A stretch of DNA of 64,000 nucleotides from Stieleria maiorica (GTDB lineage Bacteria; Planctomycetota; Planctomycetia; Pirellulales; Pirellulaceae): contig NZ_CP036264.1 in assembly GCF_008035925.1 (NCBI RefSeq), forward strand, positions 8,160,343 to 8,224,342, written 5' to 3'. Made by a program: the position numbers and the translations under genes. Under the pieces are notes generated by a model, which was given only the letters and a program-made list of their open reading frames with translations, searched no databases and was not told the DNA's origin. Each line of letters starts with the position of its first letter. The stretch's first letter is position 1. This document shows, one piece after another, positions 1 through 64,000 of the stretch.

Positions 1-31
1 CCTAGTGGTCCTGGTCGTGAAGAATGTTGGC

Positions 32-1465
32 ATGAATGCGCCACCCCCCAAGGAATTGCTCCGCCGCTACTACGGCTTTGATGACTTTCGTCCCGGACAG
101 GCGGAGATCATCGATCACGTCTTGGCCGGGGGGCACGCCATGGTGGTGATGCCGACCGGCATGGGCAAATCGCTCTGCTATCAGATTCCGGCGCTGTCAA
201 GTGCCGACGCAGATCGTTCGCTCGTTCTGGTCCTTTCGCCGTTGATCGCGCTGATGCAGGATCAGGTCGATTCCATGCTGCGGCGCGGGATCGACGCCAG
301 TTTTATCAACTCGTCTCTGGACCGTGAAACGCGTTTGGCACGCTATCACGATCTGGCCCAAGGGCGGTACAAACTGCTGTTCGTCACACCCGAGCGTTTT
401 CGCAAAGACGACTTCCGTGCGGCGTTGTCACGCCGCACCGTCAGTCTGTTGGCGATCGACGAAGCGCACTGTGTCAGCCAGTGGGGACACGACTTTCGTC
501 CCGACTACACGCGTGTGGCCGAAATCCGCGAGTCGATCGATCACCCCACGACGATCGCGCTGACCGCGACCGCGACCGCCGAGTGCCGCCAAGACATCTA
601 CCGGCAAATCGGGATCGACGCATCGCAGATCAAATTGTTCCACGCCGGCATCGATCGACCGAATCTGCATTTGGATGTGGTCCCGGTGTTCGACGAAGAA
701 GAAAAATTCGCTCAGCTCCGCGAGGTCTTGCGTGATCCCGAGTACCGATCTGGCAGCGGAATCGTCTACTTCTCGTTGATCAAGACGCTCCAGCGGTTCA
801 GTGACCACTTGCTGGCCGAGGGAATCGATCACGTTTGTTACCACGGGGATCTGCCCCGCCATCACCGCCGGCGTGTGCAGGACGAATTCATGTCGGGCGA
901 TGCCGATCTGGTGTTAGCGACCAACGCGTTTGGGATGGGGATCGACAAAGAAGACATTCGATTGGTCGTGCATGCCGAGACCCCGGGATCGATCGAATCC
1001 TATTACCAGGAGATCGGCCGCGCGGGACGCGATGGTCGACCGAGTCGTTGCGTGTGGTTGTACGCACAAGAAGACTTGATGACGCAAATGCAGTTCATCG
1101 AGTGGTCGAATCCCGATGCCGCGTTCTACACCCGGCTGTATCAGTTGATGGCCGAGCATGGCGAACAATGCCGTGCGTTCGGATTGGAATGGATGAACCG
1201 CCAATTGCAGCGCCGCAGCAAACACGATCACCGAATCGCCACCGCGATCTCCATTCTGGATCGACATGGGGTCGTGGCCGGCCCGCGGCCGCCGCAGTGT
1301 TTCGAAGTCCTGACGCCGTTGCCGGCCAGGTTGCAAGTCGACGATCAACTGGCGGAAAAGAAACGCCGCGACCAACAGCGGCTGTACGCGATGGTTCAAT
1401 TCGCCGCCGAACAAGGCGATCGCAAAGAGTTTCTCAATCGCTACTTCGCCGACCCCGAAGGCTGA
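32..1465 (+). CDS. recQ: RecQ-family ATP-dependent DNA helicase, short form
   Basis: A 3'-5' superfamily 2 DNA helicase for recombination and repair. Visible motifs are FRPGQ (residues 19-23), Walker A MPTGMGKS (40-47), the DEAH box followed by CVSQWGHDFRPDY, LTATAT (motif III), YFSLIKT and the arginine-finger motif QEIGRAGRDG. About 477 residues, so much shorter than E. coli RecQ (about 610) and close to Bacillus RecS-type enzymes. There is no HRDC domain. The tail AAEQGDRKEFLNRYFAD aligns with the usual zinc-domain signature ending CRRxxLLxYFG, but the cysteines are absent. The ATG at 32 gives a standard RecQ N-terminus; an in-frame GTG at 5 is possible and the frame may continue left of the window. 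Family is certain; exact orthology is not. Confidence 0.9.
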   Translation: MNAPPPKELLRRYYGFDDFRPGQAEIIDHVLAGGHAMVVMPTGMGKSLCYQIPALSSADADRSLVLVLSPLIALMQDQVDSMLRRGIDASFINSSLDRETRLARYHDLAQGRYKLLFVTPERFRKDDFRAALSRRTVSLLAIDEAHCVSQWGHDFRPDYTRVAEIRESIDHPTTIALTATATAECRQDIYRQIGIDASQIKLFHAGIDRPNLHLDVVPVFDEEEKFAQLREVLRDPEYRSGSGIVYFSLIKTLQRFSDHLLAEGIDHVCYHGDLPRHHRRRVQDEFMSGDADLVLATNAFGMGIDKEDIRLVVHAETPGSIESYYQEIGRAGRDGRPSRCVWLYAQEDLMTQMQFIEWSNPDAAFYTRLYQLMAEHGEQCRAFGLEWMNRQLQRRSKHDHRIATAISILDRHGVVAGPRPPQCFEVLTPLPARLQVDDQLAEKKRRDQQRLYAMVQFAAEQGDRKEFLNRYFADPEG

Positions 1466-1483
1466 ACCCCCGCCAGCGGAAAG

Positions 1484-1511
1484 CAATGCCAGCGGGACGC
1501 GTCAGCGAGCG
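1484..1511. repeat. Dispersed intergenic repeat, copy 1
   Basis: Between the convergent recQ and tadE genes. It consists of the block CAATGCCAGCGGG followed by CGCGTCAGCGAGCG. The same two blocks recur, inverted and in swapped order, at 6815-6842, which suggests a dispersed repeat family with different phase. The rest of the 1466-1584 gap shows no gene. Confidence 0.5.
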
Positions 1512-1584
1512 GCACGGGGCGCAATCACGGGCCACCGGCTTACGCGGCGTGCTGGCAGGGGGACGTGCTGGCAGACTGCCCGCA

Positions 1585-2016
1585 TCAGCCGGTGCTTTCG
1601 CGACGCATCACGGTTTCGGCCACGATGTCCATCCCCTCAAAGGCGAAGAAACCGGGCACGTAGCTGACTTCGGTGATCGGGATCGTGATGCGGACCCGGA
1701 TATCGTCCCCGGGTTCGGCTTCTTCCAGGAACGAGGGCGTGATGACCACATTTGCGCTGGTGATGTTCATGATCGCCAGTTCTTCGTCGATGCGTGCTTG
1801 GACGTCTTCGATCGATGCCGTGGGGCGGATTCCGACGCGGGCGCCCTCGCGTGACGCTTGGACGACCGCCTCCTTGATGATGCTGATTCGTCCCATTTCG
1901 ATCAGCCCGAAGGTGAAGGTCAACATGACGGGGACGATCAAGGCGAATTCGACCGTCGCGGCTCCGCGACGCGAAGGCCTTCTGCGTTGGCGATGTTTCA
2001 CTGGATTGGTTGACAT
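1585..2016 (-). CDS. tadE: TadE-like pilus assembly protein
   Basis: Encodes 143 residues: a basic N-terminus (RQRRRPSRRG), then GAATVEFALIVPVMLTFTFG, a single hydrophobic helix (about residues 20-40) with the conserved Glu of TadE-like pseudopilins, and a short extracytoplasmic domain. TadE proteins are minor pseudopilins of the tight-adherence (Tad/Flp) system and are processed at the inner membrane. The gene lies 80 bases downstream of the tadG-like gene on the same strand and is probably cotranscribed with it. The pilin and secretion ATPase genes of a Tad system are not in the window, so this may be an outlying pair. Confidence 0.85.
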   Translation of the reverse strand: MSTNPVKHRQRRRPSRRGAATVEFALIVPVMLTFTFGLIEMGRISIIKEAVVQASREGARVGIRPTASIEDVQARIDEELAIMNITSANVVITPSFLEEAEPGDDIRVRITIPITEVSYVPGFFAFEGMDIVAETVMRRESTG

Positions 2017-2096
2017 TTCAGGGTGTTGTTGAAGTGGATGCTTCGGGCCGACGTGGACCCGAACGGTTGTCGTTGTTTCATTGGGCTGCGGATCGG

Positions 2097-3290
2097 CTAG
2101 TCGACCAGCATGACCGGAGTGAACAGAAACTCGCTTTCTTCGATCGCGGCTTCCCTAAAGACGGAGTAGCGGGCGACCATCGGGGCCGGTTGGATGGTGA
2201 CGTGTTTCTTCTTCATCGGGCCGGTCAGTTTGACACTCAAGATTCGAATGCCTTCGAAGCGGACGATCGTGTACATCGCGTTGTTGCCGTTTCCGTGCAC
2301 GCTGGTGAAGATCGGGATCATCCGGGGCTGGCCGATGATGTCTGCAAGTTCGTCTTTGATCGCGGCACTGATTCCGGTGTCGCCGTTGAGTTCCAGTTCG
2401 CCATTGGAATCGAACTCCAGGGGGCGGCCGAAGTCAGCCATGTCTTGGGCGGAGATGCCGTGTAAAATCTGGCGGCTGATATCGCTGGTGCTGTTGTTGG
2501 CACCTCCGATATCGACCGTGCCACGGTTGCCCGGCGAACCGGTCCCGGTCGGGTAGAGCGAACACTCAAAGAAACCATCGCTGCCGGACGAAACCGTTCC
2601 GCCGGAGTAGCTGTAGTTGTCTTCGGTCTCCTTGGCGACGACCTTTTCCCAGGTTTCCAGGTCCAACGCGATGGGCAAGATGTCCAGCGTCTCACCCGCA
2701 TCGCTGGGCGTGTAGAATCCGGAAATGGTCTTGAACAGCGCGGCGGTGCTATGCGCTTGCAGCGACTGTTCGGCCCGGCCGGTGACCGATCCGAAGAACA
2801 GTGGGATCGCGGAGTTGTTCGCTCCGGTTTGGCGGACGTGGACGCGAACGGCGTTGAACCGTGACGGATCGGAGTTGTCCAGAACGCCCGGATTGTTGCG
2901 GTCGTAAAACCCAATTTCGACGTCGCTGGCGGCGTTCAAGGTCGGCGCGCGAGAGCTGATCACATTTTTCGAGGCGATCGAACTGGCCGCGTCGTTGATG
3001 TCACACTCCACGGTCGATGCATCGTTGCCTTGGACCACACCGTCGAACAGTTCCCAACACGCCGACATGGCGGCTGCATCGGCGGTTCGCTTGACTTCCG
3101 ATCGTGAGACGTTGATGTGTCCAAAGTCGATCGCGACCGCGGAGACGACCAAAAGTCCCGCGACCAAAAAGACGCTGAAGACCAGAGCCGAACCCTTGCG
3201 GCGATCTGCCGGATAGCGATTGTTTTTTGTTTTGGTTGAACAGCCGCGCGAGCGGGACGCGTTGTCGCTCATGGTTTGTGTGTGGAACAT
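2097..3290 (-). CDS. tadG: TadG-like Flp pilus assembly protein (Tad domain)
   Basis: A 397-residue protein. After a polar N-terminus comes RKGSALVFSVFLVAGLLVVS, a single membrane helix (residues 31-55), and then AIDFGHINVSRSEVKRTADA, the signature of the Tad N-terminal domain (putative Flp pilus assembly TadG). The remaining 300 residues are an extracytoplasmic beta-rich domain with no recognised enzyme motif. AAGG lies seven bases upstream of the ATG at 3290, which favours this start; an alternative ATG is at 3269. First gene of the tadG-tadE pair. TadG-type proteins are thought to sit in the envelope and help pilus assembly or anchoring. Confidence 0.8.
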   Translation of the reverse strand: MFHTQTMSDNASRSRGCSTKTKNNRYPADRRKGSALVFSVFLVAGLLVVSAVAIDFGHINVSRSEVKRTADAAAMSACWELFDGVVQGNDASTVECDINDAASSIASKNVISSRAPTLNAASDVEIGFYDRNNPGVLDNSDPSRFNAVRVHVRQTGANNSAIPLFFGSVTGRAEQSLQAHSTAALFKTISGFYTPSDAGETLDILPIALDLETWEKVVAKETEDNYSYSGGTVSSGSDGFFECSLYPTGTGSPGNRGTVDIGGANNSTSDISRQILHGISAQDMADFGRPLEFDSNGELELNGDTGISAAIKDELADIIGQPRMIPIFTSVHGNGNNAMYTIVRFEGIRILSVKLTGPMKKKHVTIQPAPMVARYSVFREAAIEESEFLFTPVMLVD

Positions 3291-3466
3291 GGGATGACCT
3301 TAGAAGATGAAGTGATCGATGGGGATCCGAACGGCGCATAGTTTCAATGTCAGCTCAAATTTCGGGTCGAACGGTAGCGGAAGTCGCCAACACTTTCGGC
3401 GTCCAGCCGGGAGGGCCGAAACTCTTGGCGAATTCCGCTACCTGACAATCAAGCTGACACACATTT

Positions 3467-4111
3467 CTAGTGGGCCACTTGATTGACATGGATGGTCGTG
3501 GTGTGACCGTCGGTGTAGGTCAATCGCACTGTCTTGAGTCGAATCGAAGCGACGCGATTGGCGCCGAATCCGATGTCGACCGACTCAAGGCTCTTCTGGG
3601 GCGTGTAGTGATCCAGGCAGTGGAGGTTCTGGTCATCCATCTGCACCAGGTACTCGGGGCCGCCGAAGTTTCCCCATTGCATCCCGTGACCGTCTTTGAC
3701 GGCGAACATCAGTTGCCCGTTGAAGACGGCCATCGCGCTGGTCCACTCGATGTGGTCGTTGTCCCAGGCGAGTGACTGACGGATCGGACTGCGTTCTTCA
3801 TCAACGGGGATTTCGTTGCAGAACGCCCCGACACGAAATCCACCACTGGAATAGCTGTCCTCGGCGGCGTAGTTCATTTGCAACTGGAAGTAGCAGTCGT
3901 CGTGTTCGGAGTCGGGATAAAGAAAGAAGGCGACTTGAGGCGAGTTGATGTTCGGCTCGGGATCGTTGATGGTCATCTCCCAATCCTCTTCGACCATGAA
4001 GAGTTCGGGGCCTTCGGCAAACGCCTGGCCATGCAGCATGGCAAGCAAGCACAGCCCCCCGGCGATCAAGCTGGTGCGCGCAGCACCGAATCGTGTGATG
4101 GATGGAGACAT
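3467..4111 (-). CDS. Secreted protein of unknown function next to tadG
   Basis: A 214-residue protein with a cleavable-type signal peptide (ARTSLIAGGLCLLAMLHGQAFA, ending near residue 32). The mature part is acidic and aromatic (EDWEMTINDPEPNINSPQVA, then YFQLQMNYAAED) and carries cysteines in CYFQ, FCNE and HCLD that could form disulfides. I do not recognise the family. The ATG at 4111 was chosen because it places the signal peptide at the N-terminus; the frame stays open upstream to 4306 with no plausible extra sequence. It lies 176 bases upstream of tadG on the same strand, so it may belong to the same envelope locus. Confidence 0.7.
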   Translation of the reverse strand: MSPSITRFGAARTSLIAGGLCLLAMLHGQAFAEGPELFMVEEDWEMTINDPEPNINSPQVAFFLYPDSEHDDCYFQLQMNYAAEDSYSSGGFRVGAFCNEIPVDEERSPIRQSLAWDNDHIEWTSAMAVFNGQLMFAVKDGHGMQWGNFGGPEYLVQMDDQNLHCLDHYTPQKSLESVDIGFGANRVASIRLKTVRLTYTDGHTTTIHVNQVAH

Positions 4112-4501
4112 TTCGGTTCCCTGTTTGGACGAGGCAGAAAAGAAGGGATCACGCGTCGGATTCTGTTTGTCCCCTTCGGTGGCCTGGCGATCCGATCGCA
4201 TTCGGAAAATGCGTTTCGGACCCATGGCTTTGCGTCCCACGTTCACACGCGGTTTGCCGTTTCGAGGGTCATGATGGGGAACCGTTGGAATCCAACGCGG
4301 TAACAAAACGCTATGTCAATTTGCCTCAGCAAAGCGGCGTTTCCTCAGAAGAACGGTTTCTTGGCTGACGCCCCCCCGCGTACGTTATGACGGACGTCGC
4401 GGTTGTAGGGCCACGATGAGGGTTTACCCCCCGTTTTCGCAGGCATTCCGAGGGGGGAGGGGCTAACGGCGGGCAACCCTCTATGCACCAAGTTACGATG
4501 T
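4112..4501. other. Intergenic region with imperfect hairpin
   Basis: No convincing gene. It holds the 5' leader of the secreted-protein gene at 3467-4111 and, near the other end, an imperfect inverted repeat: GAGGGTTTACCCCCCG at 4418-4433 against CGGCGGGCAACCCTC at 4467-4481, separated by a G-rich loop (GAGGGGGGAGGGG). It could act as the terminator of the reverse-strand gene that begins upstream at 5605, since it lies just beyond that gene's stop at 4502, or be a dispersed repeat. It shares the GAGGGTTT and GCCGTTA words with the hairpin at 41437-41492. Confidence 0.4.
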
Positions 4502-5605
4502 CTATTGAATCAGACGCGTTCCGGGGCCGCTGGCGGTCGCCGTTGCGGGGCCTCGGGGAACGGGGGGCCGTTCATAGAGATCGAACTCGGCCCACAGCGG
4601 GATGTGGTCGCTGATCGCATTGGCCTGCTGCTCGGTCAATCCCAGGTCGGCCTTCAGATCGATCACGCCTCGCCGCCCCGAATACTCGGCTGTCACGCTG
4701 CTGTCGATCAGGATGTGATCGTTCGTCTTGGTGCGATTGATGTTGGTTTGGATGTCGGCGGCCAGCGAGAGCACGCCGGGGATCGATTTGAGTCGTCCGA
4801 GGTTCTTTTCGCTGACGTTCAGGTCGCCCAGCAGGATGAAGTCGTCTTCGGAGTACTGCTGGAACTCATAATCCCGCACCCGTTGAAAGACGTCCGCCAA
4901 CACATTGATTTCGCTTTCTTGATCGTCCGGATCCACGCGATCGGGTTTGGTATGGACGTTGATCATGGTGAATCGAAACGGCGGTTGTCCGCTATCGGGC
5001 GGGACGACGGTTTCGAAAGTCGCCACCATCGGTTCTCGGTACATGCGTTTGCCGGGGTCTTGCACCACGTAGGCTGATCCGGGGACCAGATTGATCCGCG
5101 ATCGATCCCAGACGAAGGCGTATGATTCCAGGTAGGATTCGCCGATCGGGTCACTCATCGTCGCGGCAAAGCTTCCGCCGGATTCATTCAGCAACGCGAC
5201 CAGTCGCTGCAGGGCGATGCCGTCGGCCCCCTGTAGTTCTTGGATCGCCACGACGTCGAAGGTGCTGACGATTCGTGCGATCGTCCCCAACACATCGACG
5301 CCGTCCTCGTTGGTGCGAATGCTGGATTTTTTGTCCGCGAAGTGTTCAATATTGAAGGTCGCGATGCGAATGCGATCCGGCGGCCGGTCGGTTCGGTCGC
5401 CCAGGGAAATCGTTTCGCCACGAAATTCGGACGCGGCATCCGGGGTCAGCAATCCATCCAGCGAGGAAAAACTTAAGCCTCCGGTCAGCAGCATGTAGAC
5501 CGCGTACAACACACCGAGTGTGGTGGCGCCCGGGCCGAACCAGCGCAGCAGCGGATTCGAACTGCTGAAGGAGCTCTTTCGTCGACGTTTGGAAAAGATC
5601 CCCAC
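4502..5605 (-). CDS. Membrane-anchored endonuclease/exonuclease/phosphatase-family protein
   Basis: A 367-residue DNase I-fold hydrolase. A cytoplasmic basic N-terminus (SKRRRK) precedes one membrane helix (about 26-44), and the catalytic domain then follows outside the membrane. Signature strands of the fold are present: IRIATFNIEHF (catalytic metal Glu at 87), VVAIQELQG, MINVHTKPD, DFILLGDLNVS, TNDHILID and the C-terminal SDHIPLWAEF with the catalytic Asp-His. All metal and catalytic positions look intact, so it should be an active phosphodiesterase or phosphatase. The substrate (DNA, RNA, sphingomyelin or inositol phosphate) cannot be read from the sequence. Monocistronic, divergent from the DUF4112 gene. 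Confidence 0.85.
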   Translation of the reverse strand: MGIFSKRRRKSSFSSSNPLLRWFGPGATTLGVLYAVYMLLTGGLSFSSLDGLLTPDAASEFRGETISLGDRTDRPPDRIRIATFNIEHFADKKSSIRTNEDGVDVLGTIARIVSTFDVVAIQELQGADGIALQRLVALLNESGGSFAATMSDPIGESYLESYAFVWDRSRINLVPGSAYVVQDPGKRMYREPMVATFETVVPPDSGQPPFRFTMINVHTKPDRVDPDDQESEINVLADVFQRVRDYEFQQYSEDDFILLGDLNVSEKNLGRLKSIPGVLSLAADIQTNINRTKTNDHILIDSSVTAEYSGRRGVIDLKADLGLTEQQANAISDHIPLWAEFDLYERPPVPRGPATATASGPGTRLIQ

Positions 5606-5706
5606 TTCGGCCTCCTTGCCGAATCACCCTCTCGATCGTTTTAGGTTGCTATAGGTAAACTTGGTCGTCTGGGGCAATGGCAATACGAGGAACGGGAGTG
5701 CGTGAG

Positions 5707-6069
5707 ATGTCGCAGTGGGATGACGTTCAGCGACGTCTGGAAAGGGTCCGCAAGTTTGCCGGATTGATGGACGACAAATTCGCCCTGCCGGGAACCCGGC
5801 TGCGGTTCGGGCTGGACAGTTTGCTGGGGCTCTTGCCCGGCTTGGGCGACGCGGCAACGGCGGCGATGGGCGTCTGGTTGATCGCCGAGGCGGCACGGAT
5901 GAAGGTTCCCAAGGGCGTCTTGATTCGGATGTGCGGGAACTTGCTGGTCGATGCGACACTGGGTTCAGTTCCCATCGCCGGCGACGTGTTCGATTTGTAT
6001 TGGAAATCCAATCGACGCAACGCGGTGCTGTTGGAGAAACACCTCAAGAAACGCGCGGCCGGTCGCTGA
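5707..6069 (+). CDS. DUF4112 family protein
   Basis: A 120-residue protein beginning MSQWDDVQRRLERVRKFAGL, followed by LDDKF-type LMDDKFALPGTRLRFGLDSL and the hydrophobic, glycine-rich LGLLPGLGDAATAAMGVWLI, and ending IAGDVFDLYWKSNRRN. This pattern (xPG-x-RFGLD-x-L-x-GLxPGxGD ... GDxFD-x-xxKSNxRN) is the DUF4112 signature. It has two hydrophobic segments and is probably membrane associated; function is unknown. GGAG lies eight bases before the ATG at 5707, so this start is preferred over the ATG at 5677. Its stop overlaps the next gene's start (TGATG at 6067), implying translational coupling. Confidence 0.85.
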   Translation: MSQWDDVQRRLERVRKFAGLMDDKFALPGTRLRFGLDSLLGLLPGLGDAATAAMGVWLIAEAARMKVPKGVLIRMCGNLLVDATLGSVPIAGDVFDLYWKSNRRNAVLLEKHLKKRAAGR

Positions 6070-6605
6070 TGCAAATGGACATCACGTTGCCACGATTCAC
6101 GATTCTGATTCACACCGTCGGCCCCGGTTTCGCCAGGCAGTCGGAACCGGTCATGCATCAGGTTGCGGCCGGCCCGGTGCATTGGGATTGGTTGTTCCAG
6201 CGGTCCGTGAATCAACGGGGCGGTGCGGGGGTGTGGACCTGGGCGACCGATCCGTTACCGTGGTTGGCTGAGCAGCTTTCCGGCTCGACCGCTTCAGCCG
6301 CAGCAAGTGGAGCTCCGGTCACGACACCGGCGCTGCGATTGGCCGATCACCGTCTGCGCTATTTGGATTTTGAAGGCGACATCGGGAAAGGACGCGGTTC
6401 GGTGCGGCAACTGATGACCGGACACTATGAATTGAAGCAGCAAACGGACCGCTGTTTTGAAGCGGTGCTCCGGTGGTCGAATCCTCAGGCAGGAGGCTCC
6501 GGCGGGGCCGTTGCCGGAGGCGCGGCGGAGGTGCGGTTTTCCGCGACCGAGCGTGATGAATTGGGGGCGGCGACGTGGTGGGATGCGACGGTGGTCGGTC
6601 ACTGA
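6069..6605 (+). CDS. Stand-alone LigD 3'-phosphoesterase-like domain protein
   Basis: A 178-residue protein resembling the N-terminal phosphoesterase (PE) domain of bacterial DNA ligase D, which trims 3' ends in non-homologous end joining. Shared landmarks: FTILIHT (His15), PVHWDWLFQ (His38, Asp40), VWTWATDPLP, DHRLRYLDFEG (His94) and GSVRQLMTGHYEL. In the LigD PE family the HxDxR motif supplies a catalytic Arg; here the equivalent position is Leu42, so activity may be altered. No ligase or polymerase domain is attached. The ATG overlaps the DUF4112 stop by one base. Similarity was judged by eye; the assignment is probable rather than certain. Confidence 0.6.
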   Translation: MQMDITLPRFTILIHTVGPGFARQSEPVMHQVAAGPVHWDWLFQRSVNQRGGAGVWTWATDPLPWLAEQLSGSTASAAASGAPVTTPALRLADHRLRYLDFEGDIGKGRGSVRQLMTGHYELKQQTDRCFEAVLRWSNPQAGGSGGAVAGGAAEVRFSATERDELGAATWWDATVVGH

Positions 6606-6679
6606 TGTGTCGATGCCGGCGCGTGACGTGAGCCACGTGGCTCGTGGTGGATGTTTGATGCAGGTGTCGCTCGCTGACC

Positions 6680-6805
6680 GGCCTGTCGATTTAATTCGCA
6701 ACCGAAACAAGAGTGAGCCGATGGCGCTAGCCACGGGCCTTGAAGGGTGATGCTGGCACCGCTAGGCCCGCGGCTAGCGCCGTCGGCTCACTAAATCAAC
6801 AGGCC
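6680..6805. repeat. Nested inverted repeat of a dispersed family, copy 1
   Basis: Main arms of 29 bases at 6712-6740 (begins AGTGAGCCGATGGCGCTAGC) and 6764-6792 (ends GCTAGCGCCGTCGGCTCACT) are complementary at 27 of 29 positions around a 23-base loop. Outside them, GGCCTGTCGATTTA (6680-6693) pairs with TAAATCAACAGGCC (6792-6805), 13 of 14. The core GGCGCTAGCC...GGCTAGCGCC recurs at 36661-36737. It lies between convergent genes and may terminate transcription in both directions. Confidence 0.8.
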
Positions 6806-6814
6806 GTGACGCCG

Positions 6815-6842
6815 CCCGCTGGCATTGTCGCTCGCTGACGCG
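6815..6842. repeat. Dispersed intergenic repeat, copy 2
   Basis: CCCGCTGGCATTG followed by TCGCTCGCTGACGCG, immediately before the stop of the reverse-strand gene at 6846. It is the reverse complement, with blocks in swapped order, of the repeat at 1484-1511. A related fragment, GTGTCGCTCGCTGACC, lies at about 6665. Confidence 0.5.
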
Positions 6843-6845
6843 CGA

Positions 6846-7667
6846 CTACAACCCGCGTGGCGCGGTCTGTTCCGGCAACCCATCGGGGTTCGGATCGCGC
6901 GTCGGATGGGTGCTGTCGGATTCCGGTTCGTCGTCCAGTTGTGCGAGGATGTAGACCGCACCTTGGGGGGAAAACGTGGACGTTTGCAGATCGCCGGTTT
7001 GTCCGGAGACTTTCAGTTGATGGTCGCCAAGTTCGATCGATTCGATGATCAATGCACCCTCGGTGTGTTGCGGGTATTGTTCGGGGACGTCTATCAGCGC
7101 GATCGATTCGCCGTCACGCGTTTCCCACTGCAAGTTCAGGTTCAACTTCGACGCGATCAATTTGATCCGGTTTTTGAATTGGGATACTGGTAGCGGCAGC
7201 GCGCCGGCACGGATCTGATCGATCGCGATGGCCAGACGATTGGGCTTGTCGGTCAACTGGACTCTCAATTCGCACGACAACACGGCGTCCAGGCGTTGGT
7301 CCTTGAAACGTGCGGCGGCCATCAACACCCCGTCGTCGATCACGATCCGCGGTTCCTGCAACCCTTTGGCCTTGAGCCTGGGGAACCGTTTGGGCAACTG
7401 GTCGATCAACCAGGCATTGATTTGTTCGGCCGCGAACCGAGCCTCCCAGGCTCCGGGCCGGGCGACATCGTCTTGCAGTTGCTGGACGTCGCACTCGAGT
7501 TGTTCGATCGACTCGGCGACATCCCGTGGCGGGGGTGTGGCGATGGCCCGTTCGTAGAATTCGGGGACCTTCTTTGTTTCCCGATGTGCCCAGAATGCGG
7601 TGGCACCGAGCGAGGCGATCAGGAGAGCGCCGACCAAGAGCATCCGTTTGATCAAACGCTTCCACAT
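6846..7667 (-). CDS. Membrane-anchored protein of unknown function
   Basis: A 273-residue protein with an N-terminal signal anchor (residues 3-27, MLLVGALLIASLGATAFWAH) and an extracytoplasmic domain that contains FAAEQINAWLIDQLPKRFP followed by beta-strand-rich sequence. The EQINAWL motif resembles YpmS/DUF2140-type lipid-binding-like proteins, but this is only a resemblance. The C-terminal 30 residues are disordered and acidic (DDEPESDSTHPTRDPNP). It starts 15 bases after the stop of the 1,011-residue gene on the same strand, so the two are very probably cotranscribed. Confidence 0.7.
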   Translation of the reverse strand: MWKRLIKRMLLVGALLIASLGATAFWAHRETKKVPEFYERAIATPPPRDVAESIEQLECDVQQLQDDVARPGAWEARFAAEQINAWLIDQLPKRFPRLKAKGLQEPRIVIDDGVLMAAARFKDQRLDAVLSCELRVQLTDKPNRLAIAIDQIRAGALPLPVSQFKNRIKLIASKLNLNLQWETRDGESIALIDVPEQYPQHTEGALIIESIELGDHQLKVSGQTGDLQTSTFSPQGAVYILAQLDDEPESDSTHPTRDPNPDGLPEQTAPRGL

Positions 7668-7682
7668 AGCCCCGTGTTCTCT

Positions 7683-10600
7683 CTAAAATCGAATCGGTTT
7701 GGGCAACCAGTCACGCAGTCGGTCAGCCACACTTTCCCGTTTTTGGGGGGGGGGTGACGTGATGCGGGAGTTGCTTGCTTCGTCCGCCGGGACCGCCCCG
7801 GTTTGTTTTACTACGCCGGCAACCGGCGGAGGGTTTCGGTCGGTCGATCGCGGCGATGGGGTCGGCCGCATCGCGGATCGTGCCATCAGGTCCCGTGACC
7901 AGTCATTATTGAGCAGTCCGGCCGCAGGTTTCAAGTTTCCTCGCTGAAGACCCTGAATCGCCAGGAACGCGTTTTCCTGCAGCGCGGTGCGTTCTGCTTC
8001 GGTGGGAAAATGGTCGTGCAGATGGATGTCGTCGATCCAAAGTTTACCCGGCGACAGGCTATCGATCGTCAACCGCACGGATTCCATCTGGTCCCGATGG
8101 ATCTGATCGGCCTCCAGGACCAGGTGCCTGGGTTGCCAGTGTCCGTCACAGGGGACGTCGAATTCGGTCGAAAAACGCACGGGTTTTCGCAACCGATTTC
8201 CTTCCAAGGAAACGCGTACGCGGTGACGTGGTGGTTCGTTCGGCGGCGGCTCCGTTGCTGTCGACTTCAGCACGTTGGTCGCGGCCGGGTTGGCGTCCGC
8301 CGTTCGCTTGCCGGCGCGAACCGAAAGAGAAACGGCCATGCGCCCCGAGGCCGGCACGGGAATCGGTTCGCTGACCAACCAGATGCGACCTGCCGATGCC
8401 GTGTCGGATGTCATTCGGATCGAGTGGCTGCCCTCGATCGATTCGGTGGAGTCGAGCGTGACGGCGTCGGATGGGAATTGAGTGTGCATCCAGCCGACGA
8501 TGCCGACTTGTCCTTGGATCTCGAAGCCGCCATTGGTCAATTCGTTGTAGTCTTCCGGCGAGGCGAGCGTGCCGATTTTGCCGACAACCGCGCTGACATG
8601 TCCTTTCAATCGCTGGAGCGTTTGATCGCCGCCCACCATGCTGCCGTACCACCCGGCCAGCGATACCGGTTCTGATTCGCCGCGCACCTGCAGCCTCACG
8701 ATTGAGGTCGGCGCGAGCGTCAACAAACGCGAGTCGGAGGCACCGGTCGGCCGAAGAATCGCATTCGGATCGTCGGCGCAGAGAAGGCTGCAGTCGGCGA
8801 TCCGTTCGTTGGAAAACCGCAATTTGACTTGGCTTGTCCAAGGAGCGGTGTTGATCACGGTCAGATCGATCGACGAAGCTTGATCGGGTGACCGGTTGTG
8901 TGATGCTTCGGAAACCAAGACGTGGACGTAGTCCGATTCGGAATTCGACGCGGACCGAACCGGTCGGGCATCCGCTGCGATTGCCCGGCAGTGGTTCATC
9001 GTTTGGCGAAAGGACCGATTGAGTGCAAAGGGCAATTCGACCGTCCGGATCGAAAGGACCCGAGACCCTTCGTGCACACAGGACTCTAGAAAACGAGCCG
9101 GCGAGGTCAACGAGGATTGACCGCCGATCAACAGGTGCGGACGCGACTGTCGGTCCACATTCTCCATCGAGACCGATCGGTGGCCATGTGTCAAACGCGG
9201 CTGCACCCGCAGCCCGCCCGGCGCGGTCCAGGATTCGATTGCTGTTGTGATCGTCTTGACGATCCAAGTCGGCTTGGCGGGGGCGGATGCGTCCGCGGGC
9301 TGGCCGCCGGCGATGAAATCCCATTGGTGAAGATCGATCGGAACGGAGACGTTGTCGTAGCCACACCAGGCGGCGTGAGTGGCCAGCCGTGATGTCGCCT
9401 TCCAAAGGGAAAACATCAACACTGTGGACTGTGCGTACCCGCCTTGAGACAGCTGGTCCGCGTGGTCGGAGGTCAGGTGGGAGAGCCAGCCCGTGGATTC
9501 GACCCAAAACGCGACTTGGCGTGTCGGTGGGGCCGTTTGGGGCGCGGATCGGTCGACATCCTGTTCGGCCAGCACCAGCGATTCGACCGAAAGGGGGTGG
9601 TCAGAAGAGTCGTTGGTGATTCTGACGAACTCATTGTCCCGATGGGCATAGTGCAGAATCTGTTGGGTGATGACGGCCGCATCGTCTTCCGAGGAAACAT
9701 CCATCGGACGTCCCAGTTGCACCGAGAGTGAATCGGTGACCGGATCAAAGTCTGGACGGTTGGCGAATTCGATGCGGACGGTTTTCGGAGGCGACGGGGC
9801 TTTCGGTTCGGTCAGCGTGAGGGACAACTGATATGGCTGGTGGACGTTCAAATCGCTCAGCAGCCCGATCCAGGATTCACCCGGGCCGATCGTGTGCGGC
9901 TCGTTCCCCGAGGCGGCACGGCGCGGCGTGAAAGGCAGCGACTCGCTCACCCGCTTGACTTTGGGGACCAGTTGGGTCGCCCCGTTGGGCATCCACCCCA
10001 GCGGTTGCCAGTCCGACGGATCCAACGGCCGGATCGGTCCCCGTTGCCGCCATTGAAGGGGAGCGATGGCGGGGCCGGATTGCGCTGCAGATTCCGTGGG
10101 TTCGCCGAGGTCTTGAAAGACCATCCACGGTGTTTGCACCGACGCGAGTTCATTTTCCGATCCGGTCAGGCGTGACCAGATGCGATCGGTTTTTTCGCTC
10201 AAGCGGCAACGGATTTCATAAACGCCGGCGATGCGGGGTGAAGACGCCGCGATCGCGATCGCCGTCGAATCGCCCGACGCATCGAGTCGCAGATCAGTTT
10301 GTTCGCGACCGACCATGACGCCGTCATCGACGCGAATCAATTCATAGCTCAACACCAAGTCGCGGTCGGCATGTTGCGGCAACGCCCGGATTCTGACCGA
10401 AAGTTGGCATCCGTCGTCGGCACCCACCAAGGGCCAGGCGGGGTTGGCCGAGCGGAATTCGAAGGGGCGTGTGGAGCTGTCCAGACGCGCCCCAGCGTTT
10501 TCAGCGGCGACTGCTGCGGCGCTGGCGACCGGCGATTCGGGCTCCGGCATCGATTCGGCCCGCATCGCCATCGGATCTGGCGGTGTTTGGGCTGGGCACC

Positions 10601-10718
10601 TTGTGGCAGTGCCCGGCGCGACGATCACGATTGCAACAACCGTGATTGCAACGACCGCTCGGGGGGCGAACGTGGCGCGGCGAGGCACTGGAGGACGTCC
10701 GTGTCCGATCATGACCAT
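7683..10718 (-). CDS. Large exported protein with carbohydrate-binding-like module
   Basis: A 1,011-residue protein. A signal or anchor helix (residues 20-37, RAVVAITVVAIVIVAPGTAT) is followed by a Pro/Ala/Glu-rich linker and a long beta-rich region without recognisable catalytic motifs. Near residues 720-870 there is LTNGGFEIQGQVGIVGWMHT ... SIEGSHSIRMTSD, the pattern of a CBM4/9-like jelly-roll (galactose-binding-like) module, ending in a strand resembling LWIDDIHLHD. It is probably an envelope or secreted polysaccharide-interacting protein. Upstream member of the two-gene operon with the 6846-7667 gene. ATGs at 10712 and 10718 are both possible starts. Confidence 0.75.
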   Translation of the reverse strand: MVMIGHGRPPVPRRATFAPRAVVAITVVAIVIVAPGTATRCPAQTPPDPMAMRAESMPEPESPVASAAAVAAENAGARLDSSTRPFEFRSANPAWPLVGADDGCQLSVRIRALPQHADRDLVLSYELIRVDDGVMVGREQTDLRLDASGDSTAIAIAASSPRIAGVYEIRCRLSEKTDRIWSRLTGSENELASVQTPWMVFQDLGEPTESAAQSGPAIAPLQWRQRGPIRPLDPSDWQPLGWMPNGATQLVPKVKRVSESLPFTPRRAASGNEPHTIGPGESWIGLLSDLNVHQPYQLSLTLTEPKAPSPPKTVRIEFANRPDFDPVTDSLSVQLGRPMDVSSEDDAAVITQQILHYAHRDNEFVRITNDSSDHPLSVESLVLAEQDVDRSAPQTAPPTRQVAFWVESTGWLSHLTSDHADQLSQGGYAQSTVLMFSLWKATSRLATHAAWCGYDNVSVPIDLHQWDFIAGGQPADASAPAKPTWIVKTITTAIESWTAPGGLRVQPRLTHGHRSVSMENVDRQSRPHLLIGGQSSLTSPARFLESCVHEGSRVLSIRTVELPFALNRSFRQTMNHCRAIAADARPVRSASNSESDYVHVLVSEASHNRSPDQASSIDLTVINTAPWTSQVKLRFSNERIADCSLLCADDPNAILRPTGASDSRLLTLAPTSIVRLQVRGESEPVSLAGWYGSMVGGDQTLQRLKGHVSAVVGKIGTLASPEDYNELTNGGFEIQGQVGIVGWMHTQFPSDAVTLDSTESIEGSHSIRMTSDTASAGRIWLVSEPIPVPASGRMAVSLSVRAGKRTADANPAATNVLKSTATEPPPNEPPRHRVRVSLEGNRLRKPVRFSTEFDVPCDGHWQPRHLVLEADQIHRDQMESVRLTIDSLSPGKLWIDDIHLHDHFPTEAERTALQENAFLAIQGLQRGNLKPAAGLLNNDWSRDLMARSAMRPTPSPRSTDRNPPPVAGVVKQTGAVPADEASNSRITSPPPQKRESVADRLRDWLPKPIRF

Positions 10719-10757
10719 TGGGAGACGTGAGAGTCGAAAAGGAAGGCTTTTCGGAGA

Positions 10758-11843
10758 CTAGCTCGTTTCAACCTTGCCCGGCAAGACGAATCGATCACGA
10801 ATCCACTCGGCCGCCGTATCAAGCGTTTCGTCGGCGTCGCGAATCTGATACCCCAGTTCCGCCTCCGCGCGTCGACTGGAATACCAATGGTATTGGCTGC
10901 TCATCGCGACGCCGGCGCTATTGACATCGGGTTCCACGCCGGTGACGCGGCCCCAGAAATCTCCGGCCAGCCCCGCCAGGTACTCCATCCCGGGCCCGGC
11001 CGCGCGGATCGGCGGTCGTGTGCCCATCCGTTTGGCCATCTCGGTCCACAGTTTCTTGTACGTCCAGTTGTGACCGGCGAGGATGAACTCGCGTCCGTTG
11101 GGTGAATCCGACTGCAGTGCCGCGATCACGCCTGCGGCGACATCGCGTGAATCACACAGGCTGCAACCGCCCGAGGGGGCGATCGGTTTCCACCCCGTCC
11201 CGACCTCCAGCATCATCCGGCCGCTGCTGGGTTTCCAATCCCAAGGTCCGAGCATGAACCCCGGATGGAGGATCACGGTTTGGAGTCCGTCCGCGATGCA
11301 GCGGCGAACCAGTTCCAGGGAGGCGCGTTTGCTTCGGACGTAGGCGCACTGCACTTGTCCACCGGCGTGGTCCAAGGGAGTCGTTTCATCGGCGATCGTC
11401 TGCGGCGACCCCAGCGCGATGGCGTTGACCGTGCCGACGTAGGCGAGTTTCTTTGCGTGGCGAATGCAGGATTGGATGATGCGTCGCGTGCTTTCGCAAT
11501 TGACCCACATCGACTCATCGATTTTTTTCCAGCCCAGATGGATCATTGCCGCGGCGTGAACGACACCATCGGACTGTGCGATCGCGCGATCGACCGGGTC
11601 GTCCGGGGCGGGAGCGTCGTTTGATCGCCCCGCATCGGGCCCATCCGCATCGGGCCCATCCGCATCGGGCCCATCTGCATCCGGAACGAGCCGGCCGTGA
11701 ACCAGGGTGACGTCTAAGCCGGCAAACACATCGGCCTCGGGCTCGCTGCGGACGAAAGCGCTCACCTCATGCCCGCGTTCTCTGAGCGTGCGGATCACGG
11801 TGTTTCCGAGCAACCCGGTCCCACCGGTGACAAAGACTCGCAT
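10758..11843 (-). CDS. NAD(P)-dependent epimerase/dehydratase (extended SDR)
   Basis: A 361-residue Rossmann-fold oxidoreductase. The nucleotide-binding motif VTGGTGLLG (residues 5-13) follows directly on the start ATG, DGVVHAAA is the NNAG-equivalent strand, and the active-site pair is in AYVRSKRASLE (YxxxK). The segment VILHPGFMLGPWDW and the overall layout resemble dihydroflavonol-4-reductase-like and hopanoid-associated (HpnA-like) SDRs; the substrate is unknown. Odd feature: a perfect in-frame 15-base tandem repeat inserts (DADGP)n, an acidic low-complexity loop, at residues 56-70. Divergent from the rpe operon. Confidence 0.85.
   Translation of the reverse strand: MRVFVTGGTGLLGNTVIRTLRERGHEVSAFVRSEPEADVFAGLDVTLVHGRLVPDADGPDADGPDADGPDAGRSNDAPAPDDPVDRAIAQSDGVVHAAAMIHLGWKKIDESMWVNCESTRRIIQSCIRHAKKLAYVGTVNAIALGSPQTIADETTPLDHAGGQVQCAYVRSKRASLELVRRCIADGLQTVILHPGFMLGPWDWKPSSGRMMLEVGTGWKPIAPSGGCSLCDSRDVAAGVIAALQSDSPNGREFILAGHNWTYKKLWTEMAKRMGTRPPIRAAGPGMEYLAGLAGDFWGRVTGVEPDVNSAGVAMSSQYHWYSSRRAEAELGYQIRDADETLDTAAEWIRDRFVLPGKVETS
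11632..11676. repeat. 15-base in-frame tandem repeat in SDR gene
   Basis: Three copies of GCATCGGGCCCATCC (the third ends in T) at 11632-11646, 11647-11661 and 11662-11676. The period is a multiple of three and on the reverse strand encodes a DADGP-type loop, so copy-number change would keep the frame open. Confidence 0.85.
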
Positions 11844-12295
11844 GGTGTAGTTTCGCAGCTGGGGGGCGGAATAATCTTTCGGTTGATCGGACGTTTTCGC
11901 CAGCGGTTGAGATCCTATCGCGGCATTGGGAAGATTTTCGGGCTTTCGGGGCGTCGAGTCGAATGTTTTTTAAGGTGAATTTAAGTCCCATTAGGGGCGT
12001 CCCGGAATCGCACGTGACGCGAAATACTGGGAAAAACGGAGCGGGTTTCGGCCATTTTGGTGGGCCGGCCGGAGACAGTCGAATTGACAACTGGCCAGTG
12101 TTTTGACCACCCTGTCGCTCACAAATTTGGAGCAGATCGAACGTGAAACCCTGCGGGGGTTCGCGGCAGCGATGGAGGCCACCGAGCCGGTGGCGTTCCT
12201 GGAGCGGATCGAGGCGATGGTCTCGGTCGTGTCCAGGCCCCGGGAAACTCGGGCCAACGCGGTGTCTGCTCGTCCGAATCTGATGAGAGAACTGC
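11844..12295. other. Divergent intergenic region upstream of rpe
   Basis: A 452-base gap between divergent genes. The half next to the SDR gene has an AT-rich stretch (TTTTTTAAGGTGAATTTAA near 11967), a plausible promoter zone though no clean -35/-10 pair is evident. The half next to rpe contains the possible small reading frame 12103-12315. Nothing else was recognised. Confidence 0.4.
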
Positions 12296-12315
12296 ATGTC
12301 GCAAGACAAGCTTGA
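12103..12315 (+). CDS. Possible small protein upstream of rpe
   Basis: A 70-codon frame with a TTG start, reading MTTLSLTNLEQIERETLRGF and then GFAAAMEATEPVAFLERIEA, rich in amphipathic-helix patterns and with G/C-ending codons over most of its length, as in real genes here. Its stop lies 20 bases inside rpe, which would couple it to rpe. There is no clear ribosome-binding site and no recognised family, so this could be chance coding in a high-GC leader. Confidence 0.3.
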   Translation: MTTLSLTNLEQIERETLRGFAAAMEATEPVAFLERIEAMVSVVSRPRETRANAVSARPNLMRELHVARQA

Positions 12316-12985
12316 ACTGATACGCAATGCGGGACCGAGTGTCTTGCCGAGTCTGCTGTTGTGTGACTTTGGCGACTTAAAGACCGAACTGGCACTTCTC
12401 GAGGATGCCGGAACGCAGGTGTTGCATTTGGATGTGATGGACGGACATTTCGTGCCGAATCTGACCTACGGCATGCCGATCGTCGAAGGGATCCGCCGCC
12501 ACAGTGAGCTTCCGATGGACGTTCACTTGATGATCAGCGATCCGCTGCAATTCGCACGGCCGATGGTCGATGCGGGGGCGGATCTGCTGACGTTTCACGT
12601 CGAAGCGGTGGAGGATGCGGGGGCGGTCGCGCGTGAGATCCGCTCGATGGGCGTGGGGGCCGGCGTGGCGTTGAACCCGGGCACGGACCTGTCGGCGCTG
12701 GACGGCTGCCTGGACGACGTGGATTTGGTGTTGGTCATGAGTGTCGATGCGGGGTTCGGCGGACAGGCCTTTAACCCGGTGGCACTTGAGAAACTCGCGT
12801 CGTTGAAGCAGTCCCACCCGGACCTGTTGCTGGAAATCGATGGGGGCATCAACCTGCAGACCATCGCGGCAGCCAGGGCGGCCGGTTGTGACCTGTTCGT
12901 CGTCGGTTCGGGGATCTTCAAGCAGGACGATTATGCGTCGGCGATCGCGGCGCTCGATGACGCGATCGCAGGAGCCGTCTCATGA
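12296..12985 (+). CDS. rpe: Ribulose-phosphate 3-epimerase
   Basis: Interconverts D-ribulose 5-phosphate and D-xylulose 5-phosphate in the pentose phosphate pathway (cytoplasm). The 229-residue TIM barrel carries all family signatures: PSLLLCDFGDL, LHLDVMDGHFVPNLTYG (metal His and catalytic Asp), DVHLMI, MSVDAGFGGQAF, LEIDGGIN (second catalytic Asp) and VVGSGIF for phosphate binding. The MSVDAGFGGQ segment differs slightly from the common MSVNPGFGGQ. GAGAG just upstream can serve as ribosome-binding site. The stop overlaps the following gene's start by four bases (ATGA), so the two are translated together. Confidence 0.95.
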   Translation: MSQDKLELIRNAGPSVLPSLLLCDFGDLKTELALLEDAGTQVLHLDVMDGHFVPNLTYGMPIVEGIRRHSELPMDVHLMISDPLQFARPMVDAGADLLTFHVEAVEDAGAVAREIRSMGVGAGVALNPGTDLSALDGCLDDVDLVLVMSVDAGFGGQAFNPVALEKLASLKQSHPDLLLEIDGGINLQTIAAARAAGCDLFVVGSGIFKQDDYASAIAALDDAIAGAVS

Positions 12986-13575
12986 TTCGTTCGGCAACAT
13001 TGACACGGGTGTTATTGATACGCCCCGGTGCGACTGATTTTGATGACCAGGGCCGCATGAAGGGCAGCCTGGACATGCCGCTCAGCAGCCGCGGCGCCGA
13101 GCAGGCGGCCGACCTGGCCAGGGAACTGGCTGGCGTGAGCGTCAAAACGATCTATTCCTCGCCCTGCGAATCGGCTCGCGAGACCGCCAAACGGCTCGCC
13201 GATGAGCAGCGGGCGGCCGGACGCGAAGTCAAGGTCAAGGTCATCGACGCGTTCAAGAACCTGGATCACGGCTTGTGGCACGGCAAGTTGATCGACGAGG
13301 TGCGACGCAATCATCCCAAGGTTTACCGCCAAGGCGCCGAAAACCCCGATGATTTCTGTCCGCCCGGCGGCGAGCCCGTCGCCGTGGCCAAGGCCCGCGT
13401 CGACAAGGCGCTGCGCAAGTGCGTGAAAAAAGGCCGCGACCAAGTTGTCGCGATGGTGATCCCCGAACCGTTGGCCTCGGTCGTTCAGTGCCTGTTAAGC
13501 GGCAAGGATTTGGCCAGCGTCTGGAAAAGCGAGACCGACTCGGCATCCTGGTCGATGATCGAGACCGAGTTGTAG
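12982..13575 (+). CDS. Histidine-phosphatase (PGM-like) fold protein, probably catalytically dead
   Basis: A 197-residue protein with the phosphoglycerate-mutase-like layout: VLLIRPGATDFDDQGRMKGS, LSSRGAEQAADLARELAG, IYSSPCESARETAKRLA, DHGLWHGK, PPGGEP. The catalytic RHG is RPG (residues 14-16), the SPLxRA arginine is Ser, the WEG glutamate is His, and the second catalytic histidine strand (usual SHGGVIR) reads IPEPLASVV. With both histidines gone, the phospho-enzyme mechanism cannot operate. It probably keeps ligand-binding or scaffold use. The start overlaps the rpe stop (ATGA), which points to a role tied to Rpe or pentose phosphates; this is inference. Confidence 0.85.
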   Translation: MIRSATLTRVLLIRPGATDFDDQGRMKGSLDMPLSSRGAEQAADLARELAGVSVKTIYSSPCESARETAKRLADEQRAAGREVKVKVIDAFKNLDHGLWHGKLIDEVRRNHPKVYRQGAENPDDFCPPGGEPVAVAKARVDKALRKCVKKGRDQVVAMVIPEPLASVVQCLLSGKDLASVWKSETDSASWSMIETEL

Positions 13576-13668
13576 CGGGACATCGTCGCCGTCCTCTCCG
13601 AGGTCGGCGCGGAGCAACGCTCCGCGTTTCGGGTACGCCGAGTTCGGAGAACACGGCGACATTCCGAT

Positions 13669-15564
13669 TCACTCTTGCGGCGACGCGTCCGAGTCCGTTT
13701 GGTCGTCATCGGCAGCGGATTCTTCTGCGACCTTCGGATTCCCCTCCTCAGGCTCTGAATCGTCCGCCGTGGATTCATCCGCCTGTGATTCGTCGGACTC
13801 CGTTTCCTTTTCCTCTGGCTTTGAATCCTCTGAATCGGCTTTGGGTTCCGTCGATGATTCCTTCGACTCCTCCGACGATTCTTCCGCAGCTGGCTGTTCG
13901 CTCGCTTCGGATTTCATTTCTTTGGCGGCTTCAGCCTCGCGTCGACGCTCTTCTTCCTCGAGCTCCTTTTGGCGTTTTGCGGCCAGTTCGGCTTGTTCCT
14001 CGCGGAACCGTTCGTAGCTTTCCGGTCCGGTTCGTCCCAGGCCTTGCTGCATCATTTCGGCAAATGCGAGCAGCGGGAAGTCCTCGGGAAGCTCTTCGGA
14101 GTCGATCATGATCATGTAGCGTCGGATCGACGCGTACAGGTCTTCGGCCGAATCATCGATCGTCAGGACAGGATAGTCTTCGAAGATCTCGTACCAGATC
14201 TGAAACGCTTCCAGATAGAGTTTGATGGCCAAGTCGACCTCGGCCTCGCGGTTGGCTTTTTCCGCGTCATAGATCAACTTCCGCGCCTTGACCGTTCGTT
14301 CTTCTTGTTCGGCCATCGACAGGCTTTCCCAATAGACGTAGTTGATCTGCTTGCGCAGACCATCGGTCTTTTGGATCCGGTCGTTCAGGTCTTCCAATTC
14401 GTCCAGGATCTGTAGCGCGGGCAACTGTTTCTCCGCGGGCAGGCGTTGGGTGACCTCATCCGGGTTGGGTTCGATTGCCAGCAGGATGTTGGGCATCGCC
14501 TGCTTGCCGGCCTCGGTGCGATCCTCCGGATTTTTTTCGTAGACGTTTCGCATGTCGATCGGCAGGGCATCGATCTTTTCTTGTTTCATGTCCAAATAGA
14601 CGTCTCCGGCAAGCTCACGAAAGCGGTCCATGATCTCGCCGCGTTCGTTTAACAGGTCCGCCAGAGAGCCCAGTTTGACGGTGAATCGGGCGAGCGTCGG
14701 GATACTCCGTTTTCCGAATCGGTCCCAATTCTCCGAGGCTTTGGTCCAGGCGCTGATGGCGCGTTGATCCAGGACGCCTTCGTTTTCGATCGCTTCGGCG
14801 TGTTTGATGGACCACTTGGGCCCGGTTTCATAGAAGTTGATCGGGGTTTGACGACGGATGGCGACGCCGGCGTCGACGACGTCATAGCCGTGGTTCAACC
14901 AGAGGCGTCCGACGAGCCAGTTGTCGGGTTTTTGGAACGGGCCGAGCGCTTCGCTGCTGTCGACCGCGATCCCTTCGTTGGCCAACGAATCGTGCAGCAC
15001 CGTGTCGTCGGCGAACAGGCGTCGGAATTGCCGTTTTTCGTCGGACATCCCGATTTTCTGGCCGTAGAACCAACCGGTGTACCAAATCAACCGCGGCGCC
15101 TTGCGATTTTGGCGGACGCCACGCGTCAGGAACTCGGTGCCTTCGCGGACCATTTCGTAGCGTTGGCGATAGTCGTCAAATTCGACCGAAACGTTGTAGG
15201 CCAAGTTATGCGCCTGGTGCTCCCAGACTTTGTCGTAATGGGGCTGCAGCAGGGCGATGTTGTTGAGCGCCGCCTTCAGACGGTCCCATTCGTGCAGCAC
15301 ACGGTACTTGTGCGCTTTTTCCCACAGCAGGGTCGCCGCGACGCCACGCAGGCCCAACGACGCGAGTTTCATCGTCTCGCTGGCCGGGCTGATCTCACCG
15401 AGGTCGCTTTCGGCGATGCCATATTGCTGGCGCATCGTTGCCAGCTGCCCGCCCGAATCGGGCGTTCCATCGGAGGGCTGCCCCAACAAGTAAAGCGGGA
15501 CCAGGGTCGCCACAAGGATCACCAAGTAAATGATCTTGCGACGAAAAGCAGTCGACTGATTCAT
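13669..15564 (-). CDS. Membrane-anchored protein of ABC operon with acidic tail
   Basis: A 631-residue protein with one N-terminal membrane helix (residues 10-28, IIYLVILVATLVPLYLLG). A large helical domain follows with TPR-like helix pairs (for example LGLRGVAATLLWEKAHKYRV and LTRGVRQNRKAPRLIWYTGW), then a coiled coil rich in Glu/Lys/Arg (about 530-555) and a disordered tail of about 90 residues dominated by Glu, Ser and Asp. Family not recognised by name. Its ATG overlaps the stop of the permease gene by four bases, so it is the last gene of the ABC operon and likely works with the transporter, perhaps as an extracytoplasmic partner. Confidence 0.75.
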   Translation of the reverse strand: MNQSTAFRRKIIYLVILVATLVPLYLLGQPSDGTPDSGGQLATMRQQYGIAESDLGEISPASETMKLASLGLRGVAATLLWEKAHKYRVLHEWDRLKAALNNIALLQPHYDKVWEHQAHNLAYNVSVEFDDYRQRYEMVREGTEFLTRGVRQNRKAPRLIWYTGWFYGQKIGMSDEKRQFRRLFADDTVLHDSLANEGIAVDSSEALGPFQKPDNWLVGRLWLNHGYDVVDAGVAIRRQTPINFYETGPKWSIKHAEAIENEGVLDQRAISAWTKASENWDRFGKRSIPTLARFTVKLGSLADLLNERGEIMDRFRELAGDVYLDMKQEKIDALPIDMRNVYEKNPEDRTEAGKQAMPNILLAIEPNPDEVTQRLPAEKQLPALQILDELEDLNDRIQKTDGLRKQINYVYWESLSMAEQEERTVKARKLIYDAEKANREAEVDLAIKLYLEAFQIWYEIFEDYPVLTIDDSAEDLYASIRRYMIMIDSEELPEDFPLLAFAEMMQQGLGRTGPESYERFREEQAELAAKRQKELEEEERRREAEAAKEMKSEASEQPAAEESSEESKESSTEPKADSEDSKPEEKETESDESQADESTADDSEPEEGNPKVAEESAADDDQTDSDASPQE

Positions 15565-17456
15565 GCCGCGATCTCACGAGCTTTCAAAAAGAAGTAACTG
15601 ATCAAAAATGCCAACAGGCAATAGCCGAGTGTCGCCACCGAATGGCGCGCCAGCACGGCGTTGAAAATATCGATTCCGCTGGCGGCATACTCCGCCGTGG
15701 AGACCATTCGCGGCAGGTTCGGCAATGCCGTTGCGACGGCGTCCATCGTGTAGACGATCACCGCGTCGGCCGATTTGATCAACGTGTTGGCGACACCTTC
15801 GACGTCCAACTGCGTGGTCATCGCGTCTTGTTTGACCAGACGCACCAGCGACTCGATCGGTCCGCCGCCGCGTTCGATGTTGGAATCGATGAAGTGCCGC
15901 GTGTCGTAGATGCTTTCGGCAGAAAAACCGAGCAGCACGCAGACGGCGGTTGCCACCATCGCGACCGGCCCGCTCAAAAACGTGCTGAACATCACACCGA
16001 ACGCGATGATCATCGTCATCTGCAACCAGATCGATCCGTACGCCTTGGTCAAGTTCCATGCAAAACTCGACTCGGCCGGACGCAGGTACAAACCGCTCTT
16101 GGTCACCCCCAGGTACTGGCTGCTGTCGAGGCACTTCAGCAAGACCTGCATGCGACCGTCTTCGGTCACCACGTGGTCAAAGATGTTGCGCGTTTCGACT
16201 TCGCCGGTTTCCTTGTTCAACCATTCAAAGGTCAGCGGCAATTCCCGTTCATCGATCTGGTACTCCTCCACCGTGAACTGTTTGGGAGTGAGTGAGAATC
16301 CGGTGTCGGGGTTTTTGAAGGTCAACGATCCGCGGATGCCCGATTCGATGTCTCCTTTGAACGAGCGATACGCTCGGATCGACAGGTCAAAGGGAATCTT
16401 GTCCGGGAAACGTTGCCGCGTCACGTTGTCGAAGGTGAACTCCGCCATCCCCAGCGTCCCGCCTTCGATGTAAGAGTGTTCGAGTTTGCGGTTGCCTTTG
16501 GCGACACCGATCAGACGAGAAATCCCTGCCGAACCGTAGCCGCCGGCCAGCCGTTCGGCTCCGACGTCGATACCCGATTCTTTCGGATCGCCGTTGCGAT
16601 CGTAAAACTGGATTTCACCGTAGGAGGGAATCCGGGCGCGAAGTTGACCGGTGGGTGGGCCGATCGTAAAGCTGCCGTCGTCGTTGCGCGTGACGACGTG
16701 CCGGTGTCCGCGGACGAAGTTGGTCAGGCCTTGGGTTTCACCGGGTTCGATGGTGAACGTGTGCGAGTGTTTTCGCACGCGGTCGGTTTTGCCGACGATG
16801 CGGCCGTCGATCTCGTCCGCTTCGACGACCTCATAATGCGTGTGGTCAAGTCCGCGGTCGACGAAGATGTAACTGGCCAATCCCATCGGGATCAGCATCA
16901 CCGTGCCGACGGCGACAAAGCCCAGCATGCGACCGAGCACGATTTCGGTGGCGCGAACCGGCTTGGTCACGATGGTGTAGATCGTGCGGTTTTCGATGTC
17001 TTGTGGCAACGAGAACGCGCTGATGAACAACGCCAACGCGAGCACCAGGTAATTGGTCGCGGTGAGCACAAAGCTGATGTACAGCCGCGCCGGGTCGTCG
17101 CTTTCGGGGTTCAGGAACCAGCCGGCCAACAGCAAGATGACCACGAACAGGCCGACGACGAATAGCACGCGGCGGCGGATCGCTTCCTTGAACGCCAGTC
17201 GCGCCAGCGCCACGATCCGGCTGGGGCTGGTCCCGGGCAGATCGGTTCGTAGCAGGTCGCGGATCGCACGCGCGACCGCGTAAAAGCCTTCGCCGGGACC
17301 GTAACGGGCCGCGGAGATCACGTAGCCGACCAGCAAACCCAGCACGATCGACAGGACGATCAGCACCACGCCCTGCAGGAACGCACTCTCTAAAAACGCT
17401 CCGGGCCGGAACAGCCATTCGGAGAACGTCCAGAAATCATCTGGTTGCAAATTCAT
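15561..17456 (-). CDS. ABC-2-type transporter permease with large inserted domain
   Basis: A 631-residue permease. An N-terminal helix (about 28-50), then helices at 95-115, 128-150 and 178-200, with the ABC-2 motif [22 protein letters not shown] between them. A soluble insertion of about 280 residues (about 205-480) separates these from the C-terminal helices (about 492-520 and 605-625). The start of the insertion is His-rich: [24 protein letters not shown]. The gene overlaps the ATPase stop (ATGA at 17453) and the downstream gene's start, giving tight coupling. It forms the membrane channel of an exporter whose substrate is unknown. Confidence 0.88.
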
Positions 17457-18505
17457 GACTGGTCACTCCCCGATTGCGATCCCTCGTCTGCCTGCGAATC
17501 GGCCGACTGGTCGGACGCCGCCTCGGGGGCGGGGGCCGAAACGCGGCGTGCTCCGGGGCGGGCTTCGCTTTCGCGGACGATGTTCAGGAACAGGTCCTCC
17601 ATCGTCGCGGTCGGGTTGTCCATCGATTTCAGGTCGCCACCGTGACGCGCGATGACGTCGCGGATTTCGTTCTTGGCATCCTCGCTCAGTCCGCTGGCGT
17701 GGACTTCGGTCACGTCCTGGACCTTCAGCAGGTCGGTCACGCGACCGAGTTCCTTCAGTTCGCCCTGGTGCAAAATGGCGACGCGGTCGCAGACGTCCTG
17801 CACGTCCCCGAGTTGGTGACTGCACAAAAGGACGGTTTTCCCCTGATCGCGGAGAGCCAGGATCAAATCCTTCATCTCGCGGATCCCGATCGGGTCCAGA
17901 CCGGTGGTCGGTTCGTCCAACAGGATCAAGTCGGGGTCGTTGATCAACGCCTGGGCCAAACCGACCCGGCGACGCATCCCTTTACTGTATTCACGCAGTT
18001 GTCGGTGCCGGGCACCTTGCAAGCCGACCAGGGTCAGCAATTCCTCGACGCGTTGTTTCCGCTGCCGGCCCGACATGTCGAACAAACGCCCGTAGAAGTC
18101 CAGCGTTTCTTCGGCGTTGAGGAACTGGTACAGGTAGGATTCTTCGGGCAGGTAGCCGATCTGTTCGTTCTTTTTGGTTTCGGTGGCGTCTTTGTCGAAC
18201 ACCAACACGCGTCCGCTGGTGGGAAACAGCAGCCCCAGAATCAGTTTGATGGTGGTCGACTTACCGCTCCCGTTGGGGCCGAGCAAGCCAAAGATTTCGC
18301 CCTTGCGGACTTCGATGTCCAAGGATTTCAACGCGTGGACTTTCTTTCGGCCCCAGAAATCCTTGTAAATCTTGCTCAGGTTGCGGGTTTCGATGACGAC
18401 ATCGCTGCTGGTCGCACTCGAACTGGCGGCGGCCGAGGCGGCACCGGCGGGCGTGTTTTCGTCGGCGGAGTCCGCGACGGCGGTTGAATCGGTATCCACG
18501 AACAA
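17453..18505 (-). CDS. ABC transporter ATP-binding protein
   Basis: A 350-residue ATPase of the ABC-2 export class. An Ala/Ser-rich N-terminal extension (about 35 residues) precedes the nucleotide-binding domain: Walker [10 protein letters not shown] (76-84), Q-loop region [12 protein letters not shown], signature [15 protein letters not shown], Walker [14 protein letters not shown] and the H-loop CSHQ. The C-terminal part (after about 265) is the accessory domain found in multidrug/lipid-type exporters, ending in a disordered Ser/Asp/Gln tail. First gene of the operon; its promoter must lie in the region with the 17-base repeat array. Confidence 0.93.
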
Positions 18506-19043
18506 AGGCTTCCGTAGAAAAGGGCAAAAAGGGTGGGCTGAGCGGGCAGAAACAGGCGGGGCTGTCTGAAAATTCAGCCGGAAAACCGAGGGTTGGATAC
18601 GCTACGCGGGATCGTTCCCGGCGGTTCGGACATTTTCCCACAGACTCTTTCGATACCGCTGCACGGCCGCTGATCGCCAGCCAGTGCTCGTTCTCAGCCA
18701 GTGCTCGCTGTCAGCCAGTGCTCGCTGTCAGCCAGTGCTCGCTGTCAGCCAGTGCTCGCTGTCAGCCAGTGCTCGCTGTCAGCCAGTGCTCGCTGTCAGC
18801 CAGTGCTCGCTGTCAGCCAGTGCTCGCTGTCAGCCAGTGCTCGCTGTCAGCCAGTGCTCGCTGTCAGCCAGTGCTCGCTGTCAGCCAGTGCTATCGGGAA
18901 GTCGACGCTTTTTGTGCGGCGGCACTGCGATGCGTCGTTGCCAAGGCGGCACCCGCCTTGGCACAATACCGCGACCGGCGCCGGCGACCGATGGTCCCCA
19001 TCAGTAATCCCACTTCCAGAATCCTTTTGCTGCAGACCGCTTT
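18506..19043. other. Divergent intergenic region carrying a repeat array
   Basis: A 538-base gap between the ABC operon and folC, which are divergently transcribed. It contains the 17-base tandem array at 18679-18892. The array can be read as a long Ser/Cys/Gln-rich frame, but the period is not a multiple of three and no flanking coding signal supports a gene. Promoters for both sides should be here, though none is clear. Confidence 0.6.
18679..18892. repeat. 17-base minisatellite, 12 copies
   Basis: The unit AGCCAGTGCTCGCTGTC repeats without a spacer: a first copy with two changes (18679-18695), eleven perfect copies to 18882, then 10 bases of a thirteenth. It sits in the divergent promoter region of the ABC operon and folC. 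Perfect identity suggests recent expansion. Confidence 0.97.
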
Positions 19044-20714
19044 GTGCTAGATCCGCGTCACGTCCAGCCGCCAAGTCGCCGGTCCGATTTCCAGCAAGCC
19101 GTCGCGTATCTGTACGACCGCATCGATTACGAACGGACCGCGGGCAGCCGTGATGACCATCTGTTTCGGCTCGAACGCACCGAGGCGTTGTTTCAGCAAC
19201 TCTCACTGGGCGACTATCTGCATCGCCCCGCCGACGCCAGCGATTCGCGGCCCAAAGTCCCGCTGATTCATATCGCCGGGACCAAAGGCAAGGGCTCCAC
19301 CGCGACGATGGTCAGCCAGATTCTGACCGCCGCGGGGTATCGCGTCGGACTGTACACCTCTCCGCACCTGACCGATTTGGAAGAACGCTTTCGAATCGAT
19401 GGGGTTCCCTGCAGCCGGCAAGATTTGATCGAACTGGTGGAATGCGTCGCCCCCGTGGTCGACCGCTTCGACGCCTCCGGCAATCCGGTCTCGTTCTTTG
19501 AATTGACCACGGCGATGGCCGTCCTGCATTTTGATCGGAATGATTGCGATGTGATCGTGCTGGAAGTCGGACTCGGCGGCCGCCTGGACAGCACCAACGT
19601 CTGTGCCAGCACGATCGCGGCGATCACTTCGATCGGTCTGGACCACCAACGCATCCTGGGCGACACGATCGCCGAGATCGCGACCGAAAAAGCGGGAATT
19701 ATCAAGGCCGGTGTGCCGGTGGTTTCCGGTGCAATGCAACCCGAGGCACGCCAGGCGATCCGCCGGGCGGCCGAGCGTTCGGGGAGCCGAGTGTTCGAAA
19801 AAGGGGGCGCCTTTGACGTTCACTGCGGACCGACGCTGGCCGTCGGCAGCGAGTTTGTCTATCAAGCCATTTCCGAGGATCTGGCATCGCAAGACCCGGA
19901 AACGCACACGTCCGCTGGCGGATTGCCCCTGTTTTTGGCGCTCGATGGCGCTCACCAAGTGCATAACGCGGCGATCGCGATCTCGATCATCCGGCTATTG
20001 AACAGTGAGCTGCGGAATCGTGATCCGATCGCTCAGCGGTTATCGGTCAGTGACCAACAGATTGCCGATGCACTGCGGACGGTCCGTTGCACCGGCCGAT
20101 TCGAACGGTTTTCGCTGACCGGCCCCTCACCGGTCCAAATCATCTTGGACACCGCACACAATCAAGATTCGATCCTGGCGTTGTGTCAAACGGTCGACCG
20201 ACGCGTGATCGGAGCGGACCCGTTGGCCGCGGGGAGCTCCGCTCAGAGTCCCTCAAAGAGCTCCGCTCGGGTGCCACCCACTGAGTTCCGGCCCGCCGCC
20301 GATAGGGCCACCGCGGCGGATTCGTCGGGGCATTTCCGCCGGCCGGTCGTCGTCGTGTTTGGCACCAGCCGTGACAAAGATGTCGGCGTGATGGCGGCGG
20401 AGCTTGCCAAGATTGCCGATGAAGTGATCTGCACGCGGTACACCACCAATCCCCGTGCGGCTTCGGCCGATCACCTGCTCGCCGCGCTGGTGCCGCATTG
20501 CCAGGGGCGTCAAAACCTGCGTGTTCGTGGCGTCGTCGATCCCCAGCAAGCGCTCCGCGAGGGGATCTCGTCTGCATCCCCCGGGGGCACACTGGTGATT
20601 TGCGGCTCGTTCTTCTTGGCCGGAGAGTTGCGACCGCGATTGCTGGCGATGCCCGGATTATTGCAGACCGAAACGTCTGCCCCGGTGGCCCCTGTGACAC
20701 ATCGGGCGTCGTGA
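19044..20714 (+). CDS. folC: Bifunctional folylpolyglutamate/dihydrofolate synthase
   Basis: Adds glutamate to folates (and in many bacteria to dihydropteroate) with ATP in the cytoplasm. Mur-ligase fold: P-loop HIAGTKGKGSTATM (P-loop 79-86), YTSPHLTDLEERFRIDG, FFELTTAMA, VLEVGLGGRLDSTN, LDHQRILGDTIAEIATEKAG, GRFERF and ILDTAHN. 556 residues with a GTG start, longer than the usual 420-440. Part of the excess is a low-complexity insertion (about residues 395-432, with a repeated GAGCTCCGCTC at DNA level) in the C-terminal domain. Followed by a phosphopantetheinyl transferase gene overlapping or six bases away. Confidence 0.93.
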   Translation: MLDPRHVQPPSRRSDFQQAVAYLYDRIDYERTAGSRDDHLFRLERTEALFQQLSLGDYLHRPADASDSRPKVPLIHIAGTKGKGSTATMVSQILTAAGYRVGLYTSPHLTDLEERFRIDGVPCSRQDLIELVECVAPVVDRFDASGNPVSFFELTTAMAVLHFDRNDCDVIVLEVGLGGRLDSTNVCASTIAAITSIGLDHQRILGDTIAEIATEKAGIIKAGVPVVSGAMQPEARQAIRRAAERSGSRVFEKGGAFDVHCGPTLAVGSEFVYQAISEDLASQDPETHTSAGGLPLFLALDGAHQVHNAAIAISIIRLLNSELRNRDPIAQRLSVSDQQIADALRTVRCTGRFERFSLTGPSPVQIILDTAHNQDSILALCQTVDRRVIGADPLAAGSSAQSPSKSSARVPPTEFRPAADRATAADSSGHFRRPVVVVFGTSRDKDVGVMAAELAKIADEVICTRYTTNPRAASADHLLAALVPHCQGRQNLRVRGVVDPQQALREGISSASPGGTLVICGSFFLAGELRPRLLAMPGLLQTETSAPVAPVTHRAS

Positions 20715-20719
20715 CCGTC

Positions 20720-21478
20720 ATGGCAGATGAGCCGCGAACAAACGCCTCGCGTCGGTACCATTTGCGTGTTTGGCATTCGGCCACGTCGACCGAGGAGTGT
20801 GGCGAATTCGAACGCCGATGCGAGCAGTTGCTCGATCGGGACGAGCGGATCGGTGCCGATCGATTTCGGCGCACGACCACACGGAATCAACATGTCGTCG
20901 GTCGAGCGATGGCGCGTCGGCTGCTCGGGGACCGCCGCGTCGCGCCGCAGGAGATTCGATTCGGGATCGGACGACACGGGAAACCGCAGGTCGAGAGGCC
21001 TGCCGAAGCGATGGTGCCGTTCAATATCGCCCATACCGATGGATTGGTATTGTGCGGCGTTGCCGACCCGCCGGTGGATCTGGTCGGGGTGGATGTGGAA
21101 TCGATCCACCGCCGGACGTCGAACGAATTGGCCCAACGCTACTTCGCGGCCCCGGAAGTACAGTTCCTGGAGAGCCAGCCGATCGATCGGCAACAGTACT
21201 TTTTTCTGCGGATTTGGACGCTCAAAGAAGCCTTCATCAAGGCCATCGGCACGGGCTTGTACACGCCGTTGTCCGATTTTGCATTCGAGCAGATCGACTC
21301 GGATCAGCCGACGATTCGCTTTCTTTCGCCGGGTTTGGACCAGGGGAAAAAATGGAGTTTTGTGTGCTCCTCGCCACGGGAAGGGTTTGTCGCCTCGGCC
21401 GCGATCGCTGCCGACACGGCGATCTGGCCGGTGAGGGTCGACTGGCAGCCGTTTGAATCTCTCGTCGGGGGGGCGTAA
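20720..21478 (+). CDS. 4'-phosphopantetheinyl transferase, Sfp/Gsp type
   Basis: Transfers the phosphopantetheine arm of CoA to acyl or peptidyl carrier proteins. About 252 residues with the family's signatures: GRHGKPQ, FNIAHTDGLVLCGV, the magnesium motif GVDVESI, and WTLKEAFIKAIGTGL (WxxKEA). Size matches the two-domain Sfp class. An in-frame GTG at 20711 forms a GTGA overlap with the folC stop and is an equally plausible start, adding three residues. Cotranscribed with folC. Carrier-protein partners (polyketide, peptide or fatty acid) are not in the window. Confidence 0.9.
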   Translation: MADEPRTNASRRYHLRVWHSATSTEECGEFERRCEQLLDRDERIGADRFRRTTTRNQHVVGRAMARRLLGDRRVAPQEIRFGIGRHGKPQVERPAEAMVPFNIAHTDGLVLCGVADPPVDLVGVDVESIHRRTSNELAQRYFAAPEVQFLESQPIDRQQYFFLRIWTLKEAFIKAIGTGLYTPLSDFAFEQIDSDQPTIRFLSPGLDQGKKWSFVCSSPREGFVASAAIAADTAIWPVRVDWQPFESLVGGA

Positions 21479-21499
21479 AATCACTCCATTGACGCGGAA

Positions 21500-21539
21500 C
21501 AACTTTGACAAGTTGCTTCAAAATATGTCAGACTATTAA
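21500..21539 (+). promoter_or_regulatory. Candidate promoter and dyad upstream of sigma gene
   Basis: An AT-rich island in the 123-base gap before the sigma factor gene. A perfect dyad, CAACTT-TGAC-AAGTTG, covers 21500-21515 and overlaps a TTGACA (21505-21510). TTGCTT (21513-21518) lies 15 bases before TATTAA (21534-21539). Either could be a -35, though the spacings (23 or 15) are not ideal. The dyad is a candidate operator. Confidence 0.35.
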
Positions 21540-21601
21540 CACTCAAGGCTAGGCGGCTCGACGTTTCGAGACGTTGCTTTTCACCCTCCGCCTTCACGCA
21601 T

Positions 21602-22444
21602 ATGTCTGAAAGTTCAATCACACTGATCCTGAATCAGCTTCGTCAGGCGGGGACCGAAGAGGAGAGACAGCTGGCTGCGGCGAAGCTGTATCGATGCTAT
21701 CGTCGTCAGGTCGAGCGAGTCGCGCGGGGGCGGTTGACGCCCGGTGGCGGATTAGCCGACGAGGAGGATGTGGCGCAAAGTGCCTTTCGCAGCTTCTTTG
21801 ATCGGATCGAAACCGGTCAGCTGGATGCCCTGGTGACCGGCGGACAGGCCTGGGCGATTTTGGCCCGTTTGACGCGGAACAAGGCGATCGATTCGGTCCG
21901 CTACGACAATGCCCTGTGTCGCGGCGGCGAAGGCGGGCGTCGTGCATCGGAATCGTTGACCGGTGGCGAGGCGATGAAATCATCTCGCGTGAACTTGCTA
22001 TCCAATCAACCCGGCACCGGCTCGCCCGGCGTGAAACCTTCTGGCGGGACGCACACCGGTGGATCGGCCGCAGGCGGTTCGGCGGTGGGGCGAAACCGTT
22101 TGCCGATCGGCGACACGGCGTCACCGAGTTCGTCGCGGATCGAATTCGCCTCGCAGCGGGTCAGCGGGAAACGTGAAGATTTTCCGCTCGACGCGGTCCG
22201 CGACGCCAACCAACGCTCGGGCGAGGAACTCGCCGCGTCCAACGAAGCGGTGGAGCGGTTTTTGGAACAGCTTTCCGAAGCCACGCTGCGTGGAATCGTG
22301 TCGTTGAAGTTGCACGGTTTTACCAACGAAGAAATTGCCGAAAAACTCGGCTGTGCGACTCGAACGGTCGAGCGAAAACTGAATCTGATCCGTCGGTTGT
22401 GGAGTCCGATTTTGGAGAACTCCGATGAACACCGACAATCCTGA
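21602..22444 (+). CDS. ECF-type RNA polymerase sigma factor (kinase-linked planctomycete type)
   Basis: A 280-residue sigma-70-family factor. Region 2 (residues 10-100) shows LYRCYRRQVERVARGRL, DEEDVAQSAFRSFFDRIETG and LARLTRNKAIDSVRYDNAL. Region 4 (about 215-275) has VERFLEQLSEATLRGIVSLK followed by the helix-turn-helix FTNEEIAEKLGCATRTVERK. Between them is an unusual 85-residue Gly/Ser-rich linker (about 110-195), longer than in typical ECF factors. The 3' end overlaps the downstream kinase gene by 20 bases, so both are made from one transcript. In Planctomycetes such factors are known to be associated with Ser/Thr kinases. Confidence 0.88.
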   Translation: MSESSITLILNQLRQAGTEEERQLAAAKLYRCYRRQVERVARGRLTPGGGLADEEDVAQSAFRSFFDRIETGQLDALVTGGQAWAILARLTRNKAIDSVRYDNALCRGGEGGRRASESLTGGEAMKSSRVNLLSNQPGTGSPGVKPSGGTHTGGSAAGGSAVGRNRLPIGDTASPSSSRIEFASQRVSGKREDFPLDAVRDANQRSGEELAASNEAVERFLEQLSEATLRGIVSLKLHGFTNEEIAEKLGCATRTVERKLNLIRRLWSPILENSDEHRQS

Positions 22445-25400
22445 TCCGCAGGGCGGGTCGGCGGAGGATTCGCGGGAGAAATGGATCACGATTGATCGAC
22501 TATGTGATGCCTACGAGGCGTCGCTTCAAGAGGGAGAGGTGGAACGGGCTCCGTTTCTGGCCGGCGTGCCGAAGGACTGGCGGGCTCAGCTGACCCAGGA
22601 ACTGGACGCCATCGACGCGGCCTACCGTGACGCCGAAGAAACCTGTGACCAGACGGTCAAGGTACCCGCCAACGAGCTCAACAGTCGACGGTTGCCGACC
22701 AGCAGCCGACTGGCCGAGTTGGCCACGTTGGACCGCGACAAAGTGTGGCTGGGGCGGTTCGAAATTCGCAAACGGCTGGGCACCGGCGCGACCGGTAGCG
22801 TGTGGTGCGCCCGCGACGCGCGGTTGGCGCGTTGGGTGGCGTTAAAAGTACCGCACGCTTCACGTGTGACCAGCGAAACCAGCGCGGCGCGTTTTCAAAC
22901 CGAAGCACGCGCCGCGGCCGCCATCACGCATCCCAACGTGGTCCAGGTTCATGAGGTGCTGATCGAGGACGGTTTGCCGATCTTGATTCAACAGTGGATC
23001 GATGGCCCCTCGCTGGCCAAGTACTTGAAGGATCATGGGCCGCTGGACTTCGACCAGGCGGCGGACTGGATGGCTCAGATCGCCGACGCGGTCGCCTGTG
23101 CCCACGAACAAGGCATCGTGCACCGCGATCTAAAACCCGCCAACGTGATGCTGAACCAGAACCGTCCGATGGTGCTAGATTTCGGATTGGCCAGTTACCC
23201 GCAGGCGTCGTCCGGGTTGACCACCGAAGGCACGGTGTTGGGGACGCCGGCCTACATGAGTCCCGAACAGGCCGAGGGGGCCGAAAACGCGAACCGACCG
23301 GCCACGGACATCTACGCCTTGGGAACGCTGTTGTACGAGATGCTGGTCGGGACGCCGCCCTTTGTCGGGAAAACCCGCGAAGTGCTGCAAGCGACCAAGA
23401 CCGTCATCCCGACGCCGCCGCGCAGCCGGCGGGCCGCGATTCCGCGCGACCTGGAAACGATCGCACTGCGTTGTCTGGCCAAGTCGCCCGCCTCACGCTA
23501 CCGCTCGGCGGCCGAGCTGCGCGATGACCTGCAACGTTTTCGCCGACGCGAGCCGATCTTGGCTCGCAAGGTGTCGTGGCCGGAGAACGTTTGGGTGTGG
23601 GCGCGGCTCCATCCCGCCTACGCGCTGCTGGCGGCCGGAATCCCTATCGTCCTGGTCTTGTTGTTGGGGATGCTGGTCTTCCAGATACGGCACAACCAGA
23701 TGAGCGATCGTGCGAAATGGTTGGTCCGTCGCAATCAACAGAGCGAGGCTGAACGTGAGGCCTTGCTCGTTCACCGCCACATGGTGGAGCTGTCGCGGGC
23801 GTCACACGAGTTGGCCGAAGGCGATCGGACACGTGGGTTGGAACTGCTGCGCAACATTCCCGAATCGATGCGGAAGTGGGAATGGCGGTTGCTCGATCTC
23901 ATTTCCCACTCGCCATCGGTCCTGCTAAGTGCGGACGTCCCTGGTGTCGCGTCGACGTCGCCGGTCAACGCCCTGGCGTTCTCTCGTCAGCACCGGCGGA
24001 TGTTTGCCGCTTGCAGCGACGGGACGATCTTGCAATGGCGGTTGCCGACCGATCGAGAGTTCTTCAATGCGGATAAGGAGAAGCGGCGCGGGGTCGGTCG
24101 CGCCGAGGTGTTGGTGCAAGCGTCTGCCGCCGTTCACGCAATGGTGGTCAGTCCCGACCAGAAGTGGTTGTGTTGGATCGATCGCGAGAGCGACGTGACG
24201 GTTTGGAATCTGGAGGAAAACGAACGGGACCAACAAATCAGTTTGCCAAAGCTGCGGCGTGGCCACGCCCTGGCGTTTTCACCCGATTCCACCCAGCTGG
24301 TGATCGGAGGTGGTTCGGCCGCCAACGGCGAACGTGACACCGATGAGCACAGTTGGTTGGCCCGATTGCAGTTGGGCGAGTCGGGGATCTTTGAAAGCAC
24401 CTATGAACGTCGCTGGGGGGATCGCCCCGCGGTCACTTCAGTCCGCTTCATTGACGAGACGCGGTTTGTGTTGACACGAGGTCGTTTCGAAGATTCGATG
24501 GGGACGATGGGGCTGGTTGAACTGTGGCAGTGCAGTCCCGAATCGCTGCGCGCCGAACGAGTGATTTGGCGTGGACTGGGAATGCGTGGCCTGGACTTTC
24601 ATGCCCCATCCCAGCGAATCGCCTGGTGCGATGACATCGGGATGGCGTACGTCAAAGACCTGCGTTTGCCGATCGGACACCCGCCGTATCAGTTTCAGGC
24701 CAGTCATCGACCGGCGTCGCAGGTTCGTTTTTCGCCACGCGGGAATGAATTGGTCGTGACCGGTCGCGACGGCAACGTTTCACGCTGGTCGTTGATCGAA
24801 TCGCCCGATGCACCGCAGCCCGCCGCCGATGCGGCCGAGTCGTCCCCTGATCCGACGAAGGTGGCCGCGGATGCGACGAAGGTGGCCGCGGATGGCACGA
24901 AGGCGACTGAACAGGCGACTGAACAGGCGGCCGAACAGGCGGCGGCAGGCACGGAGTCGGCCGTGGAACCTTCGCTACCGTTGGCCATCCGACATGTTCG
25001 CGATTACCGCGGGCACGAAAACAGGGTGGGCGATTGCCTGTACCTGGCTCCGTGTCGTAACCTGCCAGGGAAACCGCGACCGGGCCAACCCAAGCTGCGT
25101 TTTTGCGAACCGTTTCTCGTCACTGCCAGCGACGACGGCAAGGTGCTCTGGTGGTCCAACGAAGGCCACGACGCGATCGCAGCGCTGAACGTTTCCGAGC
25201 GATTGCTGGTCGACGCCACTTGGATGTCGCCTCGACAAATTGCCGTGGCCACCTCCGGCGGTCGACGTCAGCGCAATCTGTTCTATAAAACACATTCGCT
25301 GGCCAAGCACGAACTGGATGTCGAAATGCGACGTCTCCGGCTCGGCCGCGGAATCGGGAAGGCGCCGAATCACCGACAGCAGCCGCCTTCGGTGACACAG

Positions 25401-26330
25401 CCGCCCCGCGTTGCCATGTTCTCGCGAAACAGCTTCTTCGTATTCGAAGCCGGAATGGTCGAGGTCGTCGCCAGTCGATCGATCGGGACGGAAAAACGCT
25501 CGGTGCTGACCGCGGTCACCTTGGTCGATTCGCGCCACCTGATCGCTTGCATGGTGCAGGACGCCGCGCTTCCCCCGGACGAGACCCGAGGGGAGGCCGA
25601 TGGCGATGCGATCATTCGACAGGAGAGTTTGTTGTTGTACGATCTGCACAGCGACGCGCCGCCGACGAAATTGACGCTGCCTCGATTGGGAGCGATTTCA
25701 CGACTGATGATGGCCCCGTCGGGCGATCGGGTGTTCGGTTGCACCAGGAGCGGACGCGTTTTTTATGCGTCACTGCAGCGATCCGATGCCGGCCAATGGC
25801 GCTGGAGCGGTGCGCCGGTGGAGATGTGGAAGGCACATTCAAGCGCGGTCAATGATTTGGTCTGGCTCGGCGAGCGGAATCAGTTGGCCACCGTCGGCGA
25901 TGACGGCAGCTGTGCGATCTGGAATCCGCCAGGAATTGATGCCGCGGGTGGGCCCGACGATTCGGTGGCCCACCCGATCCCGCAGCCCCTGGCGTCTCAG
26001 ATTGATGACCCGACGCCCGGTTCCGCTGGCGTTCAACTGGCCCAGCGGTTGTTGGTCAGCAGCAATCCGGTCACCCGGGTGACCGCGTCAATCACCGGCG
26101 ACCGGATCGTGACCGCCGGATCCGACCGCGTGATTCGAATCTGGGACACCCGAAGCGGATTGGAGCTGATCGAATTGCAACCGCGGAAAGAGCGTGTGGT
26201 GGCGGTCGAATTCAGTCCCGATGATCGTTTCCTGATGGTCGCCGAAGCCAACTCGCGGATCGAAGTCATTCGATTGCTGGAATCAGAGCCGGAGTCGGAG
26301 TCGGAACCGGACGATGAGAATGCCGGGTAA
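22425..26330 (+). CDS. Transmembrane Ser/Thr protein kinase with WD40-type C-terminal region
   Basis: A 1,301-residue receptor-like kinase. An N-terminal 110-residue segment precedes the Hanks-type kinase: glycine loop LGTGATGSVW, VALKVPH (ATP lysine), HRDLKPANV (His233-Asp235), DFGLA (252-254), GTPAYMSPEQ and DIYALGTLLYEML. All catalytic residues are present. One membrane helix follows (about 400-420, LLAAGIPIVLVLLLGMLVF), then about 850 residues of WD40-like repeats ending in patterns such as VTAGSDRVIRIWDTRSGLEL. An in-frame Ala/Thr/Glu-rich repeat (VAADATK, ATEQ; about 813-845) lies in the propeller region. It probably senses a signal and controls the overlapping sigma factor; the direct link is inference. 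Confidence 0.92.
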   Translation: MNTDNPDPQGGSAEDSREKWITIDRLCDAYEASLQEGEVERAPFLAGVPKDWRAQLTQELDAIDAAYRDAEETCDQTVKVPANELNSRRLPTSSRLAELATLDRDKVWLGRFEIRKRLGTGATGSVWCARDARLARWVALKVPHASRVTSETSAARFQTEARAAAAITHPNVVQVHEVLIEDGLPILIQQWIDGPSLAKYLKDHGPLDFDQAADWMAQIADAVACAHEQGIVHRDLKPANVMLNQNRPMVLDFGLASYPQASSGLTTEGTVLGTPAYMSPEQAEGAENANRPATDIYALGTLLYEMLVGTPPFVGKTREVLQATKTVIPTPPRSRRAAIPRDLETIALRCLAKSPASRYRSAAELRDDLQRFRRREPILARKVSWPENVWVWARLHPAYALLAAGIPIVLVLLLGMLVFQIRHNQMSDRAKWLVRRNQQSEAEREALLVHRHMVELSRASHELAEGDRTRGLELLRNIPESMRKWEWRLLDLISHSPSVLLSADVPGVASTSPVNALAFSRQHRRMFAACSDGTILQWRLPTDREFFNADKEKRRGVGRAEVLVQASAAVHAMVVSPDQKWLCWIDRESDVTVWNLEENERDQQISLPKLRRGHALAFSPDSTQLVIGGGSAANGERDTDEHSWLARLQLGESGIFESTYERRWGDRPAVTSVRFIDETRFVLTRGRFEDSMGTMGLVELWQCSPESLRAERVIWRGLGMRGLDFHAPSQRIAWCDDIGMAYVKDLRLPIGHPPYQFQASHRPASQVRFSPRGNELVVTGRDGNVSRWSLIESPDAPQPAADAAESSPDPTKVAADATKVAADGTKATEQATEQAAEQAAAGTESAVEPSLPLAIRHVRDYRGHENRVGDCLYLAPCRNLPGKPRPGQPKLRFCEPFLVTASDDGKVLWWSNEGHDAIAALNVSERLLVDATWMSPRQIAVATSGGRRQRNLFYKTHSLAKHELDVEMRRLRLGRGIGKAPNHRQQPPSVTQPPRVAMFSRNSFFVFEAGMVEVVASRSIGTEKRSVLTAVTLVDSRHLIACMVQDAALPPDETRGEADGDAIIRQESLLLYDLHSDAPPTKLTLPRLGAISRLMMAPSGDRVFGCTRSGRVFYASLQRSDAGQWRWSGAPVEMWKAHSSAVNDLVWLGERNQLATVGDDGSCAIWNPPGIDAAGGPDDSVAHPIPQPLASQIDDPTPGSAGVQLAQRLLVSSNPVTRVTASITGDRIVTAGSDRVIRIWDTRSGLELIELQPRKERVVAVEFSPDDRFLMVAEANSRIEVIRLLESEPESESEPDDENAG

Positions 26331-26380
26331 ATTCGCTCGCGCAGTTTTCTCTGGTCCCCCCGAACCATAGGGAGTCGATT

Positions 26381-26455
26381 GCCCACGGATGGCAGCGCGA
26401 ACCCACGGATCCCAGGCCGCATCACATCCGTGGGTTCGCGCTGCCATCGGTGGGC
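26381..26455. repeat. 30-base inverted repeat
   Basis: Arms 26381-26410 (begins GCCCACGGATGGCAGCGCGA) and 26426-26455 (ends GCGCTGCCATCGGTGGGC) are complementary at 29 of 30 positions around a 15-base loop. The unit CCCACGGAT occurs twice in the left arm. The 26331-26625 gap between convergent genes otherwise shows no gene, so this may act as a bidirectional terminator or be a mobile palindromic repeat. Confidence 0.9.
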
Positions 26456-26625
26456 TTGTTCGATTCCTCCAAACCTCCTGCCCGAACGCACGACCTCAAG
26501 GAGAGGTTCCTGCCATGGAGAGTGAAACGCGTCAACGCCTTATCTGTCCAAGGTCAAAAACCGCTCGACCTCTTCCAGCGAGCATTTTATTTTCACTTGG
26601 TGTGCTTTGTGCCCCTGCAGGTCGC

Positions 26626-29600
26626 TCACTCCACGTCGCTTGCGCTCCTGGGGTCGACTTGCAAACTGCCCAGGTAGGCGACCAGGTCACGCAGCTCACG
26701 CGGCGTCATTTGTTTGACCAGGTCGGCCGGCATCGACGAGTTTCCTTTGCGGCGGACTTCGATGTCGTCTTGCAGGATGCGTTGTTGGCTGCCGTCGGCG
26801 AGGATCAGTTCGACCACGTCGTCGGTTTCACTTTTCACGATGCCGCTGTGAACCCGCCCGTCCAGGTCGATAATGACGGCGGTTTCGAAACCTTTGGCGA
26901 TCTTGGCATCGGGCAAGCAGATCGCTTCGAGTAAATAACGGGCGTCGCGTTCTTTGCCGATCACCGTCAAATTCGGTCCGACTTCCCCCCCGGCGCGATC
27001 GACTTTGTGGCAGCGGACACAGGACAGCTCGGTTTTTCCGAAGAACAGCTGGGCCCCACGGTCCGGGTCGCCTCCGGATAGTGAGTCCAACCATTTGCCA
27101 AGCGGTTCCGATTCGGCCAGTTTGGCGCGATGTTCGGCCAGCCGTTTTTGTCGGGGTTCATCCAGGTGCCCCTCGGCCGCCTCGATGACATTCAGCTGCA
27201 CCCGTGGATCGAGCGATCCGTCGATGTACTGGTCGATCGCCTGACCGATAACGGCATCGGCCTTGGGGGTGTTTTGATCGGCCAGGATGTCCCAGGCCTT
27301 TTGTCGCATCCGGGTGTCGGCATTGGAGGTGGCCGCCACGAACCGATCGATCGATTTTTCCGCCGCGTGATCGGCCAACACCGATAGACCGGCCAGCCCC
27401 AGCGGTCCGCGCGCATCGGCCGGCGTTATCGATTCGGCCAGCCGGATGGCACTCGCTGCGTCGAGGCGAGCAAGTGCGCCCAGCGCCCGAGCACGCGCCT
27501 CGGAACTGCGGGTGGAATCGGCGACTTGATCGACCAACGCGCCGGCGATCTTTTTGATCCCTAGCGTCGCCGCGACTTCGATCGCGCGCAACCGAACGTT
27601 CTCTGGTGCGACCATCAACAGATCGATTTGTGGTTCCAATGCGGTCGCGGCTAGGCCTGCGTCGCGTTTTTCCAGCGGTCGGTAATCGCCGGTCACTCGA
27701 TCCAGCGGATCCGGTGCACCCCATTGGCCGAGCATCTCGATGGCTTCGATTCGCATCGCTTCACTGGCCTCGGATCGCGTTGCATACTTGGCGATCGCGA
27801 TCGCCGCTTCGGAACTGCCGATTCGAAAATTGGCGTTCAACACGCGTCGGGCCAAGGCATCTGATTCCAGCGGTCGATGGATCAATTCGGCAAGCGCCGC
27901 GGTTCCAAACCGGATCGGTTGATCGTGAATCGCCCGCGCAGCTTCGACGACGACGCGGCGGTCGGAGTCGTTCAAAAAGCCGGCGACCGCGCCGCTGGAA
28001 AGTCGCCGCAGGGCGATGACGCCCAACAGACGCGCCAACGGGTTGGGATGCTTGGCCAGCGCGGCGACCCGATCGGCTTTGACGGCCCGCGACAAATACA
28101 TCGCGGCGGCGTGGCGGATCGCCGGGTCGGCGGCATCGCCGCCGGTCGCCTTGGCCAACACGGCGTCCATCGCCGAGTCGTCTTTCAGTCGTCCGAGTGC
28201 GTCGATGGCTGCATAGCGCACCCTGGCGTTTTCCCGCTCAAGTGCGGCTCGGGCGGTCGTTGATGCATCGGTCCAGCCCTGCTGGCCGACGATCGCCAGT
28301 GCCGCGGCACTCAGGTCATCGTCCGTGTCGGCGATCAACTTCGTCAGGACCGACTGGGCCTTGGCTTTCGCATCGTCGTTCGTGGTTTTAGAGCGAGCGA
28401 TTTGGCCCAGCCCCCAGGCGGCATGCAAGCGTGCTTTGGACGCCGCGTCCGCATCGCCGGCGACTGTGCCGAGCGCGTCGGCCTGGCCGCGTCGGGCGAG
28501 TTCCCATTGGCTTTCCAGCCGAAGCCGGCGATCGACGTGCCCGAGCATGTCCACCAGCGTCTCGGTCGTCATCGCCCGCCAGTCGCTCGCCAGCCGTTTC
28601 TGGACCTCCGCGACGACGGGATCGTCGGCGTATTCACGATGGCGGAGGCGATACAGCCGCGCCTTTCCCAGCCCTTCCCAGCCGTCGACCCAGTCGCTGA
28701 CGTACAACGCCCCGTCGGGCCCGAACGCGACGTCGGTCGCCAGACAGGTCCAGATCGGTTGGTCGTCGGCGACCAATTTGTAGCTCGCACCGGCCGGCTG
28801 GACTTTGAAAGAGCGGATTCCACTGTTGCTCGGGCCGCCGCGGAAATCACAAATCAGAAACGTGTCGTCCAGCTCGCTGCCGAAACCGGTGCCCGGGTAA
28901 TACGCCAATCCGCTCGGCCCGTCGGTGAAATTGGCGACCGGGGGAACGATCGAAGCCGGCTGGTCGGCGTTGTGCGGCTCCCAGATCTTTTCCCGATTGA
29001 AGGGGCCGCGGTCGCTGAGGTACTGGTAATACATCCGCCAACCGGTATCGCCGTCTTGCAACACGTGCACGATCCGGGCCTGGTCGCCGCTGTCGCTGTT
29101 GTTGTCGACCGTGAACCAGTCCCCGCGATCGTTGAACGCGATCTCTTGCGGATTGCGCAATCCACTCGAGAAGATTTCTAGCCCGGTTCCGTCCAGCTCA
29201 CAGCGGAAAACCGCGCCGCTGGCCGGATCGCTCAAGACCTCTCCTTCGGCCGTGCGAATGTGATAGCCACGGTCGCCGATCGTAAAGTACAGCCGCCCGT
29301 CGTAGCCGCGAATCAGCCCGTGCAGGTCATGGCCGCGAAAGGCGACGCGGACGCCATATCCATCCGACAGCACCACACGTTCGTCCGCCTGACCGTCGCC
29401 GTCTTGATCGACCAGCTTCCACAGTTTGGGGATGCAGGTGTAGTAGACGTTGCCGTCGACCGCCAGCACGCCGGCCCCGGTGCCTTCTTCGAGCTGATTG
29501 AATCCGCTGGCCAGCACCACGCTCTTGTCTGCCCGCCCGTCGCCGTCGGTGTCCGACAGTTGCCGGACCCGATCGTCGTGTTGGGTGTACGTGACCGCCG

Positions 29601-30045
29601 CTTCACCCAGCAGACGCTTGTGATAGTCGATCCGATCTTGCACCGTTTTGGACGCCAAGTCAGCCATCAGCCACTGTTGGTCGTGCCCGCGATTGTCCGT
29701 CACGCCGCGGTTCTGGCGAAACGTCTCGCAGGCATAGACACGACCTTGCCGATCGATGTCAAACGCGACGACGTTGGCCAAATCGGGTTCGGCCGCCCAC
29801 AGGCTGATCGTCCAGCCTTCCGGAATGCGGATCGCCGCCATCGCTTCGGCCGCCTCCCCGGACGCCTGGGCGATTTCCGGAGGCAGGGCCTGCGGCGTAC
29901 TCACATCCGCCGCAGCGACGTCCACGCCGGACCAACCCAACAGCCCGGCCATTATCCAGGCGAATGATCGAATCGAACACCTGCGGCCATGGCCGTTTCG
30001 AACTGTCAGGCGAGACAACAGCAACCTGCAACGCGGAACATTCAT
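26626..30045 (-). CDS. PVC-type heme-binding protein: propeller, HEAT repeats, CxxCH
   Basis: A 1,139-residue exported protein. A signal segment (about 26-46, SFAWIMAGLLGWSGVDVAAA) is followed by a glucose/sorbosone-dehydrogenase-like beta-propeller (about 60-470; YACETFRQNRGV, GHDLHGLIRGYDGRLYFTIG, FSSGLRNPQEIAFNDRGDWF). Then come HEAT-type helical repeats (about 490-960) and a C-terminal cytochrome c domain with CVRCH near residue 1010 and PNLTVIG. This architecture is widespread in Planctomycetes and is thought to serve periplasmic oxidation of sugars or polysaccharide pieces; the substrate is unknown. The ATG at 30045 is preferred over an upstream TTG at 30090. Confidence 0.9.
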   Translation of the reverse strand: MNVPRCRLLLSRLTVRNGHGRRCSIRSFAWIMAGLLGWSGVDVAAADVSTPQALPPEIAQASGEAAEAMAAIRIPEGWTISLWAAEPDLANVVAFDIDRQGRVYACETFRQNRGVTDNRGHDQQWLMADLASKTVQDRIDYHKRLLGEAAVTYTQHDDRVRQLSDTDGDGRADKSVVLASGFNQLEEGTGAGVLAVDGNVYYTCIPKLWKLVDQDGDGQADERVVLSDGYGVRVAFRGHDLHGLIRGYDGRLYFTIGDRGYHIRTAEGEVLSDPASGAVFRCELDGTGLEIFSSGLRNPQEIAFNDRGDWFTVDNNSDSGDQARIVHVLQDGDTGWRMYYQYLSDRGPFNREKIWEPHNADQPASIVPPVANFTDGPSGLAYYPGTGFGSELDDTFLICDFRGGPSNSGIRSFKVQPAGASYKLVADDQPIWTCLATDVAFGPDGALYVSDWVDGWEGLGKARLYRLRHREYADDPVVAEVQKRLASDWRAMTTETLVDMLGHVDRRLRLESQWELARRGQADALGTVAGDADAASKARLHAAWGLGQIARSKTTNDDAKAKAQSVLTKLIADTDDDLSAAALAIVGQQGWTDASTTARAALERENARVRYAAIDALGRLKDDSAMDAVLAKATGGDAADPAIRHAAAMYLSRAVKADRVAALAKHPNPLARLLGVIALRRLSSGAVAGFLNDSDRRVVVEAARAIHDQPIRFGTAALAELIHRPLESDALARRVLNANFRIGSSEAAIAIAKYATRSEASEAMRIEAIEMLGQWGAPDPLDRVTGDYRPLEKRDAGLAATALEPQIDLLMVAPENVRLRAIEVAATLGIKKIAGALVDQVADSTRSSEARARALGALARLDAASAIRLAESITPADARGPLGLAGLSVLADHAAEKSIDRFVAATSNADTRMRQKAWDILADQNTPKADAVIGQAIDQYIDGSLDPRVQLNVIEAAEGHLDEPRQKRLAEHRAKLAESEPLGKWLDSLSGGDPDRGAQLFFGKTELSCVRCHKVDRAGGEVGPNLTVIGKERDARYLLEAICLPDAKIAKGFETAVIIDLDGRVHSGIVKSETDDVVELILADGSQQRILQDDIEVRRKGNSSMPADLVKQMTPRELRDLVAYLGSLQVDPRSASDVE

Positions 30046-30227
30046 AAACAGTGGTACGGCTGGAAACAAAGCGGTGGCGGGAAAGCACAACAGATCTAAT
30101 ATCGGCGCATCGTCCAGGACGTCAACTCAATGGCTATCTGCCCGCCGGAAAGATCCATTAGAATAGTCGCTCCGCCGCAGTATCGGTTCGGGAAACTCCA
30201 ACGCCGGCACCATCACAACCATCGTTC

Positions 30228-30758
30228 ATGAATCGATCCGACGACGACCCACTGTCACCGCCAGCGCCGACGCCAGTACAGAACGATGATCGGCAGGCAA
30301 CCGGGGACACCCCGTTTGTTGCCAAGCTGGTCGATCCGGCATCCAGTCCTGCTTCCGCAGCGCCGGCCGATTCATCAGCGCCGGCCGAATCATCAGCGCC
30401 AGTCGAATCATCAGCGCCAGTCCGAACCGGTTCTCCCTTCCGCGTCGATCCGCCAGACGTGCAACCACCGTCGGCTGTAAACCCGGTTTTGACGCTTTCG
30501 GGCGAAGCCGCCTACGGGGAGTTCGGGCCGTTCCTGTACACCGCCATGGGGGCCTCGGCCGCCGCGGTCGTCGTGCTGGTGTTCGCGGGGCTGGGCGCCT
30601 GGTGGTTCCCCCCGGGCGGTGCCTTGGTCGCAGTCCTCGGCACGATCCTGTCGATCGTCGGGCTGTTTTCGAAACGCCGCTATCGCTACGCCGCGCTCGG
30701 GACCTTGCCCCTGCACATGGGCCTGTTCCTGTTGAGCTACACGCGGGCGCTCAGCTGA
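30228..30758 (+). CDS. Small multi-pass membrane protein, unknown function
   Basis: A 176-residue protein. The N-terminal 90 residues are disordered and Pro/Ser/Ala-rich, with an SSAPAE-type repeat coded by an 18-base DNA repeat (30365-30425). Hydrophobic segments follow at about 102-124 (YTAMGASAAAVVVLVFAGLG), 127-145 and 152-170, suggesting three membrane passes. The ending FSKRRYRYAALGTLPLHMGL is typical of small planctomycete membrane proteins, but no family is recognised. ATG at 30228 follows an unremarkable leader. Divergent from the PVC heme gene. Confidence 0.75.
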   Translation: MNRSDDDPLSPPAPTPVQNDDRQATGDTPFVAKLVDPASSPASAAPADSSAPAESSAPVESSAPVRTGSPFRVDPPDVQPPSAVNPVLTLSGEAAYGEFGPFLYTAMGASAAAVVVLVFAGLGAWWFPPGGALVAVLGTILSIVGLFSKRRYRYAALGTLPLHMGLFLLSYTRALS

Positions 30759-30810
30759 ATCTCCGTCGGGAGCGAACAGAGCGCACCTCGACCATGCAAA
30801 CCGGGAAATG

Positions 30811-30954
30811 CTGGTCAAAAATGGGGTGGTTAAAAAATGTGTTGCACGACCCAGGCACCCGGCGGTTCGGTAGCGATCAGGTCACCCAACGAACATCGGC
30901 GTCCCACCGCAATCAAGCGATACACGACACATTCGGCTGCATCTTTTTTTGACC
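30811..30954. repeat. GGTCAAAA-ATG element, copy set 1
   Basis: Two direct copies, CTGGTCAAAAATG (30811-30823) and GGTGGTTAAAAAATG (30825-30839), are followed by an inverted TTTTTTTGACC (30944-30954). The same arrangement is seen at 38057-38146. Located just after a forward gene and before the stop of a reverse gene; nothing else was recognised between 30759 and 30994. Confidence 0.55.
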
Positions 30955-30994
30955 GATCACCCCTTTCCGCTCGTCAAGCGTCTCGGAAGCCGTT

Positions 30995-32458
30995 TCAAGC
31001 CAACAACTCGTGCACGACTTCCGCTTCCTCGACCCCGGTCAGGCGAAAGTCCAGTCCCTGGAACTTGAACGTCAATCGTTTGTGGTCGATGCCCAACAGG
31101 TGCAGCATCGTCGCATGGAAATCACGGACGTGGACCTTGTTCTCCACCGCGTTGTACCCGAATTCGTCGGTCGCCCCGTAGCTGGTCCCGCGGCGGATTC
31201 CCCCGCCGGCCATCCACATCGAGAATCCTTTGATGTGGTGGTCACGGCCGCTGCCCTGGGCCATCGGCGTGCGTCCGAATTCACCGCCCCAGACGATCAG
31301 GGTTTCGTCCAGCATGCCGCGTTGTTTCAGATCATGAACCAGCGCCGCGGTCCCCCGGTCGACCAATTCCGCCGTCTTGGCCACGCCCGCTTTGACGCCG
31401 CCGTGGTGATCCCAGCCGCGATGGTACAGCTGGATGAACCGCACGCCACGTTCGGCCAAGCGGCGGGCGAGCAGACAGTTGCTGGCGAACGAACCGTCGC
31501 CGGGTGTGCATCCGTAGCTGTCGATGATGTGCTGCGGTTCACCCGACATGTCGGTCAATTCGGGCACCGAGGCCTGCATGCGAAACGCCATCTCATAGGC
31601 CGCCAATCGCGTCGCGATCTCGGGATCGTTCCGTTCCTCGTTGCGGATCCGATTGATCTGCGCCACCGCGTCGACGATCTGACGCTGTTGATCGCGGCCG
31701 ACGCCGCTGGGGTTGCCGACATAATGCACCGGATTTCCGCTGGCGTGCATCTGGACACCTTGGTAACGACTGGGCAGAAAACCCGAGTGCCATTGTCGCG
31801 AGCTGATCGGTTGGCTTTGTCCCCCGCCTTCGCTGGTCAACACGATGAACCCCGGCAGGTCCTGCGTTTCGCTGCCCAAACCGTACAGCACCCACGACCC
31901 CATCGAAGGCCGACCGCTGATGGCCGTTCCGGTGTTGAAGAACGTGTGTGCCGGATCGTGATTGATTTGCTCGGTGTGCATCGATTTGACGATGCACATT
32001 TCGTCTGCCAAGGAGCGGATATGCGGGAAGACGTCGGAGATCATTTGCCCGCTGTCGCCACAAGCGGCGAACTTGTGCTGTGGCCCCATCACCTTCAGCT
32101 CTTTTCCCTGCAACTGGGCGATCGGTTGGCCTGCGGTGATCGAATCCGGCATCGGTTTGCCGTCCATCTCCGCCAACACCGGTTTGTAATCGAACGTCTC
32201 CAGATGGCTGGGGCCGCCGGCCATGCACAAATGGATGACGCGTTTGATGCGTGGCTGATGATGCGGCGAGGCGAGCATGCCTTCCATCGCACGGGTCCCG
32301 GACGGGCCGGTCGAAGCAACGCTAGCGGTGGCGGCAGTGGCTGTGCCGGCGAAATCCGACTTCAGCAACGACGCCAGAGCGATCGATCCAAGCCCCGTGC
32401 GGCGCAGGAAGGTGCGGCGAGCGAGTCGACGCCCGAGTAGGTCGTGTTCAGAATTCAT
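30995..32458 (-). CDS. DUF1501 family exported protein
   Basis: A 487-residue protein with a twin-arginine signal (ARRTFLRRTGLGSIALASLL, residues 13-32) for export in folded form. Motifs of the sulfatase-like DUF1501 family are all present: HLCMAGGPSHLETFDYKP, HDPAHTFFNTG, PGFIVLTSEGGG, FIQLYHRGWDHHGG, WGGEFGRTPMAQG and DHHIKGFSMWMAGG. It is the standard partner of PSD1 proteins, and its start is 26 bases after the PSD1 stop. ATG codons at 32476 and 32506 are alternatives; 32458 puts the Tat motif at the usual distance. Biochemical role is still unclear in the literature I know. Confidence 0.9.
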   Translation of the reverse strand: MNSEHDLLGRRLARRTFLRRTGLGSIALASLLKSDFAGTATAATASVASTGPSGTRAMEGMLASPHHQPRIKRVIHLCMAGGPSHLETFDYKPVLAEMDGKPMPDSITAGQPIAQLQGKELKVMGPQHKFAACGDSGQMISDVFPHIRSLADEMCIVKSMHTEQINHDPAHTFFNTGTAISGRPSMGSWVLYGLGSETQDLPGFIVLTSEGGGQSQPISSRQWHSGFLPSRYQGVQMHASGNPVHYVGNPSGVGRDQQRQIVDAVAQINRIRNEERNDPEIATRLAAYEMAFRMQASVPELTDMSGEPQHIIDSYGCTPGDGSFASNCLLARRLAERGVRFIQLYHRGWDHHGGVKAGVAKTAELVDRGTAALVHDLKQRGMLDETLIVWGGEFGRTPMAQGSGRDHHIKGFSMWMAGGGIRRGTSYGATDEFGYNAVENKVHVRDFHATMLHLLGIDHKRLTFKFQGLDFRLTGVEEAEVVHELLA

Positions 32459-32483
32459 CGCAGTTTCAAGATTCATCGCGTGT

Positions 32484-35400
32484 TCAGTAGCGCGTAATGG
32501 TTTCATGGAGATTCAAAATCACGCGGGCAACGCTGGTCCAGGCGGCCAGTTCGGCCGCATCCAGGTCGTCGGCGATCGCCGCATCACCGTGGGCGACCAG
32601 TTGTTCTGCTTGGTCGCGGTTGGATCGATAGTGTGTCAGGTGGCTTTCAAAAATAGCCGCCAGTTGTTCGGCAATACGAGGTTCGGCCGGACGCGACACG
32701 GCACTGCGGTAAGCCCAACGCAGACGCTGGTCGACGTCGGAGCCGCCTTCACGCATGATCCGCTCGGCAAACACTCGCGCCGCTTCGACGAACGTCGGAT
32801 CGTTCAACAGCACCAACGCTTGCAGCGGCGTGTTCGAACGGGCCCGCTTGGCCGTGCATTCTTCGCGGCTGGGCGCATCAAAGGCTTTCAACATCGGGTG
32901 CAAGAACGTGCGTTGCCAGTGCGTGTACAGCCCGCGTCGGTATTGGTTGGCCCCTTGGTCGGCGGCGTATTCGCGTCGCGGGAAGTTCAATTGGGCGTAG
33001 TAGCCGGCCGGTTGGTAGGGGTGAGCACTCGGACCACCGATGCTTTCGACCAACAGCCCGCTGATCGCCAGCGCGCCGTCGCGGACGACTTCCGCATCGA
33101 CCGTGAATCGTCCTTGCCGGGCGAACAGATCGTTGTACGGGTCTTGTTGTCGCAATGTGTCGGTCGGCGTCGACGAACGCTGGTACGTCTGGCTGTTCAC
33201 GATCGACCGCATCATGTGTTTGATGTCCCAGCCCGACCGGACAAACTCGATCGCCAATGCGTCCAACAAATCCGGATAGGACGGATAAGTCCCCTGGCCG
33301 CCGAAATCATCCACGCTGGCGCAGATGCCGCGACCGAACAACAAGCTCCACAAACGATTGACCATCGTCCGCGCGGTCAGCGGATTGTCGTCGCGGCACA
33401 ACCAGTTCGCCAAATCCAGCCGCGTCGCTCGCGCGTCGTCTGTTTCCAGTTCGCCCAAAAACGCGGGGATCGCCGGAGCCACCACTTCGCCGGAGTCATC
33501 CATCCAGTTGCCGCGGGGCAAAACGCGGATCGTTCGCGGAGTGACGCTGCGTGAGACGACGGTCTCCGGTGCGGTTTCGTACTTCGCCTTGCGTTCGGAT
33601 TCCCGCTGCCGAATCCGCTCCACGTGCGCCTTCATCTGTTCGGATTCGGCCACGTAGTATTCGCTGATTGCCCGTTGCTGTTGGTCGCTGCGTTCGTCTT
33701 TTTCGATTCGGAGCGCTTCGGCCACCTGGGGCGGAATGCCGCCGGCGGTGACCACGCCGGCTTCATCCCAGTGGACCAGACCGCCGAATTGCGTGAACGC
33801 CATGCCGCCCACCTTCGCGCCCTCGGCCAGTCCGACCTCCTCCGCGGTCGCCTCCAAACGCACCCACTGGCCCGTCGCGGGCAGGTCTCCACCGCGGCGA
33901 TAGGCGGCGTCGCTTTCCTTCTTCAATCCATAGGGGATGTCATCGCTGCCCCAGACCTTGCGGTGGTTCCAATTGCCATCGTTGAATTGCAGCATGACGG
34001 CCGAAGGGGGATTCTTGGGGTCCAGATAGACCCAGCAAAAGAAACGTGTGTCCTTGGCAGCGACGAACGGTTTTTTCGCACCGTCGAACAGGTGTTGTGT
34101 CAGGGCGTCGCTTTGTTGTTTGCGGGAACGATCGCCGCGGTGGACGGGATCGGAGTCCTTCGCGACAAAATTCCACTCTCCGCTCTTCCTTGCCTCCAAT
34201 GACAATTCATCGTCGATCCAAAACGTTTCAACTTCTTGGTGATCGTCCAGGCGGTCGATCACGGTGGATTCCCACTGGTCCTGGTCCGCGATCAACGATT
34301 GACGCAGCGGCTCGATCCCCGCTTTCATCGTCTCGATTTCGCGGTCCATCGCCTCCAGTTCGGCTTGCAATTTTTCGCCGGGAACGCGGATCATTGGCGG
34401 GCGACTGCGTGCCCCGTAAACGCCGCGTTCGTCCAGATCGGCAAAGAACGCGCCGAGCGAATAGAAGTCGCGCGCGGTGTACGGGTCATACTTGTGGTCG
34501 TGACACTGGGCACATCCCACCGTCGCGCCCATGAAGACTTGCGAGACGTTTCGAACGCGGTCGGCAAAGTAGATCGCCAAGTATTCTTTTGCCTGCGAAC
34601 CGCCCTCTTCGGTCGTTTGGTTCAGTCGGTTGTAACCCGATGCGACCTGTTGATCGAGTGTCGCGTCGGGCAGCAAGTCACCGGCGATCTGTTCGCGGAC
34701 AAACCGGTCGTACGGCATGTTGTCGTTGAACGCGTTGATCACGTAGTCGCGATAGGGCGATTGAGAAACGTTTTGGTCGCCGTGGTACCCGACAGTGTCG
34801 GCGTAACGCACCAGGTCCAACCAATAGATCGCCATCCGTTCGCCGAAGCGGGGTGAATTGAGCAGTCGGTCGACCAGATCGGCATAGGCATCGGTCGATT
34901 CGTCGTCCAGAAACGCTTGGACCTCCTCGGCCGTCGGTGGGATGCCCGTCAAATCAAACGACAGGCGTCGGATCAGGGTGATCCGATCGGCTCGCTCGGT
35001 CGGCCGGATGCCTTCGTCGGCCAGTCGCGCCGAAATCACTCGGTCGATGGTTTTCGTCGCACTGTGACCGACGCCGTCGCCGTCAATTTCACGCATCGGT
35101 TCGTACGCCCAATGGGCTTCGTACGGGGCACCTTCGGCGATCCATCGAACCAGGATCTCGCGTTCAGCTTCGGTCAGGCTCTTGTGGGACGAAGCCGGCG
35201 GCATCACTTCGTCTTCATCGGTCGAAAGAATCCGACGCACCACTTCGCTCTCCTCCGGAGACCCGGGAACGATCGCGCCCATCGACGGATCGGTCGCTTC
35301 ATCGGGCAGGTCCAGCCGCAATCCCCCCTCGACGGTCTGAGCGTCGGGGCCGTGACAGGCGAAACACTTGTCGCTCAGGATCGCGCGGACATCGCGATTG

Positions 35401-35495
35401 AATCGAATCGGTCGGTCGGCTGCGTTGCAATCCGGCTGGGCGAATATCGCGTTGGCGACCAGCAGAGTCAGCGTGGTGATCTGGAATCGAAGCAT
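32484..35495 (-). CDS. PSD1 / DUF1549-DUF1553 planctomycete cytochrome protein
   Basis: A 1,003-residue exported protein. A signal peptide (LRFQITTLTLLVANAIFA) is followed by a planctomycete cytochrome c domain with CFACH (Cys44-His48) and MPP, the DUF1549 domain (LIRRLSFDLTGIPPTAEEVQ, SPRFGERMAIYWLDLVRYAD, a second CAQCH near residue 325 in GCAQCHDHKYDPYT), a central concanavalin-like insertion, and the C-terminal DUF1553 domain (LARWL-type LANWLCRDDNPLTARTMVNR, FGGQGTYPSYPDLLD). The ATG at 35495 was chosen because it begins the signal peptide. Forms the standard two-gene unit with DUF1501; linked by others to polysaccharide breakdown. Confidence 0.92.
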   Translation of the reverse strand: MLRFQITTLTLLVANAIFAQPDCNAADRPIRFNRDVRAILSDKCFACHGPDAQTVEGGLRLDLPDEATDPSMGAIVPGSPEESEVVRRILSTDEDEVMPPASSHKSLTEAEREILVRWIAEGAPYEAHWAYEPMREIDGDGVGHSATKTIDRVISARLADEGIRPTERADRITLIRRLSFDLTGIPPTAEEVQAFLDDESTDAYADLVDRLLNSPRFGERMAIYWLDLVRYADTVGYHGDQNVSQSPYRDYVINAFNDNMPYDRFVREQIAGDLLPDATLDQQVASGYNRLNQTTEEGGSQAKEYLAIYFADRVRNVSQVFMGATVGCAQCHDHKYDPYTARDFYSLGAFFADLDERGVYGARSRPPMIRVPGEKLQAELEAMDREIETMKAGIEPLRQSLIADQDQWESTVIDRLDDHQEVETFWIDDELSLEARKSGEWNFVAKDSDPVHRGDRSRKQQSDALTQHLFDGAKKPFVAAKDTRFFCWVYLDPKNPPSAVMLQFNDGNWNHRKVWGSDDIPYGLKKESDAAYRRGGDLPATGQWVRLEATAEEVGLAEGAKVGGMAFTQFGGLVHWDEAGVVTAGGIPPQVAEALRIEKDERSDQQQRAISEYYVAESEQMKAHVERIRQRESERKAKYETAPETVVSRSVTPRTIRVLPRGNWMDDSGEVVAPAIPAFLGELETDDARATRLDLANWLCRDDNPLTARTMVNRLWSLLFGRGICASVDDFGGQGTYPSYPDLLDALAIEFVRSGWDIKHMMRSIVNSQTYQRSSTPTDTLRQQDPYNDLFARQGRFTVDAEVVRDGALAISGLLVESIGGPSAHPYQPAGYYAQLNFPRREYAADQGANQYRRGLYTHWQRTFLHPMLKAFDAPSREECTAKRARSNTPLQALVLLNDPTFVEAARVFAERIMREGGSDVDQRLRWAYRSAVSRPAEPRIAEQLAAIFESHLTHYRSNRDQAEQLVAHGDAAIADDLDAAELAAWTSVARVILNLHETITRY

Positions 35496-35628
35496 GGGGC
35501 GGGGCCAGCCGAATGGCCGACGGTAGGGGAGGCGAGAAGTGGGAATGCGAGCTCGGGAATACGAGATTGGGGGAAAGCTACAATACTCGGGACGCTGCAG
35601 TCCATCCTGAGAGTGGAACCACCATTTT

Positions 35629-36621
35629 ATGCCCGACGACGCGATATCACAGGCAACAACCGGCGTCTTTCGCCGAATCTTTCGAACATTGGGGATTTGC
35701 CTGGTCATTGTCGCCAGTCTGCTTTGTTTCCCGCACTGGTTGCCTTGGATGATTGCCGCTTGGATCCTCTGGCACACGCTCGCTGTGATGAAGGGATCGC
35801 CCGGCTATTGGCCACTGTTCGCCTGCACGTTGATCCTCGCGATCCGGCTGGTCCCGCGGACTCCCGCGATGATGTTGTTGGCGGTGGCGATGGTGGCGAT
35901 TGCAGTTTGGCGATTTCGATCCCGGTCACGGCCCGAGATCACGCTCCGCTATCGCTGGCTCTCGCCAGTCATGCTGGCAATCCTGTGGGGGCTGATGTTC
36001 GTTGAATATCGCCGTTCGGCGACCTGCAATCATGAAGTGGGATACGATCCGGAACGCCCGATCGTCTGCATCGGCGACAGTCTGACTCAAGGGATGATCC
36101 CCGATCCGGGTTACCCGGGACAACTCGCAACCATGGTGCGTCCGACGGTCATCAATCTTGGTGCCTCGGGGATCGCGACCGGACCGGCGATCGGGATCCT
36201 GGAGCGTGCGATGGTGCACCGTCCGCAAGCCGTCATTATCGAACTCGGCGGCCATGATTTTCTGAAGTTTCACAGCCGCGCGAGCACGAAGGCCAATCTG
36301 GTGAAAATGATCACGCTCTGTCGCACCAACGATTGTGAACCCATCTTGATGGAGATCCCGCGGGGGTTCATGATCGATCCGTACGCCAGTTTGGAGCGCG
36401 AGCTTGCCTACGAATTTGACCTGCAGCTGGTCGATGATCGGTGGCTGCGCCACATTGTTTTGATGAGCCCGGCGGCACCGCCGGGGATGTGGTTCAAGGA
36501 CGCCCAGCTCAGCGATGACGGGATTCACAGCAATCCCCGAGGCAGTGGGGTGATTGCGACGTTCGTGGCTGACGCACTGGTGGAAGTCTATGGAGATCAA
36601 GTGCTTCGATCGCGGAAATAA
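35629..36621 (+). CDS. Membrane-anchored SGNH/GDSL hydrolase
   Basis: A 330-residue protein. Three to four N-terminal membrane helices (about 20-135) precede an SGNH esterase/lipase domain. Block I is VCIGDSLTQGM (nucleophile Ser151), block II INLGASG, block V DDGIHSN (Asp297, His300), so the triad is complete. Block III, usually GxND with an oxyanion Asn, reads GGHD here (His209). The protein may act as an acyl esterase on cell-surface glycans or lipids; substrate unknown. Divergent from the PSD1 gene with a 133-base shared promoter region. Followed by dispersed repeats. Confidence 0.85.
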   Translation: MPDDAISQATTGVFRRIFRTLGICLVIVASLLCFPHWLPWMIAAWILWHTLAVMKGSPGYWPLFACTLILAIRLVPRTPAMMLLAVAMVAIAVWRFRSRSRPEITLRYRWLSPVMLAILWGLMFVEYRRSATCNHEVGYDPERPIVCIGDSLTQGMIPDPGYPGQLATMVRPTVINLGASGIATGPAIGILERAMVHRPQAVIIELGGHDFLKFHSRASTKANLVKMITLCRTNDCEPILMEIPRGFMIDPYASLERELAYEFDLQLVDDRWLRHIVLMSPAAPPGMWFKDAQLSDDGIHSNPRGSGVIATFVADALVEVYGDQVLRSRK

Positions 36622-36635
36622 GGTGTCAAGCACGA

Positions 36636-36751
36636 ATGGCACGGGCATAAGCCAATACGCTGAGCCGTAGGCGCTAGCCTCGGGCCTTGCCGCCGTGTTA
36701 AAGCGTATCAAGCCCGCGGCTAGCGCCGTCGGCTCACCATGCCCGTGCCAT
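36636..36751. repeat. Nested inverted repeat of a dispersed family, copy 2
   Basis: Outer arms ATGGCACGGGCAT (36636-36648) and ATGCCCGTGCCAT (36739-36751) are perfectly complementary. Inner arms start TGAGCCGTAGGCGCTAGCC (36661) and end GGCTAGCGCCGTCGGCTCA (36737), and ATACGCT/AGCGTAT also pair. The inner core matches the repeat at 6712-6792. Lies directly after the SGNH hydrolase stop. Confidence 0.8.
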
Positions 36752-36796
36752 CCGTTTCGAACAGCTTTTCGGCGAGTTCAACGGACCGTCCAACTG

Positions 36797-36889
36797 ACGA
36801 CGGCCCGGAAGGGCCATCGTACCCGTACGACGTCCTTTCTAGGTCGTCGCGTTGTGCCCCACGGGCGACGGCCCGGAAAAGGCCATTGC
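36797..36889. repeat. Pair of GGCCC hairpins
   Basis: Two similar short hairpins: ACGACGGCCC-GGAA-GGGCCATCGT (36797-36820, 9 of 10 paired) and GCGACGGCC-CGGAAAA-GGCCATTGC (36865-36889). They share the CGACGGCCCGGAA core and lie in the leader of the gene at 36943. They could be members of a dispersed extragenic family or have a regulatory role in the mRNA leader. Confidence 0.6.
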
Positions 36890-36942
36890 GCCCTCGGAAA
36901 AGGCGGTAGACTAAAGTGAGACTCGTCCGAGGAGGTTCTGGT

Positions 36943-38049
36943 ATGCGTTTGTTGCTTTTGATTCTATGCGTCGCCGGCACTTGGGCTGCCGTTCCTTGCC
37001 CGGCACAGGACTATCAACTCGTCGAGCCCTCGGGCGTGATCACGGCGGACGTTTACATGCGTCACGGACAGATGGTGGTCAACGACGCCGACGGACGGCA
37101 GTACCTGTTTCAGCGCGATCGGTCGTTCGATTCGTTTGACGGCCGCTATGCCGGATACTGGTTGCCGCCGGTCAACCGCGTCGTTCGATTTCCGCGTTCT
37201 GGCCTCGGGTTGTTGCAGGTCGCCGATTTGGACCACGTGCTTCCCCGCTACGTTTTCTCGCGACGCAGCGTGCGCCCGGTCGGCCGCCGACCGGGCCGTC
37301 CACCGCGACACCACCATCGTCACGGTTGGGCCTTCATCCCTCCGTACTTCGTCAGCCCCTACGGCTATCCCGCGTTCGGTTACGGCTGGCACAGTTTTGG
37401 CACAACGCTCAGCGTCGGGCCGTGGGGATGGGGGCCCGCGTTCGGGCCCCGCCGCTATGCCCAACCGCTGATGCAATCCATCGTGGTCGATTCACAAATT
37501 GTCCCACGGCAACCGTTACCGCCGGTCACGGCGAACCTGATGAATTCCGCCCAGCGAGAAGTCCGTGTGACGGTGACCGACCGCGTCGCGCCTGATCAAT
37601 CAAAACGAATCCGGATCGCGCCGGGGGCAAGCGAACTGTTGGTCGTTCACCGTGACGCCGGCGCCGATCTGGTCCGGCACGTTCTGACCTACGCCCCCGA
37701 CGGATCGCAGATCACCCGCCAGGTCTCCACATCGATCGGCCCGTCACCACGCTACGAATTGACCGTCCACGAATGGCGGTTGCAATCAGTTGCCATCGAC
37801 CGCACCGGGAAAAGCCCCAACGTGATCGAAGACAGTCACTTTCAAGGCCGCGGCTTGGGCCGGTTCGAGATCCCGCCGGGAGACCAATTCACCGGCGGAA
37901 CGTTGGACGTCGTTCGAATCGCGCTACAAGCCGGCAATCAAGGTACCGTTGCGCCCTTGCTGGACGATCAAGGCGTCACGCCGTTGCGCCCGGTTTCGTC
38001 GCTTGAACAGATGCTGTTGGAACAACGCCGAGCGAGTGGGCAAAAGTGA
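36943..38049 (+). CDS. Secreted His/Gly/aromatic-rich protein, unknown function
   Basis: A 368-residue protein with a clear signal peptide (MRLLLLILCVAGTWAAVPCPAQ). The mature protein begins with a beta-rich segment (SGVITADVYMRHGQMVVNDA), then a basic His cluster (PPRHHHRHG) and a Tyr/Gly/Pro/Phe-rich stretch (about 115-160, FVSPYGYPAFGYGWHSFGTT), and ends with a second beta-rich domain. No enzyme motif. The ATG at 36943 has a textbook ribosome-binding site, AGGAGG at 36930-36935, seven bases upstream, so expression may be high. The composition suggests an envelope structural or metal-binding protein; this is only inferred. Confidence 0.8.
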   Translation: MRLLLLILCVAGTWAAVPCPAQDYQLVEPSGVITADVYMRHGQMVVNDADGRQYLFQRDRSFDSFDGRYAGYWLPPVNRVVRFPRSGLGLLQVADLDHVLPRYVFSRRSVRPVGRRPGRPPRHHHRHGWAFIPPYFVSPYGYPAFGYGWHSFGTTLSVGPWGWGPAFGPRRYAQPLMQSIVVDSQIVPRQPLPPVTANLMNSAQREVRVTVTDRVAPDQSKRIRIAPGASELLVVHRDAGADLVRHVLTYAPDGSQITRQVSTSIGPSPRYELTVHEWRLQSVAIDRTGKSPNVIEDSHFQGRGLGRFEIPPGDQFTGGTLDVVRIALQAGNQGTVAPLLDDQGVTPLRPVSSLEQMLLEQRRASGQK

Positions 38050-38056
38050 ATCGGGC

Positions 38057-38146
38057 GGTTGGTCAAAAGATGGGTTGGTCAAAAGATGTGGAACCGTGCT
38101 CGATTGAGCGGCTCTCCATTTTTTGACCAGTAAATTTTTTGACCAG
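38057..38146. repeat. GGTCAAAA-ATG element, copy set 2
   Basis: Two perfect tandem copies of GGTTGGTCAAAAGATG (38057-38072, 38073-38088) are followed by two inverted copies, CATTTTTTGACCAG (38117-38130) and AAATTTTTTGACCAG (38132-38146). Comparable to 30811-30954. The T-runs after a gene end could also act in termination. Confidence 0.65.
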
Positions 38147-38240
38147 ATCCTCTCCCCCGCATCGTGATCGGGGCGGATCGACCGGAAGGCTCCACTTCGC
38201 GTATCATCCATGCGTCCGTCTTGTTCTGCGTGGGAAAACG

Positions 38241-40796
38241 ATGCCTGACCGATTGCCGATTGAGGATTGTCTTGAAGCAGTGATTGCGGCCGTCGGCGCC
38301 GAACGCCCCGTGATCTTGCGCGCCCCACCCGGGGCCGGGAAAACGACGGGCGTTCCCCCCACGCTGGTCAACGGCGATTGTCTACCCGAAGGTCAGGTGA
38401 TTCTATTGCAGCCGCGGCGGATCGCCGCCCGTGCCGCCGCGCACCGTTTGAGCCGGCTGGCCGGTCAGCCGATCGGCCAGGCGTACGGTTACCACGTCCG
38501 ATTCGACCGCAAGGTGTCACCGCAGACCAAAGTCGTTTCGATGACGACCGGGATCCTGCTTCGTCAATTGACCCGCGATCCGCTGTTGGAAGACGTCGGC
38601 TGTGTCATCGTGGACGAATTCCACGAACGGTCTCTGGAAGTCGATCTCGCCTTGGGCATGCTGCATCGGGTCCGCACCACGTTGCGGCCCGAATTGCGGC
38701 TGATTGTGATGAGTGCGACCTTGGACACTCAACCGGTGGAACGATTGATGCCCGATGCGGTGGTGATCGAAAGCCACGGCCGCGCGTACGATGTCGACAT
38801 CCGTTACGACGAATCCCTCACTCGCCCGTCGAACACTCGTGGTGCCATTGCACAATCCGTTGCTGCTCGGATTCCCGACGCACTGCAAAGTCGCGACGGC
38901 GATGTGCTGGTGTTTCTGCCGGGCGTCGGCGAGATTCATCAAGTGGCGAACCTGGTCGAAGGCCTGACGCAAAAACAGGGTGTTCAGGTACGTAAACTCT
39001 ATGGCGATCTGTCGCCGGCCGACCAGGATGCCGTGCTGGCGTCATCGGATCAACGCAAGGTCGTGCTGGCGACCAACGTCGCCGAGACGTCGATCACGAT
39101 TCCGGGCATCACCTGCGTCGTCGACAGCGGGCTCGCTCGGGCGATGCAATACGACACCTCGGTCGGAATTCCCAGTTTGCGTCTGCAGCCGATCTCCAAA
39201 GCCTCTGCCGACCAGCGTGCCGGGCGTGCTGGCCGGACCGCACCCGGTGTGTGCTTTCGCCTCTGGCCGTCGGCGATGCATCGCAGTCGGCCGGATCACA
39301 CACCGCCGGAAGTCGCAACCGCCGATCTTTCATCGGCGTTGTTGATGTTGGCATCGTGGGGCGAGCGGGATGTCTTTGAATTTCCATGGGTGACATCGCC
39401 GACCGAGCATGCAGTCGCCGCGGCCGTCGATCTGCTTGTTCAACTCGGTGCAATCGACCGGTCGCTCGCGATTACGTCGCTGGGCGAGGAGATGAATCGA
39501 TTGCCGTTGCATCCGCGATTGTCGCGTCTGATGCTGGCGGCGAAACAATACGACTGTGTGGCGTCTGCGTCGGTCGCCGCGGCGCTGTTGTCCGAGCGTG
39601 ACCCGTTTGAGCGGTCGTTGGGGTTTGATGCGCACCACGAAGGCCTGCAAAGTGATTTGATCCATCGCGTTGTTCGTCTGCAGCGTCACATTGATGGGAC
39701 GCCTGATCCCGGCATCCATCCGGCGGGTGCTAAGAATATCAAGCGTGTCGCCGAGACACTCGGCAAGTCGTTGCGCGACACGCCCGACCAAACTGTTACA
39801 ACCGATCGAACCGGCGCGGGCGATCGGCCGCCGACCGAGGAGGCGATTTCGCGGTCGTTGTTGGCCGCTTTTCCCGATCGGTTGGCCAAGCGTCGCGCGC
39901 CGGGATCGGAATCCGGGGTGATGGTCGGCGGGCGCGGCGTCAAACTGGATCGTTCGTCAGCGGTTCGCAGTGCCGAATTGTTTGTTTGCGTCAGCGTGGA
40001 TGGCAAAGGTGAAGAATCGCTGGTGCGGCTTGCCTCGGCGGTTGACGAAGCCTGGTTGCCCAAAGAGCTGATCGAATCAAGACGCGAACGATTCTTTCAT
40101 CCCAGTTTGAAAGCGGTGGTCGCACGGGACCGGACGTATTTTTTGGATCTGCTGATCAGCGAATCGACCGCACCGTGCAACAGTGACGACGAAACGACCG
40201 AGTTGTTGTTTCAGCATGCGAAGTCGAACCTGGATTCGATCCTGCCTGGCAAAGACAAGCCGCTGGAGAGTATCATCGCGCGCTGGCGTTTTTTATGTGA
40301 ACATTGCGAGGCGTCGCCCTTGCCGATGTCGATTGATCAAGCACTCGAAACGGTGCTGCGAGAGCTCTGTCGCGGTCGAACGACATTCAGCGAATTGGCC
40401 CGTGCGCCGTGGATCGACCATCTCAAGGGGTTGCTCAGCTACGAGCAATTGCAGTGGTTCGACCAGCAGGCTCCCGAATCGCTGGTGGTTCCCAGTGGCA
40501 ACCGCATCCGACTCGCCTACCCGCCGGGCAAAACGCCGACGTTGGCGGTGCGGATCCAGGAGGTTTACGGCTGGGCCGCGACGCCGCGGATCGCCGGCGG
40601 ATCGGTCCCGTTACAGCTGCATTTGCTCGGCCCCAATCACCGTCCCCAGCAGATCACCGACGACTTGGAAAGTTTTTGGAAGACGACGTATGTCGAAGTC
40701 CGCAAAGAATTAAAACGCCGTTATGGCAAACACCATTGGCCGGACGATCCGACCACCGCGGTTGCGACGCGAAACGGACTGAAGCCAAGAAAGTAG
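38241..40796 (+). CDS. hrpB: ATP-dependent RNA helicase HrpB
   Basis: An 851-residue DEAH/RHA-family helicase. Walker A APPGAGKTT (28-36), LLQPRRIAARAAA, the DExH motif DEFHERSLEVDL, SATLDTQPV, VLVFLPGVGEI, LATNVAETSITIPG and QRAGRAGRTAPG (motif VI). The C-terminal HrpB domain is recognisable from LAAFPDRLAKRR and the PWIDHLKGLLSYEQLQWFDQ segment. The length fits the family (about 820). GGGA lies five bases before the ATG at 38241. Its exact role is not well defined; related enzymes act in RNA metabolism. A single-gene unit, followed 29 bases later by a small membrane protein gene. Confidence 0.93.
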   Translation: MPDRLPIEDCLEAVIAAVGAERPVILRAPPGAGKTTGVPPTLVNGDCLPEGQVILLQPRRIAARAAAHRLSRLAGQPIGQAYGYHVRFDRKVSPQTKVVSMTTGILLRQLTRDPLLEDVGCVIVDEFHERSLEVDLALGMLHRVRTTLRPELRLIVMSATLDTQPVERLMPDAVVIESHGRAYDVDIRYDESLTRPSNTRGAIAQSVAARIPDALQSRDGDVLVFLPGVGEIHQVANLVEGLTQKQGVQVRKLYGDLSPADQDAVLASSDQRKVVLATNVAETSITIPGITCVVDSGLARAMQYDTSVGIPSLRLQPISKASADQRAGRAGRTAPGVCFRLWPSAMHRSRPDHTPPEVATADLSSALLMLASWGERDVFEFPWVTSPTEHAVAAAVDLLVQLGAIDRSLAITSLGEEMNRLPLHPRLSRLMLAAKQYDCVASASVAAALLSERDPFERSLGFDAHHEGLQSDLIHRVVRLQRHIDGTPDPGIHPAGAKNIKRVAETLGKSLRDTPDQTVTTDRTGAGDRPPTEEAISRSLLAAFPDRLAKRRAPGSESGVMVGGRGVKLDRSSAVRSAELFVCVSVDGKGEESLVRLASAVDEAWLPKELIESRRERFFHPSLKAVVARDRTYFLDLLISESTAPCNSDDETTELLFQHAKSNLDSILPGKDKPLESIIARWRFLCEHCEASPLPMSIDQALETVLRELCRGRTTFSELARAPWIDHLKGLLSYEQLQWFDQQAPESLVVPSGNRIRLAYPPGKTPTLAVRIQEVYGWAATPRIAGGSVPLQLHLLGPNHRPQQITDDLESFWKTTYVEVRKELKRRYGKHHWPDDPTTAVATRNGLKPRK

Positions 40797-40825
40797 TCTG
40801 CGCAGCGGCGTTATTCCTTTTGGGA

Positions 40826-41017
40826 ATGATTGTGATGAATCCCTACCAGCCGCCTGAGGACGACGGCCCACCGCCTCGGCAGATGTTGCGGGTGTGGTGG
40901 AGCGTGCTTGGAGGGATCGTACTTCTTTTGCTATTGGCGATGTGGCTGATCCAAGCCTGGCACATGTTCGTTCCTGATTTCGGGTTTTTTGATGTTGAAT
41001 TCGGACCGGTCCCGTAA
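40826..41017 (+). CDS. Small NPYQPP-type single-pass membrane protein
   Basis: A 63-residue protein (or 60 from the ATG at 40835). It begins MNPYQPPEDDGPPPRQM, an N-terminal pattern (N-P-Y-x-x-P) common in small planctomycete proteins, followed by one membrane helix (VWWSVLGGIVLLLLLAMWLI) and an aromatic tail (FVPDFGFFDVEFGPVP). No function is known. The MNPY start and the clear membrane helix make this a real gene despite its small size. It follows hrpB by 29 bases. Confidence 0.7.
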   Translation: MIVMNPYQPPEDDGPPPRQMLRVWWSVLGGIVLLLLLAMWLIQAWHMFVPDFGFFDVEFGPVP

Positions 41018-41076
41018 TTGCCGCGAACCGGAAAACGCAGGGCGTTGTCAAACGGACTGATTCTCTTTCCGATCCC

Positions 41077-41105
41077 TGGTCAAACTCGGCCGCGGGCGGT
41101 TAAAC
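41077..41105 (+). promoter_or_regulatory. Candidate tRNA promoter
   Basis: TGGTCA (41077-41082) and TTAAAC (41100-41105) are separated by 17 bases, ending 16 bases before the tRNA. The match to the sigma-70 consensus is moderate. Confidence 0.35.
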
Positions 41106-41121
41106 TTTCCGCACGCCTGAT

Positions 41122-41207
41122 GCCCGGGTGGTGGAATTGGCAGACACAGGGGATTTAAAATCCCCCGGCCAAATGCGGCTGTACCGGTTCGAGTCCGGTC
41201 CCGGGTA
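41122..41207 (+). tRNA. tRNA-Leu (anticodon UAA)
   Basis: An 86-base class II tRNA. The acceptor stem GCCCGGG (41122-41128) pairs with CCCGGGT (41200-41206; last pair G-U), discriminator A at 41207. The anticodon stem GGGGA/TCCCC (41149-41153, 41161-41165) encloses TTTAAAA with anticodon TAA at 41156-41158. A long variable arm and the T-loop GGTTCGAGTCC are present. CCA is not encoded. Confidence 0.97.
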
Positions 41208-41252
41208 CTCTCATCTACGTCTGGCGGACGCTCGGTCGATCAAGCAGAAAGA

Positions 41253-41324
41253 CAGAATGATCCGGGGCAGAATGATCAAGCCCCGAGCAGCATCCAAACC
41301 ATCATTCTGCCCCGAATCATTCTG
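41253..41324. repeat. 24-base inverted repeat with CAGAATGAT words
   Basis: Arms 41253-41276 (begins CAGAATGATCCGGGGCAGAA) and 41301-41324 (ends CCCGAATCATTCTG) are complementary at 23 of 24 positions around a 24-base loop. Related degenerate words (TTTTTCTGCCCGCC, TTTTTCTGTCC) follow to about 41366. The word GGGGCAGAATGATGG recurs as a tandem unit at 42853-42914. Confidence 0.8.
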
Positions 41325-41436
41325 CCTTCGGTCTGGTTCATTTTTCTGCCCGCCATTTTTCTGTCCTCTCCCGGCGACGCTTTCATCGTCATCATCGCTA
41401 ATAGCGCAAGTGTCAGCCTGATCGGAAGAGCTTATC

Positions 41437-41492
41437 GACGGCCGAGGGAAAACCCTCGGGTTTCGCTTCGGTGAGGGTTTGCCCTCGGCCGT
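41437..41492. repeat. Hairpin, terminator-like or dispersed repeat
   Basis: ACGGCCGAGGGAAAACCCTC (ending at 41458) pairs with GAGGGTTTGCCCTCGGCCGT (41473-41492) at 19 of 20 positions, loop 14 bases. It resembles the imperfect hairpin at 4418-4481. The 41208-41630 region holds only this and the preceding inverted repeat; no gene was recognised. Confidence 0.65.
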
Positions 41493-41630
41493 TAACGGTA
41501 GGGACGAAGGTCACGTGTTACGCGTCGGGTACGCGTTTCGGGTGCAACGTGACTTGCGATTCATCCTCCCTCAAGTCTTCGTGAGCTGCGGGCGTTCCAA
41601 GCGTCGCCAGCCACGGAGCCGGCCACCACA

Positions 41631-42770
41631 ATGACTCCCACCCAGCGCTCCAACCTTCCTCCGCGTCGTCGTGTTTCCGATTCCGTCGAAGATCGCGTCT
41701 TGATCGATGCCGACGTCGCCGATTACATCGCCATGGATGGCGCCCACGATGCACGTGAGTCGATCCGTCGCGATTCGGCCAGCCGACCGACCCCGAAGAC
41801 GCAGACGGTTTCCTGGTACGGACGCAAAAAGGAAAACTCGCTCGGAACTGCCGGGCTTTGTCCCCGCCAGTTTGCGTTTGTCGATTTAAGCGTCGGGGAA
41901 CATGAATCGCGGGTCGACGATTTGGTGGCCAACGGCCAACCGCTGGAAATCGTCTACTTGGACCCGAAGCACGACGGGATCAAACAGATGGCCGAGGCGC
42001 TGGCCGATCAGGCCGAACTTGACGCGATCTTCTTGATTTCCGATGGCTGTGATGGTGCACTGCGATTGGGAGAACGCTCGATCGATCGCGCCGATTTGGC
42101 ACTCGACCATGCTTCGTCGCTGCGCATCATCGGTGCTTCATTGGCACGTGACGGGGATATCCTGCTGTACGGATCGGGCTTCACCGGGACGACGCGAGGA
42201 TTGCATTTGATCGACGCACTGACTCGATTGACCGGCGTCGAAGTGGCGGCGTTGGACGCGGGCATCGGAAAGGCGATGGCGGATCGTGACTGGGCGCTCG
42301 AAGCGTTGCGCGGGGCGCCGGTCCAGATGCACTCGGTCTGTGTCTCGGCCTCGGGAATGGAATCCGACGGCGTCTTGAAGGACGTGGCGATCGCGCCATT
42401 TTCTGGCGCGCCCGAGGACGGGGCGGCGGAGTTTCAATGTGCCGGGGCAATCCCCGGCGGGACGCTGGATTGCAACCTCGTCTTGGCATCCACGTCCTGT
42501 GATCCTTGGCAGGCCGGATTCTCTCCCGCTTTTGACCTGTTCGGCCCCCGCGGCATCAGGGTCGACGGGATGGCCATTTACAGTGGCAACCTCTCGCCGG
42601 CCGTCGCCAAGAAACTCGCCGCCGCACAGGAACTGGTCAACGTCGTGGCCACCAACATCGAGGCTGACTGGTTCCCCGAGAATGCCCAGTGGGTCAACGT
42701 TTCACCTACTACGTCGAAGATGACGAGCCAGGCGAAGGGGCTGTTGGGGGTGGAGGTTGGGGCAGTGTGA
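41631..42770 (+). CDS. Stand-alone DUF4347-domain protein, degenerate
   Basis: A 379-residue protein. The N-terminus has SVEDRVLIDADV, matching the LE-x-R-x-LL export-type motif that precedes DUF4347 in planctomycete giants. The domain spans about 80-215: FAFVDLSVGEHESRVDDLVA, IVYLDPKHDGIKQMAEALAD, LISDGCDGALRLGERSIDRA, LARDGDILLYGSGFTGTTRG and LTRLTGVEVAAL. DUF4347 normally has SHG and YGC, which look like a His-Cys pair; here they are SDG (Asp138) and YGS (Ser182). The domain usually caps proteins of thousands of residues, but this one stops at 379. A tandem repeat array begins at the stop codon. Possibly a truncated remnant. Confidence 0.7.
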   Translation: MTPTQRSNLPPRRRVSDSVEDRVLIDADVADYIAMDGAHDARESIRRDSASRPTPKTQTVSWYGRKKENSLGTAGLCPRQFAFVDLSVGEHESRVDDLVANGQPLEIVYLDPKHDGIKQMAEALADQAELDAIFLISDGCDGALRLGERSIDRADLALDHASSLRIIGASLARDGDILLYGSGFTGTTRGLHLIDALTRLTGVEVAALDAGIGKAMADRDWALEALRGAPVQMHSVCVSASGMESDGVLKDVAIAPFSGAPEDGAAEFQCAGAIPGGTLDCNLVLASTSCDPWQAGFSPAFDLFGPRGIRVDGMAIYSGNLSPAVAKKLAAAQELVNVVATNIEADWFPENAQWVNVSPTTSKMTSQAKGLLGVEVGAV

Positions 42771-42972
42771 TGGGGGCAAGACGATGGGGGCAAGACGATG
42801 GGGGCAAGACGATGGGGGCAAGACGATGGGGGCAAGACGATGGGGGCAAGACGATGGGGGCAGAATGATGGTGGGGCAGAATGATGGTGGGGCAGAATGA
42901 TGGTGGGGCAGAATGATGGTGGGGCAGGAGGATGGTGGGGCAGGAGGATGGTGGGGCAGGAGGATGGTGGGA
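42769..42972. repeat. Composite minisatellite (14- and 16-base units)
   Basis: Six copies of GATGGGGGCAAGAC (42769-42852), one transitional GATGGGGGCAGAAT, three copies of GATGGTGGGGCAGAAT (42867-42914), three of GATGGTGGGGCAGGAG (42915-42962) and a decayed end. The array starts inside the TGA stop of the DUF4347 gene. The remainder of 42973-43157 shows no gene except the leader of the next. Confidence 0.95.
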
Positions 42973-43157
42973 GGTTAGACGCACGGAGTTGTTGATCGTG
43001 GTTCTTCCTGGGGCACCCTGCCTGCTTTCTTGGTCGATGCAGGGGTGATTGACGGAACTTGTCGCCCCTCGAGTCGATCAAAGGCGATAGACTGACAAGG
43101 CTGTTCACTTGTCACGTATTCTTGTCGATTGCCTTTTCTCGATGCCGGGGAGTGGAT

Positions 43158-44585
43158 GTGACTGGCCGAATCAAGTTTCCCTGCGGAATGTGCGCGCAGA
43201 CTTTGGCGGTCGATTCCGCATCGGTCGGACGACAGGTTCAGTGTCCTAAGTGCCAGTCCTACTGTGTGGTTCCGGCACAACGCATTCCGGCACAGGGCGT
43301 TCCGGCACAAGCCCCCGCCGCGGTGACACGACCCACGAAAACGCCGATTCCGCAATCGACCGTCGTCGCCTGCCCCGGTTGCCAAACGAAGCTGTCTGTC
43401 AAACTGTTGGACAAGCCGGCTCGGGTCGCCTGTCCGAAGTGCAACACGCAGGTCGCATTGCCCGCGCGGGGGCAACCGGCGGTAACGAGCCGGCCTGCAT
43501 CGCCCCCGAAAAGCGGGAGATCCGCGCCGGTGGCGGCACCGCCGGACGTGGACTTTGCTTCGTTGCCGCCTGGTCCGTCCGATGCTGCGTCGGTCGACTT
43601 GGGGCAACTCGATGTGCCTTCGGCTGCGGGACCCACGCCGGCCCGGTTTTCCGCGCAATCGCGTCGCAGCTCTTCGGGCGGAACGGTCGCGACGAAGCTA
43701 TTGGGTTGGATCGGAAATCATAAGATCGTCACGGCGATCGTCGCGATCAACGTTGTCGCCTTGCTCTCTTGCGTCTTCTTTCCTCCGTTGCTGGTCTTCT
43801 GTGCGATCGAGTTGCCGGTGGGCTTGATGATCGCGGGGGCCACGTTTCTTCCGCGATACCATCTCGTCCAGAAAGTCTCCCAGGGCATCGGCGCTCAAAT
43901 GGCGGGGCTGGGGGCCGGCGGCGTCTTGTTGTTGATCTTGGCCGTCGGTGCGAAAGCGGGGTTGCGGATCGCGCGGCGCGCCAATCGCAACGAGAACTTG
44001 GACTTTTCGGGATTCGATCCGTCCAGCGTCGGCGCGATCGTCGGGTCACTGGTGGTCTTTCTCTGCATCAGCGCCCTGATCGTGTTCCTGTGGAAACAGA
44101 TCGGCATCGTCCGTGTGGCCGCCGCCGGCTACCTGTTGCAGATGTCTCTGTTGACCGTGTTGATGATCATCGGTGGATCCGTCAAGTCGTATCGGGACGC
44201 CGAGATCTCGCGCCGCCACGAAGAATCGCTGGCCAGGATGCGGGGGCCGGGTTGGAGCCCGCCGGCGTTCCAATCGCCCTCATCGCGAATGAACGCGGAT
44301 CAACGGGGTGCGATGGGCGGGCCGAGGGAGTCGGAGATTCGGATCATCTTGATGCACGGTCCAAACACGGATTTGAGTGAGGTGCGGAAGACGTTTCTGG
44401 CCCAGGTCGGTAATCCGGAGTGCGACGTGCAAACCACCGGGGCGATGATGACCGAGTGGATCGTTCAGGAGTCACGCGATCCGCAGGAGCTCGCGGACTT
44501 GATCGATTTCGGCCGCGTTTTAAGCGTCAGCAAGTTCGGCCGAACCATTCGCGTTGGGATGCCACGCGTTCGTCCTGGTCGCTAG
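43158..44585 (+). CDS. Double zinc-ribbon multi-pass membrane protein
   Basis: A 475-residue protein. The N-terminus holds two zinc ribbons: KFPCGMC (Cys9, Cys12) with CPKC (Cys29, Cys32), and ACPGC with ACPKC (about residues 75-105), the form IKFxCxxC...CPxC...VP common in planctomycete membrane proteins. A Pro/Ala/Ser-rich linker follows, then five to six membrane helices (about 195-360; AIVAINVVALLSC, AGLGAGGVLLLILAVGA, VGSLVVFLCISALIVFLW), and a soluble C-terminal domain. GTG at 43158 is favoured by GGGGAG five to six bases upstream. Its stop abuts the stop of the convergent gene with no gap. Function unknown. Confidence 0.75.
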   Translation: MTGRIKFPCGMCAQTLAVDSASVGRQVQCPKCQSYCVVPAQRIPAQGVPAQAPAAVTRPTKTPIPQSTVVACPGCQTKLSVKLLDKPARVACPKCNTQVALPARGQPAVTSRPASPPKSGRSAPVAAPPDVDFASLPPGPSDAASVDLGQLDVPSAAGPTPARFSAQSRRSSSGGTVATKLLGWIGNHKIVTAIVAINVVALLSCVFFPPLLVFCAIELPVGLMIAGATFLPRYHLVQKVSQGIGAQMAGLGAGGVLLLILAVGAKAGLRIARRANRNENLDFSGFDPSSVGAIVGSLVVFLCISALIVFLWKQIGIVRVAAAGYLLQMSLLTVLMIIGGSVKSYRDAEISRRHEESLARMRGPGWSPPAFQSPSSRMNADQRGAMGGPRESEIRIILMHGPNTDLSEVRKTFLAQVGNPECDVQTTGAMMTEWIVQESRDPQELADLIDFGRVLSVSKFGRTIRVGMPRVRPGR

Positions 44586-46136
44586 CTACGGGGAGCTGGT
44601 TGCTTCGGCAGTCGCCGCGGCCTCTTCGCTGTTGGGGCGAATGGCTTCGAAGTAGGTTCGCACGGTTTCCCGGACGCCCATCGGCAGCGGTTCGGAATCG
44701 AGGACGGCTTCGGCTTGGCGGCGGAAATCGTTGTACTTTCCGGCATACGCTCGAACTGCGTTTTGTTCCCCTTCGGGTGCTTGCGTGATTTCGGTCTCGC
44801 TGGCCCCTTCGCCTTGAACCCCCGTCAGTTGTTCTTCTTTGCGGGTGCTGTTGATGTTGGTCGCTTTGTCACCGAGCGGTTGACCGCTGGAGGCCATGCC
44901 GGCTTTGGTGCTGGGGCTGTTGGACTTTTTGGCGATTTTCGATTGGCACTGGCTGCGGCACTGGCCTTTGCATTGGGAGAGTCGATTGAGTTGGCACGAC
45001 ATGCACTGACCGATCTTTTTGCACTGTCCTTGTTTCTTGCACTCACCGGCCAGTTTGGACAGGCACGCTTTGCATTCCTTCATGTTCTTGCTGCTCAGCC
45101 CTTCGGCGAGTTGGGCGATCGACTCGCTGAGCTGGCCGTTTTTTCCGGGGCTAAGTTTCGCGACCATTTTTTTAAGGTTGTCGGCGACGGCGCGGCGTTG
45201 TTTGTCGCCGATTTTGGACGGGTCGACCGATTCCAATTCTTCGCTGGCCTTTTCATAGTCTTGCGACTGGAGCGCTTTGGCGGCTTGTTGAAGTTGATCG
45301 GACGGTTTGATGGCGGCCGCCAGGGCTTGCATGGTTGCGTCGGTCATTTCCAACTGCATCGCCTCGCGGGCTTCGGCCAGGGCCTGTTCCATTTCAGAGA
45401 GCGAGGCCATCAGGTCGCTTTCATCCATCGTTTCGGACTCCAGCTCGTCGACCTTTTCGCGAAGCTCCTCCAGCAGTTTCTCGATCTCGGGGTCTTCGTG
45501 TTCCTTGGCCAGTTCTTCCAATTCGGTCAGCATCGTTTCGCGAAGCGTCATCGATTGCTCGGTCGCTAGCGCCAGCACGGGGTTGGCGTCCACTTCGGGC
45601 AACCCGCTGCCGGTCAGAGCGAGGACGAGGGTTAAACCGGCGGCTAATCCTGCGGCCCATCGCAGTGGCCGTTTCCAGGATTGGATCGGAACGCACTGGT
45701 GGGCATCGATCTTTTCCAGGTGTGCGTTGGCCTCTTCGATCTGCAGCCGTTTGGCGGTCTGGTTGTCGGCAGACGACTGGTCGGCCGCGGCGAGGAATTC
45801 CAGCGTGGTGATCGACCGGTCTTTTAGATTGAAGTGCTCGTCGATCATTCGCGCCGCCGACTGGGCGCTGCGGATTCGCGAAGCGCCCAAAAGCAGCCCG
45901 ATTGCACCGCCCAGCAGTGAAATCGCAACGGCCCATCCCCAGTGGGTGGCCGGTGCCAGGATCGCCCGTGCCAAGGCAAACACGAGTGCGGCCGCGATTC
46001 CGATCAACAGCCCCGACGTCACACCCTGGACGACCGAGGCCAGCCACAGTCGCTTGCGTACCGAACGGGTCAGGGACTCGATGGGACTAGTCGTCAGCGG
46101 GTGGTCGTGACGAGAGGATTGCGAATCGTTGCTCAT
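44586..46136 (-). CDS. Membrane protein with coiled coil and Cys-rich cluster
   Basis: A 516-residue protein. Two N-terminal membrane helices (about 32-60, 68-86) are followed by a helical segment with RSITTLEFLAAADQ, a third helix (about 157-177), and a long acidic coiled coil (about 195-340, LEELAKEHEDPEIEKLLEEL). A cluster of nine cysteines sits in 44 residues (about 353-397; ECKACLSKLAGECKKQGQCK). The layout resembles DUF4175-like proteins found with von Willebrand/MoxR loci in planctomycetes, but the match is loose. It may bind metals or form disulfides. Convergent with the zinc-ribbon gene; its upstream region is shared with the giant gene. Confidence 0.65.
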   Translation of the reverse strand: MSNDSQSSRHDHPLTTSPIESLTRSVRKRLWLASVVQGVTSGLLIGIAAALVFALARAILAPATHWGWAVAISLLGGAIGLLLGASRIRSAQSAARMIDEHFNLKDRSITTLEFLAAADQSSADNQTAKRLQIEEANAHLEKIDAHQCVPIQSWKRPLRWAAGLAAGLTLVLALTGSGLPEVDANPVLALATEQSMTLRETMLTELEELAKEHEDPEIEKLLEELREKVDELESETMDESDLMASLSEMEQALAEAREAMQLEMTDATMQALAAAIKPSDQLQQAAKALQSQDYEKASEELESVDPSKIGDKQRRAVADNLKKMVAKLSPGKNGQLSESIAQLAEGLSSKNMKECKACLSKLAGECKKQGQCKKIGQCMSCQLNRLSQCKGQCRSQCQSKIAKKSNSPSTKAGMASSGQPLGDKATNINSTRKEEQLTGVQGEGASETEITQAPEGEQNAVRAYAGKYNDFRRQAEAVLDSEPLPMGVRETVRTYFEAIRPNSEEAAATAEATSSP

Positions 46137-46928
46137 GTCGGCCTCGAGAAAGATCTCAAATGGGCGGTCGGGCGTTCAAGACTCGCTGTCTAGGGTAAGG
46201 GGTTCCCACCCACGCGGTCAAGGATTCCGTGCGACAAAATGTGCCCGATGTTTGGTGCCCCTGATTCGCCGGTCCCGGATGCGGGGTGGGCGTCGTTTCA
46301 GGCGGCAATCCTGGCGCAACCCTTGCGGGGCGTCGGAATCGGTTTGATCGCGCAGGGGGCGACAAAAAGTGGGGCGATGCGTCGGCGAAGTTCCGTGCCA
46401 GCGGTAACGGGTGGCGCATTTATAGGCACCGAAAACGCTGGTCTGTCGGCAAACCCTCAAACCGCAGATTCCCCAAACAGGTGGTGTCGATCGTCGGTCG
46501 CCCATCGGATGGACGATTCTGCGGAACTTTGGCGGCGTTGGGTCGTCCAACGTCGACGTCGGAGTGTGCCGAGAATGCCGATTTCGCGGGAATTCTCGTG
46601 CCGGAACCGCCTGGAAGGGCCGGTGGCGGATTATCTCATTCCAGCGTTCGCACCGTCATGATCGGCAGGGTCGTCCCCCGAAAAATGGCTGCGTTGACCG
46701 TGGAGCACGCATTTATTTGCGGGTTTTTTCGGTCGAACTATACTCGGCTCTCGTTTCTCGACCGTCCTCCAGGTCGAGGAGCGACTTGTCATTTTGCCTT
46801 GTTTTTTGGGCGGTTTTTTGAACCCGAGATCGCCCGACCCACAACACGATTGTCCACCCCACCGGCCGGTCTGCCGCATCAAGCTTCTGCTCGACGTACG
46901 CAGCAACGCCCCCATGAAGGTCTGGTCT
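46137..46928. other. Long leader/intergenic region upstream of the giant gene
   Basis: A 792-base gap between divergent genes. Several overlapping open frames exist on both strands, but none has a start signal or recognisable composition, so I call no gene. The right third is AT-richer, with a candidate promoter (46717-46744), a T-rich stretch (GCCTTGTTTTTTGGGCGG near 46797) and AAGG (46917-46920) eight bases before the giant ORF's ATG. A long 5' leader of about 180 bases is implied. Confidence 0.5.
46717..46744 (+). promoter_or_regulatory. Candidate promoter of the giant gene
   Basis: TTGCGG (46717-46722), a 16-base spacer and TATACT (46739-46744). The -10 is one base off the TATAAT consensus. 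It is the best match in the 792-base gap and would give a leader of about 180 bases. Confidence 0.4.
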
Positions 46929-49900
46929 ATGACTTCGCGTGAGCGAAAGAACTCAACGTCCAACAGTGCTCCCCAGGACGTCATCGAGTCGAACATCATT
47001 GAGTCACGTTCTGCCGCATCCGTTGTTTCCGGTCGAAGCAAAAAACGACGTTCGTCCAAGCCGCGTGAGTTGCGGCGACGTCAGTTGTTCGAATCACTCG
47101 AACAGCGTCAGTTGCTGGCCGGTCCGCAATTGATCGGGATTCAGCCCAATGAGGGTGAATTGATCGTCGACGGGACCGTGCGTGACACCGCCCCGCGGTC
47201 GCTGACGTTCCGATTTGACGAGAACCAGCAGATCGATCCGGCCACGTTGGGCGCGATTCAAATCACCCGCGACGGCCCGGACGACCAATTCGGAACGGCA
47301 GACGATGTCCGGATCCAGCCCGGATCGGTCTCGCTGGGCGCTCTGGCGGACAACGAAGTCGTGGTTCGGTTCGCCGACTCGTTGCCCGATGACAGCTACC
47401 GGATTGATGTGTTCGGCTTCGATGCTCCGACAAGTGGCATCGTCGGGTTGCGTAACGTGCAAGGCGAATTGTTGGTCGCTCGGGACGGGGTGGGAGACGC
47501 CGAGCACATCAATTTCGAATTGAACCTGGGGGCCAGGGTCGAAGCCGTCGTGCCGCAACCGGTTGTGCGGCTTGATGGGGGCACGTTGCAGCAACGGCGC
47601 GATGAGATCTTGGTCTACTTCAACGACGACGAGTTGTTTGTCGAAAACGATCCCGCCACCGGGTTGCCGACGGAGCGATCGGCAGAGAACCCGCGGTTTT
47701 ATCAGTTGTTGTTGACCGAAGAAACGGTTCGAACGACCGACGACACGATCTATCAGCCCAACCGAGTCATCTACGACGCGCCGACGAACACGGCGCGATT
47801 GATCTTTGACGACGACCTGAATCTGTTGCCCGGCGTGCCGCTGGAGGGCGGGACGTTCCGATTGCGGATCGGAACCGCGGTCGATCAGGCGGAAGATCTG
47901 ATCATCCAGCCGACCGAATTGAACGTCGTTCCGCGGGTTTCCAGCAATCTGGGCGCCGCGTCGGACCTGCAAGTGCAGTGGGTTTCCAAGGTGTTCGGTG
48001 AAGCCAGCGGCAATCGGCTGATCCATTTCACCAACAGCGGAGCGGGTGGGCTGAGCGTCTCGATCGACCCGGCAACCGACGACATCGTGTACGACTTTGG
48101 CGGGACCACGGTGACGGTTGCGCAGCTCCGAAATGTCACGCAAAACACGCCCTCGGTGGACGCCGTCGTTTCGATCTCGTTCTCCCGCGGCGGCGTTGCG
48201 GGTTCCGGCGGCGGCCTGGTCGTTCCGGCGACATTGGCCAACGGGGCCCCGCTGCAGTTGGCCGCGGTCGGCGACACGTTGACCACGGCGACCGACATCG
48301 GCGTGTTCGGACAATCCAGCGGTCAGCTGTTGTCCAGCTTGTTGATTTCAGAATCGATCGACCCGCTGCCGTATGGGATTCAATTGCCCGGCGCGCAAAC
48401 GGATCCGGGGCGAGCCGATTCCAATGGGGCGTTGGCAGAGAACATCAACGACCGTTTCGGTCCCGATTCGACCGACGGGATCACCGAAATCGAATACAAC
48501 TTCCAAGGCATCTTCTCCGGCGGCGTGGGCACCGGAATCCCCGCCCAGTTGAACAACATCACGGCGATCCAAAAACGCCGCGTTCGAGAAGCCATTTCTC
48601 TGTGGTCGCAGTACCTGGGCGTGCAGTTCCGCGAGACCAAGGATTCGGGAATCACCTTCGCACTCGGGACGCCGAGTGAATTGACCGCCGCGGCGGGGAC
48701 GGAAATCCGTTCGATCCCCGTTCTCGATGCCGATTTGCGGATCGATCCGACCTTCGCCGAATCGGCGATGGTGTTCAGCAACCAAGCCCACTTTGACCTG
48801 AACTACGGCGAGGACTTTTTCCGCAAGGCGATGACCGGAATCGGGTTCTTGTTGGGGCTGGAACAAAACAACGACGTCACCGTCCAGACCCTGATGGCCC
48901 TGGACCCGGATTTCCTGAATCAAACCATCGACCCCACGGCGTTTATTTCGCCGATCGATCCCTTCATCCCTGTCCAAACCTCGTTGCAACAGACCATCAA
49001 TCCGGCGATCGATTCGCTGACGATTGATGACCCGCTTCCCAATGCCCTGGAAGGCGACGAGCCGATTTTCCCCGGCCGGTCGGACATCTTGCACGGCCAG
49101 TTGCTGCATCGTCCGGACAGCGTCGACGTCGACCTGTACCGCTTCGAAGTTGCACTCGACGCGGGCCGCGAGTTCGGAACGTTGACCGTCGAGACGTTCG
49201 CCGAGCGACTGCCCGATTCCAGCTTGCTCGACACGTCGCTGACGCTGTTTCAAGACGTCTCGGCATCGGCAACGAGCAACTTGGGCCTCGGGTCCGCGGT
49301 GACGGTTCAAATCGATTCGCAGTTGCCCGGCGATCTGGGGAACCGTTCGCGAATCGAGTTCATCCAATCGGACCGAGTCGTCGGTGATACCGCCGTCAAG
49401 ATCGGCCGGCTGACGAGCGCCAACGGTGAACTGGTCGAAAACGCGATCCGTGTCGATCTGCCGCGTCGCGGTGCGAACGTCAATCGGGTCACCGTCGGTC
49501 AAGTCATCAACGCGATCAACAACAATGCGTTCGCCGCCTCGCTGTTCAGCGTTTCGCTGGTCGAAGGCGACATCAACGCCAACGTGATCGATTCTTCACT
49601 GGGAAGTTTTTCTCCGATCCGGTTGTCCGGCGGCGGAACGGTCGCGCTGACGCGCAACGATGATTACTTCAGCAGCGACTCGTTGATGACCGCCAAACTT
49701 GCCAACGGTGTGTACTACATCGGGGTCGCGGCCAGCGGGAATGACCAATACAACCCGACAGTCGCGGGCAGTGGATTCGGTGGACGGACCCAGGGCGACT
49801 ACGAATTGCTGGTCAAGTTCGAACCGCAGGTCAGCCGCAACGACGTGATCCGTGACTTGGATTCGGACCGCGTCGGCGTGCCCGGAACCGCGCTCGACGG

Positions 49901-52900
49901 CGATTTGGACGGCAAACCGTCCGGCGTCAACAATTTCTGGTTCCAAACACGTCCGCTGGATCGGATCCTGAATGTCGTGTCGGACGGCAGCGGGATCGTT
50001 GCCGGTCAGACGATCACCATTCGCGGCGCGGACAACTCCGTGCGGACGTTCGAATTCGTCCCGGTCGGTCAATCGGCACAGCCGGGCAACATCGCGGTTC
50101 GATTCAGTGCGGTCAACGCCATCGCCGACATCGCGGTGAACCTGGCGTCGGTCATCAGTGCCAACGGTGGCGCGCTCGGTGTCAGCGCGAGCCCGCAGGT
50201 CGACACGAGCGATCCTTTGGCCCCCGCGCAAATTTTCTTGACCGGGGAACGGTCGATCCAATTCAGCCCGGTCTTCCAGGGCATCGAAGCTTTGGGGCGG
50301 ACGTTGTTCGTTGACAAGGTGGCCAGCGTGGTTGCCGACGGGAGTCTGGATCAGCCCTTCAATAACATCGCCGGTGCGGCGGGACTGGGCGCGTTTTCGG
50401 CCACCTTGCCGGGCGACATCGTTCGCATCGTCGGAAACGGCGGTCAAGACAACGACATCACCACGCTCGGGGACAACTTTGCCTATCAGGTCGGTTTGAC
50501 CGAGATCAACGGCGGCATTCTGCCGGACGGACGCCATCTGGATGTCCCCCGAGGCGTGACCACGATGATCGACGCCGGGGCGGCGTTCAAACTCCGCGGT
50601 GCGACGCTCAGCGTGGGCAGCAACAACCTGCTCAGCAATCGCAACGGTGGAGCGCTCCAGGTGCTCGGGACGCCGACGTTGTTGCAGGTTTCCGATCCCA
50701 GCCCGCTCGGCGCGGCAAACTTCGATTCCGGACTGGTCGATTTGAATGCCTCGGGCAACGTGGTGTTCACCAGCACCCGTGATCGTTCGGTCGATTTTAC
50801 GGCATCGGGCAATAGTCCCCAGCCGGCCGAGGGCAACTGGGGTGGAATCATCTTCCGCAGCGATTTCGACCGCAGCGAGGGCCGCCCCAACCTGGAAGAC
50901 GAGGGGATCTTCTTGCAGGTCGTCAATCATGCGGACATTCGCTACGGCGGCGGCAGCAACATCCTGATCAATTCGGTTCAGCAGACGGTCAACCCGATTC
51001 AGATCGTCGATTTGCGACCGACGGTGACGTTCAACCGATTGACCAACAACGCCAGCGCGGCGATGAGTGCCTCGCCCGATGCGTTCCTGGAGACCCGCTT
51101 CCAGGAGCCGAAGTTCCAACAGGCCGGAACGTTCACGGCCGACTACAGCCGGATCGGTCCGGACATCAAGCAGAACTTGGTGATCGACAACAGCATCAAC
51201 GGCCTGTTCATTCGCACGATCACCCAGATCGGTCAACCGGCGCGCCCGATCACCGTTGCCGCACACATCGATGACGTGGACATCGTCCACTACATCGCCG
51301 AAAACGTGGTGATCGCCGGCCAACCCGGTGGCCCGATCCAAGACGGATTCGTTCCCAATTCCTCGTCGGTCTCGCTCAACGCGACCGGCGGCGGCTCGCT
51401 GCCGGTTGGAACGTTCGACTATCGCGTCACCTTTGTCGATCGATCCGGATTCGAATCGTTGGCGAGTGCTCCGACGATCAGCGTGACGACGACCGCCAGC
51501 GCGCGTCAGGTTCAAGTGTTGAACTTGCCGTTGATCACCAGCGGCTCGGATTATGTCACGCGTCGGCTGTACCGATTGGACCCCGTCGATGGCGCGTATC
51601 GGCTGGTGACCGAACTGAACCGTTCGTCGTCGTCGTTTGTCGACGACGGTTCGACGTCCGGTGGCGCGGCGTTGGACTTGAGCCGAGCGGGGATACGCGG
51701 TCGGCTGAACGGATCATTGGTCGTGGACCCGAACACGGTGGTCAAATTCCGTGGCGCCCGGATCGAACTCGATCACGGAACCCAACTGTTGGCCGAAGGT
51801 GTCAGCGGTCAGCGCGTCGTCTTTACCAGTGCCCTGGACGACCGATTCGGGGCGGGCGGATCCTTCGACACCAACAAGGATGCCGGCACACCGGGCGGCG
51901 GAGCGGACCCGCAGCGTGGCGATTGGTCGGGCATCTATGCCGGTCCGACGGCCAATGTCAGTCTGGACAACGCGATCGTGGCCTACGGCGGCGGCGTCAG
52001 TTTGATCGAAGGCGGACAAAGTCGTGGATTCGCCGCGTTGGAACTGCAGCAGGCCACTGCCCGCGTGACCAACACCCGTTTCGAATACAACGACAACGCA
52101 CAAGATGGCTCCGGCCCGGTCGGGCGAAACGGTCGGCTGGCGATCACGCCGGCAACCATCTACGCGCGATTCACACAACCGGTGATTGCCGGCAACGACT
52201 TCGTGGACAACCACGGAGCGATCATCGATATCGATCTCGCGTCGATGACCGACGAGCTGATCGTCGATTCGGGACGCCAAACCGGTGCGATCGATCTGCT
52301 GTCCGGATTCGGCGATAACCATGGCCCGCTGATCCGCGACAACACCAGCGACAGCGAACCGGGTGACGTCGACGGCAGCCGTCAGCTGAATGGTCTGCGG
52401 ATTCGCGGCGGTGAAATCACCGGCGGGACCGTGTTCGACGACACCGACATGGCACACGTGTTGTACGAGTCCGTGATCGTCGGCAATCTCGTCTCAACGG
52501 CGGGCTTGACGCTCAAGAGCCGGCCGGATGAAAGTCTGGTCGTCAAGTTTGCCGGACGTGGAACTCCCAACAGTGCGACCGCCGGAACCGGGATCACCGC
52601 GACGGGGTCGACCGCGGATATCGATGACCGCATCGGCGGAACCGTGCACATCATCGGGCTTCCCGGAGCACCGGTCGTCCTGACCAGCTTGAAAGACGAC
52701 TCGGTCGGCGCCGGGCGTCGTTCCGACGGCACCGCGCAAACGGACACCAACGGTGATGGATTCGGAAGCCGGCCCGACAGCAACGATTGGCGGAGCGTGC
52801 TTCTGGATGGGTTCAGCAACGACCGCAACGTCGCGGTTCTGCTGGAAGAGGAATTGACCACCACCGCGCCTCCGGGACGCAACGCTTCGGTCCAGAACGC

Positions 52901-55900
52901 ACAGATCCTGGGCGACCTGGCCGATCGGCTGACCGCCAGTGACGACCAATTGCGTCTCGGTTTTGAAGTCGACGGCTACATCAGCGCGCCGGGCGACATC
53001 GATACCTACGGCTTCACCGCGTCGGGGGGCACGCAGATCTGGATCGATGTGGATCAGACCTCGCTCGGTTTGGACACCATGATCGAATTGGTCGACGATC
53101 ACGGGAACGTCATCGCTCGGTCGGACAACAGTTTCCAAGAGGTCGAAGATCCCTCCCAGCTCGATCTCCTGGCCCCAGGTGTCCTCGCCGGCGGCCTGGG
53201 CAATCAGGACAACCCACAGATCAAACGTTGGGAAAACGGCACCTATTACGACGTCGGATCGACGAACCTGAGCGACGCCGGATTGCGCGTCACCTTGCCG
53301 GGCGTTGTTGGCACGCGAAGTGACTACTACATCCGGATTCGGGGGGCGTCTGTCGATCCCGATGACATCGCCGGCGGATCCAGCAGCGGTTCCTACCGAT
53401 TCCAATTGCGTTTGCAAGAAGATCAGGAGTTCCCCGGCAGTGTCGTGCGGCACGCCGACATCCGCTATGCCAATCACGGCATTCATGTCCAAGCGCTCCC
53501 GGGCTCCTCGCCGCTGTTGGGCGAGGCACAGGAGAACGAAGCGGCCGATCCGTATTCGCAAGCGGCGCGGGATGAAATTGACCTGAGCACCGGTGGCTTG
53601 CCGATCGCGGGCGGATACGGCATCGACGGCGAACCCCGTTACGGCACCGACTTGTACGCCAGCAACGACCAGATCAACGGCGGGTTCTACGGTCCACAAG
53701 ACCTGCTCAATCCGACCGTGCTGAACTCTCGGCCGCAGAACCTGGGCGATCTGATCGAGACCAAGACCGGGACGATCAGCGTCGGCGGTCAGCTGGCCGA
53801 CGTTTCCGACGTCGACTTCTACCAATTGGACATCGATCGCGACGGATCGCTGACGGACCTGCGACGATCGACGACGTTTGACATCGATTACGCCGCCGGG
53901 TTCGATCGACCCGACACCAACCTGAGCGTGTTCTATTCGCCCACGGGCAACCCCAATCAGGCCCGGTTGGTCTTGTTCGGCGAAAACAGCAACGTGTTGG
54001 ACGACCAGTCCAGTCCGCTCAGCACAGAACTGATCGGAGAACTGTTGGAGCGTGGATCGATCAGCGAAAGTGATCCATTGATCGGTCCGGTGGCACTGCC
54101 GGCGGGAAGCTATTTTATCGCCGTGACCGAAAGCGGCCGTGTGCCGACGGAATTGATCGACAATCCGCGCGTCCGTCGAACGCCCGTCGATTCGGGTGTG
54201 CGAATCTTCGATGACCACATCGAAGTCATCGGTGGCGCGACGGCCGAAGCGCCGCGCGAGTTGGAGTTCGTTGCGACTGCCAGCGGCGGATGGTCGATCA
54301 CGACCAATCGCGACGTCGATCTGGGGCACGACCGTCCCAGAACGTTGTCCACGTTGACCAGCGATGATGGCGCCGAAACGGTGCCGGCGGTGCCGACGAT
54401 TCCTGTGACGGGTTTCAATACGGTCTTCAATTCCGATTTCTCGATGACCAATTCCGACGACGGCACCAATTCAGGTGACCCCGTCGTCGGCATCGAAGCG
54501 GATGACTTCGTGGCCGATCGGATCGTTCTGGCATTCCAACCAGGGGTCTCGGTCGTCCAGCGAAATCAAATCCTGAATCAGAACGGATTGGAACTGTCCA
54601 AAGAATTCGATTCGATCGATGCGATCGTCGTCAAAACCCAGCCGGGGGCGGATATCCCCGCCGAGGTCAGTCGTTTGTCGCAACTGCCCGAAGTCAAGTA
54701 CGCCGAGCCCGACTTCCTGTACACCACCTCGCTGGTCCCCAATGACCCGTTGTATCCTTCGATGTGGGGTCTGGATAACACCGGGCAGACCGGCGGGACG
54801 ATCGACGCCGATATCGATGCGCCCGAAGCGTGGGACATCACGCCCGGCAACGCGCAAACCGTCGTCGCGGTGATCGACAGCGGGATCGATCTGACGCATC
54901 CCGACCTGGTGGACAACCTGTGGGTCAACCCGGGCGAAATCCCCGGTGACGGTATCGACAACGACAATAACGGCTACATCGACGACATCAACGGACTCGA
55001 TCCGTTTGACGGCGACAGTGTGCCGCAAGACACGGTCGGACACGGCACCCACGTCTCGGGAACGATTGCCGCGGTCGGTAACAACGCGATCGGGGTGACC
55101 GGGGTGAACTGGAACGCCAAGATCATGACGCTGCGTGTCGGCGACGTGAACGGCATTCCCAACACGGCGGTGATCGAAGCCCTCGATTACGTCACGATGA
55201 TGAAGCGTGACTTCGGGATCAACGTGGTCGTCACCAACAACAGTTACGGCGGGTTCTTCCCCAGTTTTGCGATGCGTGACGCGATCCTGGTCAACACCAA
55301 CGAGGGGATTCCGTTCGTCGCAGCGGCCGGCAACAGTGGGCTCAACAACGACCAATTCCCCGCGTATCCGGCCAGCTTTGACCTGCCGGGAATCATTTCG
55401 GTGGCAGCCACCGATGACAATGACGACCTGGCCGTGTTCTCAAACTTCGGACTCGGTAGCGTCGATTTGGCGGCTCCCGGGGTCGACATCCTCAGCACGA
55501 CGTTGGGTGGCGGCTATGGACTCAACAGCGGAACGTCGATGGCGTCGCCGCACGTCGCCGGAGCCGTTTCGATCCTGGCCGGTTTCCAGCCTTCGGCGAC
55601 CGTCACGGATTTGAAAACCGCGATCATGCAGGGCGCCGATCCGCTGTCCAACTTGACGGGCACTTCGGTTTCGGGGGCTCGGCTGAACCTGTTCGGAGCC
55701 TTGGCGAATTTGCCGTCCGGAAGTGTCGGCAACGAATCCTATCACTTTGATCGCAGCGAAGCGGTCGGTCGGATGACGTCCAACGCGTTTGATCTGACCG
55801 GATACTCCGCCGCGGATCTGCCCAGGTTCTACTTCGACTACTTCGTGGATCGGGCCGCCGCTGACGATATCAGCGTGCAAGCGTTCAGCAACGAGCAGTC

Positions 55901-58900
55901 GACGCCGGTGGAACTGGACGTTGATTTGGATGACCCGGCATTGGCCGGCCAGTGGCGCCAAGCGGTGCTGTCGCTCGAGCAGTTCGCCGGCGATACCGGC
56001 ATCGTGATTGAGTTCATCTACAACACGGATCTGAACGATACGGCCGAAGGTTTGTATCTGGACAACTTTATCGTCGGATTCGCCGAACGCGGGGAAATGG
56101 TTTCCGACGCCCTGTTCGGCGAAGCCGACTTCACGACGACGTTCACCGGAACCCCCGGCGAATACCAGTTGGAAATCCGCCCCGGTACCACCTACACGCA
56201 GTCGATCCAGGGAGGCATCCTGGTCGAACGCGCCCTGGAAGCGGCGCCAAAACTGATCGACCCGGTCTACCTGAGTGTCCAGGCGGGACGGGCGATCGTT
56301 CCCTACGACACGTTCACGATCGACGTGCTCAATACGGTCACGGGAGTCGATGAGACGCTGACGTTCCAATACCAACCGGTGGAAACCGCGCGTCAGGATG
56401 CGTCGTTGGTCGATCCGAACGCGGTCCCCGTTCCGTTCGCCCGCAACGATACTCAGACGGGCATCGTCAACCGAGTGGTCATCGCGATTCGCGGTCTGAC
56501 CGATTACGCGTTCTTTAGGGTCAACGCGGAGAATATCGAGCTGACCGAGTCGTTCGACACCAACGATCGCCACGGTGACGATTTGACGCTGATCGCTCCC
56601 GCCGGCAGCCAACTCAGCGAAGGCGATACGTTCCGGTTGGGCGACGGAAGCCGCACCCGTACGTTTGAATTCAGCACCGATTCGGTGGTCAGCTTCGGGA
56701 ACATCCGTGTGCCGTTCTCTCCGGGTGACTCCGCCGCACAGGTCGCGCGTCGCATCATCGAAGTGATCAACTCCGGCGTCGTTCAGGGCAGCTTGCAACT
56801 CCGTGCGTCAACCGTTTCGGGCGAGTGGGACTTCAACAATCCCACGGCGCCGGATCCGGTACCCACCGACGCCAGGATCGCGCTGCACGGCTCTGCGGCG
56901 GGCAACTTCCATGCGGTGCAAGGCATTAGCGATGCCCCGCAACCGGGAACGCCGCTGCCGGTCGGCGACGACGGCTCGCTGATCCTCTCTGCCATCTTCC
57001 GCGACAGTGTGGGAGACCGGAATACCGTACGTACGCAGGGGCAAGTGATCGTCGAGAACAACCAGATCACCGAAGTCCACGCGATCGGCATCTGGAGCGA
57101 CCCCGGATTCCGTGGCACCGATCCCGAAGACAACCGGTCACCGGATTTCGTGCCCGCTCCGACCGGCAACAACTTCATCGACATGCCGCCGGTGGGCAAC
57201 ACGCAACTGGGCGGCGTGATCAACTTCCCGGAACTCAACGATTCGGTCCCGGGCGGATTGGCGCCCGGACTGGTGGCCCAAAACAACATCATCGACCAGG
57301 CCGGTTACACGGGCATCAAGGTCGACGGCGAAACCCGGCCGCTGGTCATCGAGTGGAACAATATCATTTGGACCTACTTGAGTGGCGGAACCGAGATGCC
57401 CAACCGTGGTGACATCATGGTTCCCGATGGATTCACGTTTGCCATCGACGCCGGCGGAACGCGAGTGGTCTTTGAATTCGAGGACATCGGTGGAACGCCG
57501 GTCAACTTCGGCGGCAGCGGAGCGGCCGGTGGTGACGGATTCGTCGACGGTCACGTTCCGGTTTATTACCGGCTCGGTGGTGGTCCGACCTACAACCCTG
57601 CTTTGCCCGATCCGGTTCGAAATGTCGGATACACCAGCCATGAAATGATGATGGCGATCTACGAGGCGATCCAGGGCAGCATTCTGGTCACCAATGATCT
57701 GGTCGAACTGGTGCGTCCGACGCTCGGCCCGTCGTTGACAACCTTCGATGCGCCGCTCGTTCAGGCGGAAGATCTGGATACCCTGTTGCGTCCCCAGATC
57801 ATCGACCCGAACTACTTGGACTTCTTCACCCCGGCGATCTATCTGGAAGGTGCGACGGCCATCTACACTTCGGCTGCGTTCACCAAACAGAATCGTCCGA
57901 TCATGCTGAACTTGGAGCGAAGCAGTTTCACCGGTCCGCTGGAGATCGACACGATCTTCAATTTCCAAACCGGTGAAACGAGCAACACCGCGGCGGCGAT
58001 GATGCCGATCGCCGAAGCTCCGCAACCGCTCGCCAAACTGATCAACAACACCATCCGAGGATCAGACGGTACCGAGGGTGCGATTCTTGAAGACGGCTCG
58101 CTCTCTCCCGCGGTGGGTGCGGCGACCGACGAACCCAATGACGTCATCGCCAATGCGGTCGATACCAAGTTGGAAGTCAGTCATCGCGGTGGTTTCTTTA
58201 GCGACGGCACGATCGGTGACAACAACAACTTCTTGACCGCCGATCAAGACGTCGACTTCTTCAAGGTCGAATTGGCAGTGGGCGATCGGCTGATCGTCGA
58301 CATCGATACGCTTGTCGACGGACCGGCCACCCAGTTGCGTGTCTTCGACGCGACGGGAACCCAGGTCGCCATCGGTGAAAACGGGGCCCTGGCGACTCAC
58401 CTGAAACCCGGTTCGACGGTCGAGTTCCCGCTGACCGATAACGCCAACGCACGGGACGGGTTCATCGATTTCACGGCCCTGGAAAAAGGCACCTACTACG
58501 TGGGTGTCAGCAGCGCCGGCAATGAGACGTATGAAGCCAAAAGCTTGACCGAACGCACCACCGGGCTGGGCGGAACGGGCGACTACAGCCTGGGAATCGA
58601 CGTGCTGGCACCGAAGTCGTTCGTGTTCTCGCTGGACAATCACCCGATCGGCCCGTTCGGCAACGAGGACATCAGCGGCAACATCAACGGCACGCAAGGA
58701 GAGGGCGGTCCCGCCGGTGCCGGCAGTCTGGTCGGAACGACGTTCACGATTTCCCAGATTCCCGATTACCAGGTGCCGACGCGAACGGGAGATGCCTACG
58801 CGGGCGTGGTTCCCGATGGAAACCGCGTGACGTTCGAATTCACCAACGGTGTCAACAGCATCGTTCTGAACAACGGCAACATCAACGTCCCGATCTTTTC

Positions 58901-61900
58901 GACCAGCTTCCTGGGCGCGGGCGGATTCCGAGTTCCTGACATCATGCGGTCGATCGCCAATGCCATCAACGGCTACTTGAACAACCCGGCGATGCCCAAC
59001 CACGAAGTGGGGAACGGGCCGGACGGTCGCGATGGCCCCGTCACACGGGTCGAGGCCCAGGCGCTCGGCGGCACCTATGGCGATAACATCGGCATCAACA
59101 ACATGATCCGGCAAAGCGGGTGCGACCTGTTCCTGAACATCGACGCATGCCCGTACGGAATCTTCGGATCGATCGACTTTACGACCGGATTCGGGCACGA
59201 CCGTCGCGAAAGCGGATCGCTTGACATCGTTCCCAACGGCACGTTCACCGATTCCCGCGGAACGAACGAGTTGTACGTGTTGATCGATAACGCGGCGAAA
59301 ATCGAGTTGAGCCCCGAGGCGCGTGCGGCGGGTCTGAAACTCGGCCCGGACAACTCGCGTTTGGCCAACGGCGACTTGCGGAATTCGGAGTTTGCGACCG
59401 AATCCGATCAACTGTTGGCCGAACAAGGGATTTATGTCGGCAGTGGTGTCAGCGCATCGATCCTGAACAACGTTGTCGTCAACACTCACCAGAGCATGGT
59501 GAAAGAGGAATCCAGCGTGTTCGGATTCGGCGGCCGGATCGACGCGCAGAATCCGGACATCAGTATCAAGCAAGGCAACGTGGTTGCTGCGGGTAACGCG
59601 TTCCAGTACGACGACTATCGCAACACCCAAATGCGATCGGACATCTCGTGGTGGGTCGGGGTCGGCGGCACGGTCAACCGCAACCAGTCGCTGGACACCA
59701 GTCTTTCGACCGATCTGCGGACGGGACCAAGCAACATCGCCGGTGGCAATTCGGACTTCAACTTCGTCGTCCAGCAACCGGGAACCCCGGGGCAAACGCC
59801 GGGGAACTTCATCACCTTCATCGGCGATGACGTTCTCGAAGACGGTGCTGCGGGGCGGTTCACTCCGGCGCTGAATTCGTCGATCATCGATAGCGCCGTC
59901 GACTCGCTTGATCCGAACGTCGATCTGTTCACGCTGAATTCGCTGTTGGGAATCCCGACCCGGTCGATCAATGCACCGAAACGCGATTTCTCCGGACAAT
60001 TGCGTGCCGACGAACCCACCCAGGCGCCTCCGGGAGGCATCGGGGCGGACGTCTTCAAGGACCGTGGTGCACTGGACCGTGCCGATTTCGTCGGTCCCAC
60101 CGCGACGTTGGATTCACCACAGGACAATGATTTCGCCGGACGGGATACCGACCCGGCGACCAGTTTCGTCAACCGTAAAACGGGCGTGTTCACCGAGTTC
60201 CGAATTCTGGTTCAAGACCTCGGGGATGATTCTAACCCGTTTGTCGGTTCGGGAATCGACAACGACACGATCGTCGTTTCGCCGATCGACGGACTGCGCA
60301 ATCCCGGGGCGAACCTGACGTTGTTCGAAAACGGCAATCTGCTGGTCGAAGGCATCGATTACACGTTCAGCTTCGACGAAACCGGCGGCGTGATCACGCT
60401 GAAACCGCTGGCCGGCGTTTGGCGAAATGATCGTTCGTATCGGATTGAGTTGAATAACCGCGACCGTACCGTGCTGATCGCTCCGGATTCATCCTCGGTC
60501 ACCGACGGCGACCAGCTTTCGGTCGTCGACAGCAATGGCGGCACGGTGATCTTCGAGTTCGAGTCGGGCTACTTGATGCATTTGCCCGAAGCACTGACGT
60601 TGGAAGTGCCGCGTCAGGGCACCAACCAGGGCGGTTTGATCGATGGCGGAGTCTTCTCGATCGGTGACGGCGTCAACCCCGACATCATTTTCGAGTTCGA
60701 TTCCAACGGGACCACCGTTCCGGGCAGTGTCCCGGTCACGCTGCCCGCGACGGCCACACCCGTCGACGAAACGCAACGCCAACTGTTCCTGGAATCGATC
60801 GCCGAAAACATTCGCGTGGCCATCCAGGGCGTGATCGACAATCCCGGATTGCTGTTGGACGTCGACGTCCGTACCGACGGATCCAAAGTGATTCTCAGCA
60901 GCGAGCCGGGCACGCGGGTCGATGTGTCGACCAGCGGTTTGGTCGCCGCCGCCAGAACACTCGGGTTGCAAGTGCCGTTGGCCGGAGCGGATGTGGGCGG
61001 CGTCATTGTCGGCGAAACCTTCGTGGTCGACGACGGCAACACGACCCAAACGTTCCAGTTTGTCGATGCCACCAACCCGGCGCCGGCCGGTGTGGTCGGT
61101 GTGGACATCAGCCCTGTGACCGGCAACACGCCACTCAATTCCAACGAAGTGGCCGCCGCGATCCTGGCATCGATCAACGCTTCGAGCCTGAGCCTGACCC
61201 CCGAGATCATCGGCCGCACGGTGTACTTGGATCTGCCGGTCGATGGTTCGGCGGATGTTCCGTCGGGTCGACTGCGCGTGATCGGCATCAGCCGCACCGC
61301 AGGTGACGGGGACCTGATCCGAATCACGCCCACCGATGGCAGCCCCCAAGTCGTGTTCGAAATCAACCGAACCGACGAGCGTCAGGGCGGGCTGATCGTC
61401 GATGACGGCGTCGATCCGAACAGCCCGACCAACATTCCGATCAACATCACGCGAGATGTCACGGCCGATCAACTGGCCGGAATCATCGAAGCGGCGATCG
61501 AAAACGAACTCGGCGCCAACCCGATCGCCGGGCTTCCGATCAGCGATATCCGCGCGGTCGGGCAAGGCATCTTGCGGATCGGCGGGGAAGAAGGCTTGGG
61601 GCTCGCCGTGACCGGCAACAGCCTGGAAGTGACCGGGACGCCCAGCGTGACCGGTGCGTCGACGTTGGAGGTGTTCGGCCCGCTGTTGATGGAAGTTCCG
61701 TTCACCGCGCCCAACGACGGTGACACCTTCACGGTGGTCGATGCCAACGGAGCCATCGTCCCGTTCGAATTTGATTCCAACAGTATTTTGCTGGATCCCA
61801 CCGCACAACGAATCGTCTTCACCAGGTTTGATGATCAAGTGGCGGTCGCCACCGCGATCACAACGGCGATCAATGCGGCCGGCATCGGTGTCACCGCGAC

Positions 61901-64000
61901 CTATCTGGGTGGCGGCGACATTTCGCTGGGCAAGATCGCTCAAAGCCGAGTCGATACGTCGACCTCGGCCCTGACGACACGACGCGGAATCGTTGCCGAC
62001 GGTGAATTCATCACCATCACGCAAGGCTCGGTGAGTGTCCGCTATGAGTTCGAATCGATCAGCAACGGCGGCGGTGTTCGCAGCGGGGCGATCCCCGTTC
62101 CGTTCCAACCCGGCAGCACGACGCTGGATGTCGCCAACAGCTTGGCGGCCGCCATCAGCAGCAACCGGGGTGGATTGGTCTTCACCGACGATCCCGCGGT
62201 CACGCCACAAGGCCTGGTCGCGCTCAATGACGTTCCGGGCACGTTGATCGATGTGGCGACGGCTCCTTCTCTGATCCTGGGCGGCGTCCCCGGCGGGGCG
62301 GTGGCGGTCAACTTCTCGCCGGCCGATTCCAAGTTCGACATCAACCAGGCCCTGCTCAACGCGATCAATTCGATCGGATCGGGATCGACCCTGTTTGCCA
62401 CCGATCGCGGCGGAGCGACGTTGTTCGTCGAAAACGGCCGGTTGTTCGAAGGGGTGTTGGATTCATACTTCTTGCCGGCGATCAAGGACGTCAGCGGCAA
62501 CACGTTGATGCCCAACCGCGAAGACAACACCACGCAGTTCACGCTGCTGTTGCCGACGGTCGCCTTGGATTACGGCGATGCGCCCGATCCACGCGATCTG
62601 ATTCCCGGACGTTATGCCTCCTTGCTGCTGAACGATGGTGCACGGCACGTCGTCACGCCCGATCTGAAACTCGGCTCGCGGGTCGATTCGGAGCCGGATG
62701 CCCAAGTCACCGGCAACGCCGATGGCGACGATCTGGTGGTGTCCATCTCGACGTTCCCGGTCAACGGAGGACTGTTCGGAGCGTTGAAGGGCAACGGTTT
62801 CGCAGAGATCCAAGTGCTCTCGAGTGTCGATCCGCTGACGCGTGACGGCGACATGGTCACGCTGACGTTGGCCGACCGAACGGTCACGATCGAATTTGAT
62901 ATCGACGGGATCTTCGCCGAGCAGAACTTCGCCATCACGCCGACCGACCCGACGTCGACCGCCTCGATCGCCGAAGCGGTTGCCGCGGCGATCCGGCAGA
63001 CGGGACTCGATGCGGGCGAATTGGAAGTCATCGGTGATCGCGTGATCGTCTACAGCGACGACGAAGACGGCGTCTCCTTTGCCAGCGAATTCAACCCCAA
63101 CGGAAACCTGAGCAAGGGGATTCCGACACCGATCAGCGTCACCGTGACCGGAGGGGGACACCTGCAAGGTTGGATCGACTTCAACGCCGACGGCGACTGG
63201 GACGATCCGGGCGAGCAGATCATCGGTGCGTCGACGCCGGGATCGGTGTTCAGCGACATCGGATCGCCGGTGACCCGCGTCTTCAACGTCACCGTGCCGC
63301 CGTTCGCCTCGCCGCCACCGGAGTCGGTGACGACGTACGCCCGCTTCCGCGTGTCGCGCGAAGGCGGACTGCAACCCGACGGTTTGGCGCTCAGCGGTGA
63401 AGTGGAAGATTACAGTGTCTTGCTGGTCCCCGGATCGGCGCCCACGATCCCCGCGGCCCAACGCAACCCGATTTACACCGCCCAGGAAGACGGTTCGCTG
63501 TTGGTGTTGGACGAGGACGGTTCGTCCACGACGACGCCGACCGATGACGGGCTGCTGCGTGGCATCTTTGATCCCGACGGCGACCCGGTGGCGATCTATC
63601 GCGGCGATGTCGGCGTTCGAGACCTGTTCACCGACTCGGGAGAGAAGGCCGGTGAATTGGATCTGGCCGCCAACGGCACGTTCACCTTCATCCCCGAGCC
63701 CGACTTCAACGGCCAAGTTTCCTTCACGGCGCTGGTCACCGACGTCAAACCGGGCGCACCGGGAACGGAGTTGGTCAACCCGAATCCGCTGACGGTGACG
63801 ATCGATGTCGCCGCGGTCAACGACAAACCGTTTGCCACCGTTTCGGACGTGACCACCAACGTCACGATCGATGAGGACCAGGTCACGATCTTCACCGCGG
63901 AGGACCTGATCGATCCGTTCTACCTGCCGGGACCGGCCAACGAATCGGATCAAGTCTTGATCTTCCAGTCGGTGTCCAGCCCGGTCTTCGGCGACTCGGT
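46929..64000 (+). CDS. Giant modular extracellular protein with embedded subtilase (partial, runs off the window)
   Basis: One open frame of at least 5,690 codons with no stop before the window ends. Residues 46-66 (RELRRRQLFESLEQRQLLAG) are the planctomycete extracellular (LE-x-R-x-LL) motif; no classic signal peptide is seen. Domains in order: Ig-like strands (about 68-330); metzincin-like domain without zinc ligands (about 504-685); PPC-like module (about 700-980); beta-helix-like repeats (about 1190-1900); further PPC-like modules (about 1990-2480); protease propeptide (about 2524-2605) and subtilase (2612-2930; Asp2650, His2705, Asn2802, Ser2870); repeat-rich region with FEF repeats (to about 5200); GEVED domain from DYGDAPDP (5215) to GEVEDY (5490); then cadherin-like repeat start (AVNDKP, about 5630). 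Probably a secreted adhesin or protease. ATG at 46914 is an alternative start. Confidence 0.9.
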   Translation, partial: MTSRERKNSTSNSAPQDVIESNIIESRSAASVVSGRSKKRRSSKPRELRRRQLFESLEQRQLLAGPQLIGIQPNEGELIVDGTVRDTAPRSLTFRFDENQQIDPATLGAIQITRDGPDDQFGTADDVRIQPGSVSLGALADNEVVVRFADSLPDDSYRIDVFGFDAPTSGIVGLRNVQGELLVARDGVGDAEHINFELNLGARVEAVVPQPVVRLDGGTLQQRRDEILVYFNDDELFVENDPATGLPTERSAENPRFYQLLLTEETVRTTDDTIYQPNRVIYDAPTNTARLIFDDDLNLLPGVPLEGGTFRLRIGTAVDQAEDLIIQPTELNVVPRVSSNLGAASDLQVQWVSKVFGEASGNRLIHFTNSGAGGLSVSIDPATDDIVYDFGGTTVTVAQLRNVTQNTPSVDAVVSISFSRGGVAGSGGGLVVPATLANGAPLQLAAVGDTLTTATDIGVFGQSSGQLLSSLLISESIDPLPYGIQLPGAQTDPGRADSNGALAENINDRFGPDSTDGITEIEYNFQGIFSGGVGTGIPAQLNNITAIQKRRVREAISLWSQYLGVQFRETKDSGITFALGTPSELTAAAGTEIRSIPVLDADLRIDPTFAESAMVFSNQAHFDLNYGEDFFRKAMTGIGFLLGLEQNNDVTVQTLMALDPDFLNQTIDPTAFISPIDPFIPVQTSLQQTINPAIDSLTIDDPLPNALEGDEPIFPGRSDILHGQLLHRPDSVDVDLYRFEVALDAGREFGTLTVETFAERLPDSSLLDTSLTLFQDVSASATSNLGLGSAVTVQIDSQLPGDLGNRSRIEFIQSDRVVGDTAVKIGRLTSANGELVENAIRVDLPRRGANVNRVTVGQVINAINNNAFAASLFSVSLVEGDINANVIDSSLGSFSPIRLSGGGTVALTRNDDYFSSDSLMTAKLANGVYYIGVAASGNDQYNPTVAGSGFGGRTQGDYELLVKFEPQVSRNDVIRDLDSDRVGVPGTALDGDLDGKPSGVNNFWFQTRPLDRILNVVSDGSGIVAGQTITIRGADNSVRTFEFVPVGQSAQPGNIAVRFSAVNAIADIAVNLASVISANGGALGVSASPQVDTSDPLAPAQIFLTGERSIQFSPVFQGIEALGRTLFVDKVASVVADGSLDQPFNNIAGAAGLGAFSATLPGDIVRIVGNGGQDNDITTLGDNFAYQVGLTEINGGILPDGRHLDVPRGVTTMIDAGAAFKLRGATLSVGSNNLLSNRNGGALQVLGTPTLLQVSDPSPLGAANFDSGLVDLNASGNVVFTSTRDRSVDFTASGNSPQPAEGNWGGIIFRSDFDRSEGRPNLEDEGIFLQVVNHADIRYGGGSNILINSVQQTVNPIQIVDLRPTVTFNRLTNNASAAMSASPDAFLETRFQEPKFQQAGTFTADYSRIGPDIKQNLVIDNSINGLFIRTITQIGQPARPITVAAHIDDVDIVHYIAENVVIAGQPGGPIQDGFVPNSSSVSLNATGGGSLPVGTFDYRVTFVDRSGFESLASAPTISVTTTASARQVQVLNLPLITSGSDYVTRRLYRLDPVDGAYRLVTELNRSSSSFVDDGSTSGGAALDLSRAGIRGRLNGSLVVDPNTVVKFRGARIELDHGTQLLAEGVSGQRVVFTSALDDRFGAGGSFDTNKDAGTPGGGADPQRGDWSGIYAGPTANVSLDNAIVAYGGGVSLIEGGQSRGFAALELQQATARVTNTRFEYNDNAQDGSGPVGRNGRLAITPATIYARFTQPVIAGNDFVDNHGAIIDIDLASMTDELIVDSGRQTGAIDLLSGFGDNHGPLIRDNTSDSEPGDVDGSRQLNGLRIRGGEITGGTVFDDTDMAHVLYESVIVGNLVSTAGLTLKSRPDESLVVKFAGRGTPNSATAGTGITATGSTADIDDRIGGTVHIIGLPGAPVVLTSLKDDSVGAGRRSDGTAQTDTNGDGFGSRPDSNDWRSVLLDGFSNDRNVAVLLEEELTTTAPPGRNASVQNAQILGDLADRLTASDDQLRLGFEVDGYISAPGDIDTYGFTASGGTQIWIDVDQTSLGLDTMIELVDDHGNVIARSDNSFQEVEDPSQLDLLAPGVLAGGLGNQDNPQIKRWENGTYYDVGSTNLSDAGLRVTLPGVVGTRSDYYIRIRGASVDPDDIAGGSSSGSYRFQLRLQEDQEFPGSVVRHADIRYANHGIHVQALPGSSPLLGEAQENEAADPYSQAARDEIDLSTGGLPIAGGYGIDGEPRYGTDLYASNDQINGGFYGPQDLLNPTVLNSRPQNLGDLIETKTGTISVGGQLADVSDVDFYQLDIDRDGSLTDLRRSTTFDIDYAAGFDRPDTNLSVFYSPTGNPNQARLVLFGENSNVLDDQSSPLSTELIGELLERGSISESDPLIGPVALPAGSYFIAVTESGRVPTELIDNPRVRRTPVDSGVRIFDDHIEVIGGATAEAPRELEFVATASGGWSITTNRDVDLGHDRPRTLSTLTSDDGAETVPAVPTIPVTGFNTVFNSDFSMTNSDDGTNSGDPVVGIEADDFVADRIVLAFQPGVSVVQRNQILNQNGLELSKEFDSIDAIVVKTQPGADIPAEVSRLSQLPEVKYAEPDFLYTTSLVPNDPLYPSMWGLDNTGQTGGTIDADIDAPEAWDITPGNAQTVVAVIDSGIDLTHPDLVDNLWVNPGEIPGDGIDNDNNGYIDDINGLDPFDGDSVPQDTVGHGTHVSGTIAAVGNNAIGVTGVNWNAKIMTLRVGDVNGIPNTAVIEALDYVTMMKRDFGINVVVTNNSYGGFFPSFAMRDAILVNTNEGIPFVAAAGNSGLNNDQFPAYPASFDLPGIISVAATDDNDDLAVFSNFGLGSVDLAAPGVDILSTTLGGGYGLNSGTSMASPHVAGAVSILAGFQPSATVTDLKTAIMQGADPLSNLTGTSVSGARLNLFGALANLPSGSVGNESYHFDRSEAVGRMTSNAFDLTGYSAADLPRFYFDYFVDRAAADDISVQAFSNEQSTPVELDVDLDDPALAGQWRQAVLSLEQFAGDTGIVIEFIYNTDLNDTAEGLYLDNFIVGFAERGEMVSDALFGEADFTTTFTGTPGEYQLEIRPGTTYTQSIQGGILVERALEAAPKLIDPVYLSVQAGRAIVPYDTFTIDVLNTVTGVDETLTFQYQPVETARQDASLVDPNAVPVPFARNDTQTGIVNRVVIAIRGLTDYAFFRVNAENIELTESFDTNDRHGDDLTLIAPAGSQLSEGDTFRLGDGSRTRTFEFSTDSVVSFGNIRVPFSPGDSAAQVARRIIEVINSGVVQGSLQLRASTVSGEWDFNNPTAPDPVPTDARIALHGSAAGNFHAVQGISDAPQPGTPLPVGDDGSLILSAIFRDSVGDRNTVRTQGQVIVENNQITEVHAIGIWSDPGFRGTDPEDNRSPDFVPAPTGNNFIDMPPVGNTQLGGVINFPELNDSVPGGLAPGLVAQNNIIDQAGYTGIKVDGETRPLVIEWNNIIWTYLSGGTEMPNRGDIMVPDGFTFAIDAGGTRVVFEFEDIGGTPVNFGGSGAAGGDGFVDGHVPVYYRLGGGPTYNPALPDPVRNVGYTSHEMMMAIYEAIQGSILVTNDLVELVRPTLGPSLTTFDAPLVQAEDLDTLLRPQIIDPNYLDFFTPAIYLEGATAIYTSAAFTKQNRPIMLNLERSSFTGPLEIDTIFNFQTGETSNTAAAMMPIAEAPQPLAKLINNTIRGSDGTEGAILEDGSLSPAVGAATDEPNDVIANAVDTKLEVSHRGGFFSDGTIGDNNNFLTADQDVDFFKVELAVGDRLIVDIDTLVDGPATQLRVFDATGTQVAIGENGALATHLKPGSTVEFPLTDNANARDGFIDFTALEKGTYYVGVSSAGNETYEAKSLTERTTGLGGTGDYSLGIDVLAPKSFVFSLDNHPIGPFGNEDISGNINGTQGEGGPAGAGSLVGTTFTISQIPDYQVPTRTGDAYAGVVPDGNRVTFEFTNGVNSIVLNNGNINVPIFSTSFLGAGGFRVPDIMRSIANAINGYLNNPAMPNHEVGNGPDGRDGPVTRVEAQALGGTYGDNIGINNMIRQSGCDLFLNIDACPYGIFGSIDFTTGFGHDRRESGSLDIVPNGTFTDSRGTNELYVLIDNAAKIELSPEARAAGLKLGPDNSRLANGDLRNSEFATESDQLLAEQGIYVGSGVSASILNNVVVNTHQSMVKEESSVFGFGGRIDAQNPDISIKQGNVVAAGNAFQYDDYRNTQMRSDISWWVGVGGTVNRNQSLDTSLSTDLRTGPSNIAGGNSDFNFVVQQPGTPGQTPGNFITFIGDDVLEDGAAGRFTPALNSSIIDSAVDSLDPNVDLFTLNSLLGIPTRSINAPKRDFSGQLRADEPTQAPPGGIGADVFKDRGALDRADFVGPTATLDSPQDNDFAGRDTDPATSFVNRKTGVFTEFRILVQDLGDDSNPFVGSGIDNDTIVVSPIDGLRNPGANLTLFENGNLLVEGIDYTFSFDETGGVITLKPLAGVWRNDRSYRIELNNRDRTVLIAPDSSSVTDGDQLSVVDSNGGTVIFEFESGYLMHLPEALTLEVPRQGTNQGGLIDGGVFSIGDGVNPDIIFEFDSNGTTVPGSVPVTLPATATPVDETQRQLFLESIAENIRVAIQGVIDNPGLLLDVDVRTDGSKVILSSEPGTRVDVSTSGLVAAARTLGLQVPLAGADVGGVIVGETFVVDDGNTTQTFQFVDATNPAPAGVVGVDISPVTGNTPLNSNEVAAAILASINASSLSLTPEIIGRTVYLDLPVDGSADVPSGRLRVIGISRTAGDGDLIRITPTDGSPQVVFEINRTDERQGGLIVDDGVDPNSPTNIPINITRDVTADQLAGIIEAAIENELGANPIAGLPISDIRAVGQGILRIGGEEGLGLAVTGNSLEVTGTPSVTGASTLEVFGPLLMEVPFTAPNDGDTFTVVDANGAIVPFEFDSNSILLDPTAQRIVFTRFDDQVAVATAITTAINAAGIGVTATYLGGGDISLGKIAQSRVDTSTSALTTRRGIVADGEFITITQGSVSVRYEFESISNGGGVRSGAIPVPFQPGSTTLDVANSLAAAISSNRGGLVFTDDPAVTPQGLVALNDVPGTLIDVATAPSLILGGVPGGAVAVNFSPADSKFDINQALLNAINSIGSGSTLFATDRGGATLFVENGRLFEGVLDSYFLPAIKDVSGNTLMPNREDNTTQFTLLLPTVALDYGDAPDPRDLIPGRYASLLLNDGARHVVTPDLKLGSRVDSEPDAQVTGNADGDDLVVSISTFPVNGGLFGALKGNGFAEIQVLSSVDPLTRDGDMVTLTLADRTVTIEFDIDGIFAEQNFAITPTDPTSTASIAEAVAAAIRQTGLDAGELEVIGDRVIVYSDDEDGVSFASEFNPNGNLSKGIPTPISVTVTGGGHLQGWIDFNADGDWDDPGEQIIGASTPGSVFSDIGSPVTRVFNVTVPPFASPPPESVTTYARFRVSREGGLQPDGLALSGEVEDYSVLLVPGSAPTIPAAQRNPIYTAQEDGSLLVLDEDGSSTTTPTDDGLLRGIFDPDGDPVAIYRGDVGVRDLFTDSGEKAGELDLAANGTFTFIPEPDFNGQVSFTALVTDVKPGAPGTELVNPNPLTVTIDVAAVNDKPFATVSDVTTNVTIDEDQVTIFTAEDLIDPFYLPGPANESDQVLIFQSVSSPVFGDS
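60480..62210 (+). repeat. Densest run of FEF-centred protein repeats in the giant gene
   Basis: The repeat pattern is DGDxFxVxDxxG followed by FEF or a variant, an extended strand, then a helix with AxAIxxAIN. Clear examples: DGDQLSVVDSNGGTVIFEFE (60506), FSIGDGVNPDIIFEFDSNG (60657), GETFVVDDGNTTQTFQFVD (61012), DGDTFTVVDANGAIVPFEFD (61719) and DGEFITITQGSVSVRYEFE (61999). Looser members occur at about 50000, 56620, 57430, 58815, 61305 and 62845. Found by reading the translation. Confidence 0.65.

Follow-up and report, generated by a model that had tools for sequence, protein, structure and literature searches.

Organization of the locus

The window, that is, the whole stretch of 64,000 nucleotides of the marine planctomycete Stieleria maiorica that was analyzed (G000:C1:8160343-8224342, out of a genome of 9,894,293 bases), ends inside the gene of a giant protein that we call giant A. 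Its frame is open on the + strand from window position 46698 past the window end and measures 6460 amino acids from stop to stop. Counted from the ATG at 46929 the protein has about 6,380 amino acids, with the stop at genome position 8226422. Just 5' of this ATG, within the open frame, the + strand has four terminator-like sites that overlap or adjoin one another (46731-46813; 1.2 were expected), and their location inside the frame fits a start at 46929 over one further upstream. A DUF4347 protein is found upstream of giant A (41631-42770), followed by two proteins without Pfam or NCBIfam match (43059-44582 and 44589-46136). The features considered here are the following:

46929 to 64000 and continuing beyond the window, + strand: frame of giant A; the ATG at 46929 yields the residue numbers of the original prediction
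47073 to 47126, + strand: planctomycete extracellular motif (PF07595) around SLEQRQLLA, below the curated cut-off
48300 to 49130, + strand: pseudo-metzincin region of 277 amino acids, used as query for the homolog searches
48576 to 48629, + strand: first long helix, RRVREAISLWSQYLGVQF, aligned to the first helix of the MMP catalytic domain via intact homologs
48738 to 48755, + strand: RIDPTF, a segment of the clade described below, with the pattern R[IVT]DP
48834 to 48866, + strand: TGIGFLLGLEQ, the replaced HExxHxxGxxH site, residues 636-646
48891 to 48893, + strand: Met at the presumed Met-turn, from the column alignment
49068 to 49106, + strand: FPGRSDILHGQLL, conserved segment 3' of the site, from the homolog alignment
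54483 to 55646, + strand: subtilase (S8) with a Fervidolysin-like prodomain inside giant A, with the D, H and S motifs present
63162 to 63419, + strand: GEVED domain inside giant A

The two PF07595 scores in giant A were 18.7 and 17.9 bits (E 0.0013 and 0.0025) against a cut-off of 25.5. Big_9, Cadherin_4, Cadherin_5, GEVED and Dockerin_1 were all above their cut-offs, and PPC-like pieces were also present. The part located 3' of GEVED contains cadherin-like/Big_9 repeats, with a dockerin near the C-terminus, beyond the window. By its cadherin-like and Ig-like repeats together with the dockerin, giant A is classed as a predicted planctomycete surface giant.

A metzincin domain by descent

The original prediction described a matrixin-like metzincin domain in which every residue of the zinc site was replaced, and the position that it gave for the site, residues 636-646, turned out to be exact. 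In the columns where the homologs have HEIGHLLGLGH, giant A has TGIGFLLGLEQ, so that the first His is replaced by Thr, the Glu by Gly, the second His by Phe and the third by Gln, while the Gly is kept. The HExxHxxGxxH/D zinc site of the matrixin enzymes is missing from the domain, and a pattern search of the full frame of giant A found no HExxH. The helix RRVREAISLWSQYLGVQF, proposed to be of the matrixin type, does align with the first helix of the MMPs through the intact homologs.

Searched by itself, the domain of giant A had no Pfam match at an E of 1 or lower, and its PDB search returned two chance matches only (best E 0.26). Profiles built from pseudo copies only gave no significant metzincin in the PDB (best metzincin E 0.58), the second of them having no metzincin among the 17 matches listed. 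The link to metzincins comes instead from intact and intermediate homologs. Related domains were present in 159 of the 199 genomes of the family, and none was found in the viral contigs searched. The site is replaced in all of the first 23 aligned sequences, giant A included. Among 40 more distant loci, five (L060, L064, L066, L069 and L072) carry HEIGHLLG[LIM]GH in the same columns, and there are also half-way sites (RQIGHLLGLGD, GEIGNMLGLGH, QGIGRLLGIG) that can be aligned with both intact and lost copies. A profile of five intact homologs matches the catalytic domains of human MMPs (MMP-11 with E 2.7e-7, and also MMP-12, MMP-1 and others), and Pfam Peptidase_M10 matches 13 of 48 family members, with a best E of 1.5e-9. 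When a pseudo-only profile of 33 rows was compared with the intact-only profile of 5 rows, 223 columns were aligned (hhalign E 4e-67), with TGIGFLLGLEQ set on HEIGHLLGLGH; the second pseudo-only profile gave 221 columns (hhalign E 1.1e-48). This chain of intact, half-way and lost sequences makes the homology firm and, as far as sequence comparison can tell, confirms that the domain of giant A is a matrixin-like metzincin by descent.

The metzincin fold is probably retained, as indicated by the homology and by the structural residues that are kept. The AlphaFold models of the giant A domain and of a locus from R. baltica (L002) had mean pLDDT values of 30.0 and 34.2 and were below 50 throughout, too low for their metzincin-like order of strand, helix, strand, strand and helix to count; RRVREAISLWSQYLGVQF is also helical in both of these low-confidence models. 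The Met at 48891-48893 would correspond to the Met-turn. In matrixins the C-terminal helix of the domain has the pattern D-D-I-x-G-I-Q-x-L-Y, and FPGRSDILHGQLL is possibly its equivalent here.

An old clade without zinc site

We collected 193 loci and, after omitting two that were other cuts of one gene (L001 and L073), obtained 191 domains corresponding to 181 distinct sequences. Sites of the form HE..H..[GEAS]..[HD] were called intact and any departure from it lost, which gave 58 intact and 123 lost domains. By this rule near-intact copies such as HELFHILGLGN, QEIGHALGLGH or REIGHLLGLGD count as lost, and two copies without the middle Gly (HEIGHLLSIGH and HEIGHLLELDH) count as intact. Five of the 181 sequences were left out of the tree for being short, distant or over-long (L013, L078, L098, L099 and L120), and 30 more for being at least 82% identical to a retained row. 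The maximum-likelihood tree of the remaining 146 was built without the motif columns, its bootstrap reaching 0.988 against the 0.99 wanted.

Giant A belongs to a clade of 53 rows from 24 genus groups, with a support of 100/100 and no intact member (0/53). Aligning related giants had been suggested as a check of the original prediction, and the replacement proves to be conserved from genome to genome. The other 93 rows of the tree comprise 48 intact and 45 lost copies. At least 14 changes of site state are required on the tree, and counting losses only there are 19 all-lost groups, or 18 if the clade of giant A, split by re-rooting, is taken as one.

The direction of the change is a loss, given that HExxHxxGxxH is shared with the MMPs and that the three His and the Glu are all present in the 12 domains read from f2 and f4, two further families of the class, with the middle Gly missing in two of these domains. 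Two more distant matches, found in other families of the phylum, have QEIGHALGLGH and HEHGHGLGFEH.

Arrays of paralogous giants

Four paralogous giants, giant A included, are found in the source genome. Giant B (8015 amino acids) is located downstream of A on the same strand, and its frame opens about 130 bases after the stop of A; a scan of the coding strand between the two genes turned up neither sigma-70-like nor terminator-like sites, a result of no weight either way. The site of giant B (L194 and L195, G000:C1:8226556 onward), RGVGDLLGIGN, has also been lost, in a way unlike that of giant A. The third paralog (5281 amino acids; L196, G000:C1:9334500-9352499) has FGVGQLLGYGY, and its close relatives in several genus groups are mostly similar, ending in GQLLGYGY, another old and fixed replacement. 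The fourth (6640 amino acids; domain at G000:C1:7198614-7199261) has the intact site HELGHAIGLGH. A fifth, weak match, HEIGHLLGLGH, was found in a frame of 16,321 amino acids (L078 and L263, about G000:C1 4212054-4212236). The paralogous giants, intact or not, are colinear along much of their length.

We have examined copy by copy 15 genomes picked among the well-assembled ones that have the clade, its presence in 15/15 being therefore a matter of choice. In all of them the clade gene is the first of an array, with another family giant on the same strand no more than about 21 kb further on. An intact copy is present in 14 of the 15 genomes and within the same array in 11, using in this survey a laxer pattern that accepts any residue for the Gly; G036 (HELGHALELPH) and G055 (HEIGHALSLSH) are intact by ligands and Glu only. 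In S. maiorica (G000), G130 and G585 the intact copy lies outside the array, and in G011 we found no intact copy of this giant family, more distant metzincins only. Two giants had unusual domain regions. In one of 5318 amino acids (L252/L253, G103:C1:670641-671216) the domain match comes in two pieces and the site region is unrecognisable, and in the domain region of another (L250, G585:C1:5252011-5252625) HEIGHAIGLGH is accompanied by HEVGHGLGLLH, a second HExxH-like motif. The subtilase was considered as a general partner and discarded, since in a pattern search the S8 motifs were found in giant A and were absent from three other clade giants, of the genus groups g14, g46 and g40, as far as these were fetched.

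With a clade gene at the head of every array examined and an intact giant so often in the same genome or array, the pseudo domain might be a regulatory partner, one that pairs with the intact neighbour metzincin or competes for its substrate as a decoy, inhibitor or assembly subunit. Elsewhere pseudo metallopeptidases are said to regulate their active relatives sometimes (PMC11266112, from the part of the text available). However, duplicates also adjoin for historical reasons, the four genomes with no intact copy in the array do not fit a pairing of neighbours, and both partners would be domains of giants, for which a one-to-one pairing is hard to picture. We consider this alternative unlikely, although it stands best among those that compete with a binding module.

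Replacement of the site and selection

Within the clade the replacement of the zinc site is constrained. The residue at the position of the catalytic Glu is small in 53/53 rows (40 Gly, 9 Ser and 4 Ala), its entropy being 1.02 bits, with 1.70 as the mean of the domain. At the first His (34 Ala, 7 Ile, 6 Thr, 3 Val and 3 Leu; n=53) the entropy is about average, 1.62 bits. The second His is Phe, Leu or Met in 40/53 and His in 0/53 (2.55 bits against the mean of 1.70), and the third is Gln in 18, Arg in 15, His in 6 and others in the rest of the 53 (2.65 bits against the same mean). These two high values are expected if the positions were merely relaxed. The helix Gly (G182) persists in 51/53, and L185, G186 and L187 in 52, 53 and 53 of the 53. 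The pattern R[IVT]DP appears in 43/53 clade rows, in 0/48 intact copies and in 0/45 of the other lost ones, and the clade conserves further residues found in no more than 25% of the intact copies, if at all, among them R147 (51/53), D149 (53/53), W102 (51/53) and R175 (45/53). Met at the presumed Met-turn column is found in 43/53 clade rows, giant A included, versus 32/48 intact copies.

For dN/dS we used 34 close pairs, 6 intact and 28 lost, which share sequences and are mutually non-independent; a ratio could be obtained for 27 of the lost ones. The values were 0.048-0.120 for intact pairs, 0.023-0.145 for lost pairs and 0.034-0.145 for pairs of the giant A clade. Over short distances selection is as firm as in intact copies, indicating that the pseudo domain is no decaying remnant. 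Over long distances the picture is a different one, since giant A and its paralogs share 26-33% in the domain region and about 32-43% in residues 1200-2500, so that the domain has diverged faster than its neighbours. A local oddity or a recent pseudogene is ruled out by the clade in the tree and by the dN/dS values. We have here a peptidase homolog whose catalytic residues are lost and whose sequence is under selection, that is, a pseudopeptidase, and we hold with great confidence that it is an ancient and selected pseudo-metzincin.

The same numbers can be read in favor of a pure structural spacer, in which the fold would be kept only to avoid harmful misfolding of the giant and there would be no functional cleft or surface. 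Catalysis seems easily dispensable judging from the many changes of site state in the tree, no residues of the motif are better preserved than the structural Gly and the L-G-L, and the domain diverges faster than the neighbouring region. Against this, the RIDP segment exclusive to the clade and the invariably small residue at the Glu position point to a constraint beyond folding, and we find such a spacer improbable. That catalysis survives through another metal or set of residues, as could be suggested by H265 of the alignment, a His located after the site and present in both pseudo and intact copies, is extremely improbable: 53/53 clade rows lack the general base as well as the first and second His ligands, and there is no HExxH in the four clade giants that were read, of which two were fetched only in part.

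The reading that we prefer, with a confidence slightly on the favorable side, is that of a single early loss after duplication, followed by retention of a domain that does not cut and works as a binding module. A giant surface or secreted protein with a matrixin-like metzincin domain near its N-terminus and an intact site would have been duplicated, and in one copy the zinc site would have disappeared entirely, a single time and early in the Pirellulaceae, with the domain retained since. The pseudo domain would no longer cut while its fold stays, and the filled active-site helix together with the new RIDP segment would form a non-catalytic binding surface. The giant would be exported and serve as an extracellular adhesin or matrix protein, beside an enzyme-bearing sister giant. 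The partner of the pseudo domain may be the intact neighbour, a peptide belonging to a different giant, or a polymer from outside. What comes directly from the computation is the descent of the domain, the loss of its site and the age of this loss, the purifying selection and the tandem arrangement with paralogous giants, often one of them intact. As for function, the chances that the domain is a binding or scaffold module look about even, and the binding or inhibitory role proposed originally appears plausible.

A broader and rather doubtful extension is that the giant with the anciently disarmed metzincin, which can be told by a small residue at the catalytic Glu position, by G-x-x-L-G-L and by R-[IVT]-D-P, is produced beside a colinear giant with the live enzyme as a pseudoenzyme-enzyme system of the Pirellulaceae that builds or remodels the extracellular matrix. 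If this were true, such arrays, conserved in the Pirellulaceae, would be the bacterial counterpart of the animal sets of ADAMs and pseudo-ADAMs.

Comparison with known systems

The closest enzymes are the matrixins (Peptidase_M10; MMP-11, MMP-12 and MMP-1), with which the domain can be aligned via intact homologs over a segment that begins with the first long helix and ends with the zinc helix, and whose HExxHxxGxxH these homologs carry. The clade differs from them in that it never has the Glu or either of the first two His and only rarely the third, and in that its domains are embedded in giants, whose open frames measure about 5,300-8,600 amino acids where no contig end cuts them; the one that was scanned has cadherin-like repeats. 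It is in animals that pseudopeptidases are best known, and the family of giant A is bacterial. According to the part available of PMC11266112, the pseudopeptidase ADAMs (ADAM2, 7, 11, 18, 22, 23 and unc-71; family M12) have the zinc site replaced, typically keep the Met-turn and act in protein assembly rather than in cutting. They are animal membrane proteins of another metzincin family, whereas in our case it is a whole clade of bacterial giants that is inactive. CLCA and other zincins, prokaryotic members included, have both intact and non-randomly substituted HExxH sites (PMC3650047, as far as available), a mixture that is also found in the family of giant A. Those belong to other zincin families, and the replaced His tend to be Arg or Lys, while in the clade of giant A the Glu changes to Gly, Ser or Ala and the first His mostly to Ala.

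Pseudo-metzincins are therefore known elsewhere, and the clade of giant A is a new variant among them; we found no report of it in the open-access library searched. The main text of a 2025 paper on transferred MMP genes (PMC12587646) has no words beginning with planctomycet, pirellul, inactive or pseudo. What the family offers is a single tree with intact, half-lost and wholly lost zinc sites, including one loss common to 24 genus groups and still selected. It also provides natural pairs of disarmed and intact domains, often in one array, available for experiments, and an entry point to what planctomycete giants do, proteins of great size and cost that are for the most part unexplained.

Giant proteins of planctomycetes had been described before (PMC5177795), the R. 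baltica giant RB11769 has been discussed (PMC2754498), and the giants of Stieleria (PMC7717043) are the same kind of giant surface protein as giant A, in each case going by the portion of the paper available. The accessible parts of the accounts of giants in PMC5177795 and PMC7717043 make no mention of an inactivated metzincin domain. For S. varia, the accessible part of PMC7717043 gives three consecutive giants of 6271, 7630 and 6858 amino acids, named 'Tandem-95 repeat protein', 'Uncharacterized protein' and 'Matrixin'. The open frames of one of our arrays (G138) measure 6297, 7634 and 6907 amino acids, close to the lengths given there. If the S. varia trio, as described in that part of the paper, is orthologous to this array, the annotation would have named the intact giant and missed the two disarmed ones.
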